From Teredinibacter franksiae (lineage in GTDB: Bacteria > Pseudomonadota > Gammaproteobacteria > Pseudomonadales > Cellvibrionaceae): a stretch of 64,000 nucleotides of DNA. Position 1 is the first letter of the stretch, and each line of letters opens with the position of its first letter. The notes beneath the pieces were generated by a model, which saw only the letters and a program-made list of their open reading frames with translations, had not been told where the DNA came from and ran no database searches. The stretch covers positions 2,926,501 through 2,990,500 of the forward strand of contig NZ_JACJUV010000001.1 in assembly GCF_014218805.1 (NCBI RefSeq), read 5' to 3'. This document shows, piece by piece, positions 1 through 64,000 of the stretch. Both the position numbers and the translations under genes were made by a program.

Positions 1-1959
1 GCTACCGAGACGTTTTCTGTTCGCCCCGACGTAAAAGACGACGTGTGCTACGTTGACGTGCAGGCTGAATTTGACACTGAGGCGGTGTACATTTCTCGAG
101 CGCAGATTGTCTTCGACATTAACGGCATCCACTACCCGATAGCCTGTCAGCATATCTCATCCGAAGGTGTTATTTGTGTACCAAAACAGCGTATTGAGCT
201 TGGGAGCCTGCCGCTATGGTGGCCTCATACCCACGGTGAACCGAAAACCCACAGGTACAAAATAATACTGAAAACCTACGACGGTGGAAAAGCGTCTACG
301 ACGGTTCTCAAGCAGGGCGCTCTGGCGTTTCGTTGTGTAAGCCTGGAAAGGCCAGACAATAACGTTGTGTTAAAGATCAATAGCAAAGCGGTATTTTCAC
401 GTGGTGCTTGTTGGATAACGCCGGATATTATCCGACTAAAAACCACCACTGAGCAGTTGCAAAAGCTTTTGCTGTTGGCGCGTGATGCCGGTATTAACAT
501 GTTGCGCATTCCTGGCACTATGTTCTACGAACAATCAGAATTTTATGCGCTCTGTGATCAAATCGGAATTTTGGTTTGGCAAGATTGCATGTTTGCTAAT
601 ATGGATTACCCGGTAGGTGATGAAGGGTTTATCGCTAATGTTGGTAAAGAAGTTGAGTATCAATTTAAGCGACTTCAGCAATATGCTTGTGTCGTTGTAT
701 TTTGTGGCGGTAGCGAGGTATATCAGCAGGCCGCACTATTGGGTATTGAGCCGCAATATTGGAACAAGACGTTGTTTGAGCAGTTATTGCCGACTAAGTT
801 ACACGAGGCGTACGGTGAATTTCCTTATTTTCCCTCTACGCCCTGTGAGGGAGACTTACCAATACACCTAGAAGATGGCATATGCCATTACTGGGGCGTT
901 GGCGCCTACCGTGGAGACCTTACAGACCCACAGAAATTCGATATAAAGTTTTCATCAGAATGTCTTGGCTTTTCCAATATTCCCAGTGAGGAAACGCTTA
1001 AAAAAGTTTTTGGTCTGGCGGCGCCCGCTGTTCATACGCCGCTCTGGAAACACGGAGTACCGCGGGACTCTGCCGCTGGTTGGGATTTTGAAGATATTAG
1101 AGATCATTATCTTAAGGCGCTTTTCGCTATTGAGGCGCGAGAACTTCGATACGAGGATAATGACCGTTACCATCGCTTATCCCGTTTGGTGTCTGGTGAA
1201 GCGATGCGCGCAGTATTTCGATATTGGCGATCGTCGCGCAGTAATTGTTTTGGTGGGGTAATCTGGTTTTATCGTGACTTGGTCGAGGGCGCCGGGTGGG
1301 GCCTGATCGACAGCTACGACACGCCTAAGTCTTGTTACCATCTTCTCGGTCATGTATTGCAATCACAACAAGTGCTTATACTCGATGAGGCATTTAACGG
1401 GCACCGTATAGAGCTGATCAATGAGCGTAACACGCAACTTAATGCGGTGTTGCATATTGGCCTTGTCGGTTTCGATGGCCAGCTAATTGATGAGATTGTT
1501 AAAAGTATACAGCTAGAAGAGTCCAGCAGTACCCGCTTCTCACTCGATGAAGAGATTGGCCGTTTTACTGACACAACACATGCCTATAAATTTGGAGCAC
1601 AGCGAGTGTATGCACTGGTGGCAGAACTCCGGTCTTCGACTGATGTGTTAATTAGTCAGGATGTCGTATTTCCAAATAGGAAGTGTATCGAAATGCAGCC
1701 CGGAAATTTAGAGTGTACGCTTGCTGAAAAAATTACTTCGAATCATTTCGCTTTGATACTTCAATCCAATACGTTTTTGGAATACGTTACTTTAGCGAGT
1801 AAAAAATACCGCTTTAACAAAAATATTTTATGTCTGTTGCCGGGTAAGAAATACAAAGTTTTTGCGACTAGCGATGAGAACTCTATGGCAATAGCAGAGA
1901 AAGTGCGCGTTTTGGCCTCTGCAATCAATACAAAAAAAGACTTTCGTTTTGTTTTATAA
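1..1959 (+). CDS. Glycoside hydrolase family 2-like (beta-mannosidase-like) enzyme, 5' end outside window
   Basis: The frame is open from base 1, so the N-terminus lies upstream; about 652 residues are visible against roughly 850 for beta-mannosidase-type GH2 proteins. The visible part runs from the jelly-roll end (LPLWWPHTHG) through the linker signature RGACWITPD and a TIM barrel (GINMLRIPGTMFYEQSEFY, then LVWQDCMFAN). The acid/base Glu is probably the codon at 715-717 in CGGSE, where the family usually has GNNE; the nucleophile Glu is probably at 958-960 in SSECLG. GH2 enzymes cleave beta-glycosides by a retaining mechanism. It leads a plus-strand operon with a tandem hydrolase, an ACP and FkbH. 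A role in trimming or transglycosylating a cluster product is inference, and the altered GNNE motif leaves substrate and activity open. Confidence 0.75.
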   Translation, partial: ATETFSVRPDVKDDVCYVDVQAEFDTEAVYISRAQIVFDINGIHYPIACQHISSEGVICVPKQRIELGSLPLWWPHTHGEPKTHRYKIILKTYDGGKASTTVLKQGALAFRCVSLERPDNNVVLKINSKAVFSRGACWITPDIIRLKTTTEQLQKLLLLARDAGINMLRIPGTMFYEQSEFYALCDQIGILVWQDCMFANMDYPVGDEGFIANVGKEVEYQFKRLQQYACVVVFCGGSEVYQQAALLGIEPQYWNKTLFEQLLPTKLHEAYGEFPYFPSTPCEGDLPIHLEDGICHYWGVGAYRGDLTDPQKFDIKFSSECLGFSNIPSEETLKKVFGLAAPAVHTPLWKHGVPRDSAAGWDFEDIRDHYLKALFAIEARELRYEDNDRYHRLSRLVSGEAMRAVFRYWRSSRSNCFGGVIWFYRDLVEGAGWGLIDSYDTPKSCYHLLGHVLQSQQVLILDEAFNGHRIELINERNTQLNAVLHIGLVGFDGQLIDEIVKSIQLEESSSTRFSLDEEIGRFTDTTHAYKFGAQRVYALVAELRSSTDVLISQDVVFPNRKCIEMQPGNLECTLAEKITSNHFALILQSNTFLEYVTLASKKYRFNKNILCLLPGKKYKVFATSDENSMAIAEKVRVLASAINTKKDFRFVL

Positions 1960-1984
1960 ACATGTATTAGGCAATTGGTAGTGT

Positions 1985-3919
1985 ATGACAGTGGTTATTG
2001 ATCAATATGAACATCGTGATGCTTATGCTGGCCATAGTGTTAATAAGAATGTGATAACGAAAAACCTGCACTGGCTTAAGGCCAGAAAATCTGCATGTTA
2101 CGCAGTTACTTACTTGTCCAAAAATAATGAGCAGAATTCTCACGAAAGCCCAACCGAAAGCCCAATCGAAAATGAAGTAGGTGAAATTGGGTCAGAAGAA
2201 GTCGGATCAGAAGAAATAACGCGCGGTTTTATTGTGCTTCCTACATTAGGTCATGAATATAATCACAGCCATCGTGCAATTACCTATATGTGTGAACAAA
2301 TTACGTTGCAGGGGGGGGCGGCATGCCTGCGGTTGGATTTGTCTGGCACTGGGGATTCCCCTGGTGATGAGATATCTGAATTTTGTATTGAAGAATGGTC
2401 GGAGTGTATTGAGTCAGCGATTTCCGAGCTTAAAATTAAGCATGGTACCCGCCATATTACGATTATAGGGTACCGCTTTGGGGGGTTGATGGCTGCGTAT
2501 TTCGCTAAGAAAATACGAGATATCCAGTGTGTGTTAATTTGGAACCCTTATACGAACGGCGCGGCATTTTTTCGAGATATGGAAATTATTGGGCGTAATC
2601 AGCCCGGCTGGTTGGACGCGCCTGACAATGTATTTGATGCCGGGGGGTGTATTTTTAGTCGCGCAGCACAAAAACGGCTCTCAGGCATTGCGCTAGAGCT
2701 GGATAATGCCTCCCATGTACAAGAGCTTCACATTCTTCAGCCTGAAGAACGGCCCTTGTCTAAACGCCTGTTTACAAAGCTTTCAGGTGTTATTGGAAAA
2801 GCCTATCAAACGTTATACCTTGGAAATAACGAATTTCAAAAGGCAGCGCTTGTTAATACTGTTCCGCTAGATGCTATCGAAAAGATATTGCGGTCGCTGG
2901 CAACGTGTGTAAAAAATGAGAGTACGCCACTCATCGAAAATGACTATAGCGTAAACATCAATACACCTACCGATTCAACATTAGAGTTGAAAACAGGCTC
3001 ACGAATAGATTCACAAATAGAGTCGAATAATGTCGTTGAAAGAATAGTGGTAATTCCCGAGACTGGTGCTGTTGGAGTTTTAACCGAGCCAGACGGCGCA
3101 AAGCCTACTTGCCTATTGATTCTACTTAACGGTGGCGCATCACACCACGTTGGGCCTTCTCGGCTGTATGTGAATTTAGCTCGTTTTTTAGTGAGTAAAG
3201 GGTACGCGGTGCTACGCGCCGATTTGCCTGCCTTGGGAGATGGCGCTTGTGCAACGCAAAAGATTGAACAGAGGTTGCATCCTTTTCCACAGGGCTGTTT
3301 AGACGATATTAAATCGGTTATTGATGTGGCGAACAAAAATCATCGGTATCAGCAAGTATCCCTCGGGGGGCTTTGCTCTGCCGGACTAAATGGCTTTCAG
3401 TATCAATTAGCGCAGCACGATAAGCGAATAAATATGGTGTTGGCGATAAACCCTACACAGCTATATTGGCGAGAGGGTCAATCATACTTACCCTACATAA
3501 ATCAGAAAAAAACAGTGAAGCGTCAAGTCAAGACAATGCTTAAAGCGCTGTTCAGCTGGAGATTGGCTGGCTCGCTAAAACGTTATTTGATTACGGTTTT
3601 TCATGAGCTATGGCTGTGCGTTACTAGCATTTTATGTAAGGCTTTTAATTTTTTGACGCTTTACGGAAAGCGAGGTAACACCTTCACGCAAGACCTAACT
3701 GTATTGCAATCTCTTGGTACCCGTATCGCTTTTCTCATTTCCAAAAATGAATCGGGTTTATCGTACATTAAACGCCTTTTGGGTGTGAGATACAGATATT
3801 TCTTAAGTAGAGGCTATTGTGAAATGACAGTATTACCTGATGCCGATCACGCATTTGTTCTACGCCAGCAGCAGATACATTTATATGCCGGCGTAGAACA
3901 AAAACTGAAAATTGAGTGA
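1985..3919 (+). CDS. Tandem alpha/beta-hydrolase protein (exosortase-A-associated hydrolase 2-like plus hydrolase 1-like)
   Basis: 644 residues with two alpha/beta-hydrolase units. Unit 1 (about 80-260) has the oxyanion strand PTLGHEY, LDLSGTGDS and the nucleophile elbow GYRFG, in which Arg164 replaces the catalytic Ser/Cys. Unit 2 (about 355-640) has LNGGASHHVGPSRLY, RADLPALGDG and the elbow GLCSAG with Cys464 at the nucleophile position, plus a late DADH that could give the catalytic His. Both match the hydrolase 2 / hydrolase 1 pair found in exosortase-A polysaccharide clusters. Residues 45-80 form an acidic, repetitive linker (ESPTESP, EEVGSEE). The gene starts 25 bases after the GH2-like gene, so co-transcription is likely. 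The first unit is probably non-catalytic and the second thioesterase-like; the substrate is unknown. Confidence 0.75.
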   Translation: MTVVIDQYEHRDAYAGHSVNKNVITKNLHWLKARKSACYAVTYLSKNNEQNSHESPTESPIENEVGEIGSEEVGSEEITRGFIVLPTLGHEYNHSHRAITYMCEQITLQGGAACLRLDLSGTGDSPGDEISEFCIEEWSECIESAISELKIKHGTRHITIIGYRFGGLMAAYFAKKIRDIQCVLIWNPYTNGAAFFRDMEIIGRNQPGWLDAPDNVFDAGGCIFSRAAQKRLSGIALELDNASHVQELHILQPEERPLSKRLFTKLSGVIGKAYQTLYLGNNEFQKAALVNTVPLDAIEKILRSLATCVKNESTPLIENDYSVNINTPTDSTLELKTGSRIDSQIESNNVVERIVVIPETGAVGVLTEPDGAKPTCLLILLNGGASHHVGPSRLYVNLARFLVSKGYAVLRADLPALGDGACATQKIEQRLHPFPQGCLDDIKSVIDVANKNHRYQQVSLGGLCSAGLNGFQYQLAQHDKRINMVLAINPTQLYWREGQSYLPYINQKKTVKRQVKTMLKALFSWRLAGSLKRYLITVFHELWLCVTSILCKAFNFLTLYGKRGNTFTQDLTVLQSLGTRIAFLISKNESGLSYIKRLLGVRYRYFLSRGYCEMTVLPDADHAFVLRQQQIHLYAGVEQKLKIE

Positions 3920-3989
3920 AGTATTCTGGTTTAAGTAACATTTCCACATACAAAAATTAATACACAAGTTATGGTTGGGTCTTGATAAA

Positions 3990-4223
3990 ATGATTGACAG
4001 TGGCATTCTAGATGAAATATTTCTTAGTGTTTTCAATTGGGAAACCTTACCTTCTAAAACATCTATCAACAAAAACGCAATAGAGATGTGGGACTCTATG
4101 ATCCAGTTAAACTTGGTTTCGGCAATTGAAAGTGAGTTTGATATTGTAATTGCACTTGATGAGGCGCTGGCGATCACGTCGTATAGTGTGGCTGAATCAG
4201 TTATTGAAAAGCATATAAGTTAA
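3990..4223 (+). CDS. Stand-alone acyl carrier protein
   Basis: About 77 residues, the usual ACP length. The phosphopantetheine site is WDSMIQLNL with Ser36 as the attachment residue, followed by a helix-III-like segment rich in acidic residues. ATG at 3990 is taken as the start; an in-frame TTG at 3975 is the alternative, and neither has a strong Shine-Dalgarno. The stop overlaps the start of the FkbH gene (TAATG), which points to translational coupling. In known pathways FkbH-type enzymes load a glyceryl unit from 1,3-bisphosphoglycerate onto such a free ACP, so this is probably the acceptor for the next gene's product. Confidence 0.8.
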   Translation: MIDSGILDEIFLSVFNWETLPSKTSINKNAIEMWDSMIQLNLVSAIESEFDIVIALDEALAITSYSVAESVIEKHIS

Positions 4224-5887
4224 TGAAGTTTTTGGAAGCAAAGAAAGCTATTCGAAATCTTCAGGCCGGTGTTGATTGCAGTGTTCATTTGTTTTCTTCT
4301 GCCCAGTTAGAAAATCTATCGCCCTTTTTTGAGGCCTATTGCGCGCACCATAATTTGCGATCAACGATAGCGCACACGCCCTTTGATACCCTTTCTCAGT
4401 CACTGCTTGAGCCTCCGATTGTTCGGCCTGAGTTAGGGCCTATTTCTGTGAGTGTTTTGGTTCTATTTCCATGGGATTTTTGCCCTCAATTGAATTGGCG
4501 AGGGCCTGTGAGCACAGATCCACTGTGCTTTAATAGGTTAAATGCGCAGGTCGATGACTTTGTGGAGTTGCTTCGGGTGCGCGCGATTCCGGGGGTGTTT
4601 GTGAATGCGGATGTTCCTCGGGTTTTAGCGAGTGATGATGAGCAGCATCGGTTGGAGCGCTACATCCGTGTGGCGGCCATGACCTGCAATTTCGCTTTCT
4701 TAGAAAATCAGTACTTTTCGTTAGAGAGTTTTGCTCGGCTTGGCAGACCGTTTTCGAATAGTGTTGCTGTAGCCATAGCAGAAATACTATCGATTAAGGT
4801 TTATTCGCAAATAGAAGAAAATTTTGAACCAAAAAAAGTGTTAATTACTGACCTAGATAATACCGTGTGGAGTGGTGTTGTAGGTGAAGATGGTGTGGAT
4901 GGTGTTTTTTGCTCTCCGGAGGGAAGGGGTATTGCTCACTATTGGTATCAGCTGGCGCTTAAACAATTGCATTCCCGTGGCGTGTTGCTCGTGGCTGTTT
5001 CGAGAAATGATATCGATCTTGCTAGGGCACCTTTTGAGCAAGCTAAATTTCCGCTATCGCTGGATAGTTTTCATTCAATTAGGGCAGGGTATGGGAAAAA
5101 GTCTAATCAGATAAAACTGCTTAGCAATGAATTAAGTTTGCCAGTAAAAAGCTTTGTTTTTGTGGATGATAATCCGGTTGAAATTGCGGAAGTGAAAAGT
5201 GAAGTGCCCGAAATTATGTGCCTTACGTTTCCTGATAATATCGAGGAGTTTCCCGCTTGGTTAAATAGGATGTTAGCCTTTTTCCGGTCAGACGAAATTA
5301 CAATTGAGGATCTTCAGCGCGACAAGCTGTACAAAATACGTGCATTGGCCAATGTGGAAAAAGCTGAATCGAAAAGTCTTGAAAGTTATTTGTCGTCTTT
5401 GAATATGACACTGCATATAAACGTTAAGGTTTTAGAAAATAGATCGCGAGCAATACAGCTAATAAATAAAACTAATCAATTTAATTTGAACGGCATTCGA
5501 TTTTCTGATTGTGAAGTTGACAATGTTATTGCGTGCGGTGGAAGCCTAGTAAGTGTGCGTCTGGTTGACAAATTTGGTGATCATGGCGACATTATGGCTT
5601 GTCTTATAGATGTTCAGGGTAATGTAATTAGCTGGGTAATGTCGTGTAGAGTATTGCAGCGTGATATAGAAAATACTTTTTTACGATGGCTTCTTTACGA
5701 ATCCAATATATCCGTTCAATCTTTGAACTACCAGGAAACTCTGCGAAACTCACCTGTATTTAATTTTTTAAGCGGACTTTTGGCGATTACCGACTTTGAT
5801 GCTGACAGCAAAAAAGTTGATGTATCAGTAATTAAAAAAAGCTTGTGTGTAGACAGCGGCTATCATCAGGTTCGGTTGGTAAAGTAA
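4223..5887 (+). CDS. FkbH-like HAD-superfamily enzyme (glyceryl-ACP formation)
   Basis: 554 residues, typical for FkbH. An N-terminal SGNH-like region (about 1-190) precedes a HAD domain with the DxDxT motif at Asp210-Leu-Asp212-Asn-Thr214, the family signature VWSGVVGEDG, GKKSNQI, and the acidic motif FVFVDDNPVE. A GNAT-like C-terminal part follows (NKTNQFNLNG). FkbH enzymes dephosphorylate 1,3-bisphosphoglycerate and tether the glyceryl unit to an ACP thiol, a precursor of methoxymalonyl, lactyl or glyceryl units. The usual partners for methoxymalonyl (acyl-CoA dehydrogenase, 3-hydroxyacyl dehydrogenase, O-methyltransferase) are not next to it, so an unmodified glyceryl unit is more likely. 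It ends 6 bases before a convergent acyltransferase gene. Confidence 0.88.
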   Translation: MKFLEAKKAIRNLQAGVDCSVHLFSSAQLENLSPFFEAYCAHHNLRSTIAHTPFDTLSQSLLEPPIVRPELGPISVSVLVLFPWDFCPQLNWRGPVSTDPLCFNRLNAQVDDFVELLRVRAIPGVFVNADVPRVLASDDEQHRLERYIRVAAMTCNFAFLENQYFSLESFARLGRPFSNSVAVAIAEILSIKVYSQIEENFEPKKVLITDLDNTVWSGVVGEDGVDGVFCSPEGRGIAHYWYQLALKQLHSRGVLLVAVSRNDIDLARAPFEQAKFPLSLDSFHSIRAGYGKKSNQIKLLSNELSLPVKSFVFVDDNPVEIAEVKSEVPEIMCLTFPDNIEEFPAWLNRMLAFFRSDEITIEDLQRDKLYKIRALANVEKAESKSLESYLSSLNMTLHINVKVLENRSRAIQLINKTNQFNLNGIRFSDCEVDNVIACGGSLVSVRLVDKFGDHGDIMACLIDVQGNVISWVMSCRVLQRDIENTFLRWLLYESNISVQSLNYQETLRNSPVFNFLSGLLAITDFDADSKKVDVSVIKKSLCVDSGYHQVRLVK

Positions 5888-5893
5888 AGATGT

Positions 5894-6970
5894 TCAATGA
5901 AATTTGTCTTTCAGTCGCAGTATGGGTTTTTCCAATAGGTAGTAGCTTAAGGTAGTCGCGACTAATGCCATTGCGGTTCCCCATACTAATATCTGGCCAA
6001 CTGAGCATTCGAAGTGTCGCATCACTCTAAAGATTGGATAGTGCCAAAGATAGAATCCGTAAGAAACTGTCCCAAGCCAGATAACGGGTTTTAGGCGCAA
6101 GAAAAGTTTTAGCGGGGTTCTGCCTGGTAATAGTACGTCAAGTATGAATATACAGGTTATTATTTCAACCAGTGTAAATACGTATAAATACAGCTGCTTG
6201 CTTTCATAGGGTATTTTGTAGGTGAATATCCCCAGTAGTATAATACCAAGACTGGCAGCAACGGTGATGGCGGGACGTAACACGTAGAGCATCGTGCGAA
6301 AATGAGGGTAGTAAACCCCCATACCTAAAGTGGCGCCAAGCAGTAGTGAGTCTGCTCGAGTATCCAACCCGTTGTAGACACGCATCCAGTGAGCGTCCTG
6401 TAAAGTAAGGTAAGCCCGCCAGGCACATGCTGTCAACGCCAGGCCAAAGCATAGCGCCAGTAGTTTTTCAGCGGGTAAGCGCAGCTTTGAGCAGGCCAGA
6501 ATTATGAGTGGCCATGCGATATAAAACTGCTCTTCTATAGCGAGGGACCAAGTATGCCCTATCCAGTCTGGCTGCCACATGCCAAATGCTCTCGTCCAGT
6601 TGGCTATATAAAAAAAAGCGTATATTGATCCTTCAATATTTTTTACGAATTGAGCGCGCTCTAAAAATAGCACGCTCAGCAGTACAAAAACGAACAGCAT
6701 TAGGCTCAGTGCGGGCGCTAGTCGAAGCGCTCTGCGAATGTAAAACTTTTTGTAGTTAATGCGTCCGTTTGTTTGTATTTCCTTAAACAACAGTGCGGTG
6801 ATAAGGAATCCGCTTAAAACAAAAAATAAGTCAACACCCAAATACCCGCCAATGAGCCATCCGTCTTTTGGGGCGGCATGAAAAATCGTCACGAGCAGGA
6901 TTGCATAACCTCGCAACGCATCAAATTCAGGGGAATAACCAAGAGAAAATTGTTCTCTTTCTATCTGCAT
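5894..6970 (-). CDS. Acyltransferase 3 family membrane protein (OafA/YrhL-like O-acyltransferase)
   Basis: 358 residues with the family N-terminus FDALRGYAILLVTIFHA, in which the catalytic-region Arg and His are present, then GYLGVDLFFVLSGFLI and about ten hydrophobic segments. A C-terminal SYGFYLWHYPI precedes the last membrane helix. The family transfers acetyl or other acyl groups to sugars or lipids at the cytoplasmic membrane. It is downstream of the sulfotransferase gene on the same strand with a gap of about 70 bases, so both may decorate the same glycan or lipid. No C-terminal SGNH domain is present, so acyl transfer across the membrane would need other proteins. Confidence 0.88.
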   Translation of the reverse strand: MQIEREQFSLGYSPEFDALRGYAILLVTIFHAAPKDGWLIGGYLGVDLFFVLSGFLITALLFKEIQTNGRINYKKFYIRRALRLAPALSLMLFVFVLLSVLFLERAQFVKNIEGSIYAFFYIANWTRAFGMWQPDWIGHTWSLAIEEQFYIAWPLIILACSKLRLPAEKLLALCFGLALTACAWRAYLTLQDAHWMRVYNGLDTRADSLLLGATLGMGVYYPHFRTMLYVLRPAITVAASLGIILLGIFTYKIPYESKQLYLYVFTLVEIITCIFILDVLLPGRTPLKLFLRLKPVIWLGTVSYGFYLWHYPIFRVMRHFECSVGQILVWGTAMALVATTLSYYLLEKPILRLKDKFH

Positions 6971-7040
6971 GATAAGAGCTCTGTGTAAATGCTATTGCGG
7001 ATATAAGCCGTGATATGAAAGGCAAAAAATAGGTTTTGCC

Positions 7041-8012
7041 TTATGAGGAGAGCCGGAGAATAGTCTTTATTTTCTTGGCGAAACCGCTACGCAAGTATCG
7101 ATAGGCGTGTTTAAGGGAGAGTGAGAATGGTTTTTTTACATTAGTAATAGCGTTTTCGGTGTAACCCAATTCGTGTAGTAAATCGCCAGCCACCCAATTG
7201 AATTCCGCTAGCTGGTGCATTGAAAGTTCAGTTTTCCATGAGCCAGATACACCCTTTCTAAAAAAATTGGTAGGTTCGGGGCGCTCCTCTGTGCCAGATG
7301 CGACACGTTCACCGGGGTTAATAAACGTTTTTTTGTCGTACTTGTTTGATTTCAATTTATCGAAAGTATGTGCATCATAGATAGCTCTAATTTCTTCTTC
7401 CGTTATCGGTATCGATAGAAAAGAGAATATTTCTTCTAGCTTACTGTAGCCATTTTCAAGCAGATCCTCATACTTGACCTCGAGGTAACTTGACGAGGAT
7501 ATACATGCCGCTCTGCTAGTATTTACCGCTGTTTTCCACTCTAAGGCGGCGTCTTCTATGCCCCGATGGGACCAATATTTACCCCAATCTTTCCGTGCAG
7601 CAAGAATGGAGCTGGCCACATCTCGACCGTCGCGTATAACGTGAATGATTTTCGCTTTTGGAAAGCAGGCCTGTATGACCGGTAGGTGCAGGCTGTTATT
7701 GGGAGACTTTTCAAGAAATAGCTTTGCGCTGGCTTTCTGTGCGAGTATAGGTGCATATACTCCCTCGGCAAATTGGCGAAGTAGTTGGTAGAATTCTGCT
7801 GTGTCTATGTAGGAGGAGATTCCGTGGAAGCGAAGTTCAGATGTTTCTGGATAGCGTAGCTCGGCTTCCCATTGACGGACTAGTTTGCTCAAATAGTTGT
7901 TGAATAATTGACTTTCCTGAGCTGTGGCTAATGCGGGATGGCTGCCGAGCATTAATTGAAGCCAAGTTGTACCACTTCGGCCGGAACCGGCAATAAAGGC
8001 AATATTATCCAT
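7041..8012 (-). CDS. Sulfotransferase family protein (PAPS-dependent)
   Basis: The 5'-phosphosulfate loop is AGSGRSGTTWLQLML at the extreme N-terminus and the 3'-phosphate motif is VIRDGRDVASSI; both are classic for cytosolic PAPS-binding sulfotransferases. A late FFRKGVSGSWK resembles the loop that covers the 3'-phosphate. ATG at 8012 is chosen because a CGGA stands eight bases upstream and because the PAPS loop normally sits near the N-terminus. ATG 8021 and TTG 8060 are in-frame alternatives. The protein would transfer sulfate to a hydroxyl or amine of a cluster-made glycan, lipid or small molecule. It is divergent from the second tandem hydrolase, with less than 100 bases between them. 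Confidence 0.85.
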   Translation of the reverse strand: MDNIAFIAGSGRSGTTWLQLMLGSHPALATAQESQLFNNYLSKLVRQWEAELRYPETSELRFHGISSYIDTAEFYQLLRQFAEGVYAPILAQKASAKLFLEKSPNNSLHLPVIQACFPKAKIIHVIRDGRDVASSILAARKDWGKYWSHRGIEDAALEWKTAVNTSRAACISSSSYLEVKYEDLLENGYSKLEEIFSFLSIPITEEEIRAIYDAHTFDKLKSNKYDKKTFINPGERVASGTEERPEPTNFFRKGVSGSWKTELSMHQLAEFNWVAGDLLHELGYTENAITNVKKPFSLSLKHAYRYLRSGFAKKIKTILRLSS

Positions 8013-8105
8013 TAAAAACATCCGCGTTGATATTTCGCAATTTACCAGATCCGTTCCCAAATGCTATAGTTTTTTAGTTTGACGCCTAAATAACAAAGAT
8101 TCTAT

Positions 8106-9833
8106 ATGCCATTCACTCGCAACGCTGGTTATCTGCCGCTTCCTTCCGCTAGTACTTTCCTCTGGCACTATAGCCCTGTGGAGCGAGCCTCAACCGATCT
8201 GGTGATTCTTTGTCCTCCTATCGGTCAGGCTTATATGTCTACACATCGTACATTGCGACATCTTGCCGAAGCGATTGCCGAAACGGGCGTTCATTGCATA
8301 CGCATTGATTACCCAGGTCAGGGGGATTCAGCAGATCCAGCGGAGGGGCTGACGGCTGATTCTTGTATTCTTAGTTTAGTGCAATTGTGTGATTACCTTC
8401 GCGCGCAGCGCGCGTTTACCAATATCAGCTTGGTTGGTTTTGGGCTCGGGGCGTCATTTGCCTATAAGGCCGCTTCCAAAACCGATGTAACAGCACTAGT
8501 GCTATGGGACCCTTGTATCAGTGGGCGTCGGTACTTGCGCGAAGTAAAGTTGCTGTCGGAGATTTTGCCGCAGCAAGAAAAAGCTGAGATATCCGAAATC
8601 GAGGTGTCAGGATTACAGGTTAATTCGGCATTTAGTTCTAGCTTAGAGCGCTTATCGATCGTTGATGATAGTAAAAGCAACGCTGAAAGTGTGCTCTACT
8701 TGTACCAACAAGAAAAAACCAAGCACACCTTATTTGCTAAGCAACTAAGTGAAAACGTCAAGCGGGTAAGCATTTCCGAATACGAAGGCTACGCCGATAT
8801 GGTCGCCTACCCGACGGAGACAGTTGTTCCGTATTCGGCTATTAACGAGATAGTGGCGTTTGTACAAGTATCTCGCCTCCAACCAGACCACGAAGAGGAA
8901 TCGCCTACTGACCCTTTGGCGTTAAAGGCTTCTCATTTGCTCGGTAGCATCGAAGAGCAAGCTATTAGCTTTGGTAGTGGTGGATCGCTATTTGGCGTTT
9001 TGTGCAAAAGTAAAAAAGCCGACGGCCCTCAAGATAGCGTGGTTGTGTTTCTTAACTGCGGTGCCGAGCACCATGTAGGACCGCATCGGCTTTATACGCA
9101 ATTTGCTCGCCGTATAGCAGAGAAGGGCGTGCCGAGTTTTCGTTTTGATATTGAAGGCATTGGCGACAGCCCTGCGGTGAGCGGGAATGATGACAATAAT
9201 GCCTATTCTCCTGTTGCCATACGCGATATTGTTCAGGCGATTGAGATACTGGAACAAATAGGGTTTAAGCGCTTTCAGTTGGCGGGTATTTGTGCAGGTG
9301 CTTACCATGCCTTTAAGGCCGCAGCTGAGCTTCCTCCAACGTTGTGCATACCGCACGCCATCCTCATTAATCCGCTTGTTTATGATTGGGATTATAGTAA
9401 CGCCGGGGGAGTTAATCGTGTAGGTTTGTATGGAGATATAGCTAGATATCGTGGGGCACTGCTGAGCCGAGAGGTTTGGAAACGCATGTTTACTGCCAAA
9501 ATAAATGTCCTCAGAGTTTTCCGCAATCTAATAAGTTACACCGCGAGTATGGCTATCACACGCATTCAGTCATTCATGGGAATCGAGAATATTGTAGCCA
9601 AACGCTTAGATAATGTTGTTGGTAGGCCGTGTAAATTACACTTACTTCTAGCAGAAAATGAACCTGGGCTTGCGTTATTACTTGACGATGCGGCAAATAG
9701 CGTAAAAAGATATAAGCGGGCGGGGAGCCTTGAGCTTAAGTCCATTGATGGCGCCGACCACGGCCTATCAAAAAAATATATGCAGGAGAAATTATATAAA
9801 TATCTCGAAGATATATTTATGGGTGCCAAGTAA
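8106..9833 (+). CDS. Second tandem alpha/beta-hydrolase protein (hydrolase 2-like plus hydrolase 1-like)
   Basis: 575 residues with the same two-unit plan as the protein encoded at 1985-3919. Unit 1 (about 15-250) has LCPPIGQAYMSTHRTL, RIDYPGQGDS and an elbow GFGLG with Gly113 where the nucleophile should be. Unit 2 (about 285-570) has FLNCGAEHHVGPHRLY, FRFDIEGIGDS and the elbow GICAG with Cys396, plus the late GADHG that could give the catalytic His. So one half again looks catalytically dead and the other carries Cys. It ends two bases before the convergent methyltransferase gene. Paralogy with the other tandem protein and with the NRPS-PKS tail plus the gene at 21732-22574 suggests several related substrates or steps. 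Confidence 0.75.
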   Translation: MPFTRNAGYLPLPSASTFLWHYSPVERASTDLVILCPPIGQAYMSTHRTLRHLAEAIAETGVHCIRIDYPGQGDSADPAEGLTADSCILSLVQLCDYLRAQRAFTNISLVGFGLGASFAYKAASKTDVTALVLWDPCISGRRYLREVKLLSEILPQQEKAEISEIEVSGLQVNSAFSSSLERLSIVDDSKSNAESVLYLYQQEKTKHTLFAKQLSENVKRVSISEYEGYADMVAYPTETVVPYSAINEIVAFVQVSRLQPDHEEESPTDPLALKASHLLGSIEEQAISFGSGGSLFGVLCKSKKADGPQDSVVVFLNCGAEHHVGPHRLYTQFARRIAEKGVPSFRFDIEGIGDSPAVSGNDDNNAYSPVAIRDIVQAIEILEQIGFKRFQLAGICAGAYHAFKAAAELPPTLCIPHAILINPLVYDWDYSNAGGVNRVGLYGDIARYRGALLSREVWKRMFTAKINVLRVFRNLISYTASMAITRIQSFMGIENIVAKRLDNVVGRPCKLHLLLAENEPGLALLLDDAANSVKRYKRAGSLELKSIDGADHGLSKKYMQEKLYKYLEDIFMGAK

Positions 9834-9835
9834 GG

Positions 9836-10621
9836 CTAGGGTGTGAGTGTATCGGTGGTACGTTGATAAAGGTGTACGAATCGGTCGGTATTTCGCTTAA
9901 CGGCTTTATTCCAAATGTCGAGGGCGTAATTGTCGTTTGGGTTTCGCAGGATATCTGTTGTTTTAATCAGCTTAAACCCCTGCTTTTCGAAATCTTTTTT
10001 GGTGAATTCTTCATCTATTCGGTGCTGCTTTCCTGCAGCCGAAATACCTGAGCCGATGACCGCGGCGTGATCGGTGAGTAGTAGGCGGCCTTCGGGCTTT
10101 AGTGCTAATCGTAATTGCTGAAAAAAATGTTCGGTATTGGCTTCGAAATGCGGACGTTTAGGCCGTTTGACGTAGATATCATGGTAGCTAAGTGCAAGCA
10201 CAATTGCGTCAATTTCTGTGGGAAGCTGCAGATCGTTCCAAGGTACATCCAAACGCGTTACATTCTTCAAACGGTTATTATCGAGGCGGTCGGTAAGGTC
10301 TTTGCCTGCGATATGTGTAAAAAGCGGAGGGTTAACAATATAAACGTGCCCCTTCTTACCTACTAGCTCGCTCAGTATCTCGGTATACCAGCCACCGCCG
10401 CCGAGAAGGTCTACAACTTTGTCGCCGGGTTTGATTCCTGAAAAAGCGAGAATTTCGGCAGGTTTGCGTTCTGCATCGCGTTTTCTGTCTGCATATGGGC
10501 GATTATTATTGAAATAAACCGCTTTTTCATAGACGTTAGCGTCTTCAAGTTTTACCGGTGGGCCTTCGATACAGCCGGCCAAAAAACTTGCGAATAAACT
10601 TAAGTATATTGGTAGCTTCAT
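9836..10621 (-). CDS. Exported or lipid-anchored class I SAM-methyltransferase-like protein (COG4798-type)
   Basis: 261 residues from ATG 10621, chosen because GAGG stands six bases upstream and because this start gives a clean lipoprotein signal (LSLFASFLAGC). A Rossmann motif I variant follows (KVVDLLGGGGWYTEIL), then IVNPP and a motif-IV-like region LSYHDIY, and LLLTDHAA. The family is a predicted methyltransferase group in which many members carry signal peptides. How a SAM-dependent enzyme would work outside the cytoplasm is unclear, so the activity is uncertain. It follows the GNAT gene by about 16 bases on the same strand and is probably the last gene of the PrsT-GNAT-methyltransferase operon. 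Confidence 0.75.
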   Translation of the reverse strand: MKLPIYLSLFASFLAGCIEGPPVKLEDANVYEKAVYFNNNRPYADRKRDAERKPAEILAFSGIKPGDKVVDLLGGGGWYTEILSELVGKKGHVYIVNPPLFTHIAGKDLTDRLDNNRLKNVTRLDVPWNDLQLPTEIDAIVLALSYHDIYVKRPKRPHFEANTEHFFQQLRLALKPEGRLLLTDHAAVIGSGISAAGKQHRIDEEFTKKDFEKQGFKLIKTTDILRNPNDNYALDIWNKAVKRNTDRFVHLYQRTTDTLTP

Positions 10622-10637
10622 GGCGGGCCTCATATGT

Positions 10638-11750
10638 TTAGGCAAAGCGGGCTTTTAGATTATCGACATATGTTTTAATTCGGTAAAGCAATCTAAATAA
10701 TGGGCTGTAGATATACTGCACCGATTCGAAACGTTGGCCGGGATTTGCAATACGTGCTTTATAGTTACTGATTTTTCCCGTGCCAGCTAATAAGTCGTAT
10801 TCATCAAATTCGCTAGCCTCGCAATTTTTTTCTATTGCATAACCAAGAGTTAACATTCCGATAGATAATTTTTGCGCAGATTTATCTGAGAACCCGAGTT
10901 GGAAGTTATAAGTACGGCGATTACAGGCGATATCAAAAGTACAGCCAATGATTTCGCCTTCGAGGCTGACGATGATACCGTTTGCCGCTATGTTTTCAGC
11001 TTGATGTATATACCGAATAAATTCTTTGTGCTGATGGTATTGTGCGTTTTTCCCCCAGCGATCTGTATGGAATTCTGTAAGGAGGGGGAATATTCTTTCG
11101 TAATTTTCTGCTGAAACTTGCTCTATGGATAGTGAACCTAGTTTTTCCAAGTTCTTTCTTCGATTAAACAGTTGCAGTCTGGAGTTCTTCCCCAAGGCTT
11201 TCACATAAGAATCAAATTCATCTTGTGTATTGGATTGGTATGTTGTGCTTTCCAATTGAACCCGTCTACAGCCGTTTCTCTTTTGCCACTCCTGATCGAA
11301 TAGTATAAATGTAGTTGAGCCCACAACTAGGTCAGAGAAAAAAAGCTCATCGAAGGTGAATTTTTCAAAAATGTAGTCGATAATTTTTTGTGCGGTGGCT
11401 TGCTCTTGATCTGGATCCAGAAGAAATTGTAAGTACTCACTCCTGAAGCCGCTAAACCCCTCTTTTCGATGGCCAATAAACTGAATACGGCTCAAGCTGG
11501 GAGAGAGGGGAAAAGGCCTTACCTTACATGAATACAATGGTGCTAGGCCTAGAAGAATATCCTCTTCATAGACAGCAAGTAACAGTAGCTCTTCCTCGGG
11601 TTTACGGTAGGTTGACCACCACCCATGCATCCAGTGCCATGATAGGAAAAGCTTGTCGGCTGTGGATCGGTCCAGTAGCGAAGACCACTCTTCTTGCATA
11701 TCGGCGAAATCCGACTCAGAAAGCCGTTTTACGGTTAGATTTTTATTCAT
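10638..11750 (-). CDS. CelD/BcsL-like GNAT acyltransferase (Acetyltransf_6 family)
   Basis: 370 residues from ATG 11750; a longer in-frame reading would run into the preceding gene and is rejected. The N-terminal half matches the CelD/BcsL group (LFLSWHWMHGWWSTYR, LAPLYSC). The C-terminal half has the acyl-CoA-fold signature with ISLEGEIIGCTFDIACNRRTYNFQLGF and AGTGKISNYKARIA. Relatives occur in cellulose and PEP-CTERM/exosortase polysaccharide loci as putative N-acyl or aminoacyl transferases. It sits between a PrsT-like TPR lipoprotein and the methyltransferase, which supports a polysaccharide setting. The donor and acceptor cannot be read from the sequence. Confidence 0.8.
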   Translation of the reverse strand: MNKNLTVKRLSESDFADMQEEWSSLLDRSTADKLFLSWHWMHGWWSTYRKPEEELLLLAVYEEDILLGLAPLYSCKVRPFPLSPSLSRIQFIGHRKEGFSGFRSEYLQFLLDPDQEQATAQKIIDYIFEKFTFDELFFSDLVVGSTTFILFDQEWQKRNGCRRVQLESTTYQSNTQDEFDSYVKALGKNSRLQLFNRRKNLEKLGSLSIEQVSAENYERIFPLLTEFHTDRWGKNAQYHQHKEFIRYIHQAENIAANGIIVSLEGEIIGCTFDIACNRRTYNFQLGFSDKSAQKLSIGMLTLGYAIEKNCEASEFDEYDLLAGTGKISNYKARIANPGQRFESVQYIYSPLFRLLYRIKTYVDNLKARFA

Positions 11751-11784
11751 AGTATTGCAGGTAATAAATGGGTGAATGCTACTT

Positions 11785-14424
11785 TTAGTTAAACCGAAGT
11801 TGCGCTTGTTCGAGGTGCTGCTGAATTTCTTTTTCATTCGGCGCAAGTTCCACCGCGCGCTCGAGTAATTCAACGGCTTCAGCGCTGTCCATCTTCATTT
11901 TGATATAACCTGCAGTGTCGAGCACTGCCGCATTTTCTGGTGAAAGCTTAACCGCCCGCGTTGCTAGCTGGTCGGCTTCGAACAGTTTATTGTCCTCTTG
12001 GTATAACCAGGCTAGGTTGTTAAGCGCGGCGATACTGGTTGGGTTTAATTTCAGGGCGCTTTCGTACAAATCAATAGCCCTATTTTCGCCGGCTTGTTGA
12101 GCATTCATCGCTTGCACCAGCAATGGTTGATAATTGCCCGGGTCTACCTTGGTCCATTGCGCCACAAAATCTTCAGGAAGTTGTTGTTTGAGAGATAGGC
12201 TGACTTTGTAGATAGCGTTGCCAATACTGGGTGTCGCGTTTGTCTTCCAGTAAGCCATAAGTGTGGTAAAAGCGTCGTCTCTTTTATCTTGTTTTATTAG
12301 TATGTCGGCGTTAAACAGCGTTGCTGTAACGTCGTGGCCTTTTTGAACTAAATCAGAGTGAATTTTCTTCGCGCTATTAAAATCTTCTTGGAGTAGATAT
12401 AAATTGCCTAACAATATAGCGACTTCCGGTGAATCGGGGAATTTTTTGTAGCCATTCTCCAGTGTTTTAACGGCCGTGGAAATTTTGTTTTGCTTGATGT
12501 ACGTTTTGGCTTCGGCATCGATCAAGCGAATTTCAAAGTGTCTTACTTGCCCAGCGGTACTTGCCGTAGAGGCTTTGATACGCTCGACGATATTGGTGGC
12601 GGTATCGATTTCACCCACACTCATGGCGTTTACAGCCAACAAGGATAAGTGCGATAAACTAGCTTGTTCTTCAGCTGGAATAGCCGTGAAGGTGTTAACG
12701 ATGGTGGTCCAGTCGGTACTATTTTTTATCTGAGCAGCTAATAGGTTTTGTGCGAGCTTGGGGGCAGAGGGGTTTAATCTGAGTGCTTTTTCAAAGGCAG
12801 GTATTGCTTTAGCCCAATTCTGCTGCACCATTTCGTTGGTGCCGGTAAAGGTCCATGCATATGCGCTATTGTTATTAAGTGCTAAGGCTTTTTGCAGATC
12901 TTTGGAGGCGTTGCCAGTGTTACCCTCTTTGATATTGACCGCAGCCGTCATTAGCCACCCGGCTTCATTTTGGGGTTGGGTTTGCTTTAAGTTTGCGGCG
13001 TAGGCCAATGCCTCGGAGTTTAACTTCAGGTGACGATACGCACCAAAAAGTGCGAGCTGATCTGGAGTGGAAGAAAATGTTTCAGAGGCTTTTTTGAGAG
13101 TTTGCTTGGCTTTTTCTGGTTTTCCCTGCTGACGGTAGTGTGCGGCGAGTAGGGAGTAAGCACGTAGTTCATTGGTGCCTAGGGAGATGGCTTTTTCAAG
13201 TGCCTGTGCACCTTTGTCTTTGTATTGTTCCTCCGTTATAGCGGTTAAGCCAAAGAGGGTTTGCAAATGCAGGTTTTCCGGGTTTGTGCTGGCGGCTTTT
13301 TCCAGAATTTTTAGTGCTTCGCCTTTTCTGTCGAGCCTAAGTTCGGCAATTGCCGCCGCCGCACTCAATTTGGGCGAGGCCGTTTCAGGATCTACGCTAT
13401 CTTGAAATAATTTAGAGGCTTTGTCGGCGTCGCCTTGCTCCAAGCTGATGACGCCAAGTAGCGCCTCGGCCGATTCCATGTTGGGGAAGTCTTGATGGAG
13501 CTTCTCCAGCAGAGTTGCACCTTTGTCAATATCGCCACTTTCAATAGCGGTGATGGCTTCCTGTAGCTGTGCCTGTACATCAGATGCGTCAGGGTTGGCG
13601 TCTTTTAAGACTTTTTCAAAGGGCACGGCATCGGCATAGCGGCCCATCTGTGTAAGTGTTTTAGATAGAAGATTCAAAATACCCGAGCGCAGAGGTGTCA
13701 GCACATCAGGCGTAGTTGATTGATGGAGGGCCTTCATTAGCAGTTGTTCTGCTTCCGGGTAATTTTTTTGTAGAAAGCGTGATCGTGCTGCGGTGTAGAG
13801 TGCCTCGGGGTTTTCTGGGTTTTGCTCTACTAGCTCGAGTAGATTATTTTCGTTTTCTTCAGGTGTGCCAAGTTTATAGGCGGTGATGAAGTGAGCCAGC
13901 TGAATGTCTAAATCGTTTGGGTACTGGTTTTTGATGGATTGTAAAAGGGCATATCCTTCGTCGGCATTTCCCGTGCCGAGTAAAATTTTTGCTTTTAGTA
14001 ATTGATATTCGCCTGCCTCTACTGAAGACGCGTCAATGGCGTCAAAGCTCTGTTTGGCTGAAAAATATTTTGTGAGTGAAATATAGGTTTGCGTTAACCG
14101 GTAATTGAGTGCTGGATAAGCTACTACTTGTTCTTCCAGCAGCGTTTGAGCACTCTTATATTGGCCGAGCTCGAGGTATACATCGGCGAGTGCGCCAATC
14201 GACTCGGCGCTGGGGGATTTTTTAACCGCGTTGCGAATTTCTAGGATCGCGGGTCTGTATTGGCCCTGCTTTATATACCGTTCGCTGTTGTTTAGATGAG
14301 CGTCTGCAGAACGGGTATCTTTACCTTGATTGGAATCTTCAGAGCAGCCCACTAGAAGTATTAGTGCGGCAGAAAGGAGAAAAGTTTTCAGATTAAATAC
14401 AGGAATGCTGGGCTTGGTATACAT
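11785..14424 (-). CDS. prsT: PrsT-like TPR-repeat lipoprotein of PEP-CTERM/exosortase systems
   Basis: 879 residues from ATG 14424, which gives a lipoprotein signal LLSAALILLVGC with lipobox Cys. The rest is almost entirely tetratricopeptide repeats (for example ALEKAISLGTNELRAYSLLAAHYRQQGKPEKA). Length and opening (AHLNNSERYIKQGQYRPAILEIRNAV) match the PEP-CTERM-system TPR lipoprotein PrsT. In those systems it is thought to be an outer-membrane-linked scaffold for exopolysaccharide export or protein sorting. No exosortase or glycosyltransferase is seen nearby, so the rest of the machinery would have to lie outside this window. It is probably the first gene of the minus-strand operon continuing to 9836. 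Confidence 0.8.
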   Translation of the reverse strand: MYTKPSIPVFNLKTFLLSAALILLVGCSEDSNQGKDTRSADAHLNNSERYIKQGQYRPAILEIRNAVKKSPSAESIGALADVYLELGQYKSAQTLLEEQVVAYPALNYRLTQTYISLTKYFSAKQSFDAIDASSVEAGEYQLLKAKILLGTGNADEGYALLQSIKNQYPNDLDIQLAHFITAYKLGTPEENENNLLELVEQNPENPEALYTAARSRFLQKNYPEAEQLLMKALHQSTTPDVLTPLRSGILNLLSKTLTQMGRYADAVPFEKVLKDANPDASDVQAQLQEAITAIESGDIDKGATLLEKLHQDFPNMESAEALLGVISLEQGDADKASKLFQDSVDPETASPKLSAAAAIAELRLDRKGEALKILEKAASTNPENLHLQTLFGLTAITEEQYKDKGAQALEKAISLGTNELRAYSLLAAHYRQQGKPEKAKQTLKKASETFSSTPDQLALFGAYRHLKLNSEALAYAANLKQTQPQNEAGWLMTAAVNIKEGNTGNASKDLQKALALNNNSAYAWTFTGTNEMVQQNWAKAIPAFEKALRLNPSAPKLAQNLLAAQIKNSTDWTTIVNTFTAIPAEEQASLSHLSLLAVNAMSVGEIDTATNIVERIKASTASTAGQVRHFEIRLIDAEAKTYIKQNKISTAVKTLENGYKKFPDSPEVAILLGNLYLLQEDFNSAKKIHSDLVQKGHDVTATLFNADILIKQDKRDDAFTTLMAYWKTNATPSIGNAIYKVSLSLKQQLPEDFVAQWTKVDPGNYQPLLVQAMNAQQAGENRAIDLYESALKLNPTSIAALNNLAWLYQEDNKLFEADQLATRAVKLSPENAAVLDTAGYIKMKMDSAEAVELLERAVELAPNEKEIQQHLEQAQLRFN

Positions 14425-14640
14425 GGTCACGATCACTGTGTTAAGTATTATGTCGGCCGCTAGTCTATCGATAGCATGTTGCTGATTCAATGCAGAATTG
14501 GGTTGAGGGTGGATTTCGTATACGGAGGGATATGGTTATTTGGCGCGTGCTACACCTTAGGGTATGTTTGCCGCCTAGAAGTGTCGAAATTCATTGCACA
14601 AACCGTGTTCCCAGTTTGGTCTGTCGTGCGCTGTTAGCAG

Positions 14641-14692
14641 GCGCCATATAAAAAAGCCCTCACCTTTCGGCGAGGGCTTTTTTATATGGCGC
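14641..14692. terminator. Long perfect inverted repeat with terminator core, overlapping the tRNA 3' end
   Basis: Arms 14641-14661 and 14672-14692 are perfectly complementary over 21 bases around a 10-base loop. The core GCCCTC/GAGGGC is flanked by A6 and T6, so it works as an intrinsic terminator in either direction. The outer part of the palindrome repeats the tRNA 3' end (GGCGC and the CCA), beyond what termination needs. Confidence 0.85.
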
Positions 14693-14763
14693 ACCCGGAG
14701 AGATTCGAACTCCCGACCAAGTGGTTCGAAGCCACCTACTCTATCCAGCTGAGCTACGGGTGC
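14687..14763 (-). tRNA. tRNA-Arg (anticodon UCG)
   Basis: The reverse complement folds as a complete 77-nt tRNA. The acceptor GCACCCG pairs with CGGGUGC, followed by a G discriminator and an encoded CCA; the D-arm is GCUC-AGCUGGAUA-GAG and the T-arm loop UUCGAAU. The anticodon stem GGUGG/CCACU encloses CUUCGAA, so positions 34-36 are UCG, which reads CGA and probably other CGN arginine codons. A terminator follows immediately. Confidence 0.95.
14715..14741. repeat. 27-bp direct repeat, copy inside tRNA-Arg
   Basis: These 27 bases cover the anticodon arm and variable region of the tRNA and occur again, unchanged and in the same orientation, at 14794-14820. Confidence 0.9.
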
Positions 14764-14793
14764 GTAAACTGCTGCAAATATTGTTCAACTACT

Positions 14794-14820
14794 GACCAAG
14801 TGGTTCGAAGCCACCTACTC
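14794..14820. repeat. 27-bp direct repeat, orphan copy of a tRNA-Arg fragment
   Basis: Perfect copy of 14715-14741, 79 bases away, without the acceptor, D or T arms. The flanks differ at once on both sides. Such tRNA fragments can be attachment-site scars of integrative elements or products of local duplication; no integrase is visible in the window. Confidence 0.9.
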
Positions 14821-14963
14821 ATGTCAGCCGTTTCCTGATGGGGTGTCAGCCGCGAAGTTCTGCGCGATCGACCTAGAAATCAGGCTGGGCATAATACGCT
14901 TCGCTGATGTTAACGTCTAGAGCGCGCGACAATTTGCCTCTGCCTATTTTCCGGGATAGCCGT

Positions 14964-14969
14964 TATAAT
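14964..14969 (+). promoter_or_regulatory. Probable -10 box for cytochrome c5
   Basis: A perfect TATAAT stands about 60 bases upstream of the cytochrome c5 start, with no other gene between. No clear -35 is seen at the usual distance, so the assignment rests on the -10 alone. Confidence 0.5.
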
Positions 14970-15029
14970 CCTCGCCACTAAACGTATGGGTTCCTCAGGC
15001 ATTTTAGCAATTTTGACAGGATGAATAAT

Positions 15030-15434
15030 ATGAAAAAGTTGAGTTTGGCAATTCTAGGCCTAATGCTGGCCAGTGTTGTCGCTATCGCGGCGGATTCCAC
15101 CATTGAAGAGCGCATTAAGCCAGTCGGCAGTACATGTATGGCGGGTGAGGATTGCGCAGCAGCGGCGGTTGCTGTGGCCGCAGATACTGGCTCGGCCCGT
15201 TCCGGCGAAGATGTGTATAAAAAGTGTACTGTATGTCATGCCACGGGTGCTGCTGGTGCGCCTAAGCTAGGCGATAAAGCCGCGTGGGCACCGCGTATAG
15301 GTAAGGGCATAGATGTACTCTACAGCAGTTCCATCAAAGGCTTTAACGGCATGCCGGCCAAGGGTTTGTGCTTTGATTGTTCTGATGACGAGTTGAAGGC
15401 AGCGGTTGATTACATGGTGAATCAGTCTAAGTAA
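15030..15434 (+). CDS. Cytochrome c5 family monohaem c-type cytochrome
   Basis: 134 residues from ATG 15030, preferred over ATG 15021 because ACAGGA lies eight bases before it and the signal peptide then starts MKKLSLAILGLMLASVVAIA. A low-complexity Ala/Val linker precedes the mature haem domain, with the CTVCH haem site, GAPKLGDKAAWAPR, and GMPAKG supplying the distal Met ligand. A second Cys pair (CFDC) near the C-terminus is typical of cytochrome c5. It would act as a small periplasmic electron carrier. It faces the rep gene across a shared terminator. Confidence 0.9.
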   Translation: MKKLSLAILGLMLASVVAIAADSTIEERIKPVGSTCMAGEDCAAAAVAVAADTGSARSGEDVYKKCTVCHATGAAGAPKLGDKAAWAPRIGKGIDVLYSSSIKGFNGMPAKGLCFDCSDDELKAAVDYMVNQSK

Positions 15435-15453
15435 TCGCGCCCCAGCTGAAAAC

Positions 15454-15483
15454 AAAACCGCGCCTCGTTGCGCGGTTTTTTTT
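15454..15483. terminator. Bidirectional intrinsic terminator between cytochrome c5 and rep
   Basis: Stem AAAACCGCGC / GCGCGGTTTT with loop CTCGTT, followed by a T-run on the plus strand and preceded by an A-run that becomes U on the minus strand. It separates two convergent genes. Confidence 0.85.
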
Positions 15484-15498
15484 GTGTTTTATTTTGGT

Positions 15499-17517
15499 TT
15501 AGTCGAACATGCCCTTAATTGATGACAGGGTTTCTCGGCCTTTCTTTTTGGTTTGCTCCCGGCTTGCCGGGGTAAAGCCCTCTCGCTCCAAGTCTTCTTC
15601 TGGTAGCTCCTCCAGAAATCGACTGGGTTGTGTTTCGGATTTTTCCCCAAATTGCTTACGGGTTGCTGCTAGGGTCATGGTGAAGGTTTTTTTCGCACGG
15701 GTAATACCGACATAGGTCAGGCGGCGTTCTTCTTCTATATTGTTTTCCTCAATGCTGTTGCGGTGGGGCAGCAGCTCTTCTTCCATGCCTACTAGGTACA
15801 CGTGCGGAAACTCGAGTCCCTTAGAGGCATGTAAAGTCATAAGTTGAACGCGGTCGGTTTCATCATCTTCCTCCTGGCGGTCGAGAAGGTCTTGCAGTAC
15901 GAGCCGCGCAACGGCTTGATTCACGCGCTCTTCGCCAGATAAATTCTCTTCCTGATCACGCTCCAAGGATGAGCGAATGGAGTCGACCAAGGTCCATACA
16001 TTATCCATGCGCTTTTCGGCCACGTTTGGGGTGCTGGCATTCTGATATAGCCATCCTTCGTAGTCGACGTCCTCCACCATTTCACGTATGGCGGCAACGG
16101 GGTCGTTGTTGTGGCAGTTGTCACGCACGCGGTTGAGCCAGCCGTAAAACTCTCGCAGCCTCTCTAGGCCTTTTTTAGGGATAACGGTTTGTAATCCTAC
16201 CTCCTCGCAGGCTTCAAGCAGGCTTACTTCACGCTCGGTGGCATAGCGCCCTAAGGCCTCGAGAGTACCGGTGCCTATCTGTCGGCGGGGGGTGTTGATT
16301 ATCCGTAGAAAGGCATTGTCGTCACTGGGGTTAACCAGCAGGCGGAGATAGCCCATTACGTCCTTAATCTCGGCGCGTGCGAAAAAGCTGGTGCCACCGC
16401 TGATATTGTAAGGAATCTGATGGTGCTGCAGTTTTAGCTCCAGTAGGCGTGACTGGTGGTTGCCTCGGTAGAGGACGGCGAAATCTTTAAACTGACACTG
16501 GCGGCGTAAGCGCTGGCTGAGAATTTCGGTGGCAACGCGTTCGGCTTCGGTCTCTTCTGTCGAGCAGCGTAGTAGACGCAGAGGCTCGCCCATACCGAGG
16601 TCGCTCCAGAGAGTCTTGTCGAATTCGTGGGGGTTGTGGCTGATCAGCTTGTTAGCCACTTTCAGAATGCGCGCAGTGGAACGGTAATTCTGCTCCAGCA
16701 TGATTACCTGCAGGCTGGGGAAATCCTGTTTTAACTGACTGAGGTTTTCCGGCCTTGCACCCCGCCAGGCGTAGATTGATTGGTCATCATCACCTACTAC
16801 TGTGAGTGCACCGCGCTGACCTATAAGCTGCTTTACAATTTGATATTGGCTGGAGTTGGTATCTTGATATTCATCGACCAGCAAATAACGGATACGTTGC
16901 TGCCAGCGCGTGAGCACCTCTTGGTTGCTGGCAAACAGCTGTGAGGGCAGGCGAATAAGGTCATCAAAATCGACGGCGTTATAGGCACGAAGCGCCTTAT
17001 TGTATCGCTCATAAACTAATGCCCAGGTCTGCTCGCCTGCGTTTTCGGCCATTTCGAGGGCTTGCTGAGGTTCAATTAGCCCGCTTTTCCAGTTAGAAAC
17101 CTGGTGTTGTACTGATTGTATGAGGTCGGCGTCTAGGTCACCGTCCTTCAGCATAATTTCTTTCAGTAGAGCGCCAGCATCTTCAGCATCGAATATGGTA
17201 AAGCCCGATTTATAGCCAACGTGCTTTAGCTCTTTACGGATGATGTTCAACCCCAGGTTGTGAAAGGTAGACACTGTTAATCCACGCGCAGCACTGCCTT
17301 TAACCAGTTTGCCAACGCGCTCTTTCATCTCGCGGGCGGCCTTATTGGTAAAGGTTAGAGCAGCAATGTGGCGGGCCGGCAGATCGCACTGCTCAATAAG
17401 GTAGGCAATCTTGCGGGTAATAACGCTGGTTTTACCGCTACCAGCCCCTGCGAGTACTAGGCAAGGGCCATCGATATAGTGCACGGCTTGTTTTTGACGG
17501 GGGTTAAGTTGGTTCAC
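15499..17517 (-). CDS. rep: ATP-dependent DNA helicase Rep
   Basis: 672 residues, matching E. coli Rep (673). The N-terminus reads [20 protein letters not shown], then Walker A GAGSGKT, motif Ia FTNKAAREM, motif II VDEYQDTN, motif III GDDDQSIYAWRGA, motif IV QNYRS, motif V TLHASKGLEF and motif VI VGITRAKK. Rep is a 3'-5' superfamily 1A helicase that helps forks past protein blocks and restarts replication. The UvrD-specific C-terminus is absent and ARGLTVSTFHNLGL is Rep-like. The gene is intact here, while bases 16987-17601 exist a second time as a decayed copy at 19184-19658. Confidence 0.95.
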   Translation of the reverse strand: MNQLNPRQKQAVHYIDGPCLVLAGAGSGKTSVITRKIAYLIEQCDLPARHIAALTFTNKAAREMKERVGKLVKGSAARGLTVSTFHNLGLNIIRKELKHVGYKSGFTIFDAEDAGALLKEIMLKDGDLDADLIQSVQHQVSNWKSGLIEPQQALEMAENAGEQTWALVYERYNKALRAYNAVDFDDLIRLPSQLFASNQEVLTRWQQRIRYLLVDEYQDTNSSQYQIVKQLIGQRGALTVVGDDDQSIYAWRGARPENLSQLKQDFPSLQVIMLEQNYRSTARILKVANKLISHNPHEFDKTLWSDLGMGEPLRLLRCSTEETEAERVATEILSQRLRRQCQFKDFAVLYRGNHQSRLLELKLQHHQIPYNISGGTSFFARAEIKDVMGYLRLLVNPSDDNAFLRIINTPRRQIGTGTLEALGRYATEREVSLLEACEEVGLQTVIPKKGLERLREFYGWLNRVRDNCHNNDPVAAIREMVEDVDYEGWLYQNASTPNVAEKRMDNVWTLVDSIRSSLERDQEENLSGEERVNQAVARLVLQDLLDRQEEDDETDRVQLMTLHASKGLEFPHVYLVGMEEELLPHRNSIEENNIEEERRLTYVGITRAKKTFTMTLAATRKQFGEKSETQPSRFLEELPEEDLEREGFTPASREQTKKKGRETLSSIKGMFD

Positions 17518-17601
17518 GCGAGCTGGGATTCCGACAGTACCACTAGGGGGCGGGATTCTAGCAGGTTTGTTGGTTGTGCCCTACCGGCGGCTAGCTGCCT
17601 A
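16987..17601. repeat. Parent segment of the rep 5' duplication
   Basis: Covers the first 177 codons of rep and 84 bases upstream. The copy at 19184-19658 matches it end to end apart from a 138-bp deletion, a 2-bp deletion and a handful of substitutions; 615 minus 140 equals the observed 475 bases. Confidence 0.9.
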
Positions 17602-18425
17602 GCAGTATCATGTTGGAGATCCTAATTATTACGGGTGTTCTATATATTGTGAAAAAACGATGTTTACTTCAGCTATAGAAGAACGGTGTGTGTTGATTAG
17701 GCCCGCACGTGTCCATGGGGTTGTCGTAGCCTAAATTGGTTCTATAGCTTGGTACGTATTAAAATATTTTAGAGATTACAGCGTTATTACGGCGTACGTC
17801 CAAATGCCATTATTATTCAGTGGTTTTTCGCACATTCATTGTTTTAGCTCGTTGATATTTAGACGTTTTATGAATCGTTTAGCTAGAGCCGCAGTGATTT
17901 TGGGCCTATTGATATGCACAGCTATACGATATGGACAAAAAATTTACTTGGCTATAAGTAGAGTCATCAAAATGTGTACGACGCCAATAAGAAGGTGGAT
18001 AGTTTCGAATGATTTTGTGATTGAGTTCGATCGCAGCTAGAGTGATTAACTTAAAATCTATCTGCAAAATAAATAATCTTTAGACTAATGAAAATGGTTT
18101 TTTGTTGACATTAAGGTGAATTTTACGCCAAACAAATCAATTATAAGGTACATATTTCTACATAAGAAAGCTTGCATGAAAGTCTCTCGGATATTTCATA
18201 CGTGGAAATACTTTACATTCATCCCGCTCAAGTAGATTATACAAATTCTGGTGGGGTGATTAGTTTGATTTAGTGTGTCGCTATTATTTACATGCTAAGC
18301 CAATCTGATTCTTTTACATTAAATTATCTTATTTAAATCAATTGCATATGAACTCTGGGATAAATTTTGCAAGCGTAGAGAGTTCTATGTTGTGCTGTGC
18401 TTAGAGATCCACAAAGGAATGTGAA
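17602..18425. other. AT-rich stretch without a convincing gene
   Basis: About 820 bases between the rep upstream region and the next gene. A 78-codon open frame at 17804-18040 has no clear ribosome site and no recognisable domain, and I do not call it. The base composition is visibly more AT-rich than rep, consistent with foreign or decaying DNA. AAAGGA at its right edge is the ribosome site of the next gene. Confidence 0.6.
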
Positions 18426-18956
18426 ATGAAAAATTATTTGGCCGCGCTGTTATTGTCTTTTACGCCTATCTATTCAAACGCATTAGTAATAGAAACGTCA
18501 GTAGGGGCTTTTGATATTACTACCGTAACGGGTTCATTCTCGAGCCATAAAGATCTTTTGCAATCTCAAAAGTGGTGGGATAACGAAATTTTAGCAAGTG
18601 AGTTTTTATCATTAAGTGCAGGCTTCGATAAAATTGGCTACATAAATACTGGAGGTAACGAATCTCCTTTCTTTGCATATTCTGGATTGACCAGCAGTGT
18701 TTTAGCACAATTTGAAGCTACTGGCTGCTTTGGCTATGACACAGTTGATCTCTGCAGATCAACGAAAGAAGTAGACTATTTTGAATCTAGTATTTCTTCC
18801 TTTATATATCATTGGGTCGTAGCAAAGCCAATCGAAGTATCCGAATCAGCAACTTTTTTTCTTTATCTTGTTGTAATCGGCGGCGTTCTTTATAGGAGGG
18901 TTTATTCTGCAGGCTCAAAATTGTATTTGAGTTTTTATATTAAGCCCAGGGATTAG
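18426..18956 (+). CDS. Secreted protein with a degenerate PEP-CTERM-like tail
   Basis: 176 residues; AAAGGA lies about eight bases before the ATG. A signal peptide MKNYLAALLLSFTPIYSNA is followed by a short mature domain with one Cys pair (CFGYDTVDLC) and no family I recognise. Near the C-terminus VSESAT, a hydrophobic helix (FFLYLVVIGGVLY) and RR reproduce the order of a PEP-CTERM sorting signal (VPEPAT-helix-RR), with Ser for both Pro residues. About 17 extra residues follow the Arg pair, which is longer than usual and may reflect loss of the original stop. A PrsT-like gene and exosortase-type hydrolases in the window support this reading; no exosortase is seen. Confidence 0.6.
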   Translation: MKNYLAALLLSFTPIYSNALVIETSVGAFDITTVTGSFSSHKDLLQSQKWWDNEILASEFLSLSAGFDKIGYINTGGNESPFFAYSGLTSSVLAQFEATGCFGYDTVDLCRSTKEVDYFESSISSFIYHWVVAKPIEVSESATFFLYLVVIGGVLYRRVYSAGSKLYLSFYIKPRD

Positions 18957-19183
18957 AATAGGGCGTCACGTTAAGGCGTGTGTAATCGATAGAGTACTGT
19001 TTTTTGTCGGTCACTTTATCGGCTTTTGCACCGAGCCAGCGTCTTATTCTGAGCATAGCCTTCTGTTTACAGACCGCAATGGTTTTAAATTTTAGGTTCA
19101 AGCAGGACGGTAAGTACAAATTAATCTTGGCTCGATATATTTGGCCGCTCCAGAGCAGAAGAAAAATTGTTGTTGATGTTACT

Positions 19184-19574
19184 ACGAAGCGCCTTATTGT
19201 ATCGTTCATAAACTAATGCCCAGGTCTGCTCGCCAGCATCTTCAGCACCGAATATGGTAAAGCCCGATTTATAGCCAACGTGCTTTAGCTCTTTACGGAT
19301 GATGTTCAACCCCAGGTTGTGAAAGGTAGACACCGTTAATCCACGCGCAGCACTGCCTTTAACCAGCTTGCCAACGCGCTCTTTCATCTCGCGGGCGGCT
19401 TTATTGGTAAAGGTTAGAGCGGCAATGTGGCGGGCCGGCAGATCGCACTGCTCAATAAGGTAGGCAATCTTGCGGGTAATAACGGGTTTTACCGCTACCA
19501 GCCCCTGCGAGTACTAGGCAGGGGCCATCGATATAGTGCACGGCTTGTTTTTGACGGGGGTTAAGTTGGTTCAC
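19184..19574 (-). pseudogene. rep: Truncated, frameshifted copy of the rep 5' end
   Basis: The reverse strand repeats rep codons 1-177 without codons 116-161: 138 bp (46 codons, in frame) are missing, with the join at a CGCC present at both original ends. A 2-bp deletion near 19484 falls in the Walker A region (GKTSVI) and breaks the frame. A few transitions are also present, one changing FDAED to FGAED. There is no continuation into the helicase core, so it cannot give a working protein. Confidence 0.92.
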
Positions 19575-19658
19575 GCGAGCTGGGATTCCGACAGTACCAC
19601 TAGGGGGCGGGATTCTAGCAGGTTTGTTGGTTGTGCCCTACCGGCGGCTAGCTGCCTA
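19184..19658. repeat. 475-bp direct repeat derived from rep and its upstream region
   Basis: Second copy of 16987-17601 in the same orientation. Its right end extends 84 bases beyond the rep start codon and stops inside the last codons of the neighbouring acyltransferase gene. Confidence 0.92.
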
Positions 19659-20691
19659 TGAATAAGCGGCTGTGGCGCCCTAGTGTGCGTTGTGCTATTG
19701 CGGCTAGGGCGGTACAACACAGTACACTGGCAAGCCCCATCGAAAACCAAATGGAAAACACAGCCCCTGCAACTTTTTCGCCGATAAAGAATTCGAAGGC
19801 ATAAAGGAAATAAACGTGAAAAAAATAGAGTGTGAAACTGATATTGGCCAAATACTTTAGTTTGTTGGACGTTAACACTACCGTGGAGCGATTGATTAAA
19901 CCCAGAAGCAGAAAACAAAAAATTAGCTTTTGAAAAAGAACAATGTCTACCCATCCTTTGTTGAACTGAAAAGGTACGTGACTGGCATATATGCCATCTA
20001 TATCTGAATAAAATAGCTGTAAGCCGTAGAGAGCCAAAAACAGGCCAAGTAGCACTATTAGGTTGCGGTCAACAATATGGCTGATTTGCATTCTATACCG
20101 GCAAGCAAGCATACCAACAAGATAGACAGGTAAAAAATAGACGAAATTTCTGATGGGGTCCACCGGTGGAAAGTGGGCCCTATGCAGGCCATTCGAAAGT
20201 AGTAGTAATGGGACTATTAGCCAATAAAACTTCGGGTAAGAGTCAACTATTTTAAAAACGGGAAAGCAAGCAAAAAAAAGTGCAGCAGTTGGAATATACC
20301 AGAGGGCATAATTAATTTGCGCACCACCAACCAGGTAGTACCAGACTACTTGTACGGGTGTGCTAAGGCCGGATATCTGTGGATATTCCAAACCGGGATT
20401 ACCATCCAAAAAAGCGTGCGCGATACCGGGTGTAGCAACAACAATGTAGGGCAATATAATGAATTTTAGTTTTTTCTTCAGATAACCTGAATAGCTGTAC
20501 TTGTTGAGTAAATAGTGAAATAGGTAGCCAGAAACGAATACAAATAAAATACTTCCTCCGGAAAATAGTATATTTATCGACTTAAATTGGAACGCCTTTT
20601 CTGTCCAATCAATAGCGGAGTAAAGAGAATGGCCAAATACAATGATGAGGATGGATATGCCGCGAAAAGCATGTATATCATTTAAATGCAT
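19648..20691 (-). CDS. Acyltransferase 3 family membrane protein, 3' end formed by duplicated DNA
   Basis: 347 residues with the family start (IHAFRGISILIIVFGHS), FVSGYLFHYLL and about ten hydrophobic segments, ending in a helix before RTLGRHSRLFIGS. The Arg and His of RG...H needed in this family are present. The stop codon and the codons for the final Ile-Gly-Ser lie in the rep-derived repeat, so the native C-terminus was probably cut or replaced when that junction formed. The last membrane helix is still complete, so activity may remain. It is the final gene of the NRPS-PKS operon (25 bases after its neighbour) and may acylate the product or a sugar carrier. Confidence 0.85.
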   Translation of the reverse strand: MHLNDIHAFRGISILIIVFGHSLYSAIDWTEKAFQFKSINILFSGGSILFVFVSGYLFHYLLNKYSYSGYLKKKLKFIILPYIVVATPGIAHAFLDGNPGLEYPQISGLSTPVQVVWYYLVGGAQINYALWYIPTAALFFACFPVFKIVDSYPKFYWLIVPLLLLSNGLHRAHFPPVDPIRNFVYFLPVYLVGMLACRYRMQISHIVDRNLIVLLGLFLALYGLQLFYSDIDGIYASHVPFQFNKGWVDIVLFQKLIFCFLLLGLINRSTVVLTSNKLKYLANISFTLYFFHVYFLYAFEFFIGEKVAGAVFSIWFSMGLASVLCCTALAAIAQRTLGRHSRLFIGS

Positions 20692-20716
20692 TTACAATTA
20701 CTTCTAAAAAGGATTG

Positions 20717-21721
20717 TTAACGATTAATCTCTACTAGCATTCGCTGAATGATGGAGAGCGCAGAATCGATACCCTCCATCTCGGTATAGAGATCGCCATT
20801 TTCGCCAGAAGGGTGTCCATGACCAATGGGTTTCATCACGAAAACATTGTCGTCAGCATTCAAATTAATCGTTGCGCTGTAGATTATGGAAGGTTGTCCT
20901 GGGTTCCCGCTTCCGCTGTATACCGGATCGTCTGGGAATTTATCTTTTGTATAGTAATCATTGAAATCGAAAGACCTATTGACCTCGGCCAACACCTGGA
21001 ATTGTTGTGATTGTTCTGGCGGTTTTGAGTAAATAGAAAAGTGGCCGTTGGGTGTTGCACCGGTTAAAGCGTCCAATTGACTCACGGCTGAACCCGATTT
21101 CCATTTGTGTAGCCAGTAGGGGAATGATTCCTGACGCGCAACCAGATCTGTTCGTACCTTGTCGTTTGGGAAAATAAACGGGTAACCGGTTTTGGCGGTA
21201 ACGTAGAGTGTTTTGAGGTGTTTGCCCTGCATATCTTCCAACCAAAAAACCATTTGCGGTGGGCTGCTAATGGTTTTCCCCCAGTGAAAGGCTTGGTTTC
21301 GTCCGCGATAGTGCTCGCCTGCTCGAACTTCTATAGTAAAGCTATGGCGGTCATCTGCTTCGCTATGGATAAGCAGCGTTTGGTGCTTGCTCTCTACAAC
21401 TATGGCAGTACTCTTCAATTTATGGCTGTAATCCAGTAGTTGAGTTACCGGCGTGAGGCGATAGATAACCGCAATAATCAATGCACCGCATACGCCTACA
21501 ATTAGGCTTACCTTTAATAAGGCGTTTTTGCGTTGAAAATAACGCAACAGTGAAGCGAAATTGTTACGAAAGTGCAGTACTACCACCGCTGTGAAGGCAA
21601 ACCCTGTAATAATATGAATGCCATAGAAATGTGCGTTGTAAGGCAGTACGTATAGTAAGAGGCCGCTTAGAAAAAGAAGTAGGAAAACAATGACAATAGC
21701 GAGGCTTACCCAAATTTTCAT
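20717..21721 (-). CDS. Membrane-anchored periplasmic protein, DUF4405-like N-terminus and DUF2271-like C-terminus
   Basis: 334 residues. Three hydrophobic helices lie in the first 95 residues (LAIVIVFLLLFLSGLLLYVL, GIHIITGFAFTAVVVLHF, VSLIVGVCGALIIAVIY); the first two, with conserved His, resemble the DUF4405 cytochrome-b-like pair. The rest is probably periplasmic: MVFWLEDMQGKHLKTLYVTAKTG, then DALTGATPNGHFSIY and GQPSIIYSATINL, which recall DUF2271. No catalytic motif is recognised. The gene stands 10 bases after the hydrolase gene and 25 before the acyltransferase gene, so it belongs to the NRPS-PKS operon. Its role is unknown; haem binding is possible but not shown. Confidence 0.65.
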   Translation of the reverse strand: MKIWVSLAIVIVFLLLFLSGLLLYVLPYNAHFYGIHIITGFAFTAVVVLHFRNNFASLLRYFQRKNALLKVSLIVGVCGALIIAVIYRLTPVTQLLDYSHKLKSTAIVVESKHQTLLIHSEADDRHSFTIEVRAGEHYRGRNQAFHWGKTISSPPQMVFWLEDMQGKHLKTLYVTAKTGYPFIFPNDKVRTDLVARQESFPYWLHKWKSGSAVSQLDALTGATPNGHFSIYSKPPEQSQQFQVLAEVNRSFDFNDYYTKDKFPDDPVYSGSGNPGQPSIIYSATINLNADDNVFVMKPIGHGHPSGENGDLYTEMEGIDSALSIIQRMLVEINR

Positions 21722-21731
21722 AGTCTAAATT

Positions 21732-22574
21732 TTACAATTGGTGAAACGTTTTTTGCATCCAAAGGCAGATGCTGTTAATAAGTTTTTTGCGTGCTTCTGT
21801 GCGTGACCACGTATGATCGTCGTAAGGGTATAGCTGAACATCTACGCATTCTCTTATTTTGTTGGGCTTGAGTATGTCGAAAAGTTGATTAGCGTAATTA
21901 CAGTAATATTCAACACCGCGGGTGTACACGTAGAGCATTTTCACATTTCTAGATATTAACTGCGAAAATTCAATACCCATTTGTTTTCGCGAAGGAAAGC
22001 TCCGTAATAGGGCATCGGCATTGGGGTCGAATACTTCTTTGCTTTTATCCGATGGCGTGGTGTTCTTCTGTACTGCTGTAAAACGCTGTAACTTCGATGA
22101 AATGAATTTCCAAGATAGAAATCGCTCACCATAGTAGTGCAGTGTGTACATAAAGTTCGTTGCGCAGTACCCGTCAAGGTTTACCGTGCCGACAACGCGC
22201 TCATCGGCAACGGCGGTTCTATGGGCGTTATCTGCTCCTGAGCACAGGCCCATAAGCACAAATTTCTGAGAACCGAAGTCTTTACTCATAAAGTTCATAG
22301 CGTAATCGACGTCTAGCAAGGCTTTATGGGTGCTATCGCGAACCACGCGCATTTTACTATCACCAATGCCTGAGATGTCCATCCGTAACACACGGTACCC
22401 GATAACGGCGAGACGGCGAGCCAAGGTAACGCTAAGGCGAAAGGGCCCGACTTTGTGCAGTAGACCTGAGTTCAAAATGATAACGGTAGGTGAGCCTGAG
22501 AGTACAGTTTCCGGCTCGGACACAACACCGACTAAAGTGGGCGAGTTTCCAAAACTTACAGCAAGGTCGGTCAC
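21732..22574 (-). CDS. Alpha/beta hydrolase (exosortase-A hydrolase 1-like), partner of the NRPS-PKS
   Basis: 280 residues, a single alpha/beta-hydrolase unit equal to the C-terminal half of the tandem hydrolases: ILNSGLLHKVGPFRLSVTLARRLA, RMDISGIGDS, then the elbow GLCSG with Cys111 as nucleophile candidate and a late YDDHTW for the catalytic His. The start overlaps the stop of the NRPS-PKS by four bases (ATGA), so translation is probably coupled. Because the NRPS-PKS ends in a hydrolase 2-like domain, the two genes together rebuild the pair that is one polypeptide elsewhere in the window. A thioesterase, editing or release role is inferred. Confidence 0.82.
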   Translation of the reverse strand: MTDLAVSFGNSPTLVGVVSEPETVLSGSPTVIILNSGLLHKVGPFRLSVTLARRLAVIGYRVLRMDISGIGDSKMRVVRDSTHKALLDVDYAMNFMSKDFGSQKFVLMGLCSGADNAHRTAVADERVVGTVNLDGYCATNFMYTLHYYGERFLSWKFISSKLQRFTAVQKNTTPSDKSKEVFDPNADALLRSFPSRKQMGIEFSQLISRNVKMLYVYTRGVEYYCNYANQLFDILKPNKIRECVDVQLYPYDDHTWSRTEARKKLINSICLWMQKTFHQL

Positions 22575-25500
22575 GATTTTTCACCTTCGATCAATTCGGT
22601 AATTCTGTGAATCATTTCGCTGGGCAAAACCGCATCTTGAAATTTTTGGTAGTCATCCCAGTCTACGGCTTCTTCAATTAGGTGGTAGCAAGCGTTATTG
22701 AAGTGGGGTTTTAGGCTTGCGAGCAGGTGGGTGAACTGTTCGTCATGCGTTGATGCGGTAATAAAAACATTATCGCAATTTTCTATTCTGTGATTCATTA
22801 ATTGTGCAGACTGAATTTGCTTAAGCACCTTTTCGTTGTAGCAATAACCCATTATTTCATTTTCCTGAACACCGAGATCTTCATCTGTAGGGAAAGGAAA
22901 ATAACACTGCTCGTTGTTAATAGAGTGCCTATTACTCTGCTTTATTGTATTGAGGTATTGCGAGCCAGTAACAACCGGGTTCCATAATATTAATTCATCA
23001 ACATGTAAACCTTTGTCAATGGCGTTTGCCGCCAGAACACAACCAAAGCGCAGTGAAATTACCGCCAGTTTGGTGATGTTTGCGGTGGTTTTGAAATGGT
23101 TAGCGGCTTCAACAATATCGCTGCTCCAACGATCAATGCACCAGTCATCGGTATCCCCGAGAGAATCTCCAGTGCCGTAGTAATCAAATTTAAATACAGG
23201 TATCCCCTCAGTCACTAGCGCGTTTGCAAGCAAACGAAAAGCCCAGTGTGATTTCATGTATTCCTGACCAATGGGATAACAAAAAAGTACGCCCAGAGTG
23301 CTGATTGTACTAGTGGTGTTAACTGTTTCCGGCTGCTGAAATATACCGTAGAGTGCATTGTTTCTGCCGAAATAGCAGGGTGTTATGCCCGGTTTAATCA
23401 TTGAGGTGTTCGGAAGTGGCGGTGCTGAATTTATCTGTGTGGGCTCCGCTAGGCCAAGTTGTGACAGCAGTGTGCTAAGCGGTTGCTTGGGGTTGGCACT
23501 GATTTGTTGGTAAATACTAAGCAGATCTTGCTGCCACTGTTCCAGGGTTTCGTCGTCCAAAGTATTATAGTTGTACTGAAATTCAAAACGTAAATGGTCG
23601 CCAGGAGCGGAAACCGCGTTAACAAATAAATCGAAAGATTCAAAGTGGCGAGGGTTAACTTCGTAACCGGCCGCTAGACCGCTATAGGCAAAATTGTCTG
23701 CGTTCATTTGCGGGCTGTAGTTCAAGCACAATTGAATTTCGGCCTTGTTACCAGCACCAGCACCGGGGGTCGACATTTTTGGCAAAATGCTGGCGCTATA
23801 GCGGGCATGGTCGACGGCATCACTTACATTATCGCGCAATACATTGAGCCAATCACCGAACGCGAGTTTGCTATTGTAATGGCTTAATACCGGCACATAG
23901 TAGAGACCGTTGCCCACGAACTCCTGTTGCAGAAGTGTCTGGTCGGCTACCGGCATTCCTACCAGTAAATCGTCACGTCCGCTTTTTGCGGCAAGCAGTA
24001 ATTTTAATCCCGCCAGAAGAACAACATAGAGGCTGCAGTTGTGGCGGCTACTTAGTTTGCGTAGCGCTTTCGCGGTAATGGGGTCTACCATTAGCGCGGA
24101 GTGACCGCTGCTAAACGCCGACTCGGCCTTTGGGTTAGTGTGGGGTTTGAAGTGATAAAGCCCGTTATAATGAGTTAGCTTATCCTGCCAATACTGCTGC
24201 AGTCGAATGGTGGAGGCTGTATATAGCTGGGCTTGACGTTCAGCTAAGTAGCGACGAAAAGATAGTGCTGCTGGCAATATGGGCTTCCGGTCTTCTACCA
24301 GAGCTGAATAAAGTTCGCCCAGATCCTTCACCAATACATCAAGCGACCAACCGTCGCAAATGGCAAGGTGGGCCGTCAACACGATTTGAATATGTTGGGC
24401 GTATTTTTGAATGAGTAGTACACGCGCCAGCGGTGATTGATTTAGATCGAAAGGCTGGCAAAAATCGTCTTTCAAAAGTTGTGTTGTTGCGGCTTCGGCG
24501 GCTTTGGCGTTAAGAGTAGATAAATCCTTAAAGCTAAGGTTTGCGCTAGGGGGTGTTTCATGCCGCAGGCACTTCCCGGTTTTTGTGTAACACATGCTGA
24601 GCGCGTCGTGACGTTCAAACAGCAGGTGGATAGCCTGCTTTAATAGAGCAAGATCTACTTTACCCTGGGTAAGATGAATGGAAATGGATTCATTAAATGC
24701 ACAATTAGCCTGATCTCCCTGTTGTTTAATCAGCGTAAATATCTCCTGCTGCATAGCGGAGCAGGGAAGGGCCTGGGGATCTTGGTTGACGTCTTCAGTG
24801 GTGTTTTTGGGGCTATGGTCGGGGCTATGCTCGGCAGTGGTGACCGGTGTTACGTGTGCCTGTTCTAGCGGGGGTGTTTGACCTGTATCTGCTTTGCGAG
24901 TTTCAATTAATGTTGTAAGTGCGGCAATACTGGAATATTCGTCCGTGAGCTGGCGAAAGCTAACCTCAAGTGCAAATTCCTTTTTTAGCTTGAAGCCAAT
25001 TTGAGTAAGAAAAAGCGAGTCTAATCCTAGTTCGGCAAAACTAAGAGATTGATCTAGATCGTCGCCAAATTCAATGCCCGATATTTCCTCTAAAATGGCA
25101 ATAAGGCTTTGATTAACAGAGAGCGGCGCAGCAGTATTTTCTATCTTTGATTCTTCGGCGGAATTGATGTCGTCAAAGATACAAGTATCGCTGGCTAGTT
25201 TTTCGCTAGCTTGGGTGTAAAGATTGTAAATCGGGTCTAGCCAGTGTCGTTTACGCTCGAAAGGGTAGCAGGGGAGAGGAATTCTATTTCGCTGTTGCTG
25301 CGCCCAGAATTTTTCGGTCGATAACTCGACTCCCTGTAGCCACAGATTACCCAGTGCCGTAAGCAGTGCTTGCCACTCGGTATTGTTTTCGCTGGTATCA
25401 CCGAGAGAAGGAAAAGCGTGTTGTACATCAGCATCTTGAATTTGTTGGCGGGCGAGTGTTGAGGTTACATTTCGCGGGCCAACTTCCACGAGTACGCGCG

Positions 25501-28500
25501 TGGGCTTTTGCCACAGTGTTGCTATTGCTTCGCGAAACAATACCGGGGAGCATAGCTGCTGTGCCCAATAATCGGCTTGTACAAAATCTGTTGGTGTAAG
25601 CCAGCTACCGGTGGCCGTCGATACCGTGGGAATACTCGGTGTGTTTGTAGGTAGTTTGGCTATAAAGTCGCGTAGGGGTTGTGCGGCGGCATCCATCATG
25701 GGTGAATGGAACGCCCGCGATACTTGCAGTAGCGTACAGCCAATGCCCTCAGCTTTGAGTTCAATCTCTAGCGCGCTAATAGAGGCTAATGGCCCCGAAG
25801 CAACCGATAAGGCCGGGCCGTTTGATGCCGCCAGTGAAAGGCCATTGCTGAGCCTAGATTGCAGCTCACGTGCCGGTAGGCGGACCGACAACATAGCGCC
25901 TTCGGGTTGCTCACTCATAAGCCGGCCGCGCTCTGCAATAATGTGTAGTGCGTGCTGTAGGGAAAAGACACCGGTGATAACGGCGCATACAAATTCGCCA
26001 ATACTGTGGCCCACTAGAGCGTTGGGTTCAATTCCCCAGGACTGCCACAATCGCGCCAGAGCGTATTCGAGCACAAAAATCGCCGGTTGCTGAAATCGAG
26101 TATCCTTCAGTTTTAGTGTTGCGAGTTCACTGTCATCAGTTTCGGGAAACAGAAGTTCGCGAATGTCGAGGCCCAAAAACCTCTCCAATTCGTTTGCGCA
26201 ATTATCGATTGTTTCACGAATAATGGGCTCCTGATCATAAAGGTTCTTACCCATCCCAAGGTACTGACACCCCTGTCCAGGAAACATAAAAACCAATTCA
26301 GGCGCGGCTTGCTGCATTAATGCGTAGTTTTGTTTTTTACCTAGTAAGCCAATTAGCTCTGCAGAGCTTTCGCAAACAAAAAATTGGCGGTGATTGAAAG
26401 CGGCGCGTCCGCTGTGCAAAGTAAACGCAAGATCGGCCAAATTAATGTCAGGGCGTTGCTGCAAAAACGCAGTCAATTCTTCGCGCTTGCGCGCCAGTGC
26501 AACTTTTGATTTTGCTGAAAGAAGGATAAGCTGTTTGGGACGGCTAGGGCCAGAGATTTGCGGCTCTGGTGGTTCTTCTAAAATGGCGTGACCATTTGTT
26601 CCGCCGAATCCAAATGCGCTGACCGCTCCATAGCGTTTTTTGGTTGTGCGCGGCCAATTTTTTAGGTGATCGACAACATAGAATGGACTGGTTTCAAACT
26701 GAATTTTTGGGTTGGGTTTTTGGTAATGTAAAGTTGCAGGTATTTTTTCGTTTTTTAGAGAAAGAGCAACCTTAATAACGCCGGCCACACCAGCGGCAAT
26801 TGTTGGGTGACCCAAATTACTTTTAATAGATCCAAGGCCGCAAAACTGATTCTCCTCAGTATCACGTCGGTACACTTGTGTTAAGGCTTCTACTTCAATG
26901 GGGTCGCCTACGGGGGTGCCGGTACCGTGCGCTTCTATATAGCTTATATCTCTGGCCGAAACACCCGCGCGGGCCAGTGCCATGGCAATTACTTTTTTCT
27001 GACCTTCTATACTGGGTGCTAAGTAGCTAATTTTATTGGCGCCATCATTATTCAGTGCGGTGCTTTTTAGGGTGGCATAGATAGTGTCTCGATCGGCAAT
27101 AGCGTCGTCGAGGCGTTTCAGTACCACAATGCCAGCGCTATCACTGAACATGGTGCCCGCGGCTTTTTCGTCGAAGGGACGACAGTGACCGTCGGGTGCA
27201 AATACACCACCTTCTTCGGCTAGCTGGCCACTAAACTGAGGTGTTTGCAGAGATATTCCTCCGGCCAATGCCATATCACATTGGCCGGTGATTAAGCTGA
27301 AGTAGGCGTTATCTATGGCGGTCATTGCCGTAGAGCACGCGGTGTGAACGGATACCGCGGGGCCCGTAAGGTTGAGTTTGTTTGCAACGCGTGTAGCCAG
27401 GTGATCTTTTTCGTTGCCCACCATAACGGGGAACTGGCCGACCATTTTTACAATGTCGGTATGCTGCATAACGTTTAGTGGGTAGTAGTTATTATTCCCC
27501 ATACCCGCATACACGCCAATTAAACCATTGTAGTTTTCGGCGCAGTAGCCGGCGTTTTCTAATGCGGCCCAGGCTAACTCCAAGAACACGCGTTGCTGCG
27601 GGTCAATGGTTTTTGCCTCCGTTGGGCTTATGCCAAAAAAAGCGGCGTCAAATTTGTCGCCATCGGGAATAATACCGCGAGCGAAAACATATCGCGGGTC
27701 ATTTGTTTGCTCCGGATCTAAGCCTGGGCCCAATTCTTGTTTGGAAAAGTGGGTGACCGTTTCTGTACCGTCGCAAAGATTCTGCCAAAGTTCGTCTATT
27801 GAGTAAGCGCCTGGGAAGCGACCGCTCATGCCCACAATAGCAACATCGCTTATCTGACTATTACCGCTAAATAATTTTTGCTGTTCTCTTTGTGGTTGGC
27901 CTTCAGGGGCGCTGGAATCGCGCTCAATATGTTTGGCTAGAGAGCGTATGGTTGGGCACTGGAATAGCATTACTAAGGGAATATCAATTTTATGGCGTGC
28001 TTTAAGCTCTACCAAACTCATCATTGACAGCAATGAGTTACCACCTAAATCAAAAAAATTATCGTCAATTCCTATACCGGTAAGATTTAGGAGTTCCCGC
28101 CATATGCTCGCCAAATCTTTCTGAAGTGTAGTGCTAGGTGCTATATAGTTTTGACTAAGATCTGGTCGTGCGGTAGGACCCTGCGGCAGTGCTTTTCGGT
28201 CTACCTTGCCGTTGGGCATTAGTGGGATTTCATCCAGCAGAATAAATACCGCTGGCACCATGTGGTCGGGTAGCTTTTCTCCTAGCCAGGAGCGCAGCTC
28301 GGTGATGGAGAAGTGTTGATTTTTATCTACTACCAAAAAGGCTAATAGACGTTTTTCACCAAGATTATTGTCGCTGACCGAAACGCTAGCCATTTGAATA
28401 GCGGGGTGCTCAAGTAATTCCGATTCAATTTCACCTAATTCAATGCGTAAACCCCGAATTTTTACCTGGAAATCGATTCGTCCGAGGTACTCAACAGTGC

Positions 28501-29749
28501 CGTCATCGTGAATGCGTCCGAGGTCTCCGGTTTTATATAATCGGTCGTGTGAGTTATGGGAGAACGGGTCGCTAATAAATTTTTCCGCTGTGAGCTCTGG
28601 GCGGTTCCAATAGCCTTCTGCGAGGCCAACCCCTCCGATATGCAATTCACCTTCTTCGCCGTGAGCAACCTCGTTTAGATTTTTATCTAGACAAAGAATT
28701 CTAATGTTAGATATAGGCTTCCCAATGGGGATGGTTTTTAATTTTGTGTTGGCTTTACACTCCCAATAGGTAACATCTACAGCCGCTTCTGTGGGGCCAT
28801 AAAGATTATGTAATCGCGCATTTAATGTACGAAAGAATTTTTGTGTTAACTCAGCAGGAAGGGCCTCACCACTACAAAAAACGTGGCGTAACTGGGTGAT
28901 TTTTTTTAGATTATTGGCTGATAGAAACAAGCTCAGCATAGAGGGCACGAAATGCAAAATACTGATATTTTTTTCGATGATGGTATCGACAAGGTAATCT
29001 GGGTCTTTGTGCCCGCCCGGGCGCGCCATAAAAAGTTTTGCGCCTACGATTAATGGCCAGAAAAATTCCCATACAGAAACGTCAAAGCTCATGGGCGTTT
29101 TTTGCAATACGGTGTCGCTTGGGCCTATTTTGTATTCTAGCTGCATCCACATCAGCCGGTTGATAATGGCTTTGTGGCTAATGATGGCGCCTTTTGGTTT
29201 GCCGGTAGAACCAGATGTATAAATCATGTAAGCGCGGTTGTCGGCGGAAATGTCGATATCTGGACAGGTTTTCGGTAATGCCTTGACGTATTTTTCTATG
29301 TCTTCGGTGATCATTACCTGCAGTGCTGGAACGGTGATTTTATGCTGAAATTTTGCGTCGGTAACAAGCAGAGAAATCGCGGCATCTTCAGCCATAAAAT
29401 CGAGTCGCGCTTGTGGGTAGTCTGGGTCGAAGGGCACATAGGCACCGCCCGCTTTTAGTATACCCAAAAGAGCAACAACCATGTCGACTGAGCGCTCCAT
29501 GCACACGCCCACCAACGCATTGGGTTTTACGCCTCGTTGTAGTAGCGCGTGGGCGAGTTGATTGCTGCGCTGAATCAGCTCGCAATAACGGAGTTGCTGC
29601 TGTTCATCTTGTACGGCTATAGCTTGTGGTGTACGCGAACTCTGAAGTTCGACGAGGTGATCTAGTGAGAAATCGAAGTGTGCAGATGTGAGGATTTCTT
29701 GCCAAAGGTTCGGATTCGTGGCAAGCATTTTTGTTTTTTGAGCATTCAA
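22571..29749 (-). CDS. Hybrid NRPS-PKS: A(Ser)-PCP-KS-AT-ACP-C-alpha/beta hydrolase
   Basis: 2392 residues. A domain at about 25-525: aligned with GrsA and EntF, the pocket residues read D-V-W-H-F-S-L-V-D-K, the EntF serine code, with Lys515. PCP Ser572 (LGGNSLL). KS at about 635-1060 with Cys805, His941 and His981 all present. AT at about 1150-1440 with Ser1249 in GHSIGEF and RAFH at 1345-1348, which favours malonyl-CoA. ACP Ser1578 (LGLDSL). C domain at about 1660-2090 in which HHxxxDG reads HLAICDG, so the catalytic second His is Leu1795. From about 2120 an alpha/beta hydrolase with SLRFG (Arg2234 in place of the nucleophile). It should make a serine-primed, once-extended beta-keto thioester; there is no KR, DH, second A domain or ordinary thioesterase. 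It leads a four-gene operon. Confidence 0.93.
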   Translation of the reverse strand: MNAQKTKMLATNPNLWQEILTSAHFDFSLDHLVELQSSRTPQAIAVQDEQQQLRYCELIQRSNQLAHALLQRGVKPNALVGVCMERSVDMVVALLGILKAGGAYVPFDPDYPQARLDFMAEDAAISLLVTDAKFQHKITVPALQVMITEDIEKYVKALPKTCPDIDISADNRAYMIYTSGSTGKPKGAIISHKAIINRLMWMQLEYKIGPSDTVLQKTPMSFDVSVWEFFWPLIVGAKLFMARPGGHKDPDYLVDTIIEKNISILHFVPSMLSLFLSANNLKKITQLRHVFCSGEALPAELTQKFFRTLNARLHNLYGPTEAAVDVTYWECKANTKLKTIPIGKPISNIRILCLDKNLNEVAHGEEGELHIGGVGLAEGYWNRPELTAEKFISDPFSHNSHDRLYKTGDLGRIHDDGTVEYLGRIDFQVKIRGLRIELGEIESELLEHPAIQMASVSVSDNNLGEKRLLAFLVVDKNQHFSITELRSWLGEKLPDHMVPAVFILLDEIPLMPNGKVDRKALPQGPTARPDLSQNYIAPSTTLQKDLASIWRELLNLTGIGIDDNFFDLGGNSLLSMMSLVELKARHKIDIPLVMLFQCPTIRSLAKHIERDSSAPEGQPQREQQKLFSGNSQISDVAIVGMSGRFPGAYSIDELWQNLCDGTETVTHFSKQELGPGLDPEQTNDPRYVFARGIIPDGDKFDAAFFGISPTEAKTIDPQQRVFLELAWAALENAGYCAENYNGLIGVYAGMGNNNYYPLNVMQHTDIVKMVGQFPVMVGNEKDHLATRVANKLNLTGPAVSVHTACSTAMTAIDNAYFSLITGQCDMALAGGISLQTPQFSGQLAEEGGVFAPDGHCRPFDEKAAGTMFSDSAGIVVLKRLDDAIADRDTIYATLKSTALNNDGANKISYLAPSIEGQKKVIAMALARAGVSARDISYIEAHGTGTPVGDPIEVEALTQVYRRDTEENQFCGLGSIKSNLGHPTIAAGVAGVIKVALSLKNEKIPATLHYQKPNPKIQFETSPFYVVDHLKNWPRTTKKRYGAVSAFGFGGTNGHAILEEPPEPQISGPSRPKQLILLSAKSKVALARKREELTAFLQQRPDINLADLAFTLHSGRAAFNHRQFFVCESSAELIGLLGKKQNYALMQQAAPELVFMFPGQGCQYLGMGKNLYDQEPIIRETIDNCANELERFLGLDIRELLFPETDDSELATLKLKDTRFQQPAIFVLEYALARLWQSWGIEPNALVGHSIGEFVCAVITGVFSLQHALHIIAERGRLMSEQPEGAMLSVRLPARELQSRLSNGLSLAASNGPALSVASGPLASISALEIELKAEGIGCTLLQVSRAFHSPMMDAAAQPLRDFIAKLPTNTPSIPTVSTATGSWLTPTDFVQADYWAQQLCSPVLFREAIATLWQKPTRVLVEVGPRNVTSTLARQQIQDADVQHAFPSLGDTSENNTEWQALLTALGNLWLQGVELSTEKFWAQQQRNRIPLPCYPFERKRHWLDPIYNLYTQASEKLASDTCIFDDINSAEESKIENTAAPLSVNQSLIAILEEISGIEFGDDLDQSLSFAELGLDSLFLTQIGFKLKKEFALEVSFRQLTDEYSSIAALTTLIETRKADTGQTPPLEQAHVTPVTTAEHSPDHSPKNTTEDVNQDPQALPCSAMQQEIFTLIKQQGDQANCAFNESISIHLTQGKVDLALLKQAIHLLFERHDALSMCYTKTGKCLRHETPPSANLSFKDLSTLNAKAAEAATTQLLKDDFCQPFDLNQSPLARVLLIQKYAQHIQIVLTAHLAICDGWSLDVLVKDLGELYSALVEDRKPILPAALSFRRYLAERQAQLYTASTIRLQQYWQDKLTHYNGLYHFKPHTNPKAESAFSSGHSALMVDPITAKALRKLSSRHNCSLYVVLLAGLKLLLAAKSGRDDLLVGMPVADQTLLQQEFVGNGLYYVPVLSHYNSKLAFGDWLNVLRDNVSDAVDHARYSASILPKMSTPGAGAGNKAEIQLCLNYSPQMNADNFAYSGLAAGYEVNPRHFESFDLFVNAVSAPGDHLRFEFQYNYNTLDDETLEQWQQDLLSIYQQISANPKQPLSTLLSQLGLAEPTQINSAPPLPNTSMIKPGITPCYFGRNNALYGIFQQPETVNTTSTISTLGVLFCYPIGQEYMKSHWAFRLLANALVTEGIPVFKFDYYGTGDSLGDTDDWCIDRWSSDIVEAANHFKTTANITKLAVISLRFGCVLAANAIDKGLHVDELILWNPVVTGSQYLNTIKQSNRHSINNEQCYFPFPTDEDLGVQENEIMGYCYNEKVLKQIQSAQLMNHRIENCDNVFITASTHDEQFTHLLASLKPHFNNACYHLIEEAVDWDDYQKFQDAVLPSEMIHRITELIEGEKS

Positions 29750-29983
29750 TGTGAAACATCCGCTATCATTGTTGCTTGGCGATAGTTAAGTATATATGCC
29801 TGAAATGAAGTGCGAATTATTTGAGGAAGATACAGATCAAATAGCAACGAATTAAATGCCAGATACCCACACCAAAAAATTATATGAATAATTTGAAGTT
29901 AAAAATTTCGTTTAAAAATAAGTGCTTGGGGAGAAAAATAAAATTTAATACGAATGATTACAATTAACTCATAAGGAGGGGTG

Positions 29984-30022
29984 ATGATTTGGATTAGTTA
30001 CAGAAATGGTAGTGATGTTTAG
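29984..30022 (+). other. 12-codon open frame behind a very strong Shine-Dalgarno
   Basis: AAGGAGGGGTG stands just before ATG 29984, and the frame MIWISYRNGSDV ends one base before the stop of the opposite-strand yifB. No regulated gene follows on the plus strand, so it may be chance; a leader or small peptide cannot be excluded. Confidence 0.25.
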
Positions 30023-31564
30023 CTATGCGCCTTGTGTGTCGTGGGCGTGTGTTTGGGGGAATTGTTCAATATTACCTCTGTCGAGATTTCGATAGCCTAG
30101 GGCCTCGGAAATTTGTGCAATTGAAATATGTTCTTCGTTTGCCATATCGGCCAACGTACGGGCAACGCGTAAAATACGATCGTAGGCGCGCGCCGACAGG
30201 TTTAATCGCGTTAGAGCGGTCGCAAGTAACTGGTTTTCTTTTTCACCCAGTTGGCAGAACTTTGCTAGCTCTTTACCGTTTAATTCCGCGTTAATTTTAC
30301 CTTGTCGGGCCATCTGAATTTTACGGGTGCTGATAACACGCTTGCGAATAGATAAGCTTTTTTCACCTTCAGGTTTCTGTTGCAGGTCTTGCAGTGGCAG
30401 GATACCCACGTGTACCTGCAGGTCGATGCGGTCTAATAATGGGCCCGATATTTTGTTACGGTAGCGGGAAATTTGTTGGGGTGTACAGCGGCAGCGATCG
30501 GTAGCGTCGCCGTTAAATCCGCAAGGGCAGGGATTCATGGCGGCAATTAATTGAAATTTAGCGGGGTATTCTACTTGGGCGGATGCCCGCGAAATACAAA
30601 TATGGCCGCTTTCGAGTGGTTCTCGCAGTACTTCCAACACTTGCCGCGGGAATTCCGGTAGCTCATCCAAAAATAGAACACCGTTGTGAGCAAGAGAAAT
30701 TTCCCCAGGTCGTGGGTTACTGCCACCACCAACTAACGCAATAGCCGAAGCGGTGTGGTGGGGTGACCGGAAAGGTCGCGATAACCAGTTACTCGCTGCG
30801 GATTGATTCGCAACGCTTTTTACAGCGGCTACCTCTAAAGCCTCGCTCTCCCGTAGCGGAGGCATAATAGTGGGTAGTCGGGAAGCGAGCATGGATTTGC
30901 CGGTTCCCGGGGGGCCAAAAAAGAGTAAATTGTGACCACCGCTGGCGGCTACTTCAAGTGCGCGTCTGGCCTGTAGTTGGCCTTTTACATCGCTCATATC
31001 GGTAGGGTAAAAGGCGTCGTGGGCAACGGATTTTACCGGTGTCTCCAGGGCCTCGCGTTTATGTAGGTGAGCGCAAACACTTAATAGATTAGAGGCAACC
31101 AACACCTCGGTATTGCGGCACAGGGCTGCTTCGGTTGAATTTAGCCGAGGAACAACTAGTGCTCGCTTGGCTTCACCGCAGGCGATGGCCGCAGGGATAG
31201 CACCGCGTATGCGCCGCAGGTCGCCAGAAAGGCCTAGCTCCCCCACAAATTCGTATTCAGCTAATGCTTGCCCAGGAATTTGCTCAGAAGCAGCAAGAAT
31301 AGCCAACGCAATAGCAAGGTCATAGCGGCCACCTTCCTTGGGTAGGTCAGCGGGGGCGAGGTTGACGGTAATTCTTCGTTGTGGAAAATCGAAATGACTA
31401 TTTAGCAGAGCGGATCGTACCCGGTCCTTACTCTCTTTTACCGCCGTTTCAGGCAGGCCAACAATGGTGAAACCCGGTAGCCCATTAGAAAGGTGGGTTT
31501 CCACGGTAACCAGCGGCGCGCCAACGCCGAGTTGCGCGCGTGTGTAAACAACAGCAAGTGACAT
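30023..31564 (-). CDS. yifB: YifB/ComM family Mg-chelatase-like AAA+ ATPase
   Basis: 513 residues, the normal length. The N-terminal ChlI-like domain reads GLPGFTIVGLPETAVKESKDRVRSAL and ITVNLAPADLPKEGGRYDLAIA. The AAA+ core has Walker A GPPGTGKS, Walker B FLDELPEF and the arginine-finger region. A zinc-like Cys cluster PCPCGFNGD..CRC and the C-terminal domain LNLSARAYDRILRVARTLAD follow. In Vibrio and Haemophilus ComM is a hexameric branch-migration helicase that aids natural transformation; YifB is the E. coli name. It lies downstream of ubiK on the same strand, a common neighbourhood in gammaproteobacteria. Confidence 0.95.
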   Translation of the reverse strand: MSLAVVYTRAQLGVGAPLVTVETHLSNGLPGFTIVGLPETAVKESKDRVRSALLNSHFDFPQRRITVNLAPADLPKEGGRYDLAIALAILAASEQIPGQALAEYEFVGELGLSGDLRRIRGAIPAAIACGEAKRALVVPRLNSTEAALCRNTEVLVASNLLSVCAHLHKREALETPVKSVAHDAFYPTDMSDVKGQLQARRALEVAASGGHNLLFFGPPGTGKSMLASRLPTIMPPLRESEALEVAAVKSVANQSAASNWLSRPFRSPHHTASAIALVGGGSNPRPGEISLAHNGVLFLDELPEFPRQVLEVLREPLESGHICISRASAQVEYPAKFQLIAAMNPCPCGFNGDATDRCRCTPQQISRYRNKISGPLLDRIDLQVHVGILPLQDLQQKPEGEKSLSIRKRVISTRKIQMARQGKINAELNGKELAKFCQLGEKENQLLATALTRLNLSARAYDRILRVARTLADMANEEHISIAQISEALGYRNLDRGNIEQFPQTHAHDTQGA

Positions 31565-31632
31565 GAATCGTCCCTGATAATGAATTCCAAGCGCGCATTG
31601 TAAAAAAGACAGCCATCGAATGATGTGCGATA

Positions 31633-31881
31633 TCAGCTATCGGGGCTGTGCGCTTTTTCGAATTCTGCTAGGCGAGATTCGAGCTGCTCAAGTTTTTCTC
31701 GGGTTCTCAGCAGTACAGCCTGCTGTGCATCGAATTCATCTCGGGTAACCAGGTTCAGCTTCCGCAGGGCGGATTCGATAATAGCGCGAACCTGCGAAGA
31801 GGCTTGGTCTTGATTTTCGGAAAATTGGCTGGCTTTTTGGTTGATGTCGTTGAAAATTTGCTTGGCGAGTTGGTCGATCAT
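31633..31881 (-). CDS. ubiK: UbiK family ubiquinone biosynthesis accessory factor (BMFP domain)
   Basis: 82 residues from ATG 31881, where GGAG precedes at the usual spacing; an upstream in-frame start at 31929 adds 16 unlikely residues. The start MIDQLAKQIF and the C-terminal coiled coil (AVLLRTREKLEQLESRLAEFE) are typical of UbiK/YqiC. UbiK binds UbiJ and helps the Ubi hydroxylase complex in aerobic ubiquinone synthesis. It stands upstream of yifB on the same strand. Confidence 0.92.
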   Translation of the reverse strand: MIDQLAKQIFNDINQKASQFSENQDQASSQVRAIIESALRKLNLVTRDEFDAQQAVLLRTREKLEQLESRLAEFEKAHSPDS

Positions 31882-32666
31882 GGGGTGTTCTCCGGTCTGG
31901 AGGGGCATAGTATCAAAGCTTGGCTGCAAAGAATAAGTGTAGGCGATTTCTCTCTAGAATCATTCGGTGGGCCTAGGTGCGTAGTATATCGTTGTTGAGG
32001 CGCCCTCTGTCGAAGACTCGAAATTTGGCGATAATCCCATTTCATTTTCAATAGAAACCGCCGGTTGGATTGGCGTGTCGCCATTTTACAGGTTAGCCTC
32101 CATTAAGATGGTCGGTTTTGCTCGCGGGAAGTACTACAACATCCCTGTAACTTCCGGCTATGTGCAGTGGCGACACAGGGTAAACCTTCGAGTGTTTTTA
32201 GGTGCTGTTAGGTGTTGTTAGTTCAGTGGCTGATTAACGGCAGGGATTCAATGGCGATAATGTGTTCACTTACACTAGGTGTTTTGTGTGCTGGCGGTTG
32301 TTAACCAACAAAAACTCATCCCTAGCCTAGCGTATGGGGTTGGGGGTGATCATAGCGCCTTCCGTATCTGCTAGGGTGAACGCTTTTAATTGTCCTCCGC
32401 TCTTATTGGTCGCTATCGGGCTATTTTGCAATTCCGAAAAAAAATGCGCAAACTCGTTGTTTCTCGGTGCCTTAAAATGGTGGGGTTGCGGCTAAATACT
32501 TTTGCTTTGTTTGTCTGGCAAGAAACTTGCCCTGTGTATTCGTCAGAATATTGAAAAGTGCGCCAGCCCCTAAGTTGCGTTAATGTGGGGCATTTTCGCG
32601 CCTTTTTTTGGTGCGTATGAGCATTTTCGCACCATGGATAAACATAAATAACTATTGAATCTGTTC
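31882..32666. other. Intergenic region upstream of the urease operon
   Basis: About 785 bases without a gene, separating divergent ubiK and ureD. It holds the sigma-54 promoter at 32516-32530, a weak NtrC-like half-palindrome at 32468-32484, and near 32590-32635 two copies of GCATTTTCGC(G/A)CC around a T-run and GGTGCG. I see nothing else of note. Confidence 0.6.
32516..32530 (+). promoter_or_regulatory. Sigma-54 (-24/-12) promoter for the urease operon
   Basis: TGGCAAGAAACTTGC matches the consensus TGGCAC-N5-TTGC at all but one of the ten fixed positions, with GG and GC ten bases apart. It points toward ureD, about 135 bases downstream. Confidence 0.75.
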
Positions 32667-33569
32667 ATGAATCGTCCTGTCGCCGAGTTAGTCGCCTCAA
32701 CTACAGCCACCGTTGTTCTCAATATTCAGCAGGGTCGTGAATGGCGTGCGGGTATTTCACTCGGCTTTGCTTTGCGTCAGCACCGCACTCGTATCGTTAC
32801 CAGTCAACATCATGGCCCATTGCGTGTGCAGCGTCCTTTTTACCCCGAGCAGCAGGATTGTTGCCATGTCTACTTGTTGCATCCGCCGGGCGGAATGGTT
32901 ATTGGGGACTCCCTGAGTATTGGTGCTTCACTTGCCGAGGGTGCACAGGCGCTAATCACTACGCCCTCCGCTGGAAAAATATACGGAGCCAAGGGGGCCA
33001 GAGAAACGCAGCAACAAAGTATACATTTTCAGTTGGAGGCCGATACGTGCCTAGAATGGTTGCCGCAGGAGACCATTGTCTTCGATTCCGCCAATGGTCG
33101 CCTAAACACGCGGGTGGATCTAAGCCCCGGCGCAAAGTACGCTGGTTGGGATATTGTGCGTTTGGGCAGGGCTGCCAGTGGAGAAACATTTAATTCCGGC
33201 GAGTGTTGGCAAAACCTAGAGATCTGGCAAGAGCAAAAGCCATTGTTTATTGAACGGAACCGTATTGTTGGTGGTGGTGAATTACAACAATCAATTTGGG
33301 GGTTAAAGGGCAAGAATACACTGGGCACTTTTATCGTTACCGCTAGCATTTCGCGGGACGATCGCGATTTATGGGTAGAGCAATTAGAGGCGTTGGATGG
33401 TTCGGCAACTGAATGCTGGGGGCTTACCCAAAAACAGGATGTATTTATTGCGCGCTATTTGGGTAATGATGTTGCCCTTTGCCGAAAAGGGTTTGAATTA
33501 ATCTGGAAAAATATTCGACCTACATTTAATGGTCGGGAGGCTGTTGTACCCCGCATTTGGAATACCTAA
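32667..33569 (+). CDS. ureD: Urease accessory protein UreD
   Basis: 300 residues from ATG 32667; a TTG at 32655 would add four residues and neither start has a clear ribosome site. Family features are GPLRVQRPFYPE near the N-terminus, VYLLHPPGGMVIGDSL, LITTPSAGKIYG and LEWLPQETIVFD. UreD binds the urease apoprotein and, with UreF and UreG, forms the complex that carbamylates the active-site Lys and inserts nickel. It is the first gene of ureDABCEFG. Confidence 0.95.
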   Translation: MNRPVAELVASTTATVVLNIQQGREWRAGISLGFALRQHRTRIVTSQHHGPLRVQRPFYPEQQDCCHVYLLHPPGGMVIGDSLSIGASLAEGAQALITTPSAGKIYGAKGARETQQQSIHFQLEADTCLEWLPQETIVFDSANGRLNTRVDLSPGAKYAGWDIVRLGRAASGETFNSGECWQNLEIWQEQKPLFIERNRIVGGGELQQSIWGLKGKNTLGTFIVTASISRDDRDLWVEQLEALDGSATECWGLTQKQDVFIARYLGNDVALCRKGFELIWKNIRPTFNGREAVVPRIWNT

Positions 33570-33645
33570 TGTGCAGAGTTTGCGCTTCCGAAGAGGCCTT
33601 CGGTCTTTTAAAACTTACATAACCAATAACTGAGAGGGCTCCACA

Positions 33646-33948
33646 ATGGAACTCAGTCCACGCGACAAAGACAAATTATTAATTTTTACTGCCGCGTTGT
33701 TGGCGGAGCGGCGAAAAGCCAAAGGTTTGAAACTCAACTACCCAGAATCCATTGCCTTAATTTCGGCAGAAATTATGGAAGGCGCGCGGGAAGGTAAAAC
33801 CGTAGCGGAGCTAATGAACTACGGGCGCACTATTCTTGCCCGCGAAGATGTGATGGAAGGCATTGCTGAAATGATTCACGACGTCCAAGTAGAAGCCACC
33901 TTTCCAGACGGCACCAAGCTGGTGACGGTGCACGAACCTATTGTTTAA
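33646..33948 (+). CDS. ureA: Urease subunit gamma
   Basis: 100 residues, the standard length, starting [23 protein letters not shown] and containing [23 protein letters not shown] and TVAELM. GAGAGG precedes the ATG. It is the smallest structural subunit and packs with UreB and UreC into a trimer of heterotrimers; it holds no metal ligands. It follows ureD by 76 bases. Confidence 0.97.
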
Positions 33949-34046
33949 ATAGGGTCGTTCATGATTCCTGTGAAAGTGGATATATGAGTCAATTACCAAA
34001 TGTATGCCCCGTTGCGCAGGCATTTTAAAAAGACTGGAGAAAGTCA

Positions 34047-34352
34047 ATGATTCCCGGCGAATACGATATTAAAACAGGCGACATAGAATTAAATGTGGGT
34101 CGCATTACGCTTACTGTGAAAGTGGCCAATACTGGCGACCGCCCCATTCAAGTGGGCTCCCATTACCATTTTTTTGAAACTAACGCTGCGTTAAGTTTTG
34201 ATCGAGAAGCCGCAAGGGGTTTCCGTTTAAACATTGCCGCCGGAACAGCGGTACGTTTTGAGCCGGGGCAAGACCGTGAAGTGGAATTGGTTGAACTGGC
34301 TGGCTCGAAAACGGTGTACGGATTTCGCGGCGATGTAATGGGTAAACTTTAA
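34047..34352 (+). CDS. ureB: Urease subunit beta
   Basis: 101 residues opening [16 protein letters not shown], with [18 protein letters not shown] and [24 protein letters not shown], all diagnostic of UreB. A good ribosome site (CTGGAG) precedes it. It is a separate subunit here, as in most Gammaproteobacteria, not fused to UreA. The 98-base gap after ureA contains a chance nine-codon frame beginning MIP. Confidence 0.97.
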
Positions 34353-34372
34353 AAAGGTATAGGAGAAAAACA

Positions 34373-36076
34373 ATGGCAAAAATAGACCGAAAAGCCTATG
34401 CCGATATGTTCGGCCCAACCGTGGGTGATCGCGTACGTTTAGGCGATACCGAACTGTGGGTAGAGGTAGAAAAAGATTTCACTACCCATGGAGAAGAAGT
34501 GAAATTTGGCGGCGGTAAAGTGATCCGTGATGGCATGGGTCAAAGCCAAGCCTCGTGTAAAGACACGCCCGATACGGTTATTACCAACGCACTTATACTC
34601 GACCATTGGGGTATCGTTAAAGCCGATGTTGCCATTAAAGCCGGGCGCATCGCCGCTATAGGTAAAGCCGGTAACCCTGATATTCAGCCGGATGTCACGA
34701 TAGAAGTTGGCCCAGGAACAGAAGTCATTGCTGGTGAAGGGCAAATTCTAACGGCGGGTGCCATTGATGCCCATATCCACTTTATTTGCCCTCAGCAAAT
34801 CGAAGAAGCCTTAATGAGCGGCGTTACCACCATGATCGGTGGCGGCACAGGCCCGGCGACCGGCACCAATGCTACAACCTGTACGCCTGGCCCTTGGCAT
34901 ATTCAAAAAATGCTCGAAGCCGCCGAGAGTTTTGCGATGAATTTAGGCTTTCTCGCCAAAGGCAACGCCAGCTTACCCGTAGCCTTGAACGAACAAGTGG
35001 AAGCGGGGGCTTTGGGCCTAAAACTGCACGAAGACTGGGGTACTACGCCGGCGTCGATCGACTGCTGTTTAAGTGTGGCCGAAAATTACGATGTGCAGGT
35101 GGCGATTCATACCGACACCCTGAATGAATCGGGTTTTGTTGAAGACACCCTTGGTGCATTTAAAGGCCGCACTATTCACACCTACCATACCGAAGGTGCG
35201 GGTGGGGGGCATGCGCCGGATATTATTAAAGCCTGTGGCTCCGACAATGTATTACCTTCATCCACAAATCCAACACGTCCTTACACGGTAAATACCGTAG
35301 ATGAACATTTGGATATGTTGATGGTCTGTCATCATCTCGACCCCAACATTCCAGAAGATGTCGCCTTTGCCGATTCGCGTATTCGCAAAGAAACCATTGC
35401 CGCTGAAGATATTCTTCACGACCTTGGTGCTTTTTCTATGATTGCCTCGGATTCCCAAGCCATGGGCCGCGTCGGTGAAGTGGTGTGCCGCACATGGCAA
35501 ACCGCACATAAAATGAAAGTGCAACGTGGAGCACTGCCGCAGGACAGCGATTATAGCGATAACTTTCGGGCAAAACGTTATATCGCCAAATACACCATTA
35601 ACCCGGCACTGGCTCACGGCATATCGCATGAAGTAGGCTCTATTGAAGTGGGTAAATTGGCTGACATCGTTTTATGGAAGCCCGCTTTTTTTGGTGTGAA
35701 ACCATCGATGATTATTAAAGGCGGTGCAATAGCTGCAGCGCCTATGGGTGACCCCAACGCATCAATTCCTACACCGCAGCCTGTACACTATCGCCCTATG
35801 TTCGGAGCGTTTGGAAAGGCCGCAATGGGAACATCGGTCAGTTTTGTTTCCCAAGCGGCAATCGATGCCGGTATTGCCGCCAGCTATAAATTAGAGCGCC
35901 GATTGGTTGCTGTAAAGAATTGTCGAAGCGTGCAAAAGAAAGACATGATTCACAACGATTATCAGCCAGTAATGGAAGTGGACCCAGAAACCTATGAAGT
36001 GCGCGCGGATGGGCAGTTATTGACCTGCGAGCCTGCGGAGGTGCTTCCACTGGCGCAGCGGTACTTTCTATTTTAA
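34373..36076 (+). CDS. ureC: Urease subunit alpha (catalytic)
   Basis: 567 residues. Using Klebsiella aerogenes numbering, which this protein follows without gaps in this region, the nickel ligands His134 and His136 (DAHIHF), the carbamylated Lys217 (GLKLHEDWG), His246 (AIHTDTL) and His272 (TYHTEG) are all present. The flap Cys-His pair is in MVCHHLDP. It hydrolyses urea to ammonia and carbamate in the cytoplasm. A good ribosome site (AGGAG) precedes it. Everything needed for activity is in place. Confidence 0.98.
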
Positions 36077-36082
36077 TTCAGC

Positions 36083-36238
36083 GCGCACGGAGCAGCCTAC
36101 GTCCTTCTGGAGCAGTCGCAAGCTCCTTGTTGGAACGTTCGCAAGCTCACTTCTGGACTGGTTTTTCCAGCAGGCCGAAGGCCGCTCCAGCAGCGAGCTC
36201 GCGAGCGCTCCAGATTCCAGCAGTCGCGTAGCGGCGCC
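36083..36238. repeat. REP-like palindromic cluster inside the urease operon
   Basis: GC-rich stretch with several short interrupted palindromes, such as GGAGC-AGTCGCAA-GCTCC at 36109-36126 and GCGAGCTCGCGAGCGC near 36193, and three copies of TCCAGCAG at 36166, 36186 and 36216. It fills the ureC-ureE gap and could fold strongly in the mRNA. Confidence 0.7.
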
Positions 36239-36258
36239 CCATGAACAAAGTGAGTACC

Positions 36259-36711
36259 ATGCTAGAAGCATTTGAAATAAAAAAAGATATTGATAAGAGT
36301 GATTACGAAGTAGTTGTCACCTACGAAGAACGAAAAAAAAGTAGGTATAAACTTAATACCACTGGGGGCGAGCCATTAGGTTGGTTTCTTGAGCGTGGTC
36401 ATATACTGAAAGACGGAGAGTTTTTACAGTGTTCCAATGGCAAAGCGGTAAAAATTACGGCGGCCGATGAATCTATAAGCGAAGTAGCCAACGGCAATAG
36501 TTTATTGCTCACGCGTGCGGCTTATCACCTGGGTAATCGTCATGTACCTCTGCAGATAGGGGAAGGCTATTTACGTTATCAGCACGACCATGTGTTAGAC
36601 GAAATGGTAAGGGGGTTGGGTTTGGATGTGGTTCATGCGAATAAACCCTTCCACCCTGAAAACGGCGCATACCACGGTGGCGGTGGCGGCCATCATCATC
36701 ATGAACATTGA
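36259..36711 (+). CDS. ureE: Urease accessory protein UreE (nickel metallochaperone)
   Basis: 150 residues from ATG 36259, where the family-like start MLEAFEIKK begins; ATG 36241, at the edge of the palindromic cluster, is an in-frame alternative. Features include [37 protein letters not shown] and [17 protein letters not shown], the site of the dimer nickel ligand. A C-terminal [12 protein letters not shown] tail is like the nickel-storing tail of Klebsiella UreE. It delivers nickel to the UreDFG-urease complex. Its stop overlaps the ureF start (TGATG). Confidence 0.96.
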
Positions 36712-37391
36712 TGGCGATTGAATTAAAAATGGATCAAAAATTACTGCATCTTATGCATTTGGTTAGCCCGGCTTTACCGGTTGGTGCATATGCTTACTCC
36801 CAAGGGCAGGAATATGCCGTAGAAAGTGGCTGGCTTAAAGGTGACGGTGCGTTAGCGGAATGGATTAGCGGTGTTCTACGTTTTAGCGTGGGTTGTTTGG
36901 ATTTGCCGGTACTCTTACGATTACATGCCGCATGGGCAGCCAACGACGCGGAAAAAGTTAACGAATGGAATCATTTTGTGCGGGCAAATCGCGAAACTAG
37001 TGAACTGCTGCTGGAAGATGAGCAACTTGGTCAGGCATTACAGCGTTTATTAGTCTCGCTTGATATTCAATCGACAATTGAAATAGCTGCGCCCAGCAGT
37101 TTTGTTACTCAGTTCGCACTGGCGGGTGTACGTTGGCAAATTAGCTCCGACGATTTAATACAAGGTTTTGCATGGAGCTGGTTAGAAAATCAAATAGCTG
37201 CTGCCACAAAAATTGTGCCTTTGGGGCAAACCCATGCACAACAATTATTGGTTCAACTGATGGCGTTAATACCAGAGGTCTGCGCTAAAGCGAAACAATT
37301 AAGTGACGATGAAATTGGTATTGGGTTGCCCGCTTTGGCGATTGCCTCGTCATTACACGAAAGGCAGTATTCCCGTCTATTTCGGTCTTAA
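36711..37391 (+). CDS. ureF: Urease accessory protein UreF
   Basis: 226 residues from ATG 36711, one base inside the ureE stop; ATG 36729 is a possible shorter start. The hallmark N-terminus [23 protein letters not shown] is present, with [19 protein letters not shown] and a helical C-terminus. UreF is the all-alpha protein that links UreD and UreG and gates GTP hydrolysis during nickel insertion. Coupling to ureE keeps their amounts matched. Confidence 0.95.
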
Positions 37392-37406
37392 CTGGGGTGT
37401 TTAGGC

Positions 37407-37426
37407 GCGCTCTATTGTAAGAGCGC
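37407..37426 (+). terminator. Hairpin after ureF
   Basis: GCGCTCT-ATTGTA-AGAGCGC followed by TTTATAG. The T-run is short, so it is a weak terminator or an mRNA-stabilising hairpin before ureG. Confidence 0.45.
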
Positions 37427-37510
37427 TTTATAGCAATAAAGTACACATCTCATGTGGCTTAGAGAGCGAAATTAGATGTGTGAAATTAAAGCGAGAAAAG
37501 AAAAATAGTT

Positions 37511-38125
37511 ATGACCAACAAAAAACCCACATTAAGACTTGGCATTGGTGGCCCCGTAGGCTCTGGAAAAACCGCACTGGTTAAAACGCTTTGTGCGGTG
37601 TTAAAAGACAAATACAGCATTGCGGTGATTACCAACGACATTTACACCCGCGAAGATGCCGAATTCCTTTTGCGTCACGAGGTGCTGGAACAAGACCGTA
37701 TTATGGGTGTAGAAACGGGCGGTTGCCCCCATACGGCTATTCGTGAAGATGCCTCCATGAATTTGTCTGCCGTGGCCGAATTGCAAAACCGTTTTGATAA
37801 CCTCGATGTGATATTGATTGAGAGCGGTGGCGACAATTTAGCCGCTACCTTTAGCCCAGAACTTTCCGATTTAACACTCTATGTCATCGATGTTTCCGCC
37901 GGAGATAAAATCCCACGTAAAGGTGGGCCAGGTATAACCAAATCTGACCTTCTTATTATCAATAAAATCGATTTGGCACCTTACGTTGGCGCGGACTTAG
38001 GCGTGATGGATCGCGATGCTAAAAAAATGCGTGGCGAAAAGCCCTTTGTATTCTCTAATTTAAAAGATGAAATTGGCGTGAAGGAAATCATAAGCTTTAT
38101 CGAAAAACAAGGCATGCTGGGGTAG
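37511..38125 (+). CDS. ureG: Urease accessory protein UreG (GTPase)
   Basis: 204 residues with the P-loop [16 protein letters not shown], the CPH metal motif in [35 protein letters not shown] and the guanine-specificity motif NKID. UreG is a SIMIBI GTPase that carries nickel from UreE and drives urease maturation. It starts about 120 bases after ureF and is followed four bases later by the permease gene. Confidence 0.98.
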
Positions 38126-38129
38126 CGCA

Positions 38130-38759
38130 ATGGAAACCGCCGCAATCACCAGTTTTTTGTTTATGGGTTTGGCTCTAGGCTTGATACACGCCTTCGATCC
38201 CGATCATCTCGCGGCTGTGAGCGGCTTAAGTGCCGGGGACGTTAATACCAGTGAACGAGCCCCGTCGCTATTGGGTAACTTTCGTTTTGCCATACAGTGG
38301 TCTGTGGGGCATGGTTCGGCCCTGCTTATTATTGCCTTGTTTGTCTTTGTAGCCGGTAGCGCCATTCCTGCAGAGCTCAGCGCATTCGCTGAACACAGTG
38401 TCGCGTTTATGTTGATAGCGATAGGCCTATTGGCATTCTGGCGACTCAAAACAAATCGTGAGCACCTTGCTAGCGGTGTAAGCGCGCCAATTGTTGGCCT
38501 GATTCACGGTACTGCCGGGTCTGCTCCACTGCTGGCACTAATTCCTGTGTCTCAAATTACCCAGCCTGCCGTCGGTATTGTCTACGTGCTGTTTTTTAGT
38601 GCAGGGGTAGTGCTGGCTATGGCTGGTTTTGGGGGGGTGATTGCTCACTCAATGCGCATGGTAAAGCGTAGTTACCATGCGTTACATGCCGTGCTTCAAG
38701 GCTTTATGGCGGCATTTTCGTTATTGCTTGGCCTGTATCTCGCTTTTTCAAGCCTGTAA
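38130..38759 (+). CDS. UreH-like nickel permease (NiCoT/NicO-type)
   Basis: 209 residues with about six hydrophobic helices. The NiCoT signature HX4DH is present as HAFDPDH in helix 1 and is followed by SVGHGSALL, the second metal-selectivity motif. FLFMGLALGLIHAF and GLIHGTAGSAPLLALIP are typical of UreH proteins in urease operons. It would bring nickel into the cytoplasm for urease. It is the last gene of the urease operon, four bases after ureG. Confidence 0.85.
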   Translation: METAAITSFLFMGLALGLIHAFDPDHLAAVSGLSAGDVNTSERAPSLLGNFRFAIQWSVGHGSALLIIALFVFVAGSAIPAELSAFAEHSVAFMLIAIGLLAFWRLKTNREHLASGVSAPIVGLIHGTAGSAPLLALIPVSQITQPAVGIVYVLFFSAGVVLAMAGFGGVIAHSMRMVKRSYHALHAVLQGFMAAFSLLLGLYLAFSSL

Positions 38760-38768
38760 TTCAAGTGG

Positions 38769-38785
38769 CGCACCAATAGTGTGTT
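38769..38785 (+). promoter_or_regulatory. NtrC-like box 1, upstream of urtA
   Basis: CGCACCAATAGTGTGTT has GCAC-N7-GTGT, one base from the NtrC core GCAC-N7-GTGC. It lies about 40 bases upstream of a better box. Confidence 0.5.
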
Positions 38786-38809
38786 GATAAAAGAATGCAC
38801 CTGCGTTTT

Positions 38810-38826
38810 AGCACTGGAATGGTGCA
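38810..38826 (+). promoter_or_regulatory. NtrC-like box 2, upstream of urtA
   Basis: AGCACTGGAATGGTGCA has the perfect core GCAC-N7-GTGC and 3' half GGTGCA. It stands about 117 bases before the -24 element, a usual enhancer distance. Confidence 0.7.
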
Positions 38827-38941
38827 CAGGATATCGGCGGCGGTTGTTACAAATTAAGTCAGCATTTAATGCATACGCTAAATCTCTTTATTTTTCAAAT
38901 ACTTAAGAATAATATTTTCGTCTGAATCGTCAAAAACCAAA

Positions 38942-38957
38942 TTGGCACCATTTCTGC
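38942..38957 (+). promoter_or_regulatory. Sigma-54 (-24/-12) promoter for urtABCDE
   Basis: TTGGCACCATTTCTGC contains a perfect TGGCAC and GC ten bases after GG. It lies about 75 bases before the urtA start. Confidence 0.8.
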
Positions 38958-39032
38958 GTTGTCTCTTCCGCATTACCCGTACGGGAAATAAAAAAATTTA
39001 ACCCAACACACATCTCTTCGGAGGAGATAAAC

Positions 39033-40331
39033 ATGCAAAAACTTTTGAAAAAAACGGGTATAGCCTTGGGGGCTGTAGCACTGACAATTGGTGCTTATAC
39101 CGCGCAGGCTGCCGATACAATCAAGGTTGGCGTACTTCATTCTCTATCGGGCACCATGGCTATTAGTGAAACTACACTGAAAGATACCGTGTTAATGATG
39201 GTGGAAGAGCAAAACAAAAAAGGCGGCCTGCTGGGTAAGAAGTTAGAAGCGGTGGTAGTAGACCCGGCCTCAAACTGGCCTCTGTTTGCTGAAAAAACTA
39301 AAGAGCTTTTAGAAAAAGAAAAAGTTGACGTTATTTTCGGCTGCTGGACTTCAGTATCACGCAAATCAGTACTGCCTGTTATTGAAGAGCTGAATGGCCT
39401 GCTGTTCTACCCGGTTCAATACGAAGGTGAAGAATCTTCGAAAAATGTTTTCTACACCGGTGCGGCACCTAACCAGCAGGCGATCCCTGCCGTTGACTAC
39501 CTAATGAGCAAAGACGGTGGTGACGTTAAGCGTTGGGTTCTAGAAGGTACCGACTATGTGTACCCGCGTACGACCAATAAAATTCTTGAGCAGTACCTGC
39601 TCAGTAAAGGCGTGAAAGCGGCCGATATTTCTATTAACTATACGCCGTTTGGCCATTCAGACTGGCAAACACGTGTAGCTGAAATTAAGAAATTTGGCTC
39701 TGCTGGCAAGAAAACAGCCGTTGTTTCCACCATCAATGGCGATGCTAACGTGCCTTTCTACAAAGAGCTGGGTAACGCTGGTGTGTCTGCGGAAGATATT
39801 CCTGTTGTTGCTTTCTCTGTAGGTGAAGAAGAGCTGAGTGGTTTCGATACCAAGCCTCTGGTAGGTCACCTGGCTGCATGGAATTACTTCATGAGTGTTG
39901 ACGATGAAGCTAACGATGCATTTATCGCTAAGTGGCACAAGTTTATTAAGAGTGAAGAGCGTGTAACCAACGACCCAATGGAGGCAACCTATATTGGCTT
40001 TAAAGCATGGGCTAAAGCAGTAGAGAAAGCCAAAACGACCGACGTCGATAAAGTGCGCTCTGCTATGTACGGCATTCAGGTTTCTAACCTGACCGGTGGC
40101 ATTGCTGAAGTTCTGCCTAACCACCACTTCACCAAGCCTGTATTAATTGGTGAAATTCAAGAAGACGGTCAGTTTGAAACGGTATGGTCTACAGACAGCG
40201 AAGTTGCTGGCGATGCCTGGACTGATTTCCTGCCAGAAAGCGCCAAAATTATTTCGGATTGGCAAGACCCTAAAGTGGCTTGCGGTAATTACAATACTGA
40301 AACCAAGAAATGCTCTGGTCAAAACTTTTAG
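39033..40331 (+). CDS. urtA: Urea ABC transporter, substrate-binding protein UrtA
   Basis: 432 residues with a signal peptide (ALGAVALTIGAYTAQA) and a mature start DTIKVGVLHSLSGTMAISET, diagnostic of UrtA. Other family stretches are FGCWTSVSRKSVLPV, LLFYPVQYEGEESSKNVFYTGAAPNQQ and GTDYVYPRTTNKI. A strong ribosome site (CGGAGGAG) precedes the ATG. It is the periplasmic high-affinity urea receptor of the transporter. It is the first gene of urtABCDE, under a sigma-54 promoter, and is followed by a hairpin that may raise its level relative to the membrane subunits. Confidence 0.97.
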   Translation: MQKLLKKTGIALGAVALTIGAYTAQAADTIKVGVLHSLSGTMAISETTLKDTVLMMVEEQNKKGGLLGKKLEAVVVDPASNWPLFAEKTKELLEKEKVDVIFGCWTSVSRKSVLPVIEELNGLLFYPVQYEGEESSKNVFYTGAAPNQQAIPAVDYLMSKDGGDVKRWVLEGTDYVYPRTTNKILEQYLLSKGVKAADISINYTPFGHSDWQTRVAEIKKFGSAGKKTAVVSTINGDANVPFYKELGNAGVSAEDIPVVAFSVGEEELSGFDTKPLVGHLAAWNYFMSVDDEANDAFIAKWHKFIKSEERVTNDPMEATYIGFKAWAKAVEKAKTTDVDKVRSAMYGIQVSNLTGGIAEVLPNHHFTKPVLIGEIQEDGQFETVWSTDSEVAGDAWTDFLPESAKIISDWQDPKVACGNYNTETKKCSGQNF

Positions 40332-40391
40332 TGGCTAATAACGGCCAGACTTTAAAGAGATTCTGAGTTAAATTGAATCTTATACAGTGTG

Positions 40392-40415
40392 ATTGCCCCG
40401 GCGTAAGCCGGGGTA
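40392..40415 (+). other. Intercistronic hairpin after urtA
   Basis: CCCCGGC-GTAA-GCCGGGG, extended by three flanking A-T pairs and a G-T pair, with no T-run. It resembles the hairpins after binding-protein genes that protect the upstream mRNA or reduce read-through into urtB. Confidence 0.7.
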
Positions 40416-40492
40416 ATTAAATGGCGATTTGGCAAAGTATGGTGCAATGCTTGCCGAATCAATAAGCCAATTAAGCAATTTGCGGAAAAAAA

Positions 40493-42166
40493 ATGAAAGC
40501 TAAACTAATAGCCGCTTTTCTATTGCTTGCCACAGTTGTTTTATCTTTTTCAAACACCTATGCCGATAATACGGCAGACGGGATTGTGTTTGAAAAAGAG
40601 CTGGCCACTGCAGAGCAGGTACAGTTCGATGGGTTAGTGGGGGAGTTGAGCGCAAAGTCGTTTTCCACTAAAGCCGATGTTATCGACAAATTATCCAATT
40701 CCAAAGATCTTCGTGCGCTGTCAACCTTCAAAATTATGTTGGCTGGTTCACTCTATTATCAAAAAAGTGACAAAACTATTGTTACTATCGAAAAGGTTGA
40801 GGGCGGCTTTCTGGTTACCAGTGTTGCTTCTGGCGAAGTGCTGGGTGTGGTTGGTAAACGGAAGGTTAAAAAAGTGACTATCAATAATCAGTTGCGTGAG
40901 AAATTACGTACCGCCATAGCCATTTTGGAACTCACCGCCGACGATAAGGCGCTTCGCCTAGAGTCTGCTCGTAATCTTATTAAATCCCCCGACGACAGCT
41001 TGCGCGAACTGCTCAGTGAAACGCTATTAAGCGAAAAAAGTGAGGACGTTAGGCATCTGTTGCAAGTGGCGATAGCGCGTATCGATATTAAATCGGGCGA
41101 AAAAGCCCTACGCATGGCCGCTGTAGAAAAATTGGGTACGGCCGTCGAACCAGAAGCCGTTGCCGTGTTGAATCAGCTTGTCGAAAAAGATGAGAATGGC
41201 AAATATGTAGAAGCCGATAAAGAGCTTGCGCAGCTGGCCGAAAAGAAATTAAAACTGGTGGATACTAAACTTAGTTTTTTCAAATTTGCGGAAAACTTAC
41301 TGTTTGGGATTAGTCTAGGCTCGGTACTTTTACTGGCAGCGATTGGTTTAGCGATTACCTTCGGCGTGATGGGCGTTATCAATATGGCCCACGGCGAAAT
41401 GATAATGTTGGGTGCTTATACTACTTTCGCAATCCAACAAATGTTCCCTAATTTGATGGGGGTTTCGCTAATACTGGCAATTCCCGCGGCTTTTTTGGTG
41501 TCGGGTACCACAGGCGTACTGATAGAACGTCTCGTTATTCGCCACCTATACGGCCGCCCACTCGATACGCTTCTTGCGACCTTTGGCATTAGCTTAATAC
41601 TACAGCAAGCCGTTCGTACCTACCGTGCAAACAATGTACCCGTGGTAACCCCTGAGTGGATGAGTGGTTCCTGGGTGATTAATGGCGCAATGTCGGTAAC
41701 CTTCAACCGCATTTTTATTCTGCTGTTCGCACTCTTTGTATTATTTATGCTCGCACTACTGCTACGTAAAACACTAGTAGGTTTGCAGATGCGCGCCGTT
41801 ACCCAAAACCGTGCAATGGCGAACTCTATGGGTATTCGTTCCAACTGGGTGGATGCGCTTACATTTGGTTTGGGTTCGGGTATTGCGGGTATTGCCGGTG
41901 TAGCGCTTAGCCAGATCACCAATGTAGGCCCGAACCTAGGCCAGAGCTACATCATCGATTCCTTTATGGTTGTAGTGTTTGGCGGTGTCGGCAATTTAAT
42001 GGGTACTTTTATTGGTGCTATGAGCTTGGGGATTGTAAATAAATTCCTTGAGCCGGTTACCGGTGCCGTAATTGGAAAAATTATTGTGTTGGTATTTATT
42101 ATTCTATTTATCCAATGGCGGCCGCGCGGACTATTTGCGCTTAAAGGCCGGTTTGTGGAGGATTAA
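40493..42166 (+). CDS. urtB: Urea ABC transporter, permease UrtB
   Basis: 557 residues. A signal peptide and a periplasmic helical-repeat region (about 25-265, with ALRLESARNLIKSPDDSLRELL) precede the LivH-like permease domain. That domain reads LFGISLGSVLLLAAIGLAITFGVMGVINMAHGEMIMLGAY and ends HGEMIM-type to GLFALKGRFVED. The long N-terminal extension is usual for UrtB and absent from amino-acid LivH. It forms one half of the membrane channel with UrtC, whose gene starts three bases later. Confidence 0.96.
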   Translation: MKAKLIAAFLLLATVVLSFSNTYADNTADGIVFEKELATAEQVQFDGLVGELSAKSFSTKADVIDKLSNSKDLRALSTFKIMLAGSLYYQKSDKTIVTIEKVEGGFLVTSVASGEVLGVVGKRKVKKVTINNQLREKLRTAIAILELTADDKALRLESARNLIKSPDDSLRELLSETLLSEKSEDVRHLLQVAIARIDIKSGEKALRMAAVEKLGTAVEPEAVAVLNQLVEKDENGKYVEADKELAQLAEKKLKLVDTKLSFFKFAENLLFGISLGSVLLLAAIGLAITFGVMGVINMAHGEMIMLGAYTTFAIQQMFPNLMGVSLILAIPAAFLVSGTTGVLIERLVIRHLYGRPLDTLLATFGISLILQQAVRTYRANNVPVVTPEWMSGSWVINGAMSVTFNRIFILLFALFVLFMLALLLRKTLVGLQMRAVTQNRAMANSMGIRSNWVDALTFGLGSGIAGIAGVALSQITNVGPNLGQSYIIDSFMVVVFGGVGNLMGTFIGAMSLGIVNKFLEPVTGAVIGKIIVLVFIILFIQWRPRGLFALKGRFVED

Positions 42167-42169
42167 ATT

Positions 42170-43363
42170 ATGTTTAAGCATTCTCTACTCTATACCCTAA
42201 TTGCGAACGATAAAGTGGGCCGCTATGTGCTTGCAGCGCTGGCGTTGGCCATGTTTGTTATTCCGCTATTAAACCTGTTAATGCCAGAGGGCTCGTTCTT
42301 CCATGTGCCCACCTATACCGTAACTCTGCTGGGGAAATACCTTTGCTATGCACTATTGGCGTTAGCGTTGGATTTGGTTTGGGGCTACTGTGGCATTCTA
42401 AGTCTGGGGCATGGCGCTTTTTTTGCACTAGGTGGCTATGCCATGGGTATGTACCTGATGCGTCAGATCGGTGATCGTGGCGTATACGGTAACCCAATCC
42501 TGCCGGACTTTATGGTATTTCTGAATTTGGATAAGCTGCCGTGGTTTTGGCAGGGCTTCGATATGTTCTGGTTCGCCATGGTAATGGTGATGTTCGTACC
42601 GGCGTTGTTGGCATTTATTTTTGGTTGGCTGGCGTTTCGTTCACGGGTAACCGGGGTTTATCTGTCTATTATTACTCAGGCGTTAACCTACGCACTTTGG
42701 CAGGCCTTCCTACTTAACGATTTTGGTTTTGGCGGTAATAACGGTTTTACCGACTTTAAGGAAATTATAGGCTTTAATGTACAGGCCGATGGCACACGCA
42801 TAGCCTTGTTTATGCTCTCGGCCTTTTTTGTGATTCTGGCGTACTTGTTAAGCCGCTATATCACCACATCTAAATTTGGTCGGGTTCTGGTTTCTATTCG
42901 CGATGCCGAAAGCCGTTCGCGCTTTCTGGGTTATCGGGTTGAGCACTACAAATTATTTGTTTTTGTTATATCGGCAATATTGGCCGGTATAGCCGGTGCT
43001 TTGTTTGTACCGCAGGTGGGTATTATTAACCCCGGAGAATTTCACCCGCTGAATTCTATCGAAATTGTTATATGGGTGGCGCTAGGCGGCAGAGGCACCC
43101 TGTACGGGGCGATAATCGGTGCGGTTGTTGTTAATTACGCAAAAACCTATTTCACTGGGGCCTTCCCCGAAATCTGGCTGTTTATGTTGGGTGGTCTCTT
43201 TGTTATTTCTACCACTTTTTTACCGCGCGGAATTGTGGGCTTAGCCGAAGATTTGGTGGCAAGGCGAAAAAAGACGCTCGACAAGCATGAGACTAGCGAA
43301 GAAAGGCCGGACGGTAAAAATCCGAATGACAAAAATATTTCAGTTGGGGGGGCAGAGGCATGA
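42170..43363 (+). CDS. urtC: Urea ABC transporter, permease UrtC
   Basis: 397 residues, LivM-like, with about ten membrane helices. Family stretches are LDLVWGYCGILSLGHGAFFALGGYAMGMYLMR, RVTGVYLSIITQALTYALWQAFLLNDFGFGGNNG and NSIEIVIWVALGGRGTLYGAI. The cytoplasmic tail is charged. It pairs with UrtB. Its stop overlaps the urtD start by four bases, consistent with coupled translation. Confidence 0.96.
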   Translation: MFKHSLLYTLIANDKVGRYVLAALALAMFVIPLLNLLMPEGSFFHVPTYTVTLLGKYLCYALLALALDLVWGYCGILSLGHGAFFALGGYAMGMYLMRQIGDRGVYGNPILPDFMVFLNLDKLPWFWQGFDMFWFAMVMVMFVPALLAFIFGWLAFRSRVTGVYLSIITQALTYALWQAFLLNDFGFGGNNGFTDFKEIIGFNVQADGTRIALFMLSAFFVILAYLLSRYITTSKFGRVLVSIRDAESRSRFLGYRVEHYKLFVFVISAILAGIAGALFVPQVGIINPGEFHPLNSIEIVIWVALGGRGTLYGAIIGAVVVNYAKTYFTGAFPEIWLFMLGGLFVISTTFLPRGIVGLAEDLVARRKKTLDKHETSEERPDGKNPNDKNISVGGAEA

Positions 43364-44136
43364 CACAGATTGATTTGCCCACAAACGCGCAGTCTCAAGT
43401 TCGCAGTATTTTGTACCTAAACGGCGTTACTAAATCGTTTGATGGCTTTAAAGCCATCAATAATCTTTCGCTTGATATCTCGCCGGGTGAGTTGCGAGCC
43501 ATTATAGGCCCCAATGGTGCAGGAAAAAGTACGATGATGGATATCATCACCGGCAAAACCCGCCCCGATGAAGGTGAAGTACGTTTTAAAGATAATATTG
43601 ATTTAACCCGCTTCGATGAGGCCGATATTGCCAATATGGGTATAGGCCGAAAATTTCAGAAACCAACGGTAATAGAAAGCCTAACCGTGTGGGACAATTT
43701 GGAATTGGCCTTGGCCGGAAACCGCAAAATTTGGCAAACACTGTTTTTTAAATTGAAAGCAGAGCAGTCCAGCCGTGTGGAAGAAGTTATGGAGTTAATT
43801 GGTCTAAAAGAAAAAAAATTAGACCTGGCTGCAAATTTGTCCCATGGGCAGAAGCAGTGGTTAGAAATTGGCATGTTGTTTATCCAAGAACCGGAAGTAC
43901 TATTGGTAGACGAACCCGCCGGTGGCATGACGGACTACGAAACCATGGAAACCGCACGTCTGCTAAAAGATATTGCTAAAAGTCACTCGGTAATCGTGGT
44001 AGAACACGATATGGAATTTGTGCGAGCTTTGGAAAGTAAGGTCACGGTACTGCATGAAGGTAGTGTGCTAGCCGAAGGCTCTCTGGAAAAAGTGTCGGCG
44101 GACCCACGGGTAATTGAGGTGTATTTAGGCCGGTAA
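43360..44136 (+). CDS. urtD: Urea ABC transporter, ATPase UrtD
   Basis: 258 residues, LivG-like, with Walker A GPNGAGKST, the Q-loop region GIGRKFQKPTV, signature LSHGQKQWLEIGM, Walker B VLLVDEPAGGM and the H-loop VVEHDMEF. LSHGQ in place of LSGGQ and the MTDYETMETA segment are typical of UrtD. It hydrolyses ATP for urea import together with UrtE. Confidence 0.97.
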   Translation: MTQIDLPTNAQSQVRSILYLNGVTKSFDGFKAINNLSLDISPGELRAIIGPNGAGKSTMMDIITGKTRPDEGEVRFKDNIDLTRFDEADIANMGIGRKFQKPTVIESLTVWDNLELALAGNRKIWQTLFFKLKAEQSSRVEEVMELIGLKEKKLDLAANLSHGQKQWLEIGMLFIQEPEVLLVDEPAGGMTDYETMETARLLKDIAKSHSVIVVEHDMEFVRALESKVTVLHEGSVLAEGSLEKVSADPRVIEVYLGR

Positions 44137-44195
44137 TTCAGTGCTTAGGTTATTCTAATCTACACAAACATCGTGTACTACACGGGTTAAATTAT

Positions 44196-44891
44196 ATGTT
44201 AAGTGCAAAAAATATTGATTTATTCTACGGTGCCAGTCAGGCGTTGAGTGACGTAAGCCTGGAGGCAAAGCAGGGTGAAATCACCTGCATTCTCGGGCGT
44301 AACGGTGTAGGCAAGTCCAGCCTTATGCAGGCTGTAACGGGGCGAGAGCCAGTGCGTGCAGGTAGTATTACCTGGAATGAAAAAGATATTACCAAGTTAT
44401 CGGCTGCGGAAAGAGCCCGCCTGGGTATTGCCTATGTACCTCAAGGCCGCCAAATTTTTTCTCAGTTGACCGTATTGGAAAATATGAAAACGGGTTTTGC
44501 GGCACTGCCGAGATCGCAACGAAAAATAAAGGATGAAATATTCGATTTATTTCCCGTATTGCGAAAAATGACGCGTCGGCGTGGGGGTGATCTGTCTGGA
44601 GGGCAGCAACAGCAGTTGTCGATTGCTCGTGCATTGGTTATGCAGCCCAAGCTATTAATTTTGGACGAGCCTACCGAGGGTATTCAGCCATCGATCATTA
44701 AAGATATTCACAGCGTTATCAGTATTCTGCGCCAGCAGGGTGAGATGGCAATCCTTCTTGTTGAGCAGTACTTTGAATTTGCCCGAGATCTAGGTGACAA
44801 ATACTCGGTGATGGATCGCGGTGTTGTGACGCTCTCGGGCGAGGTTGCTTCTATGAATGAGGAGGAGGTTCGTAAGTACCTTACGGTGTAA
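44196..44891 (+). CDS. urtE: Urea ABC transporter, ATPase UrtE
   Basis: 231 residues, LivF-like, starting MLSAKNIDLFYGASQALSDVSL with Walker A GRNGVGKSS, signature LSGGQQQQLSIARAL, Walker B LLILDEPTEGIQPSII and H-loop-region LLVEQYFEFA (here Gln in place of the usual His, as in the LivF group). It begins 59 bases after urtD and closes the operon; an inverted repeat follows. Confidence 0.97.
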   Translation: MLSAKNIDLFYGASQALSDVSLEAKQGEITCILGRNGVGKSSLMQAVTGREPVRAGSITWNEKDITKLSAAERARLGIAYVPQGRQIFSQLTVLENMKTGFAALPRSQRKIKDEIFDLFPVLRKMTRRRGGDLSGGQQQQLSIARALVMQPKLLILDEPTEGIQPSIIKDIHSVISILRQQGEMAILLVEQYFEFARDLGDKYSVMDRGVVTLSGEVASMNEEEVRKYLTV

Positions 44892-44956
44892 TCCCGAGTG
44901 TCTATATTCTAGTTTACCGCTTCCTTTTACCCATCTAATTACCCATCTGGCAAACC

Positions 44957-44983
44957 GATTAGCCCTCCCTTGAAGGGCTAATC
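44957..44983 (+). terminator. Inverted repeat after urtE
   Basis: Perfect ten-base arms GATTAGCCCT / AGGGCTAATC with a seven-base loop. No T-run follows, so termination strength is uncertain. Confidence 0.5.
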
Positions 44984-45124
44984 AACGCATGCCGAGATTG
45001 AGCATAATTCACACATTTTCCATTGTCCGTCCTTTGCGCTAGTACCTCGTAAATAAGCCTGTTTTTTGTCCCACTTACATAACGCGTTATTTGAGTGCAA
45101 AACCTCGTGCACTAGTTTGGGGAT

Positions 45125-45141
45125 TGCACCATTTCTGTGCT
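45125..45141 (+). promoter_or_regulatory. NtrC-like box upstream of porin-glnK-amtB
   Basis: TGCACCATTTCTGTGCT carries the core GCAC-N7-GTGC and the consensus left half TGCACCA. It is about 75 bases before the -24 element. Confidence 0.75.
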
Positions 45142-45215
45142 TTTGGCGCGCCTGTTTGTATTGGTTGTGCCGGGTGACACCGTTAACTAATTGATAAATA
45201 TAGAAATAATAAAGT

Positions 45216-45231
45216 TGGCTTAGTTAGTGCA
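45216..45231 (+). promoter_or_regulatory. Sigma-54 (-24/-12) promoter for porin-glnK-amtB
   Basis: TTGGCTTAGTTAGTGC has GG and GC ten bases apart, TGGC at -24 and GTGC at -12, followed by A. It lies about 80 bases before the start codon. Confidence 0.65.
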
Positions 45232-45308
45232 AATCCAAAGGCAAGCTCGTTCGTAATGGGTAGCGAAAAGCTAACAAAACATACAAAAGTTAATTTTGGA
45301 GGAAACAC

Positions 45309-45998
45309 ATGAAAATATCTAAATCAATTCTTGCTGGTGCTGTAGCGGCTTCTGTCGCTTTAGTGGGTATGGCTCCTGTTGCTCAGGCTGAAGTGTCTGC
45401 TTCTGTTGGTGTGGCGAGTAGTTACTTGTGGCGCGGTATCGACCTAGGTGACGGTTACGGTACTCCGGCTGTTTTTGGTGACCTGGGCTTCAGCGAAGGC
45501 GGTTTCTACGCGGGTACTTGGGTCAGTTCTGGTGATGCAAATGGCGGAACCGAGTACGATTTGTATTTGGGTTATGGCGGTGAAGCGGGTGATTTCTCTT
45601 ACGATGTGAGCCTCTGGTCCTACCAGTACCCAACTGCTTCTACTCGTTATTTAGGTTTTAACAGCGAAGGTGAAATCGTCGTATCCCCATCTAATGACGA
45701 AAGTAACATCGGTGATTTGATGGAAGCCGTCGTATCTCTTGGTTACGGTCCTGTGAGCTTGAGCTACTACCACGGTATCCAGGATTTGGAAGATTACTAC
45801 TACGTTAATGCGGGCGTATCTTTCGGCGATTTCGGTGTTAATTTGGGTGCACATGAAGATGACATGATGCACATAGATTTCTCCTACGCCTACAACGACA
45901 ACTTGAGCTTCACTTTTAGCCAGGTTGTTGACAATGTTGACGGCGACTACGATGACGATTTGAATGTGGTTGTTTCCTACAGCATACCTATCGAATAA
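45309..45998 (+). CDS. TorF-family putative porin (TIGR02001 type)
   Basis: 229 residues with a signal peptide (LAGAVAASVALVGMAPVAQA) and an outer-membrane barrel of alternating strands; the start EVSASVGVASSYLWRGIDLGDG is the hallmark of the TIGR02001/TorF group. It ends in a beta-strand VVVSYSIPIE. GGAGG precedes the ATG. Genes of this family are often placed before glnK-amtB, and here the NtrC and sigma-54 sites in front of it suggest it is made under nitrogen limitation. An ammonium or urea channel is likely but not proven. Confidence 0.88.
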   Translation: MKISKSILAGAVAASVALVGMAPVAQAEVSASVGVASSYLWRGIDLGDGYGTPAVFGDLGFSEGGFYAGTWVSSGDANGGTEYDLYLGYGGEAGDFSYDVSLWSYQYPTASTRYLGFNSEGEIVVSPSNDESNIGDLMEAVVSLGYGPVSLSYYHGIQDLEDYYYVNAGVSFGDFGVNLGAHEDDMMHIDFSYAYNDNLSFTFSQVVDNVDGDYDDDLNVVVSYSIPIE

Positions 45999-46048
45999 GC
46001 ATTGCTTGAAAGTCGCTGGCTAGTTTTGTCGGCGGCTTTATTGACTGA

Positions 46049-46435
<387 letters not shown>

Positions 46436-46486
46436 ATCCTTACTTAGTTTATGAGTAAGTAGAATCCCAAATTCCGGAGAACTGCT

Positions 46487-47737
46487 ATGGAACAATCAAT
46501 TTTTGAATTGCAGTACGCTTTAGATACCTTTTATTTCTTGGTATGTGGCGCACTCGTAATGTGGATGGCCGCGGGCTTTTCAATGCTCGAGTCTGGTCTT
46601 GTCCGCTCTAAAAACACAACTGAAATTTTAACCAAGAACGTTTCCCTGTATGCGATTGCTTCCATCATGTATTTCGTGTGCGGCTACGCCATTATGTACG
46701 GCAAAACTTGGTTTTTAACGGGTATTGTTGGAGATGGTGTTGTTGGGGCTGAAGAGCCTGCGACCTATGCACCTTCTGCCGATTTCTTCTTTCAGGTCGT
46801 ATTCGTCGCTACGGCTATGTCTATTGTCTCGGGCGCTGTTGCTGAACGTATGAAGCTTTGGGCCTTCCTGCTGTTTGCTGTTGTGATGACGGGTTTTATC
46901 TACCCAATGGAAGGCGCATGGACCTGGGGTGAGCAAGAAGTATTTGGTCTCTTCCAGATCAAAGGAAAGGCTGAAGGTGTTAATTTTCAAGACTTTGCCG
47001 GGTCTGGCATCGTTCATATGGCTGGTGCTGGTGCTGCCTTGGCTGGCGTATTGTTGTTGGGCGCTCGTAAAGGTAAGTATGGCCCTAATGGTGAAGTAAA
47101 TGCGATTCCAGGTGCGAATTTACCTCTTGCTACTCTGGGTACATTTATCTTGTGGATGGGTTGGTTTGGATTTAACGGTGGCTCTCAGCTGGCGACTTCC
47201 AGTGTAGGCGATGCTAACGCAGTGGCTGTAATCTTTATGAACACAAATGCCGCTGCGGCCGGTGGCCTAGTTGCCGCTTTGATTGTTGCTCGTATTCTGT
47301 TCGGTAAAGCAGACCTTACAATGGCGTTGAATGGTGCTCTTGCCGGTTTAGTCGCTATTACAGCTGGCCCTGACACTCCTAGTCCTTTGGCGGCCACATT
47401 GATTGGCGCGGTTGGTGGTGTGTTGGTTGTGTTTAGCATTATCACCCTGGATAAGCTCAAGATTGATGATCCTGTAGGTGCGATTTCCGTTCACGGAGTT
47501 GTTGGCTTCTTTGGTGTGATGGTTGTACCTTTGACCAATACTGACGCTAGTTTCGGAATGCAGTTACTCGGTGCTCTCACTATCTTCGGATGGGTATTCA
47601 TCACCAGCTTTATTGTTTGGTATGTAATTAAGCTGATCATGGGCATTCGCGTCAGCGAAGAAGAAGAGTTCGACGGTGTGGATATTTCTGAATGTGGTAT
47701 GGAAGCTTACCCAGAGTTTGTTTCTGGCTCAAAGTAA
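46487..47737 (+). CDS. amtB: Ammonium transporter AmtB
   Basis: 416 residues with about eleven membrane helices. Conserved pieces include MWMAAGFSMLESGLVRSKN, the gate region MEGAWTWGEQEVF, the pore His in GSGIVHMAGAGAALAG and the second His in AISVHGVVGFFG. It lacks the cleaved signal of the E. coli protein. It follows glnK by 51 bases and is followed by a long palindromic terminator. It conducts ammonium and is regulated by GlnK. Confidence 0.97.
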   Translation: MEQSIFELQYALDTFYFLVCGALVMWMAAGFSMLESGLVRSKNTTEILTKNVSLYAIASIMYFVCGYAIMYGKTWFLTGIVGDGVVGAEEPATYAPSADFFFQVVFVATAMSIVSGAVAERMKLWAFLLFAVVMTGFIYPMEGAWTWGEQEVFGLFQIKGKAEGVNFQDFAGSGIVHMAGAGAALAGVLLLGARKGKYGPNGEVNAIPGANLPLATLGTFILWMGWFGFNGGSQLATSSVGDANAVAVIFMNTNAAAAGGLVAALIVARILFGKADLTMALNGALAGLVAITAGPDTPSPLAATLIGAVGGVLVVFSIITLDKLKIDDPVGAISVHGVVGFFGVMVVPLTNTDASFGMQLLGALTIFGWVFITSFIVWYVIKLIMGIRVSEEEEFDGVDISECGMEAYPEFVSGSK

Positions 47738-47798
47738 GTCGTTAATTGCGCTATCTACTGACTCCCTTGTTTAGGGGGAGGCAATGAGAAAAGGCATT

Positions 47799-47856
47799 TA
47801 ACCATCCATAAAAAACCCGGGTACTGAAAAGTACCCGGGTTTTTTATGGATGGTTA
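47799..47856 (+). terminator. Long perfect inverted repeat / terminator after amtB
   Basis: Arms 47799-47824 and 47831-47856 are perfectly complementary over 26 bases with a six-base loop TGAAAA. The core AACCCGGGTAC is followed by a T-run within the arm, so it is an intrinsic terminator extended well past its usual length. Confidence 0.9.
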
Positions 47857-48012
47857 GCCTGATTAACGATATCTGGGGAGTATCAATTAGGAAGGCACCC
47901 GTTCAACCCAATAATTTTTATTAGAGGTAGGCGGGAATTGTCAACAGCGTTGGGTGGAGTAATTTGTGGGCGTAGGGAAAGCCGCCAATCCAGGATAGAT
48001 TGGCGACGACCG

Positions 48013-50397
48013 TTACTGGTGGCTAGGCTTTCGTTGCGATAACCAAAATATGAAGGCAAAGGCTGTGGTGACAGCGGCTATAATTTGAAACAGCTGCATT
48101 TGCCCCTCGCCAGCATCAAAGAAAGCAAACGACCAGGCAAAAATGATGGGGCCCAGTACATGGCCAATACGCTCGACAAAGCGATAAAGAGAAAGGCTAC
48201 TGTTCACCCCTACACGGTTCGCAAACTGAGTATCGAGAACACTGGCAACAATGGGGGCGGCAATAAGGCCGTTGGAATAGCCTACAACAATTACCCCTAC
48301 AACAACGGCGGTATGCTGGTATATAGGTGAACCCAAAAGTGCGAAAGCGCCCAAGATAAAGCAACCTAGAGCGCTGCCCAGCATACCCATGAGTAAAATG
48401 GAATTGGTATTAAAGCGCTTGGCAACTTTGGGTACAAAATAATTAGAGAGCATAACGGAGAACGCAAACAGCATAAGTAATTGGCCGATCTGCGGTTTAC
48501 TGAATTCCAGTTGTGCAAGCAATATGGGTATGGTGAAAAAGATTGCCCCGTTATAGATAATTTTGCTGTAAGTACCGACAAACAGGCTGGAAACCAAAAA
48601 CTTTGCATCGCTTGTGGCATTGCTCAGTGTGGCCGCAAAAGAAACGGCAGGTTGCGGCGCTGTTTCAGTATTAGTGGTGGAGCTGCGTTTAGCCATAAAA
48701 AGATAAACGAGAAAAACATTCACTATGGCGACGGCGGTAGCAGACAGAAAAATGCCCTTGGCACCAACATAAATAAACATTAAAGCGCCCATGGCGGCGC
48801 CGGACAATATACCGCTGTTTTGGGCAAATACAATACGTGCCGAACCGCTAGCACGCTGTGAGCTCGCGACTGAATTGAGAATGTAAGATTGAATAGCGAT
48901 AAACAATAAGCCGTGACCCGCACCGGAAATAAAGCGTGCAGCAAAGGCAATTTCTAACTGTTCGTTGGTGGCCATCAGGGCTGCGCCTACCGCCGTCAAA
49001 ATACAGCCTACTAATACGGTGCTTTTAGCGCCGACGGCGCTGACAAGCTTGCCCGCGGGAATTAGCAATAACACAAAAGCTGCAAAAAAGAACGAGAACA
49101 ATAGCGAATAAAGATTGCTGTGGGTGGCAATAGAGCGTAGATAGTCAGGCATAAACGAAGCATTAAGGCCCTCCATAAATACCGCCAAAAACCACACGCA
49201 CTGTACCAGCGTAACACTGTGGCGAGAGGAGAGTGTTTGGTGATCTACGCTGTTGGCTTTCTGGCGTTCGGCGAAGCGCAGTTCTGATACGGAGGTGACC
49301 AGACGAAACCAGATATAGGCAATAAAACAACAGGAAACAAATAGTGCTGCAAAGTTAATGACATTATTAATGATTTTATCGCGTACCACACTCGCCTGTG
49401 GGTAGACTTTAATCGTTGCCGAACCGGAATCATTAATGGCCGCGCTAAGAAACTCGGCATCGGCTGGTACTCTGCTGTGTTTAGGATAGTGAATCAGTGT
49501 TTTATCGTCAAAACTGAGCTCGAAGCGCGCCATTTCCGACGCGTTGCTGTAAAAGTTTTCAACGATATTATTTACGCCGTCCAAATCTTCCTCTGACAAG
49601 CGGCCGATATTGGGAATAATGGAAAGTTGATGAGCAAGAGAGCGAGCGTATTGGTCTGCCTTGGCGTAAACACCATTTTTGTAAATCGATACGGATGATA
49701 GTGTGATAACGCCAGCCATAATGAAAAATGCAGCGGCGCTTAGACTTTGAAAATGCTTGGTTCCCTTTGCTGAGCGTTTTTGCAGCAGCAATAATGCCAT
49801 AGCCAATAGAAATGAAAGTGTTACGAACGTTATCAGCAGTATTTGCGGTAGATTTTCTAAGCCTTGGTCAATGACGTGGGGAGGAATGGCTTGGGCAATA
49901 CAGCCCACCGGCTTGCTGGCGCCATGACGAAGCAGTGGCGTAATAACCCACCAAACGGTATCGCTTTGATGGGGGCCGGTTAAATCACAAACATGGGGAA
50001 AATTTGGTCTTAATGGTGGGCTGGCCGATGGGTAAAGCCGCGTAACACTTTTTTTATCGTCGCCTTCCAGCGTAAAAACCATAAGATTTTCGTCTGCAAC
50101 AAAACCTGCAACGACGGCAATACTTTTATCTGAACCCTTGTCCAAAGTTTTACCTGACGTTGCACGACGGCTCGAGTGGGATTCTCGATCAAGATAATTG
50201 AGAATGTCTGCCACAAAGCTGACCTTCAGGCCGGCATCGAGAAAGTCGCCAATTAACCCCTGTAGCTGAACCGCTTTTGCTTGTTCTCGTTCCAGTAACA
50301 AGTTGGTGTAAACATGGCGGGCATCGCCAATACCCACAAATATGAGTACCAGCATCGCCAATAGCGGGATGGACAAAAACGAAAAATACTTAATCAT
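48013..50397 (-). CDS. MFS transporter with an N-terminal sensor-like extracytoplasmic region
   Basis: 794 residues, about twice an ordinary MFS protein. The first 395 residues contain a leading helix (SFLSIPLLAMLVLIFVGIG), a periplasmic segment, helices near 185 and 225, a second periplasmic segment and a helix near 355, an arrangement recalling Cache/CHASE sensor regions. From about 400 a 12-helix MFS follows (GLNASFMPDYLRSIATHSNLYSLLFSFFF, GKLVSAVGAKSTVLVGC, ARFISGAGHGLLFIAIQSY). It ends the seven-gene minus-strand operon, 30 bases after the binding-protein gene. A ligand-gated export or signalling role is inferred. Domain identity in the N-terminal half is not certain. Confidence 0.75.
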   Translation of the reverse strand: MIKYFSFLSIPLLAMLVLIFVGIGDARHVYTNLLLEREQAKAVQLQGLIGDFLDAGLKVSFVADILNYLDRESHSSRRATSGKTLDKGSDKSIAVVAGFVADENLMVFTLEGDDKKSVTRLYPSASPPLRPNFPHVCDLTGPHQSDTVWWVITPLLRHGASKPVGCIAQAIPPHVIDQGLENLPQILLITFVTLSFLLAMALLLLQKRSAKGTKHFQSLSAAAFFIMAGVITLSSVSIYKNGVYAKADQYARSLAHQLSIIPNIGRLSEEDLDGVNNIVENFYSNASEMARFELSFDDKTLIHYPKHSRVPADAEFLSAAINDSGSATIKVYPQASVVRDKIINNVINFAALFVSCCFIAYIWFRLVTSVSELRFAERQKANSVDHQTLSSRHSVTLVQCVWFLAVFMEGLNASFMPDYLRSIATHSNLYSLLFSFFFAAFVLLLIPAGKLVSAVGAKSTVLVGCILTAVGAALMATNEQLEIAFAARFISGAGHGLLFIAIQSYILNSVASSQRASGSARIVFAQNSGILSGAAMGALMFIYVGAKGIFLSATAVAIVNVFLVYLFMAKRSSTTNTETAPQPAVSFAATLSNATSDAKFLVSSLFVGTYSKIIYNGAIFFTIPILLAQLEFSKPQIGQLLMLFAFSVMLSNYFVPKVAKRFNTNSILLMGMLGSALGCFILGAFALLGSPIYQHTAVVVGVIVVGYSNGLIAAPIVASVLDTQFANRVGVNSSLSLYRFVERIGHVLGPIIFAWSFAFFDAGEGQMQLFQIIAAVTTAFAFIFWLSQRKPSHQ

Positions 50398-50426
50398 GAA
50401 ACGCTCTTAAGGCCTAGGGCTACAAA

Positions 50427-51488
50427 TTAATGGGCGTCGGCATGATGGAGCAGGCTGCCGTTGCTATCTGTGAGGGAAATATAGTATTGAATACTGCTGT
50501 CGATAAATTTGGCTGCACCGGCACCATCCAAATAGCTGTCGGGGGCCATTTTATTTGCCTTGTTGAAGGCTTGGTAGGTTTTGGATCGGTAGGCACAAGA
50601 CAGCACTTCGTGGAGGTAATCGTAGCGTGGTTGTTCGACACCAGAGTGCACGAAAAAACCACGGAAACGCTCGAGCGTTGGCATACCTTTTTCAATAAAT
50701 TCTTTTAGGCTAGGTGCGCCTTCTATGGTGTCATTTGGCTGAACAGGCAAAGAAATAATGGGTTTAAATAATTTTCGATCGATAAAAACACTCACATCGC
50801 CGGGCTGTTCAATAAGTAAGTCTGCTTTGTCTTGGATAATGGCCATATAGCGTTCAGACGGATTATTAATCGCTTGGTCCTCAATTCGCAGTCCGTATTG
50901 TGTGTTCAACTCATCAATATAGAGGTCTTCCATGGAGCCCTTGTGGCCAACCACGGCCACTTTAACTGGGTTATTGCTCGCATAGGTAACGAATTCGGGC
51001 CAGTTGGTAAACCGCTGTTCAACGTAGTTGCGAATAAAGAGTTGGCTATAGGTGCGCTGAACAATGGCGAGTGGTTTGAGGCGGCTTTTGTCTATGGTTT
51101 TGTGCCCCTCATGCATATGAATATAGGGGGCGACATCATCCACGTGTTGCAAAAGCGTGTAGCCATTTTCCGGAAGCAAATAAAATTGGCGAATAGCCTC
51201 TAAGCCGTTATCGCCGGTGATATGTTGCAAGGTAATGTTGGTACCTTCGGGCAGATAAGGCAACATGGCCTCGCGCATTTTGGCGCTTAACTGGTGTGAA
51301 CCCCCGCCTTCTCCGCGGGGAATAATAATGGTGATGGTTTTCTGGTGTTGATCCAAAAAACCTTCCGGTGATGTGGGTGTTTTTGTGCAGGCTGATGGAT
51401 CATTGGCCGCGTTAGTTAACAAGGCTAAAAACAGCAGTCCGATTCCGAGCAACGGGCGTGCGCAGGTGAAAAAAATGTGTGTATTCAT
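50427..51488 (-). CDS. Secreted Bug/TctC-like solute-binding protein
   Basis: 353 residues from ATG 51488; TTG 51506 is unlikely. A signal peptide (LLGIGLLFLALLTNA) precedes ITIIIPRGEGGGSHQLSAKMREAMLPYL and ITLQHITGDNGLEAIRQFY, which have the Bug/tripartite tricarboxylate receptor pattern (VPFGPGGGSD, then NRPGAGG) in diverged form. The middle has LPEGTNITLQ and VKVAVVGHKGSMEDLYIDEL. No TctA/TctB membrane genes are adjacent; instead it lies between the STAND and MFS genes. It may present a ligand to the neighbouring MFS sensor protein. Confidence 0.65.
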   Translation of the reverse strand: MNTHIFFTCARPLLGIGLLFLALLTNAANDPSACTKTPTSPEGFLDQHQKTITIIIPRGEGGGSHQLSAKMREAMLPYLPEGTNITLQHITGDNGLEAIRQFYLLPENGYTLLQHVDDVAPYIHMHEGHKTIDKSRLKPLAIVQRTYSQLFIRNYVEQRFTNWPEFVTYASNNPVKVAVVGHKGSMEDLYIDELNTQYGLRIEDQAINNPSERYMAIIQDKADLLIEQPGDVSVFIDRKLFKPIISLPVQPNDTIEGAPSLKEFIEKGMPTLERFRGFFVHSGVEQPRYDYLHEVLSCAYRSKTYQAFNKANKMAPDSYLDGAGAAKFIDSSIQYYISLTDSNGSLLHHADAH

Positions 51489-51562
51489 AACAATGTGTGT
51501 AGCCAAATATAGGGTGAACGATTAATTACGGGTTGCGTTAGAAAGACGCCGTATTGTTGCAA

Positions 51563-54500
51563 TTACAATTCAGGGAGGCAGTGTTCATGCGCCCCAAGAT
51601 TAAATAATGGTTTACAGGTTTTGGAGTTTCGCAATTGGGTCAGCCGTTTTACCGTATCGCCGTATATATGGGCGTCGTTTAATCTGTGCTCCATTTTGCG
51701 GCCATCGTTACTTTTTAATATTACGGTTTTTGGTGTGCGCATGTTGTCGAATGCAACGGCTTGAATAACAAAGTCGACATCAGTATTGATGACATACGTT
51801 GGGCGTGTTTCAAACCCATGGGCACCGTTGTGTCTAAATACTTCCAGACGGTGGTTGTTGGCCACGGAGGCCAGCCATTGGGTATGCTCGGGCGTTGGGT
51901 TGTCGTTAGCTTGGGTAATAGATAATCGGCTGTACCAAACAAGCGCGGCCTCTTCCTGGTCGGTAAATATTAGGTCCGATACGTCCCAGGCGACGATATA
52001 GTTATTGCGTGATACCAATACTGCTTCGCGCAGAGTGTTATCGTTGGTGGCAGACTGCGTAACAGATATATCGTTGATATAAACTCCAGTACTGTTACCC
52101 AAGGCATAGCGCGGTTGCAGCCCATCTTCGCTGAGCTTATACAATTTGACGATGCCATCGTGGGTGGCACACACCAAGCGGTTGGTCGCAACAATTTCCA
52201 AGTCTACGATTTCGGCGTTACTGCAGCGAGTTTCGTCGATGAATTCCAGTGAATTATTGTATAGATACCAGAGGCGAACATTGCCATCGCGATCGCCGCT
52301 GACTAATCCTGGTGTTGGGCCTTCATGGAAGTGCAGCGCCGATACATTTGCATCGTGATAGGCGAATTCATTCCTGGCTAAATGGCTATCGGTATCATAT
52401 AGATAGATGGCGCCGTCCCAGCCGCCGCTGGCCAACAGTTTACCGTTCGCGTTGTAGCGCAATGCGGAGATGGCCTCGGTATGTTTTTGGGTTAATACAA
52501 CAGGTGGTTTTTCTGTTTCTATCACGGTGACGAGCTGCACTTGGCCCTTGCTATCACCGGTAGCGAGCGTACTGCCATCGGGGCTGATGGTTAGCGCCGT
52601 AACCGGGCTGTCGCGCGCTATTTTACGTTGGCTGAACACGCACTGGCCAGGGTCGTATTGAATAAGCCGCAGTTGTGTATCGAGTGAAGCAATGGCGATG
52701 GTAACGATGTTGGTCGCTGGGTCGTGATGAATATCGGTTGCCGATAGCAACGATGGCGTTTCGCCCTTGGTAAATAGGCTATATGTTTGCTTTATTCCCA
52801 GATCGTAATCATAAGCGCTATCGCCCACCAAAATAGTGCCCAGCGAGGTAACCGAAATAAGTGTTTGCTCGTTAATTTTACGGGTGGCGAGAATTTTTGG
52901 AAGAGTAAAGTTTGTATTGTATCCACTAGAAGCCGTTGCAGGTGATGCGTTACAGGCGGTCGCTGCGTGAGCGTCTGGTTCGGCGGGTTTCGGGGTACGG
53001 CAGTTGCTGCAGGCTGTGGGTAAAGTGTTTAATGATTGCCAATCGATAAAATACACGGAACGTCGGTGCATAATCGAGTAGGCCTGATTGAGTGCTTGCT
53101 TGGCTTCGTAGGTGTCGGATTTCTGCAGCGCAAGAATCGCTGTATAGGCCGCTTGCTCGGGTGATGTAAGCAGTGCGTTTTTGGCGTCGATGGCAAGTTT
53201 AAGCGATTCGGATTTTTGCTGCAGCTTATAGGTGTGTTGCGAGAATAAACCGAGGATAGCAATACCGATAATACAAAACATCAGTAGCCCATTTTTTAGG
53301 TAGCGAATTTTTTTTGCGGTCGCGATTTCTTTTTGATGCTGAACTTCCTGTTGCTGCTTATCGGCAATATGCTGCTTTACGCTCTGGGCGATATAGTTCT
53401 TTACCTGCTGGAAATTGTCGTCATAGCGCGCCGCCCAGGCAGGGTTGGGTTTGGTTTTTTGCTGCCAGTTCACAGCGATATCCAGCTCTGGATTACGCAT
53501 TAAACTCGCTTCCTGCTTGTTATAGCGGCAAGCCAGTTCAGACAAGCGCCAGTACTGCTCAGCCGATTGCGATTCTTCTTTTATCCAGATCATTACCTGT
53601 TGCCACAGGCGGAAAAGGCTTTCGTGAGACACATCGATAATACTGTCTTCGGTAATCGTTTCTGCCGCATTGGGGGTAAGGAAGCTGCAGTGCGGGTTGC
53701 GAAAAATAGTTAGAATGGCTGCCAACCTATCGAAGTCGGTTTCGCAAATGGCCATCAGTTCGCTGACCGCGGCCGGGCGTCGCACTACACGGCTGTCCTG
53801 AGTTAGCTCGCTGAGGCATTTAAATATTTTTTCGACGAGCTGTTTCTGTGGTTCGTTTAGTGGGTTGAAGATGCTTTCGGCATGCACATTAAGGGCATTG
53901 CTTAATGTGCCAATGGCTTGGTAGTGCGAGAGGTCAATGGGTTGACTGTTTTCACCTTGTTGGTGCCAGCAAAACCACATACGCATAAGGGCATGTTGAA
54001 AAATGGGTAATTGATCCGGTTCATCGCCAAGGTCGTTGAGCAGGCGATTGACCAACCGAGCGCTAATATCCACACCTTGTTTTTGTAACGGGCCGAGAAT
54101 AATGTCTCGCCGTTGTTGGCGATTCATTCGCGGTATTAGGTATTGGCTGCGGTTAATGGCCTCGGGTAGTCCTTCGTATTTGGTACAGTCGCCGAGAAAA
54201 TCCGAGCGCATGGTTATCACAATATAAACCGGGACTTCAGTTTGTTTTACCGCTTCTAGCAACAGTTTTATAAATGCCAATGCATAGTTGCGTTTACTGT
54301 TATTGCTGGTAATGCGAAACAGTTCTTCGAACTGGTCCACCAAAATTAGAAGGGGGTGTTCACTGTTTAATTGTTTAACTAGCTCTACCAGCCCAAACGA
54401 ACTGCGTGAAAGTAGAGCCTCGGCCATGAGCGTATATTCACTGGAAGCCTTTGCCAAAACGTCTGGATCGGCTTCTGGGTGCTTACGGTGTTCGAGATTT

Positions 54501-54823
54501 TGGTGAACGGCAAATAGTGCTTGAGCTAGACGTGCCAGCGGAGCGCCACCGGGGGTCATTTCGGTGGTTTCCCAGTGGCTACGCAACGAATGATCGCCTA
54601 CTAAAGAAGCATTGAGTTTGGGTAACAGCCCTGCGCGAATGAGTGAAGATTTACCACTACCGGAAGCGCCGAGTACGGTTATCAATCGGTTGCGCTTTAT
54701 TTTTCGGGCCAGTTCGGTTACTTGTTCATCGCGGCCGTAAAAATTTCCAGACTCGTGTGGCGAGTAGCTGCGTAAACCAGGGAATGGGTTGGTTAGTGTT
54801 TTGGCCGAAGGGCGTTTAGCCAT
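51563..54823 (-). CDS. STAND NTPase (nSTAND1-like) with transmembrane helix and WD40 repeats
   Basis: 1086 residues. The N-terminus NPFPGLRSYSPHESGNFYGRDEQV is the nSTAND1 signature; Walker A is GASGSGKSS (52-60) and Walker B LLILVDQFEELF (158-169). A winged-helix sensor DVSHESLFRLW lies near 400, one membrane helix at about 511-530, then WD40-type repeats from about 700 (TLATGDSKGQVQLV, LLASGGWDGAIYLYD, LVSGDRDGNVRLW). STAND ATPases are signal switches that oligomerise when their repeats bind a ligand. The start lies one base after the TIR gene stop, and its GGAGG ribosome site is inside that gene's last codons, so the two are tightly coupled. Confidence 0.88.
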   Translation of the reverse strand: MAKRPSAKTLTNPFPGLRSYSPHESGNFYGRDEQVTELARKIKRNRLITVLGASGSGKSSLIRAGLLPKLNASLVGDHSLRSHWETTEMTPGGAPLARLAQALFAVHQNLEHRKHPEADPDVLAKASSEYTLMAEALLSRSSFGLVELVKQLNSEHPLLILVDQFEELFRITSNNSKRNYALAFIKLLLEAVKQTEVPVYIVITMRSDFLGDCTKYEGLPEAINRSQYLIPRMNRQQRRDIILGPLQKQGVDISARLVNRLLNDLGDEPDQLPIFQHALMRMWFCWHQQGENSQPIDLSHYQAIGTLSNALNVHAESIFNPLNEPQKQLVEKIFKCLSELTQDSRVVRRPAAVSELMAICETDFDRLAAILTIFRNPHCSFLTPNAAETITEDSIIDVSHESLFRLWQQVMIWIKEESQSAEQYWRLSELACRYNKQEASLMRNPELDIAVNWQQKTKPNPAWAARYDDNFQQVKNYIAQSVKQHIADKQQQEVQHQKEIATAKKIRYLKNGLLMFCIIGIAILGLFSQHTYKLQQKSESLKLAIDAKNALLTSPEQAAYTAILALQKSDTYEAKQALNQAYSIMHRRSVYFIDWQSLNTLPTACSNCRTPKPAEPDAHAATACNASPATASSGYNTNFTLPKILATRKINEQTLISVTSLGTILVGDSAYDYDLGIKQTYSLFTKGETPSLLSATDIHHDPATNIVTIAIASLDTQLRLIQYDPGQCVFSQRKIARDSPVTALTISPDGSTLATGDSKGQVQLVTVIETEKPPVVLTQKHTEAISALRYNANGKLLASGGWDGAIYLYDTDSHLARNEFAYHDANVSALHFHEGPTPGLVSGDRDGNVRLWYLYNNSLEFIDETRCSNAEIVDLEIVATNRLVCATHDGIVKLYKLSEDGLQPRYALGNSTGVYINDISVTQSATNDNTLREAVLVSRNNYIVAWDVSDLIFTDQEEAALVWYSRLSITQANDNPTPEHTQWLASVANNHRLEVFRHNGAHGFETRPTYVINTDVDFVIQAVAFDNMRTPKTVILKSNDGRKMEHRLNDAHIYGDTVKRLTQLRNSKTCKPLFNLGAHEHCLPEL

Positions 54824-54824
54824 G

Positions 54825-56318
54825 TTAGTGGCCTCCCGTTACGCTAAGGGGTTGCAGGAATTCGTCAAAGTCGCCATTGCTTTCGGGTAGATGGCGAATG
54901 GTGGCGAATTTGCGCGCACGGAATCGCAGCTTGTCAACGGTTTCATCACCGGTAAGGTATACCCCGCGTAATTGGAAAGGTTGTTGGCGTTCTTTTTCTA
55001 TCTGGGTAATATCGCGCACCTTATCGCTCAGCCACTCTGCACGGCTATTGGCTTGTACAATTATGACTGATTGCGCGGATTTTAAATTATTCATGTAATC
55101 GTCGTGTATCAGTTGTTCTGAGCCGGTAAAGAGCGGGTGTATTATATTGTGGCCGCTATCTAACAGTGCTTCTTCTAGTGCCTCGGTGTAGTCGTAGTCC
55201 GTTTCTTCGTACAGTAGATAGATATTATCTTCAGCGCTGGCAGAAGTCGCCACCGGGCTATGGGCCGTTGTAGGCTTTTTATTGACTGCATTACTAATAC
55301 AGTTTTTTAGCTCTTCGATATCAGTTTCTAAAAATTCAGTTTTATCGAGTTCGTATTCTTCATTGCGCAGGTTGTCAATAAATTCGATTTGACATTCTTC
55401 GGTTACAGACTGAGCTTTTGGTAGCCATATAATACGGTGTATGCCTTTGGCTTTTGCATGCTCTGCTGTAAGTTCGGTTTGCCAGTGGATATCCGATTTT
55501 TCTGTGCCTTCGTGGATGGAGCCATAATGCCCACCAATCATGTTGACAATGAGTTCGCACTCGGAGAGTTCGGCCTTTGTTTCGGCAATAAAGTCTCCTA
55601 GTTTTCGCGCCGGTGCACTTTGCGGTACAACATCGTAACCGCGTTCATTAAATTCCCGTTTTATACTTTGGTATTCCTCATCGATGTCCAGTGTGGGTTG
55701 TGGAATGTACACTTTTTTATTCGCACTATTGGCGGGTTCAGTGCGGGACTGTTTATACAATTTGTATGTTTGTGCAATGTCGTAGGCTAGGTCTTCGAGT
55801 TTGGCCCAGTAGCGAGGATCTTTGTTTGCACCTGGGTCCTGGCGGAATTCATCGGGTCGGTTGTTGGCTGGGTTTACATCGTAAAAACAATAGCCCAGTT
55901 GAGTTTGCAGTACATCGGGTTGCTCTTCTAGTTCCAGAGGCGTTTTTATCACTTTAAATATGCGCGACTTCTCACCCATTTGCAGCCCACCCTGAGCTTC
56001 GACGTCGTGGGTAAATTGCTCAAATTCTTTGATGCACCAGTCGGAATTAACATAGCGTGGCGAAACCACGCAAACGAGCAGGGGTACATTTTTTAAACCT
56101 TTGAGAATGGAATCGCTGAAATTGTCGTTACCGGTCAGCTTTTCATCGCGCCAGATAGACACCTGGCCGCCAATAATTTGCTGCAGGCGTACTCCCAAAG
56201 AATAATGCAGACGTGAAATCCAGCCGGGCTCATTCATATCTAACGGTACGTTATCGATATGCGTGTAGCTGATAAACAGGTCGTTATCATTGACGTCTTG
56301 TGTTGCCGAATCACCCAT
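54825..56318 (-). CDS. Multi-TIR-domain protein
   Basis: 497 residues. Residues 12-170 form a TIR domain: DLFISYTHID, WRDEK, VCVVSPRYVNSDWCIKEFEQ, with Glu98 in the S-x-W-C-x-x-E position of NADase-type TIRs. Residues about 207-340 are a second TIR/DUF4062-like unit (VYIPQPTLDIDEEYQSIKRE, LIVNMIGGHYGSI). Residues about 365-490 look like a third (NIYLLYEETDYDYTEALEEALLDSG, SVIIVQANSRAEWLSDKV). TIR proteins either break down NAD+ or make signal nucleotides. Coupling to the STAND gene suggests a sensor-effector pair. The second and third units may be scaffolds, as I see no clear catalytic Glu in them. Confidence 0.85.
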   Translation of the reverse strand: MGDSATQDVNDNDLFISYTHIDNVPLDMNEPGWISRLHYSLGVRLQQIIGGQVSIWRDEKLTGNDNFSDSILKGLKNVPLLVCVVSPRYVNSDWCIKEFEQFTHDVEAQGGLQMGEKSRIFKVIKTPLELEEQPDVLQTQLGYCFYDVNPANNRPDEFRQDPGANKDPRYWAKLEDLAYDIAQTYKLYKQSRTEPANSANKKVYIPQPTLDIDEEYQSIKREFNERGYDVVPQSAPARKLGDFIAETKAELSECELIVNMIGGHYGSIHEGTEKSDIHWQTELTAEHAKAKGIHRIIWLPKAQSVTEECQIEFIDNLRNEEYELDKTEFLETDIEELKNCISNAVNKKPTTAHSPVATSASAEDNIYLLYEETDYDYTEALEEALLDSGHNIIHPLFTGSEQLIHDDYMNNLKSAQSVIIVQANSRAEWLSDKVRDITQIEKERQQPFQLRGVYLTGDETVDKLRFRARKFATIRHLPESNGDFDEFLQPLSVTGGH

Positions 56319-56353
56319 GGTGCATTGCTCTCTACTGTGTTTCCTGCTGGTTT

Positions 56354-57295
56354 TTATGTGCGACTAATAATGCCGGTCAGGCACGCTAACCCGCCGCCGG
56401 CATTCAGGTATTCACTTACATCCACTTGGTGGGTGGTGACATCGTGCCGGTGCAATGCCCGTTGAATATTGGGGCAATTGGCGGGCATCAGTATTTCCCT
56501 TGGTTTGAGGGTAACAAAATTCATTCCTCGCTTTTCGCGAAGCTCTTGTTCGTTCTCCAATGCAATGATGTCGATGCTACGGCTTTTTAACAAGCTAATT
56601 AATTCTGGTGGTGCGCGGTTGCTATCCACGGCGACCAAATTGTGGTCAATAAAATTCATTATTCCCAGAAGATGTTGCTGATTGCCGGGCATGGAAGTGG
56701 TGAGCACATCAATGCCCATGGTTGCCAGTAACGGAGTAATGTGGCTAACGGCTTCGTTGTTGGTACGCAGATCTGTACCGATTAATACCGTTTTATGATC
56801 AAGCCAGAGCGCATCGGCACCTTCAAAGGAGCAGTTACCCCGCAATGTGGTGAGGATGGGTACACCCATGGCGGCGAGCGTACGTGCGGCGTAGCGTTCT
56901 TCGCCTGCGCGCTGCTGCGCAGCGGGGCGTGCGAGTATGGCGCCTTCAGGGGTCATGAAGTAGAGGTCGCGCATAAATATAAAGTTGGGTAGTGGTGCGT
57001 CGCACCGGGATATTGTCACTTCAACCCCCTGTGCTTCGTAGGCGGCTTTAATTGCCAGAGTTTGCTCACGTATACGTTGGAGGTTTACGGGGCGTAACAA
57101 TAAAGCTTCGTTGGGGTTGCTAATGTGGCCGAGAATATCACCGGGCCAGCCGAGGGTAACGCTCGTTAATGCGGCGCATTCACTGTTTACGCCACATTTG
57201 CGCCACAGTGCATTATTGAGTTCCTGTTCGTGACGCTGGCTACGGACTTTAAAAGCCGGGCCGCCCCAGGTACCGGGAAGTGGTGTATCGCTCAT
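56354..57295 (-). CDS. Arginine deiminase / dimethylargininase (DDAH)-fold amidinotransferase-family enzyme
   Basis: 313 residues. Family motifs are FIFMRDLYFMTPEGAILARP (the RD substrate pocket), NCSFEGADALWLD, a central GIMNFIDHNLVAV and the C-terminal nucleophile Cys305 in GGGLACLTG. This fold covers arginine deiminase, DDAH and amidinotransferases, all acting on guanidino groups through a covalent Cys intermediate. The length and single-domain form are nearer DDAH than ArcA. It has no arginine-catabolism neighbours; it sits 35 bases before the TIR gene and 11 after a sulfotransferase gene. The substrate in this setting is unknown. Confidence 0.8.
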   Translation of the reverse strand: MSDTPLPGTWGGPAFKVRSQRHEQELNNALWRKCGVNSECAALTSVTLGWPGDILGHISNPNEALLLRPVNLQRIREQTLAIKAAYEAQGVEVTISRCDAPLPNFIFMRDLYFMTPEGAILARPAAQQRAGEERYAARTLAAMGVPILTTLRGNCSFEGADALWLDHKTVLIGTDLRTNNEAVSHITPLLATMGIDVLTTSMPGNQQHLLGIMNFIDHNLVAVDSNRAPPELISLLKSRSIDIIALENEQELREKRGMNFVTLKPREILMPANCPNIQRALHRHDVTTHQVDVSEYLNAGGGLACLTGIISRT

Positions 57296-57306
57296 TGTGA
57301 CCTGCT

Positions 57307-58704
57307 TTAGTAGCCTAGCTGCTGAGCCAGGTGTTTTATTGATTCGCTTTCAATCAAGGGTTGAATAATGGATGCCCGTTTTTTCCATCGATCGGGGTTA
57401 GGCGCGCTAGTGGTCATGATTGGCGGCGGGTGAATGTGTGTCAGTGCTTGGGTGCCGGGCTTGCTGATATTTAACCACGTGCACACGCTATGCAGTGCGG
57501 CTTCGCGCCGCTGCTCACCGCCGATGAGATCTTCATAGCGTACGCGCAATGTCGGTAGCGGCTGTTGGGCGAGAAAATCCTGGATATGTTGATGGGTGCT
57601 TGTCCATTGAAAAGCACACACTTCTTCCAGTTTTGCGTGGGTGTATTGTTCCCAGCTAGGGGGTAAATCGAAATTCCACCAGCGCTTCCCCCACCGTGGA
57701 AATTGATCACTGTAGCCTTTTATCTGTAGCTCAACGGGCATTGCCTGTACAAAAAAACCGTGGTGTAGCCAGCCGTCGTAAAGGCCGTTAATAGCCGCTG
57801 CGGGGTTACGGGTAAGGTGAATAACTCGGCACCGGGCCTGGGGAAAAACAGTTTTAAGAAACGCTAACTGGTAGGCATGACCAGGGGCTTTGAGCACGAG
57901 GGTACTGGGTGGCTTATCGCCGTGGGTGCCTGTGGAGTTTGTGTCTACCTCCCAAGGAGAAATGGCTAAAAAAGGCGGCTCTTCAATCAATAGATCGGTT
58001 GGTGGACCTTGTGGAGTAGGGATTTCTGGGTAATGGCTGTGAATGAGCTGTGCAGGAATATCGTAGTAGTAGGGGTTAACGTTGGGGTGTTGAACACGTA
58101 CGCGGTTTAAAAAATGTACGTGAAACAATTTGCTGTGCAGCAGCGCAATAATGCTTTGTTCAGTTTTGTTACTGAACTGGTTAAACGTATTTTGCATGCA
58201 CTTGCGCACTTGATCTGGGTCGAAGCCTTCGGCCGGCCACTGAATACTCAGTCGAAGATAAAGATCGCGTGCAAAACGGGTCATATCGATTGCTGGCGTT
58301 GCCACTAACGGGTCGGTAATTTTATGTGGATCACAACCTGCACCCATTTCGCGCAACAGCAATTGCTGTAATAGCGGGATATCAAATCCGGCATTGGTGA
58401 ATAGCGCATCGGAGCCGGTATTGTTTTCGGGGTACATTAAGCCGGCCATTCGCATCATTGGGATGGCCTCACCGCGCAGGTGCAGTATTTCTGAACAGTG
58501 GCGCAGTATTTCCATAAAAAAACTAGAGCCACCGCGTGAACTGGTCGCAACCAGAACAATATCGGTTATTTGGTTAATGTTCGGTAGCTTGTTTTGATCC
58601 TGTAGGTGTGTGTTTTCGCTTAGTAGTAAGTTTCTCGCTGCGGATAGGGCTATCCTGCGGCGACTGGATGTGCTGGTGGAATATGACTGGCTCTGTTTTA
58701 ACAC
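57307..58704 (-). CDS. Sulfotransferase-like protein, long form
   Basis: 465 residues. A PAPS-loop-like VATSSRGGSSFFMEIL is near residue 55 and a 3'-phosphate-binding-like IHLTRNPAAAINGLYDGW lies further on, then LRVRYEDLIGGEQRREAAL as in other sulfotransferases. It is longer than the usual 300-350 residues owing to a central insertion with NPYYYDIP and PPFLAISPWEVD. It is the second gene of the TIR/STAND operon, 22 bases after a first sulfotransferase gene. Sulfation of a shared target or of a small molecule is inferred. Confidence 0.75.
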   Translation of the reverse strand: MLKQSQSYSTSTSSRRRIALSAARNLLLSENTHLQDQNKLPNINQITDIVLVATSSRGGSSFFMEILRHCSEILHLRGEAIPMMRMAGLMYPENNTGSDALFTNAGFDIPLLQQLLLREMGAGCDPHKITDPLVATPAIDMTRFARDLYLRLSIQWPAEGFDPDQVRKCMQNTFNQFSNKTEQSIIALLHSKLFHVHFLNRVRVQHPNVNPYYYDIPAQLIHSHYPEIPTPQGPPTDLLIEEPPFLAISPWEVDTNSTGTHGDKPPSTLVLKAPGHAYQLAFLKTVFPQARCRVIHLTRNPAAAINGLYDGWLHHGFFVQAMPVELQIKGYSDQFPRWGKRWWNFDLPPSWEQYTHAKLEEVCAFQWTSTHQHIQDFLAQQPLPTLRVRYEDLIGGEQRREAALHSVCTWLNISKPGTQALTHIHPPPIMTTSAPNPDRWKKRASIIQPLIESESIKHLAQQLGY

Positions 58705-58726
58705 ACGAATGTCCCTGTGCTTATTA

Positions 58727-59782
58727 TTATTTTGAGAGGTGTTTGTGCGTTGTTGGGGGCGATCGTCTAACCCAAGATAATTTGGTTAAATACAGTCGCC
58801 GTGCAATTCGTCGTCCAAAATTCTTATCGTTTAGAAGCGATTTAATTTGCACTTGGATATTCAATAGGGTGTCTTGCACGCCAAATAGTGCACGACTTAC
58901 CGGGCCAATGGTATGGCTTTGCCAATCAGTATTGTCCGGCGTGTAACCGAGGTTAACCATCGTCTTGCCGGCGGCTCTTTCCACTGTTTTTATCTGTATG
59001 CTCGACAAACGCTTTTTATACTTACCGGCATTATTGGACATAATCGGTTTGGCGGTGTTTTTCCAAGATTCGGAAAGGGTACCGCTGAGCTTCGCTTCTG
59101 GCGTTTCGGCAAACGCCAGCATGGTGCTCTCAAAGGATTCGTCTATAAAAGCGCATATTTTTTTGACCGTGACTTCTGGTTGCGCAATTAAATATTCATA
59201 GTGCAATTGCAGTACGTTCTCAGCGTATGGGCCATTGGCTAGTGCCAGACCTTTTTGCTGCTGTTCGTGCCACAATCGCGCTGTGTGATAGGGGTGGAAG
59301 GGGTTGAATACCGAATGCATCGAGGATACGGCAACATCGCGGGGGTCGCGCACCAACCATAATAATTTCGCGTGGGGGAACAGGCGAAAAATGGCATCGG
59401 CGTGCTCAACCATAAACGTACTTTTACAGGCCCAGCGCTTTTTATTACTGGCTTTAAGGTAGGCGTTATACACGGTGACGAAGACACCAAAAAGGTCACG
59501 TGAGGGTGCCTGGCTAATCAGTTGGTCGATATCCAGTTTTACATCCCAAGGGTAGATATGAATATCAATAAGTCCTAAGACATCGGCGACCAGCCGATAA
59601 AAATTATCCTGCTCATTGAGGTCGCCGTAGCGGCCTTCGAGGCTGCCCATAAAATGCATAATATGCGGTGGGTGTGGAACGGTGATGTGGGAGTGTGTGT
59701 TCAGTATTAACCGCAACAGGTTGGAGCCGGAACGCTCAGTGCCCACAATAAAAATAGGGTGACTATTGTCTAATTCATCCAT
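58727..59782 (-). CDS. Sulfotransferase family protein (PAPS-dependent)
   Basis: 351 residues with the PAPS loop FIVGTERSGSNLLRLIL at the N-terminus, the 3'-phosphate motif LLWLVRDPRDVAVSSMHS and a later YEYLIAQPEVTVKKICAF helix. The basic C-terminus (GRRIARRLYLTKLSWVRR) may contact membrane or nucleic acid. It is the first gene of the seven-gene operon. The intergenic region in front shows no promoter I can assign with confidence. Confidence 0.85.
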   Translation of the reverse strand: MDELDNSHPIFIVGTERSGSNLLRLILNTHSHITVPHPPHIMHFMGSLEGRYGDLNEQDNFYRLVADVLGLIDIHIYPWDVKLDIDQLISQAPSRDLFGVFVTVYNAYLKASNKKRWACKSTFMVEHADAIFRLFPHAKLLWLVRDPRDVAVSSMHSVFNPFHPYHTARLWHEQQQKGLALANGPYAENVLQLHYEYLIAQPEVTVKKICAFIDESFESTMLAFAETPEAKLSGTLSESWKNTAKPIMSNNAGKYKKRLSSIQIKTVERAAGKTMVNLGYTPDNTDWQSHTIGPVSRALFGVQDTLLNIQVQIKSLLNDKNFGRRIARRLYLTKLSWVRRSPPTTHKHLSK

Positions 59783-60098
59783 GCGTTTTACCCGACAAAA
59801 TTGATTTGTGCGCCTGAGTGTAACTATATGCGACAGACTATTTATTATTATGCGCTTACATCAGCCCCCCGCTAAACGAGCTGCCCACCAACATAATGTA
59901 ATCGAGTGCGATGCGTCAATTCCACGATTGTCTTTGAGTAATATTGTGGCGAGGCCATAGCATTCAAAATGTGTTCAACTAACCTAGGTCAGCATGCTAT
60001 CAGGTTAAAAATAGGGTTAATAATAGGGCATACTTTTCCATCTTCTTGGAGATTACCGTTTGCCATTAAAGGCACCTGCAGAGCTGCGTAAAAGGTAG

Positions 60099-60115
60099 TG
60101 CACTACAAAGGTGCC
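60099..60115 (+). promoter_or_regulatory. NtrC-like box, distant from the second PII gene
   Basis: TGCACTACAAAGGTGCC has GCAC-N7-GTGC. It is about 750 bases before the PII gene and 320 bases from the start of the TIR/STAND operon; no sigma-54 promoter is seen between, so its target is open. Confidence 0.45.
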
Positions 60116-60156
60116 GTTAGCGGAGTGCGTTATTTAGCTGGAAATAGCTATTGGTT

Positions 60157-60230
60157 AAAAAGAAGCCCTTAGCTAAAAAGAAGCCCTTAGCGGGTGAAAG
60201 GCCCTTAGCGGGAAAGCAGCCATAAGCGGG
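60157..60230. repeat. Degenerate 18-bp tandem repeat
   Basis: Two perfect copies of AAAAAGAAGCCCTTAGC at 60157-60173 and 60175-60191, then two decayed ones around GGCCCTTAGC and GCAGCCATAAGC. Confidence 0.75.
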
Positions 60231-60856
60231 AAAAAAGAACCTTCGGCTTAAAAACATTCCATTGCATGGATAATCGCCCCCTCAAAAAAGTGTTAGAGCG
60301 AGATGTTTACACGATTGCCGATCGAAGCATATCGCTCGGTGGGGAGCAACGTATGAAAGTACTGGTGCCAGAGGAAAGGTTTGAATCTTCACGCAGTTCC
60401 CATTCAGTCGCTCCCGAGAGCGTGGAAGCCTAGTATTTTCGGGGCGCTTCGGTAGCGCTGGAAGATAGATACCCGCGTTCGCGGCCATGACCCAACTTGA
60501 GTTTGAATTGCGCTCGGCCAATGCAAACACCAACGGTGTAATGGGGTACAGGTTAGTCACTAGAATTATCTTGGGCTCCCGCGTGTGCTAAAGGGTTTCC
60601 GAGGGTTGTATGGTGTGGGGACAAAGGGGATAAGTACCGTAAGCTGGCTAAAATGTGTTTCTGGGCAGTTTAATAGGCTATGTAGCAGCTAAGCCACATG
60701 TTTGACGTACTTAGAAGTACAGGGTTGTCTGTTAGGCGCTCCCCTTGCGGGCGGGGAATCTTCGGTGTAAATTGCCGTATTAAACCCCTTAAAAGGGGGA
60801 ATACCCTCAGTTTGGGCCCTCAACTACAATAAAACCGAGTATTTAGGTGCATTTAA

Positions 60857-61204
<348 letters not shown>

Positions 61205-61577
61205 GCCACGCCGGTATTTTTTTGCGCCACATTTTTAGCCTGTGGCGCTATCCTTGCCTTTCCTAAATCTCCCTCTATAGCTCGCCGTTGTTGATTATCA
61301 GGTTAATTTTTCGGTTGCAATATTTTTTAACAAATAACCGTTTTCTGATTTTTCCCTTAACACTAGAACAAAAAAAACTAACCAAATTCGGCCTATTCAA
61401 TGACAGCGCCAAATCTGTGAGCTATATAAATTAGCGATGATTAATGCACGGGTTAAGTGCTGGCAGTTCACAGGTGTTCAGAATACGAGCTTAGTCGTGA
61501 TGAGTAGCGACTGTTTTGAATGGCTTTTTGTGTGTTGCTGAGGCTGTTAGCTAAGATTTTTAATGAGGGTGTTAACT
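61205..61577. other. Intergenic region between the second PII gene and the SutA-like gene
   Basis: About 370 bases. It holds a perfect eight-base palindrome GCGCCACA / TGTGGCGC (61224-61248) that has a T-run before it, not after, so it is not a standard plus-strand terminator. GAGGGTG at the right edge is the ribosome site of the next gene. Confidence 0.6.
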
Positions 61578-61793
61578 ATGGGTGATGCAGATACAATTGA
61601 CGACGCAGCTGATGCAGTAGCGCTAACGCTAACGGGCGAAGCACTTTCGTCTAAAGAAGCCGAGCGGACTAAGATGCAAGCAGAAATAGAAGCTTTTTTG
61701 GCCAGTGGCGGCACAATTAGTCGAGTGGCCAACAATGTTGTGGCCGATCCGCCGAAAAAACCCGAATCGAACTACGGTGGACAGCCGATTTAA
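61578..61793 (+). CDS. sutA: SutA-like RNA polymerase-associated regulator
   Basis: 71 residues from ATG 61578, which has GAGGGTG six bases before it; ATG 61563 would put that site inside the gene. An acidic N-terminus precedes a Glu/Lys-rich helix (EAERTKMQAEIEAFLASGG) and the near-invariant tail NVVADPPKKPESNYGGQPI. Pseudomonas aeruginosa SutA has the same layout, and its tail is VVADPPKKPDSKYG-like. SutA binds RNA polymerase and raises expression of many genes in slow growth. The acidic arm here is shorter. Confidence 0.8.
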   Translation: MGDADTIDDAADAVALTLTGEALSSKEAERTKMQAEIEAFLASGGTISRVANNVVADPPKKPESNYGGQPI

Positions 61794-61951
61794 CAAAAAC
61801 CTCGATAGTGGTTTTGGCTGGAGCCTTGCCATTTGAGGCGCTGCTTGAATTCAGCATGTTTGTGTTCGACGCATTTGTTGGTACGTCCGTAAAGGGGATT
61901 TGGTACCTACAATAATAAAGCGCTAGATCCTAGACGCCGCGCGTCTGTTTG

Positions 61952-62641
61952 TTATCCCAAATACTTCGGCAGTAAACGATTCATTACCTCGGCGATATAG
62001 CCGAGGAAGAGTGTACCCATACTGGAGCGGTAGTAGGTTGGGTCTTGGTTGCCGATGGCCAGTAGCCCGAGTGGACTACCGTGTTGCAAAACGGCTAGGG
62101 CGGCGCTGCCGACATTGGCTGAATCATCGTCAAATAAAAATTCCGTTTCTTTAATGTCGATGCCGCCACTGACGGTGTTGGGTAGTTTCAAACGCTTGCC
62201 AATATAGTCTCGAGCGTCGTGCACGGACACTATGCGAGCGGCGCTTGCCGGTGTACTGCTGTTGCCAAACAGTATTAGGCGCGTGTAGTGGATATTAAAT
62301 TCTTTGTCGAAGCTGTAATAAAGCGCATCTACAAGGTCGCCTAGATCGTTACACTCGAGCATGGCCAGTACTAGGCGTTTGGTTTTGTCGAACAGCCTGT
62401 CGTTTTCACGGGCGTTATCTAGCAGGCTGCTGAGACGGTGGCGCATGTCCATGTTGCGTTCGCGCAAAATAGCGACCTGTCGCTCAACTAATGAAGTTGC
62501 GCCACCGCTTTGGTGGGGTAACTGCAAGTCTGCCAGCAGCTCCGGACGTTCGCTAAAAAATTCGGAGTTGGATTTCAAGTAGAACTCTACCTGATCGGCG
62601 CTGATTTTTTCACGTTTTTGGGTAATGGGCGATTCGCTCAT
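61952..62641 (-). CDS. DUF484 family protein (GAF-like)
   Basis: 229 residues from ATG 62641, which overlaps the dapF stop (ATGA); an upstream in-frame start would lie inside dapF. Family features are [44 protein letters not shown] and a GAF-like C-terminus ending [20 protein letters not shown]484 lies after dapF and before xerC in many gammaproteobacteria. Its function is unknown. Confidence 0.93.
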
Positions 62642-63468
62642 ATTTTTACTTGGCCATGAAAGACTGACGTTGCCGGGCCTGTCATCATAACAGGCTTTCC
62701 ATGCCCCTCCCATTGGATGCGCAGATCACCTCCGGGTAGAGAAACATTTACATCGGTATCCAATAAATTGCGTTCAATGCCACTCACAACGGCGGCGCAG
62801 GCGCCGGTTCCGCAAGCTAGAGTTTCACCTACACCACGCTCGAATACTCGTAATTTTATATTGCGGCGGTCTAGTATCTGCATAAAGCCGGCATTCACTC
62901 GCTTGGGGTAGCGTTGATGGCGCTCAATTTTGGCGCCAATGTCGAGTACCGGAAACTCGTTAACATCGTCAACAACAGCAACGGCGTGAGGGTTACCCAT
63001 GGATACTGCACCAATATTAAATACCTGGCCTTCAACATCGAGCGGGTATTCGGGTAGTGTCGAATCGGCTTCGAAAGGGATGTTCGCAGGTTCAAGTTCG
63101 GGCACGCCCATATCGACGCACACTTGATTGTTAGCGAGTACATGCAGGGTCATTAAGCCGCTTGCCGTTTCTACGACAATGCAGTTTTTACTGGTGAGCT
63201 GGCGTTGGCGAACAAATACCGCAAAGCAGCGCGCGCCGTTGCCGCAGTTTTCCACTTCGCTACCGTTAGAGTTGAAGATGCGATAGCGAAAGTCGGCTTC
63301 TGGGTTGTCTGGTGCTTCAACGATCAATACTTGATCGCAGCCAACGCCAAAATGGCGATCGGCCAATTTGCTTGCTCGCTCGGGAGTTACGGTTACTTTT
63401 TGGCTGATAGCATCGATCATAACAAAGTCGTTACCAATCCCCTGCATTTTGGTAAACCTTAAGCGCAT
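62638..63468 (-). CDS. dapF: Diaminopimelate epimerase
   Basis: 276 residues, starting [19 protein letters not shown]. The two catalytic Cys are in NCGNGARC and ACGTGAC, and [12 protein letters not shown] and SMGNPHAV are diagnostic. It interconverts LL- and meso-diaminopimelate for lysine and peptidoglycan synthesis. Its start overlaps the lysA stop (TGATG) and its stop overlaps the DUF484 start, so the three genes are one operon. Confidence 0.98.
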
Positions 63469-64000
63469 CAGCTTAGCTCCTCACTTGGAAGTAGCTGCTC
63501 ACCCCGAGTCATATCTTCGAAGGTTTCGCGTGCGCGAATAAGATAATGCTTGTCACCATCGACCAGTACTTCTGCTGCGCGTCCGCGGGTATTGTAGTTG
63601 GAACTCATTACAAAACCGTAGGCGCCGCTGGACATTAAAGCTAGGTGATCACCCGCTTTCAGTGCCAAGTTGCGATCCTTAGCAAGAAAATCGCCGGTTT
63701 CGCATACGGGGCCAACTAAATCCCACTCTTGAAGCGCAGCACTGGAGCTTTCTGCCAAGGGTAAAACTTTTTGCCAAGCCTGATACAGGGCTGGGCGAAT
63801 ATTGTCGTTCATGGCGGCATCAATAATGGCAAAGTTGCGGTGCTCGGTAGGCTTAAGGTAAAGCACTTTTGTGAGTAACGTTCCGGCGTTCGCGGCGATA
63901 GATCGGCCCGGCTCTAGCATAATGGCCAGCTTGCGATCCCCTAGGCGTTGCTTTACCGCCTGCAAGTAGCTTGCAGGGGTTGGTGGTGTTTCATCGCTAT
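63468..64000 (-). CDS. lysA: Diaminopimelate decarboxylase, C-terminal part (5' end outside window)
   Basis: The reading frame is open to the last base of the window; about 177 C-terminal residues are visible. [23 protein letters not shown] carries the PLP phosphate-binding [13 protein letters not shown] has the active-site Cys-Glu, and [26 protein letters not shown] is typical of LysA. It makes lysine from meso-diaminopimelate using PLP. Confidence 0.96.

Follow-up and report, generated by a model that had tools for sequence, protein, structure and literature searches.

The seven genes at 48013..59782 of the window, which is the whole 64,000-nucleotide stretch of Teredinibacter franksiae DNA that was analysed, form an acquired island between amtB and glnK. 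With a probability of about one half, this island is composed of three modules: a TIR-STAND sentinel that spans the membrane and acts on its own, a pair for periplasmic sensing, and a trio of two sulfotransferases (ST1 and ST2) and an ADI-fold enzyme. The TIR-STAND pair is a widespread, self-contained two-gene unit that is independent of the other five genes, and a working link between the three modules is possible. The features were as follows:

47799..47856, strand., terminator-like element by its form, a perfect 27-bp inverted repeat that has A/T runs and separates the ends of amtB and the MFS gene
47857..60755, strand., acquired island in the amtB-glnK interval, with approximate edges on both sides (spacing comparison)
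48013..50397, minus strand, sensor-MFS, two predicted extracytoplasmic stretches followed by an MFS carrier part (Pfam, hydropathy, relatives)
50427..51488, minus strand, Bug/TctC-type secreted binding protein (hydrophobic N-terminus, predicted fold)
51563..54823, minus strand, STAND protein with nSTAND1 NTPase, predicted membrane helix (aa 509-527) and WD40 propeller (Pfam, hydropathy, homologue comparison)
54825..56318, minus strand, TIR protein with TIR, DUF4062 and third alpha/beta domain, probable NADase (Pfam, model, E98 conservation)
56354..57295, minus strand, ADI/DDAH-fold guanidino enzyme of a distinct clade (Pfam ADI, E 5.7e-13)
57307..58704, minus strand, ST2, divergent sulfotransferase (Sulfotransfer_3, E 3.3e-9, weaker than ST1)
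58727..59782, minus strand, ST1, sulfotransferase (Sulfotransfer_3, E 2.7e-32)

The seven-gene island and its conservation

The initial annotation had described seven tightly spaced genes on one strand, with two sulfotransferases, an ADI-fold enzyme, a TIR protein and a STAND-WD40 protein among them. The seven ORFs were confirmed on the minus strand, and the domain roles assigned there were right. The gaps in transcription order are 22, 11, 35, 1, 74 and 29 bases, where the 74-base gap assumes that the Bug gene starts at ATG 51488, as in the 353-aa database copy P0121, and not at TTG 51506. No other ORFs of at least 150 aa lie between amtB and glnK. In six genomes of the same genus (G001, G003, G004, G005, G006 and G007; G002 was left out) the amtB-glnK spacing is 298-442 bases, compared with 13.1 kb and seven genes here, and the block is therefore an acquired island. 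The match to the regions upstream of glnK in the six genomes starts at about 60762. Thirteen co-directional genes, some with wider gaps, were also found at 32655-44891 in the same window. The operon-like look is by itself not unusual, and the filling of one otherwise short intergenic space is more telling. The base composition of the block gave no sign of foreign origin, and no RNA families were found in 44000-64000. A plasmid home was considered and rejected, with the ST2, TIR and ADI matches all below 60% identity. In a terminator pattern scan, the six intergenic gaps had no minus-strand site; the 27-bp inverted repeat was absent from its sites, which overall were no more than in shuffled sequence. 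Seven genes with gaps of 1-74 bases and one terminator-like repeat at the end could mean one working unit, which counts against the three-module reading.

The seven genes had initially been taken as one system, a proposal that was to fall if TIR/STAND orthologues were consistently found apart from the other five genes. Conservation was examined in the best 80 of 181 TIR loci, many of them on short contigs. By tblastn, TIR was located in 80/80 and STAND in 76/80 of these loci, and in the 76 STAND is directly downstream of TIR; ORF-based extraction gave no usable TIR in 4/80 and no STAND in 7/80. Within up to 10 kb on each side, where the contig allows, not one of the other five genes was found in any of the 80 loci, the 76 that have both TIR and STAND included. 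One seven-gene system is therefore not supported, by the condition set for it, and a conserved seven-gene cluster was rejected on this result and on the searches of relatives and other genomes given below. Among 57 relatives, the bare pair was present in one (G004, same genus, at another site) and the Bug protein had no match. In G004 a gene for an SBP-transglycosylase is located upstream of the pair. G000, G006 and G007 carry copies of this gene (64-67% identity) at sites with no TIR pair, which makes it an ordinary gene beside the pair of G004, and a recurring SBP beside TIR-STAND in the genus was rejected.

The TIR-STAND pair

The TIR protein was matched by TIR_2 (E 3.2e-10) and by DUF4062 (PF13271, 27.7 bits, above the cut-off of 24.7). 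Its predicted model has three domains at approximately 13-192, 202-346 and 365-492, with bounds taken from secondary structure. The initial label of multi-TIR thus held for one Pfam TIR and one TIR-like DUF4062 domain; the third domain, visible in the model only, is of alpha/beta type. E98 in the first TIR domain, which we take to be the catalytic Glu of the TIR NADase fold, was invariant in all 22 homologues of alignment A1, hand-picked from a longer list, while the column of E282 in DUF4062 had E in 11 of the 22 rows, counted by eye. A whole-model fold search gave weak matches to SARM1, MyD88, SPARTA and plant TIRs, with E-values from 1e-3 to 2e-2 and with non-TIR matches of low TM-score ranked above them. 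The score for FxsC of the FxSxx-COOH system (NF040588) was 37.2 bits, below the cut-off of 130. The TIR_2 match and the invariant Glu, which together characterise a TIR NADase, suggest that the protein is probably an NADase.

The STAND protein was matched by nSTAND1 (E 4.4e-92) and WD40. In alignment A6 (26 rows, also hand-picked from a longer list), nSTAND1 was found in 26/26 and WD40 in 21/26 proteins, and the Walker A residues G52, G55, G57, K58 and S59, as expected for an nSTAND1 NTPase, were invariant. A single hydrophobic helix, called by hydropathy, lies between the NTPase and WD40 parts, and its presence there in a STAND protein is a new observation. Of 73 STAND homologues (from the best 80 of 181 loci), 62 have it in the same position, as a segment of 19 residues with a mean hydropathy of 1.9-3.1. 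K/R residues were richer on the NTPase side in 54 of the 62 scored, including the protein studied here. If this topology holds, the helix would put the WD40 part outside the inner membrane, in the periplasm. Nine of the 11 homologues lacking the helix are truncated. Two observations count against the three-module reading: the helix is also absent at that place in the complete L068 and L076, and the charge bias is slight in the STAND protein of the island (4 versus 3 K/R).

The neighbours of the pair were scanned upstream in 42 of 46 cases (all but L036, L038, L073 and L088, which are short or truncated) and downstream in 38 of 38. A TonB-receptor Plug domain was found downstream of STAND in 20 of these 38, and many Bacteroidota loci have a TrkA_N-TIR-STAND-TonB-receptor operon.

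The pair could instead be an ordinary cytosolic antiphage TIR-STAND system of Avs- or Swarozyc-like type, with a hydrophobic helix of structural function and the other genes as passengers. DUF4062 proteins are NADases in phage defence according to PMC13174449, and the presence of the pair in one of 57 relatives is a patchy distribution. However, the fixed position, length and hydropathy of the segment, its charge bias and the TonB receptors beside many Bacteroidota pairs argue against this explanation, as does PADLOC, which gave no match for any of the seven proteins. We consider it unlikely.

In the three-module reading, the STAND NTPase would be cytosolic, and one membrane helix would anchor it and connect it to a periplasmic WD40 propeller. 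On a signal that reaches the propeller, or one in the envelope, the NTPase would assemble and switch on the partner TIR protein, and the active TIR protein would cleave NAD+ or make an NAD-derived signal. The pair would thus probably sense something beyond the inner membrane and destroy the cell's own NAD; we infer the periplasmic side, the NADase activity and the order of activation.

The sensing pair and the enzyme trio

No Pfam domain was matched in the binding protein, whose N-terminal part includes a hydrophobic stretch at aa 11-29 (numbering from TTG 51506). Its predicted model (pLDDT 81) matched chains of TctC, TBP, MatC, TphC, Bug27 and BugD, together with 5oei and 2dvz, at PDB ranks 1-17; the last two are periplasmic proteins for which the PDB listing names no family. 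On the strength of this model the protein has a Bug/TctC fold, in agreement with its initial description as Bug-like and secreted. A profile search gave matches in 58 of 397 other genomes, mostly generic Bug proteins, and therefore says nothing about orthology. The sensor-MFS has MFS_1 at 403-750 of 794 aa, with hydrophobic segments at 5, 186, 220 and 346 before it and seven inside it. The two extracytoplasmic stretches predicted in front of MFS_1 bear out the extracytoplasmic front assigned earlier.

Relatives of the sensor-MFS were found in G089 and G288 (among 273 genomes) and in G655, G699, G472 and G427 (among 397), and a binding-protein gene adjoins it in all six, with G427 judged by eye. 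The binding protein has the Pfam domain ABC_sub_bind in four; that of G472 is 49% identical to one of these ABC_sub_bind neighbours, and the one assigned in G427 comes from a 413-aa gene whose position and start resemble those of the others. A nucleotide-signalling enzyme is also nearby in four of the six: a guanylate/adenylate cyclase domain in G089, and GGDEF with EAL in G699, G472 and G427, which belong to a single family and were treated as one type of operon. The remaining two search matches, G136 and G513, are Cache histidine kinases, likewise beside ABC_sub_bind. By analogy, the Bug protein and sensor-MFS resemble this recurring signalling input of binding protein and sensor-MFS, and would together form an input pair in which a periplasmic ligand binder works with an MFS carrier bearing a fused sensor head.

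These facts bear on the outside-in alarm that the initial annotation raised as a possibility. In the form considered here, an external ligand would be caught by Bug, the signal would be passed on by the sensor-MFS together with the WD40 part in the periplasm, and TIR-STAND would give the output. TIR-STAND may here take the place of the cyclases or GGDEF-EAL proteins beside other sensor-MFS genes. The predicted position of the WD40 part, the recurrent pairing of binding protein and sensor-MFS, the signalling enzymes and kinases and the TonB receptors downstream of STAND all agree with the alarm. However, the GGDEF-EAL cases are a single operon type, Bug has no sequence relationship to ABC_sub_bind, and G000 has no ABC_sub_bind protein. 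Furthermore, TIR-STAND with Bug or sensor-MFS was found in no second genome among the 57 relatives, the best 80 of 181 TIR loci and the 273- and 397-genome searches, and the pair needs neither partner in G004 and many phyla. The alarm is therefore possible but doubtful.

ST1 had the CurM sulfotransferase as its best solved-structure match (E 1.6e-8). ST2 was matched in 14 of 273 other genomes of the class, limited to residues 266-465. It has haloarchaeal relatives (about 28% identity); in the two loci read, both on plasmids, cysC, which encodes APS kinase, is adjacent, and this fits PAPS use. In the ADI-fold enzyme D110, E158, H208 and C305, presumably the catalytic residues of DDAH and arginine deiminase, form the expected Cys/His/acidic set and were invariant in all 17 homologues of alignment A2 (hand-picked from a longer list). 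DDAH was its best solved-structure match; the best score against the DDAH and arginine deiminase equivalogs was 77.4 bits, below the cut-off of 340. Three strong relatives were found among 368 other genomes of the class, with no sulfotransferase, TIR, STAND, Bug or MFS match beside them, and distant ADI-fold proteins (23-29% identity) in 8 of the 57 relatives. The three enzymes would be tailoring enzymes.

It had also been suggested that the operon makes and exports a modified molecule. In such a scheme the ADI-fold enzyme and the two sulfotransferases make a modified guanidino compound, which leaves the cell through the MFS and is sensed or recovered by Bug, with TIR-STAND as a guard against misuse. 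The gene content and the APS kinase genes beside two ST2 relatives are consistent with this. However, the island has no scaffold-making enzyme, the strong ADI relatives have no sulfotransferase nearby, and the family of the MFS part is one of sensors rather than plain exporters. Nothing beyond gene content speaks for manufacture and export, and we regard the scheme as very improbable.

Comparison with known systems and implications

To our knowledge, bacterial STAND sensors of tested function are cytosolic phage detectors. PMC13174449 describes DUF4062 TIR-like proteins (Swarozyc) and TEP1, in which a TIR-like domain is combined with a NACHT NTPase and WD40. The pair shares DUF4062 with the former and the TIR-like, STAND and WD40 combination with the latter. 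It differs in its two genes, in a Pfam TIR with invariant Glu before DUF4062 and in a third alpha/beta domain, and from TEP1 also in that nSTAND1 replaces NACHT and that NTPase and WD40 are separated by a membrane helix. Swarozyc is marked by a conserved catalytic Glu within DUF4062 (E97 in the Klebsiella protein), activation by phage portal and phage resistance; here the invariant Glu is E98 in the first TIR. Avs-type antiviral STAND proteins unite the effector and the C-terminal sensor with STAND in a single protein; the effector here is a separate gene.

The nSTAND1 clade and TIR effectors are shared with the NTP-dependent conflict systems of PMC8195603 and PMC7159879, but the conserved unit here is TIR plus a helix-anchored nSTAND1. 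PMC7159879 includes a two-gene membrane-associated system, some members of which have an extracellular periplasmic-binding-protein domain; judged by its description there it is apparently another family, and the binding protein here is a separate gene. Periplasmic STAND parts are predicted and mentioned in passing in PMC10907252 and PMC7159879, the former with one NACHT-STAND target with periplasmic NACHT and lectin part, which as described there has another NTPase clade and sensor and no TIR pair. Bug resembles the receptors of tripartite tricarboxylate transporters in fold and hydrophobic N-terminus, but TctA and TctB are absent from the seven genes and its partner is a sensor-MFS. The groups of ABC_sub_bind, sensor-MFS and cyclase or GGDEF/EAL at L101 and L164-L166 likewise have a secreted binding protein beside a sensor-MFS, but of another family, and with a second-messenger enzyme where TIR-STAND stands here. 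In literature searched by title and abstract, with most subscription papers outside reach, neither the TIR/nSTAND1 pair, nor STAND with TonB receptors, nor sensor-MFS signalling was described.

A broader and more speculative reading is that this TIR-STAND clade consists of membrane-spanning immune-type switches that recruit lineage-specific surface receptors and couple outside perception to NAD+ loss. In each switch one helix would join a periplasmic propeller or repeat sensor to the STAND NTPase in the cytosol, with a TIR NADase as its partner, and the recruited receptors might be a TonB receptor with a TrkA_N/RyR protein in Bacteroidota and the pair of Bug and Cache-like MFS here. If this is true, as the conserved helix and the TonB-receptor operons would suggest, bacteria own surface-receptor-driven NAD-depleting switches, with a layout comparable to that of cell-surface immune receptors.

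The island between amtB and glnK

The block lies in one orientation between amtB and a second glnK-type gene, and the features of this region are listed below by window position.

46487-47737, plus strand: amtB, left neighbour of the block
47799-47856: perfect 27-bp inverted repeat, in the space bounded by the end of amtB and that of the MFS gene
48013-59782, minus strand: seven-ORF block, gaps of 1 to 74 bases
60147-60235: short array of 18-base repeats around GCCCTTAGC, lying upstream of the block's first gene and close to the island's right edge
60866-61204, plus strand: second glnK-type gene, recognised from a sequence resembling PII and from its position in relatives

The distance from amtB to glnK was 298-442 bases in six genomes of the same genus (G001 and G003-G007, with G002 left out of the comparison), against 13.1 kb in the window, and the only ORFs of at least 150 aa within this space were the seven block genes. 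Judged from this comparison, the block is an acquired island, and so the seven genes arrived at, or were put together at, a single site in a single direction. No difference in base composition was found between the block and the window. A pattern scan found no minus-strand terminator-like sites in the gaps among the seven genes, which is weak evidence because the scan as a whole gave no more sites than it did in shuffled sequence.

Every part of the block is of a known kind. Pfam matches identified two sulfotransferases (ST1 and ST2), an ADI/DDAH-fold enzyme (ADI), a TIR protein with DUF4062 and a STAND protein with nSTAND1 and WD40, and the last protein matched MFS_1. For the sixth protein (Bug) there was no Pfam match; its AlphaFold model (pLDDT 81) retrieved TctC/Bug-type periplasmic solute-binding proteins at PDB ranks 1-17, of which 5oei and 2dvz were listed without a family name. 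ST1, ST2 and the ADI-fold enzyme share one island, and the presumed catalytic residues D110, E158, H208 and C305 of the latter were invariant in 17 of 17 homologues (hand-picked alignment rows). Relatives of ST2 on haloarchaeal plasmids (L139, L140) adjoin cysC and a YqcI/YcgG gene. Two other genes of the window were recorded.

7041-8060, minus strand: third sulfotransferase, sharing 25% identity with ST1 across 151 columns, adjoining an acyltransferase
22571-29749, minus strand: hybrid NRPS-PKS of 2392 aa (AMP-binding, KS, AT, condensation), with a hydrolase-like gene directly after it

A conserved TIR-STAND pair

The initial annotation had proposed that the seven genes form one system. A 22-row TIR alignment served as the query, and of the 181 named loci that matched, the best 80 were taken. 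STAND lay directly downstream of TIR in 76, and none of the 80 had a match to ADI, ST1, ST2, Bug or MFS near TIR (up to 10 kb on each side, often less). Among 57 other relatives, TIR was present in G004 only, where the two genes of the pair share a few bases and follow a gene that is ordinary for the genus, and Bug had no match in any; six homologues of Bug besides itself were found among 5.8 billion proteins. A search of 368 further genomes from the class found strong relatives of the ADI clade (E below 1e-100) in three, with no ST, TIR, STAND, Bug or MFS match beside them. In the sequence covered the TIR-STAND pair thus recurs without the other five genes, which on the initial annotation's own terms refutes a conserved seven-gene system. 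The bare pair of G004 (L103, 10451-13231) has a STAND whose C-terminal part is by eye hydrophobic, perhaps polytopic, in contrast to the WD40 of others.

Among the 42 upstream neighbours of TIR scanned, TrkA_N was found in 25, a weak RyR match in 17, DUF4231 in four and SLATT_1 in three (E up to 0.01), and downstream of STAND a TonB-receptor Plug was found in 20 of 38. By gene length these loci look mostly like Bacteroidota; they should count as one operon type of shared ancestry, not as independent events. The group runs TrkA_N, TIR, STAND and TonB receptor, followed by a methyltransferase and/or a multi-TM protein of 840-970 aa, and looks like a surface-receptor-linked TIR system. Two of its loci were scanned singly with Pfam, and the same layout was judged from gene length and spacing in six more (L035, L040, L053, L060, L085, L092).

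L016, 8247-21252: TrkA_N-TIR-STAND-TonB group, with a weak RyR match
L034, 8032-19719: TrkA_N-TIR-STAND-TonB group

In the STAND protein of the window, nSTAND1 (13-438) is separated from the propeller by a stretch with a single hydrophobic segment (509-527). A segment was found at the same place in 62 of the 73 STAND homologues recovered by the ORF script; of the remaining 11, nine are cut off by a contig edge ahead of this place, and two that are complete (L068, L076) have none there. K/R residues were richer on the NTPase-side flank in 54 of 62 scored, the window's included (mean 5.9 vs 2.8), the bias in the window being slight (4 vs 3). The NTPase is highly conserved across homologues while the part beyond the helix is not, and WD40 was found in 21 of 26 chosen proteins. 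The pair is thus probably membrane-anchored, and with an NTPase in the cytosol the propeller would lie in the periplasm.

The model of the TIR protein has three alpha/beta domains (pLDDT 81.8), of which the individual folds but not the packing are trusted at a pTM of 0.42. A whole-model PDB search gave weak matches only, with SARM1, MyD88, SPARTA and plant TIRs at E values of 1e-3 to 2e-2. Its E98, presumed to be the catalytic Glu, was invariant in 22 of 22 homologues (hand-picked alignment rows). From the family and this invariant Glu we infer that the protein cleaves NAD+, since NADase activity is reported for DUF4062 proteins (PMC13174449).

A possible sensory input and mode of action

The MFS protein carries hydrophobic segments at 5-23, 186-204, 220-238 and 346-364 ahead of its MFS part, which predict two extracytoplasmic stretches. 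Relatives of this sensor-MFS were found in G089 and G288 among 273 other genomes of the class, and in G655, G699, G472 and G427 among 397 other genomes of the phylum; two further matches to the query (G136, G513) were Cache histidine kinases, both beside ABC_sub_bind. All six relatives adjoin a binding-protein gene: ABC_sub_bind by Pfam in L100, L101, L167 and L164, a gene 49% identical to that of L164 in L165, and in L166 a gene in the corresponding position whose start is similar, taken as such by eye. A Cache cyclase also belongs to the group in L101 (G089), and a GGDEF/EAL protein in L164-L166, which come from one family (G699, G472, G427) and count as one operon type. In these three the order is ATP-grasp (D-Ala-D-Ala ligase-like), sensor-MFS, ABC_sub_bind-type protein and GGDEF/EAL.

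L164, 7459-15088: ATP-grasp to GGDEF/EAL group
L165, 3292-10863: ATP-grasp to GGDEF/EAL group
L166, 5235-12125: ATP-grasp to GGDEF/EAL group
L167, 5480-9757: sensor-MFS accompanied by ABC_sub_bind and another SBP-like gene, in surroundings that by eye resemble a type VI secretion cluster

Since binding-protein genes lie beside both sensor-MFS relatives and kinases, with varied enzymes, the secreted binding protein and sensor head form an input to signalling that is combined with several kinds of output. This recurrence is the best argument for an outside-in alarm, though an argument by analogy, in which the binding protein and sensor-MFS of the window would be the input and TIR-STAND the output. 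The binding protein of the window is of the unrelated Bug type, with no ABC_sub_bind protein in the host genome, and the neighbouring output is TIR-STAND instead of a cyclase or GGDEF/EAL protein. A literature search found no description of the TIR/STAND pair or of the helix in its STAND protein, nor of its settings beside TonB receptors or Bug/MFS. TIR-STAND is most likely an autonomous sentinel, in which sensing on the envelope side would lead to NTP-driven assembly, TIR activation and finally NAD+ cleavage.
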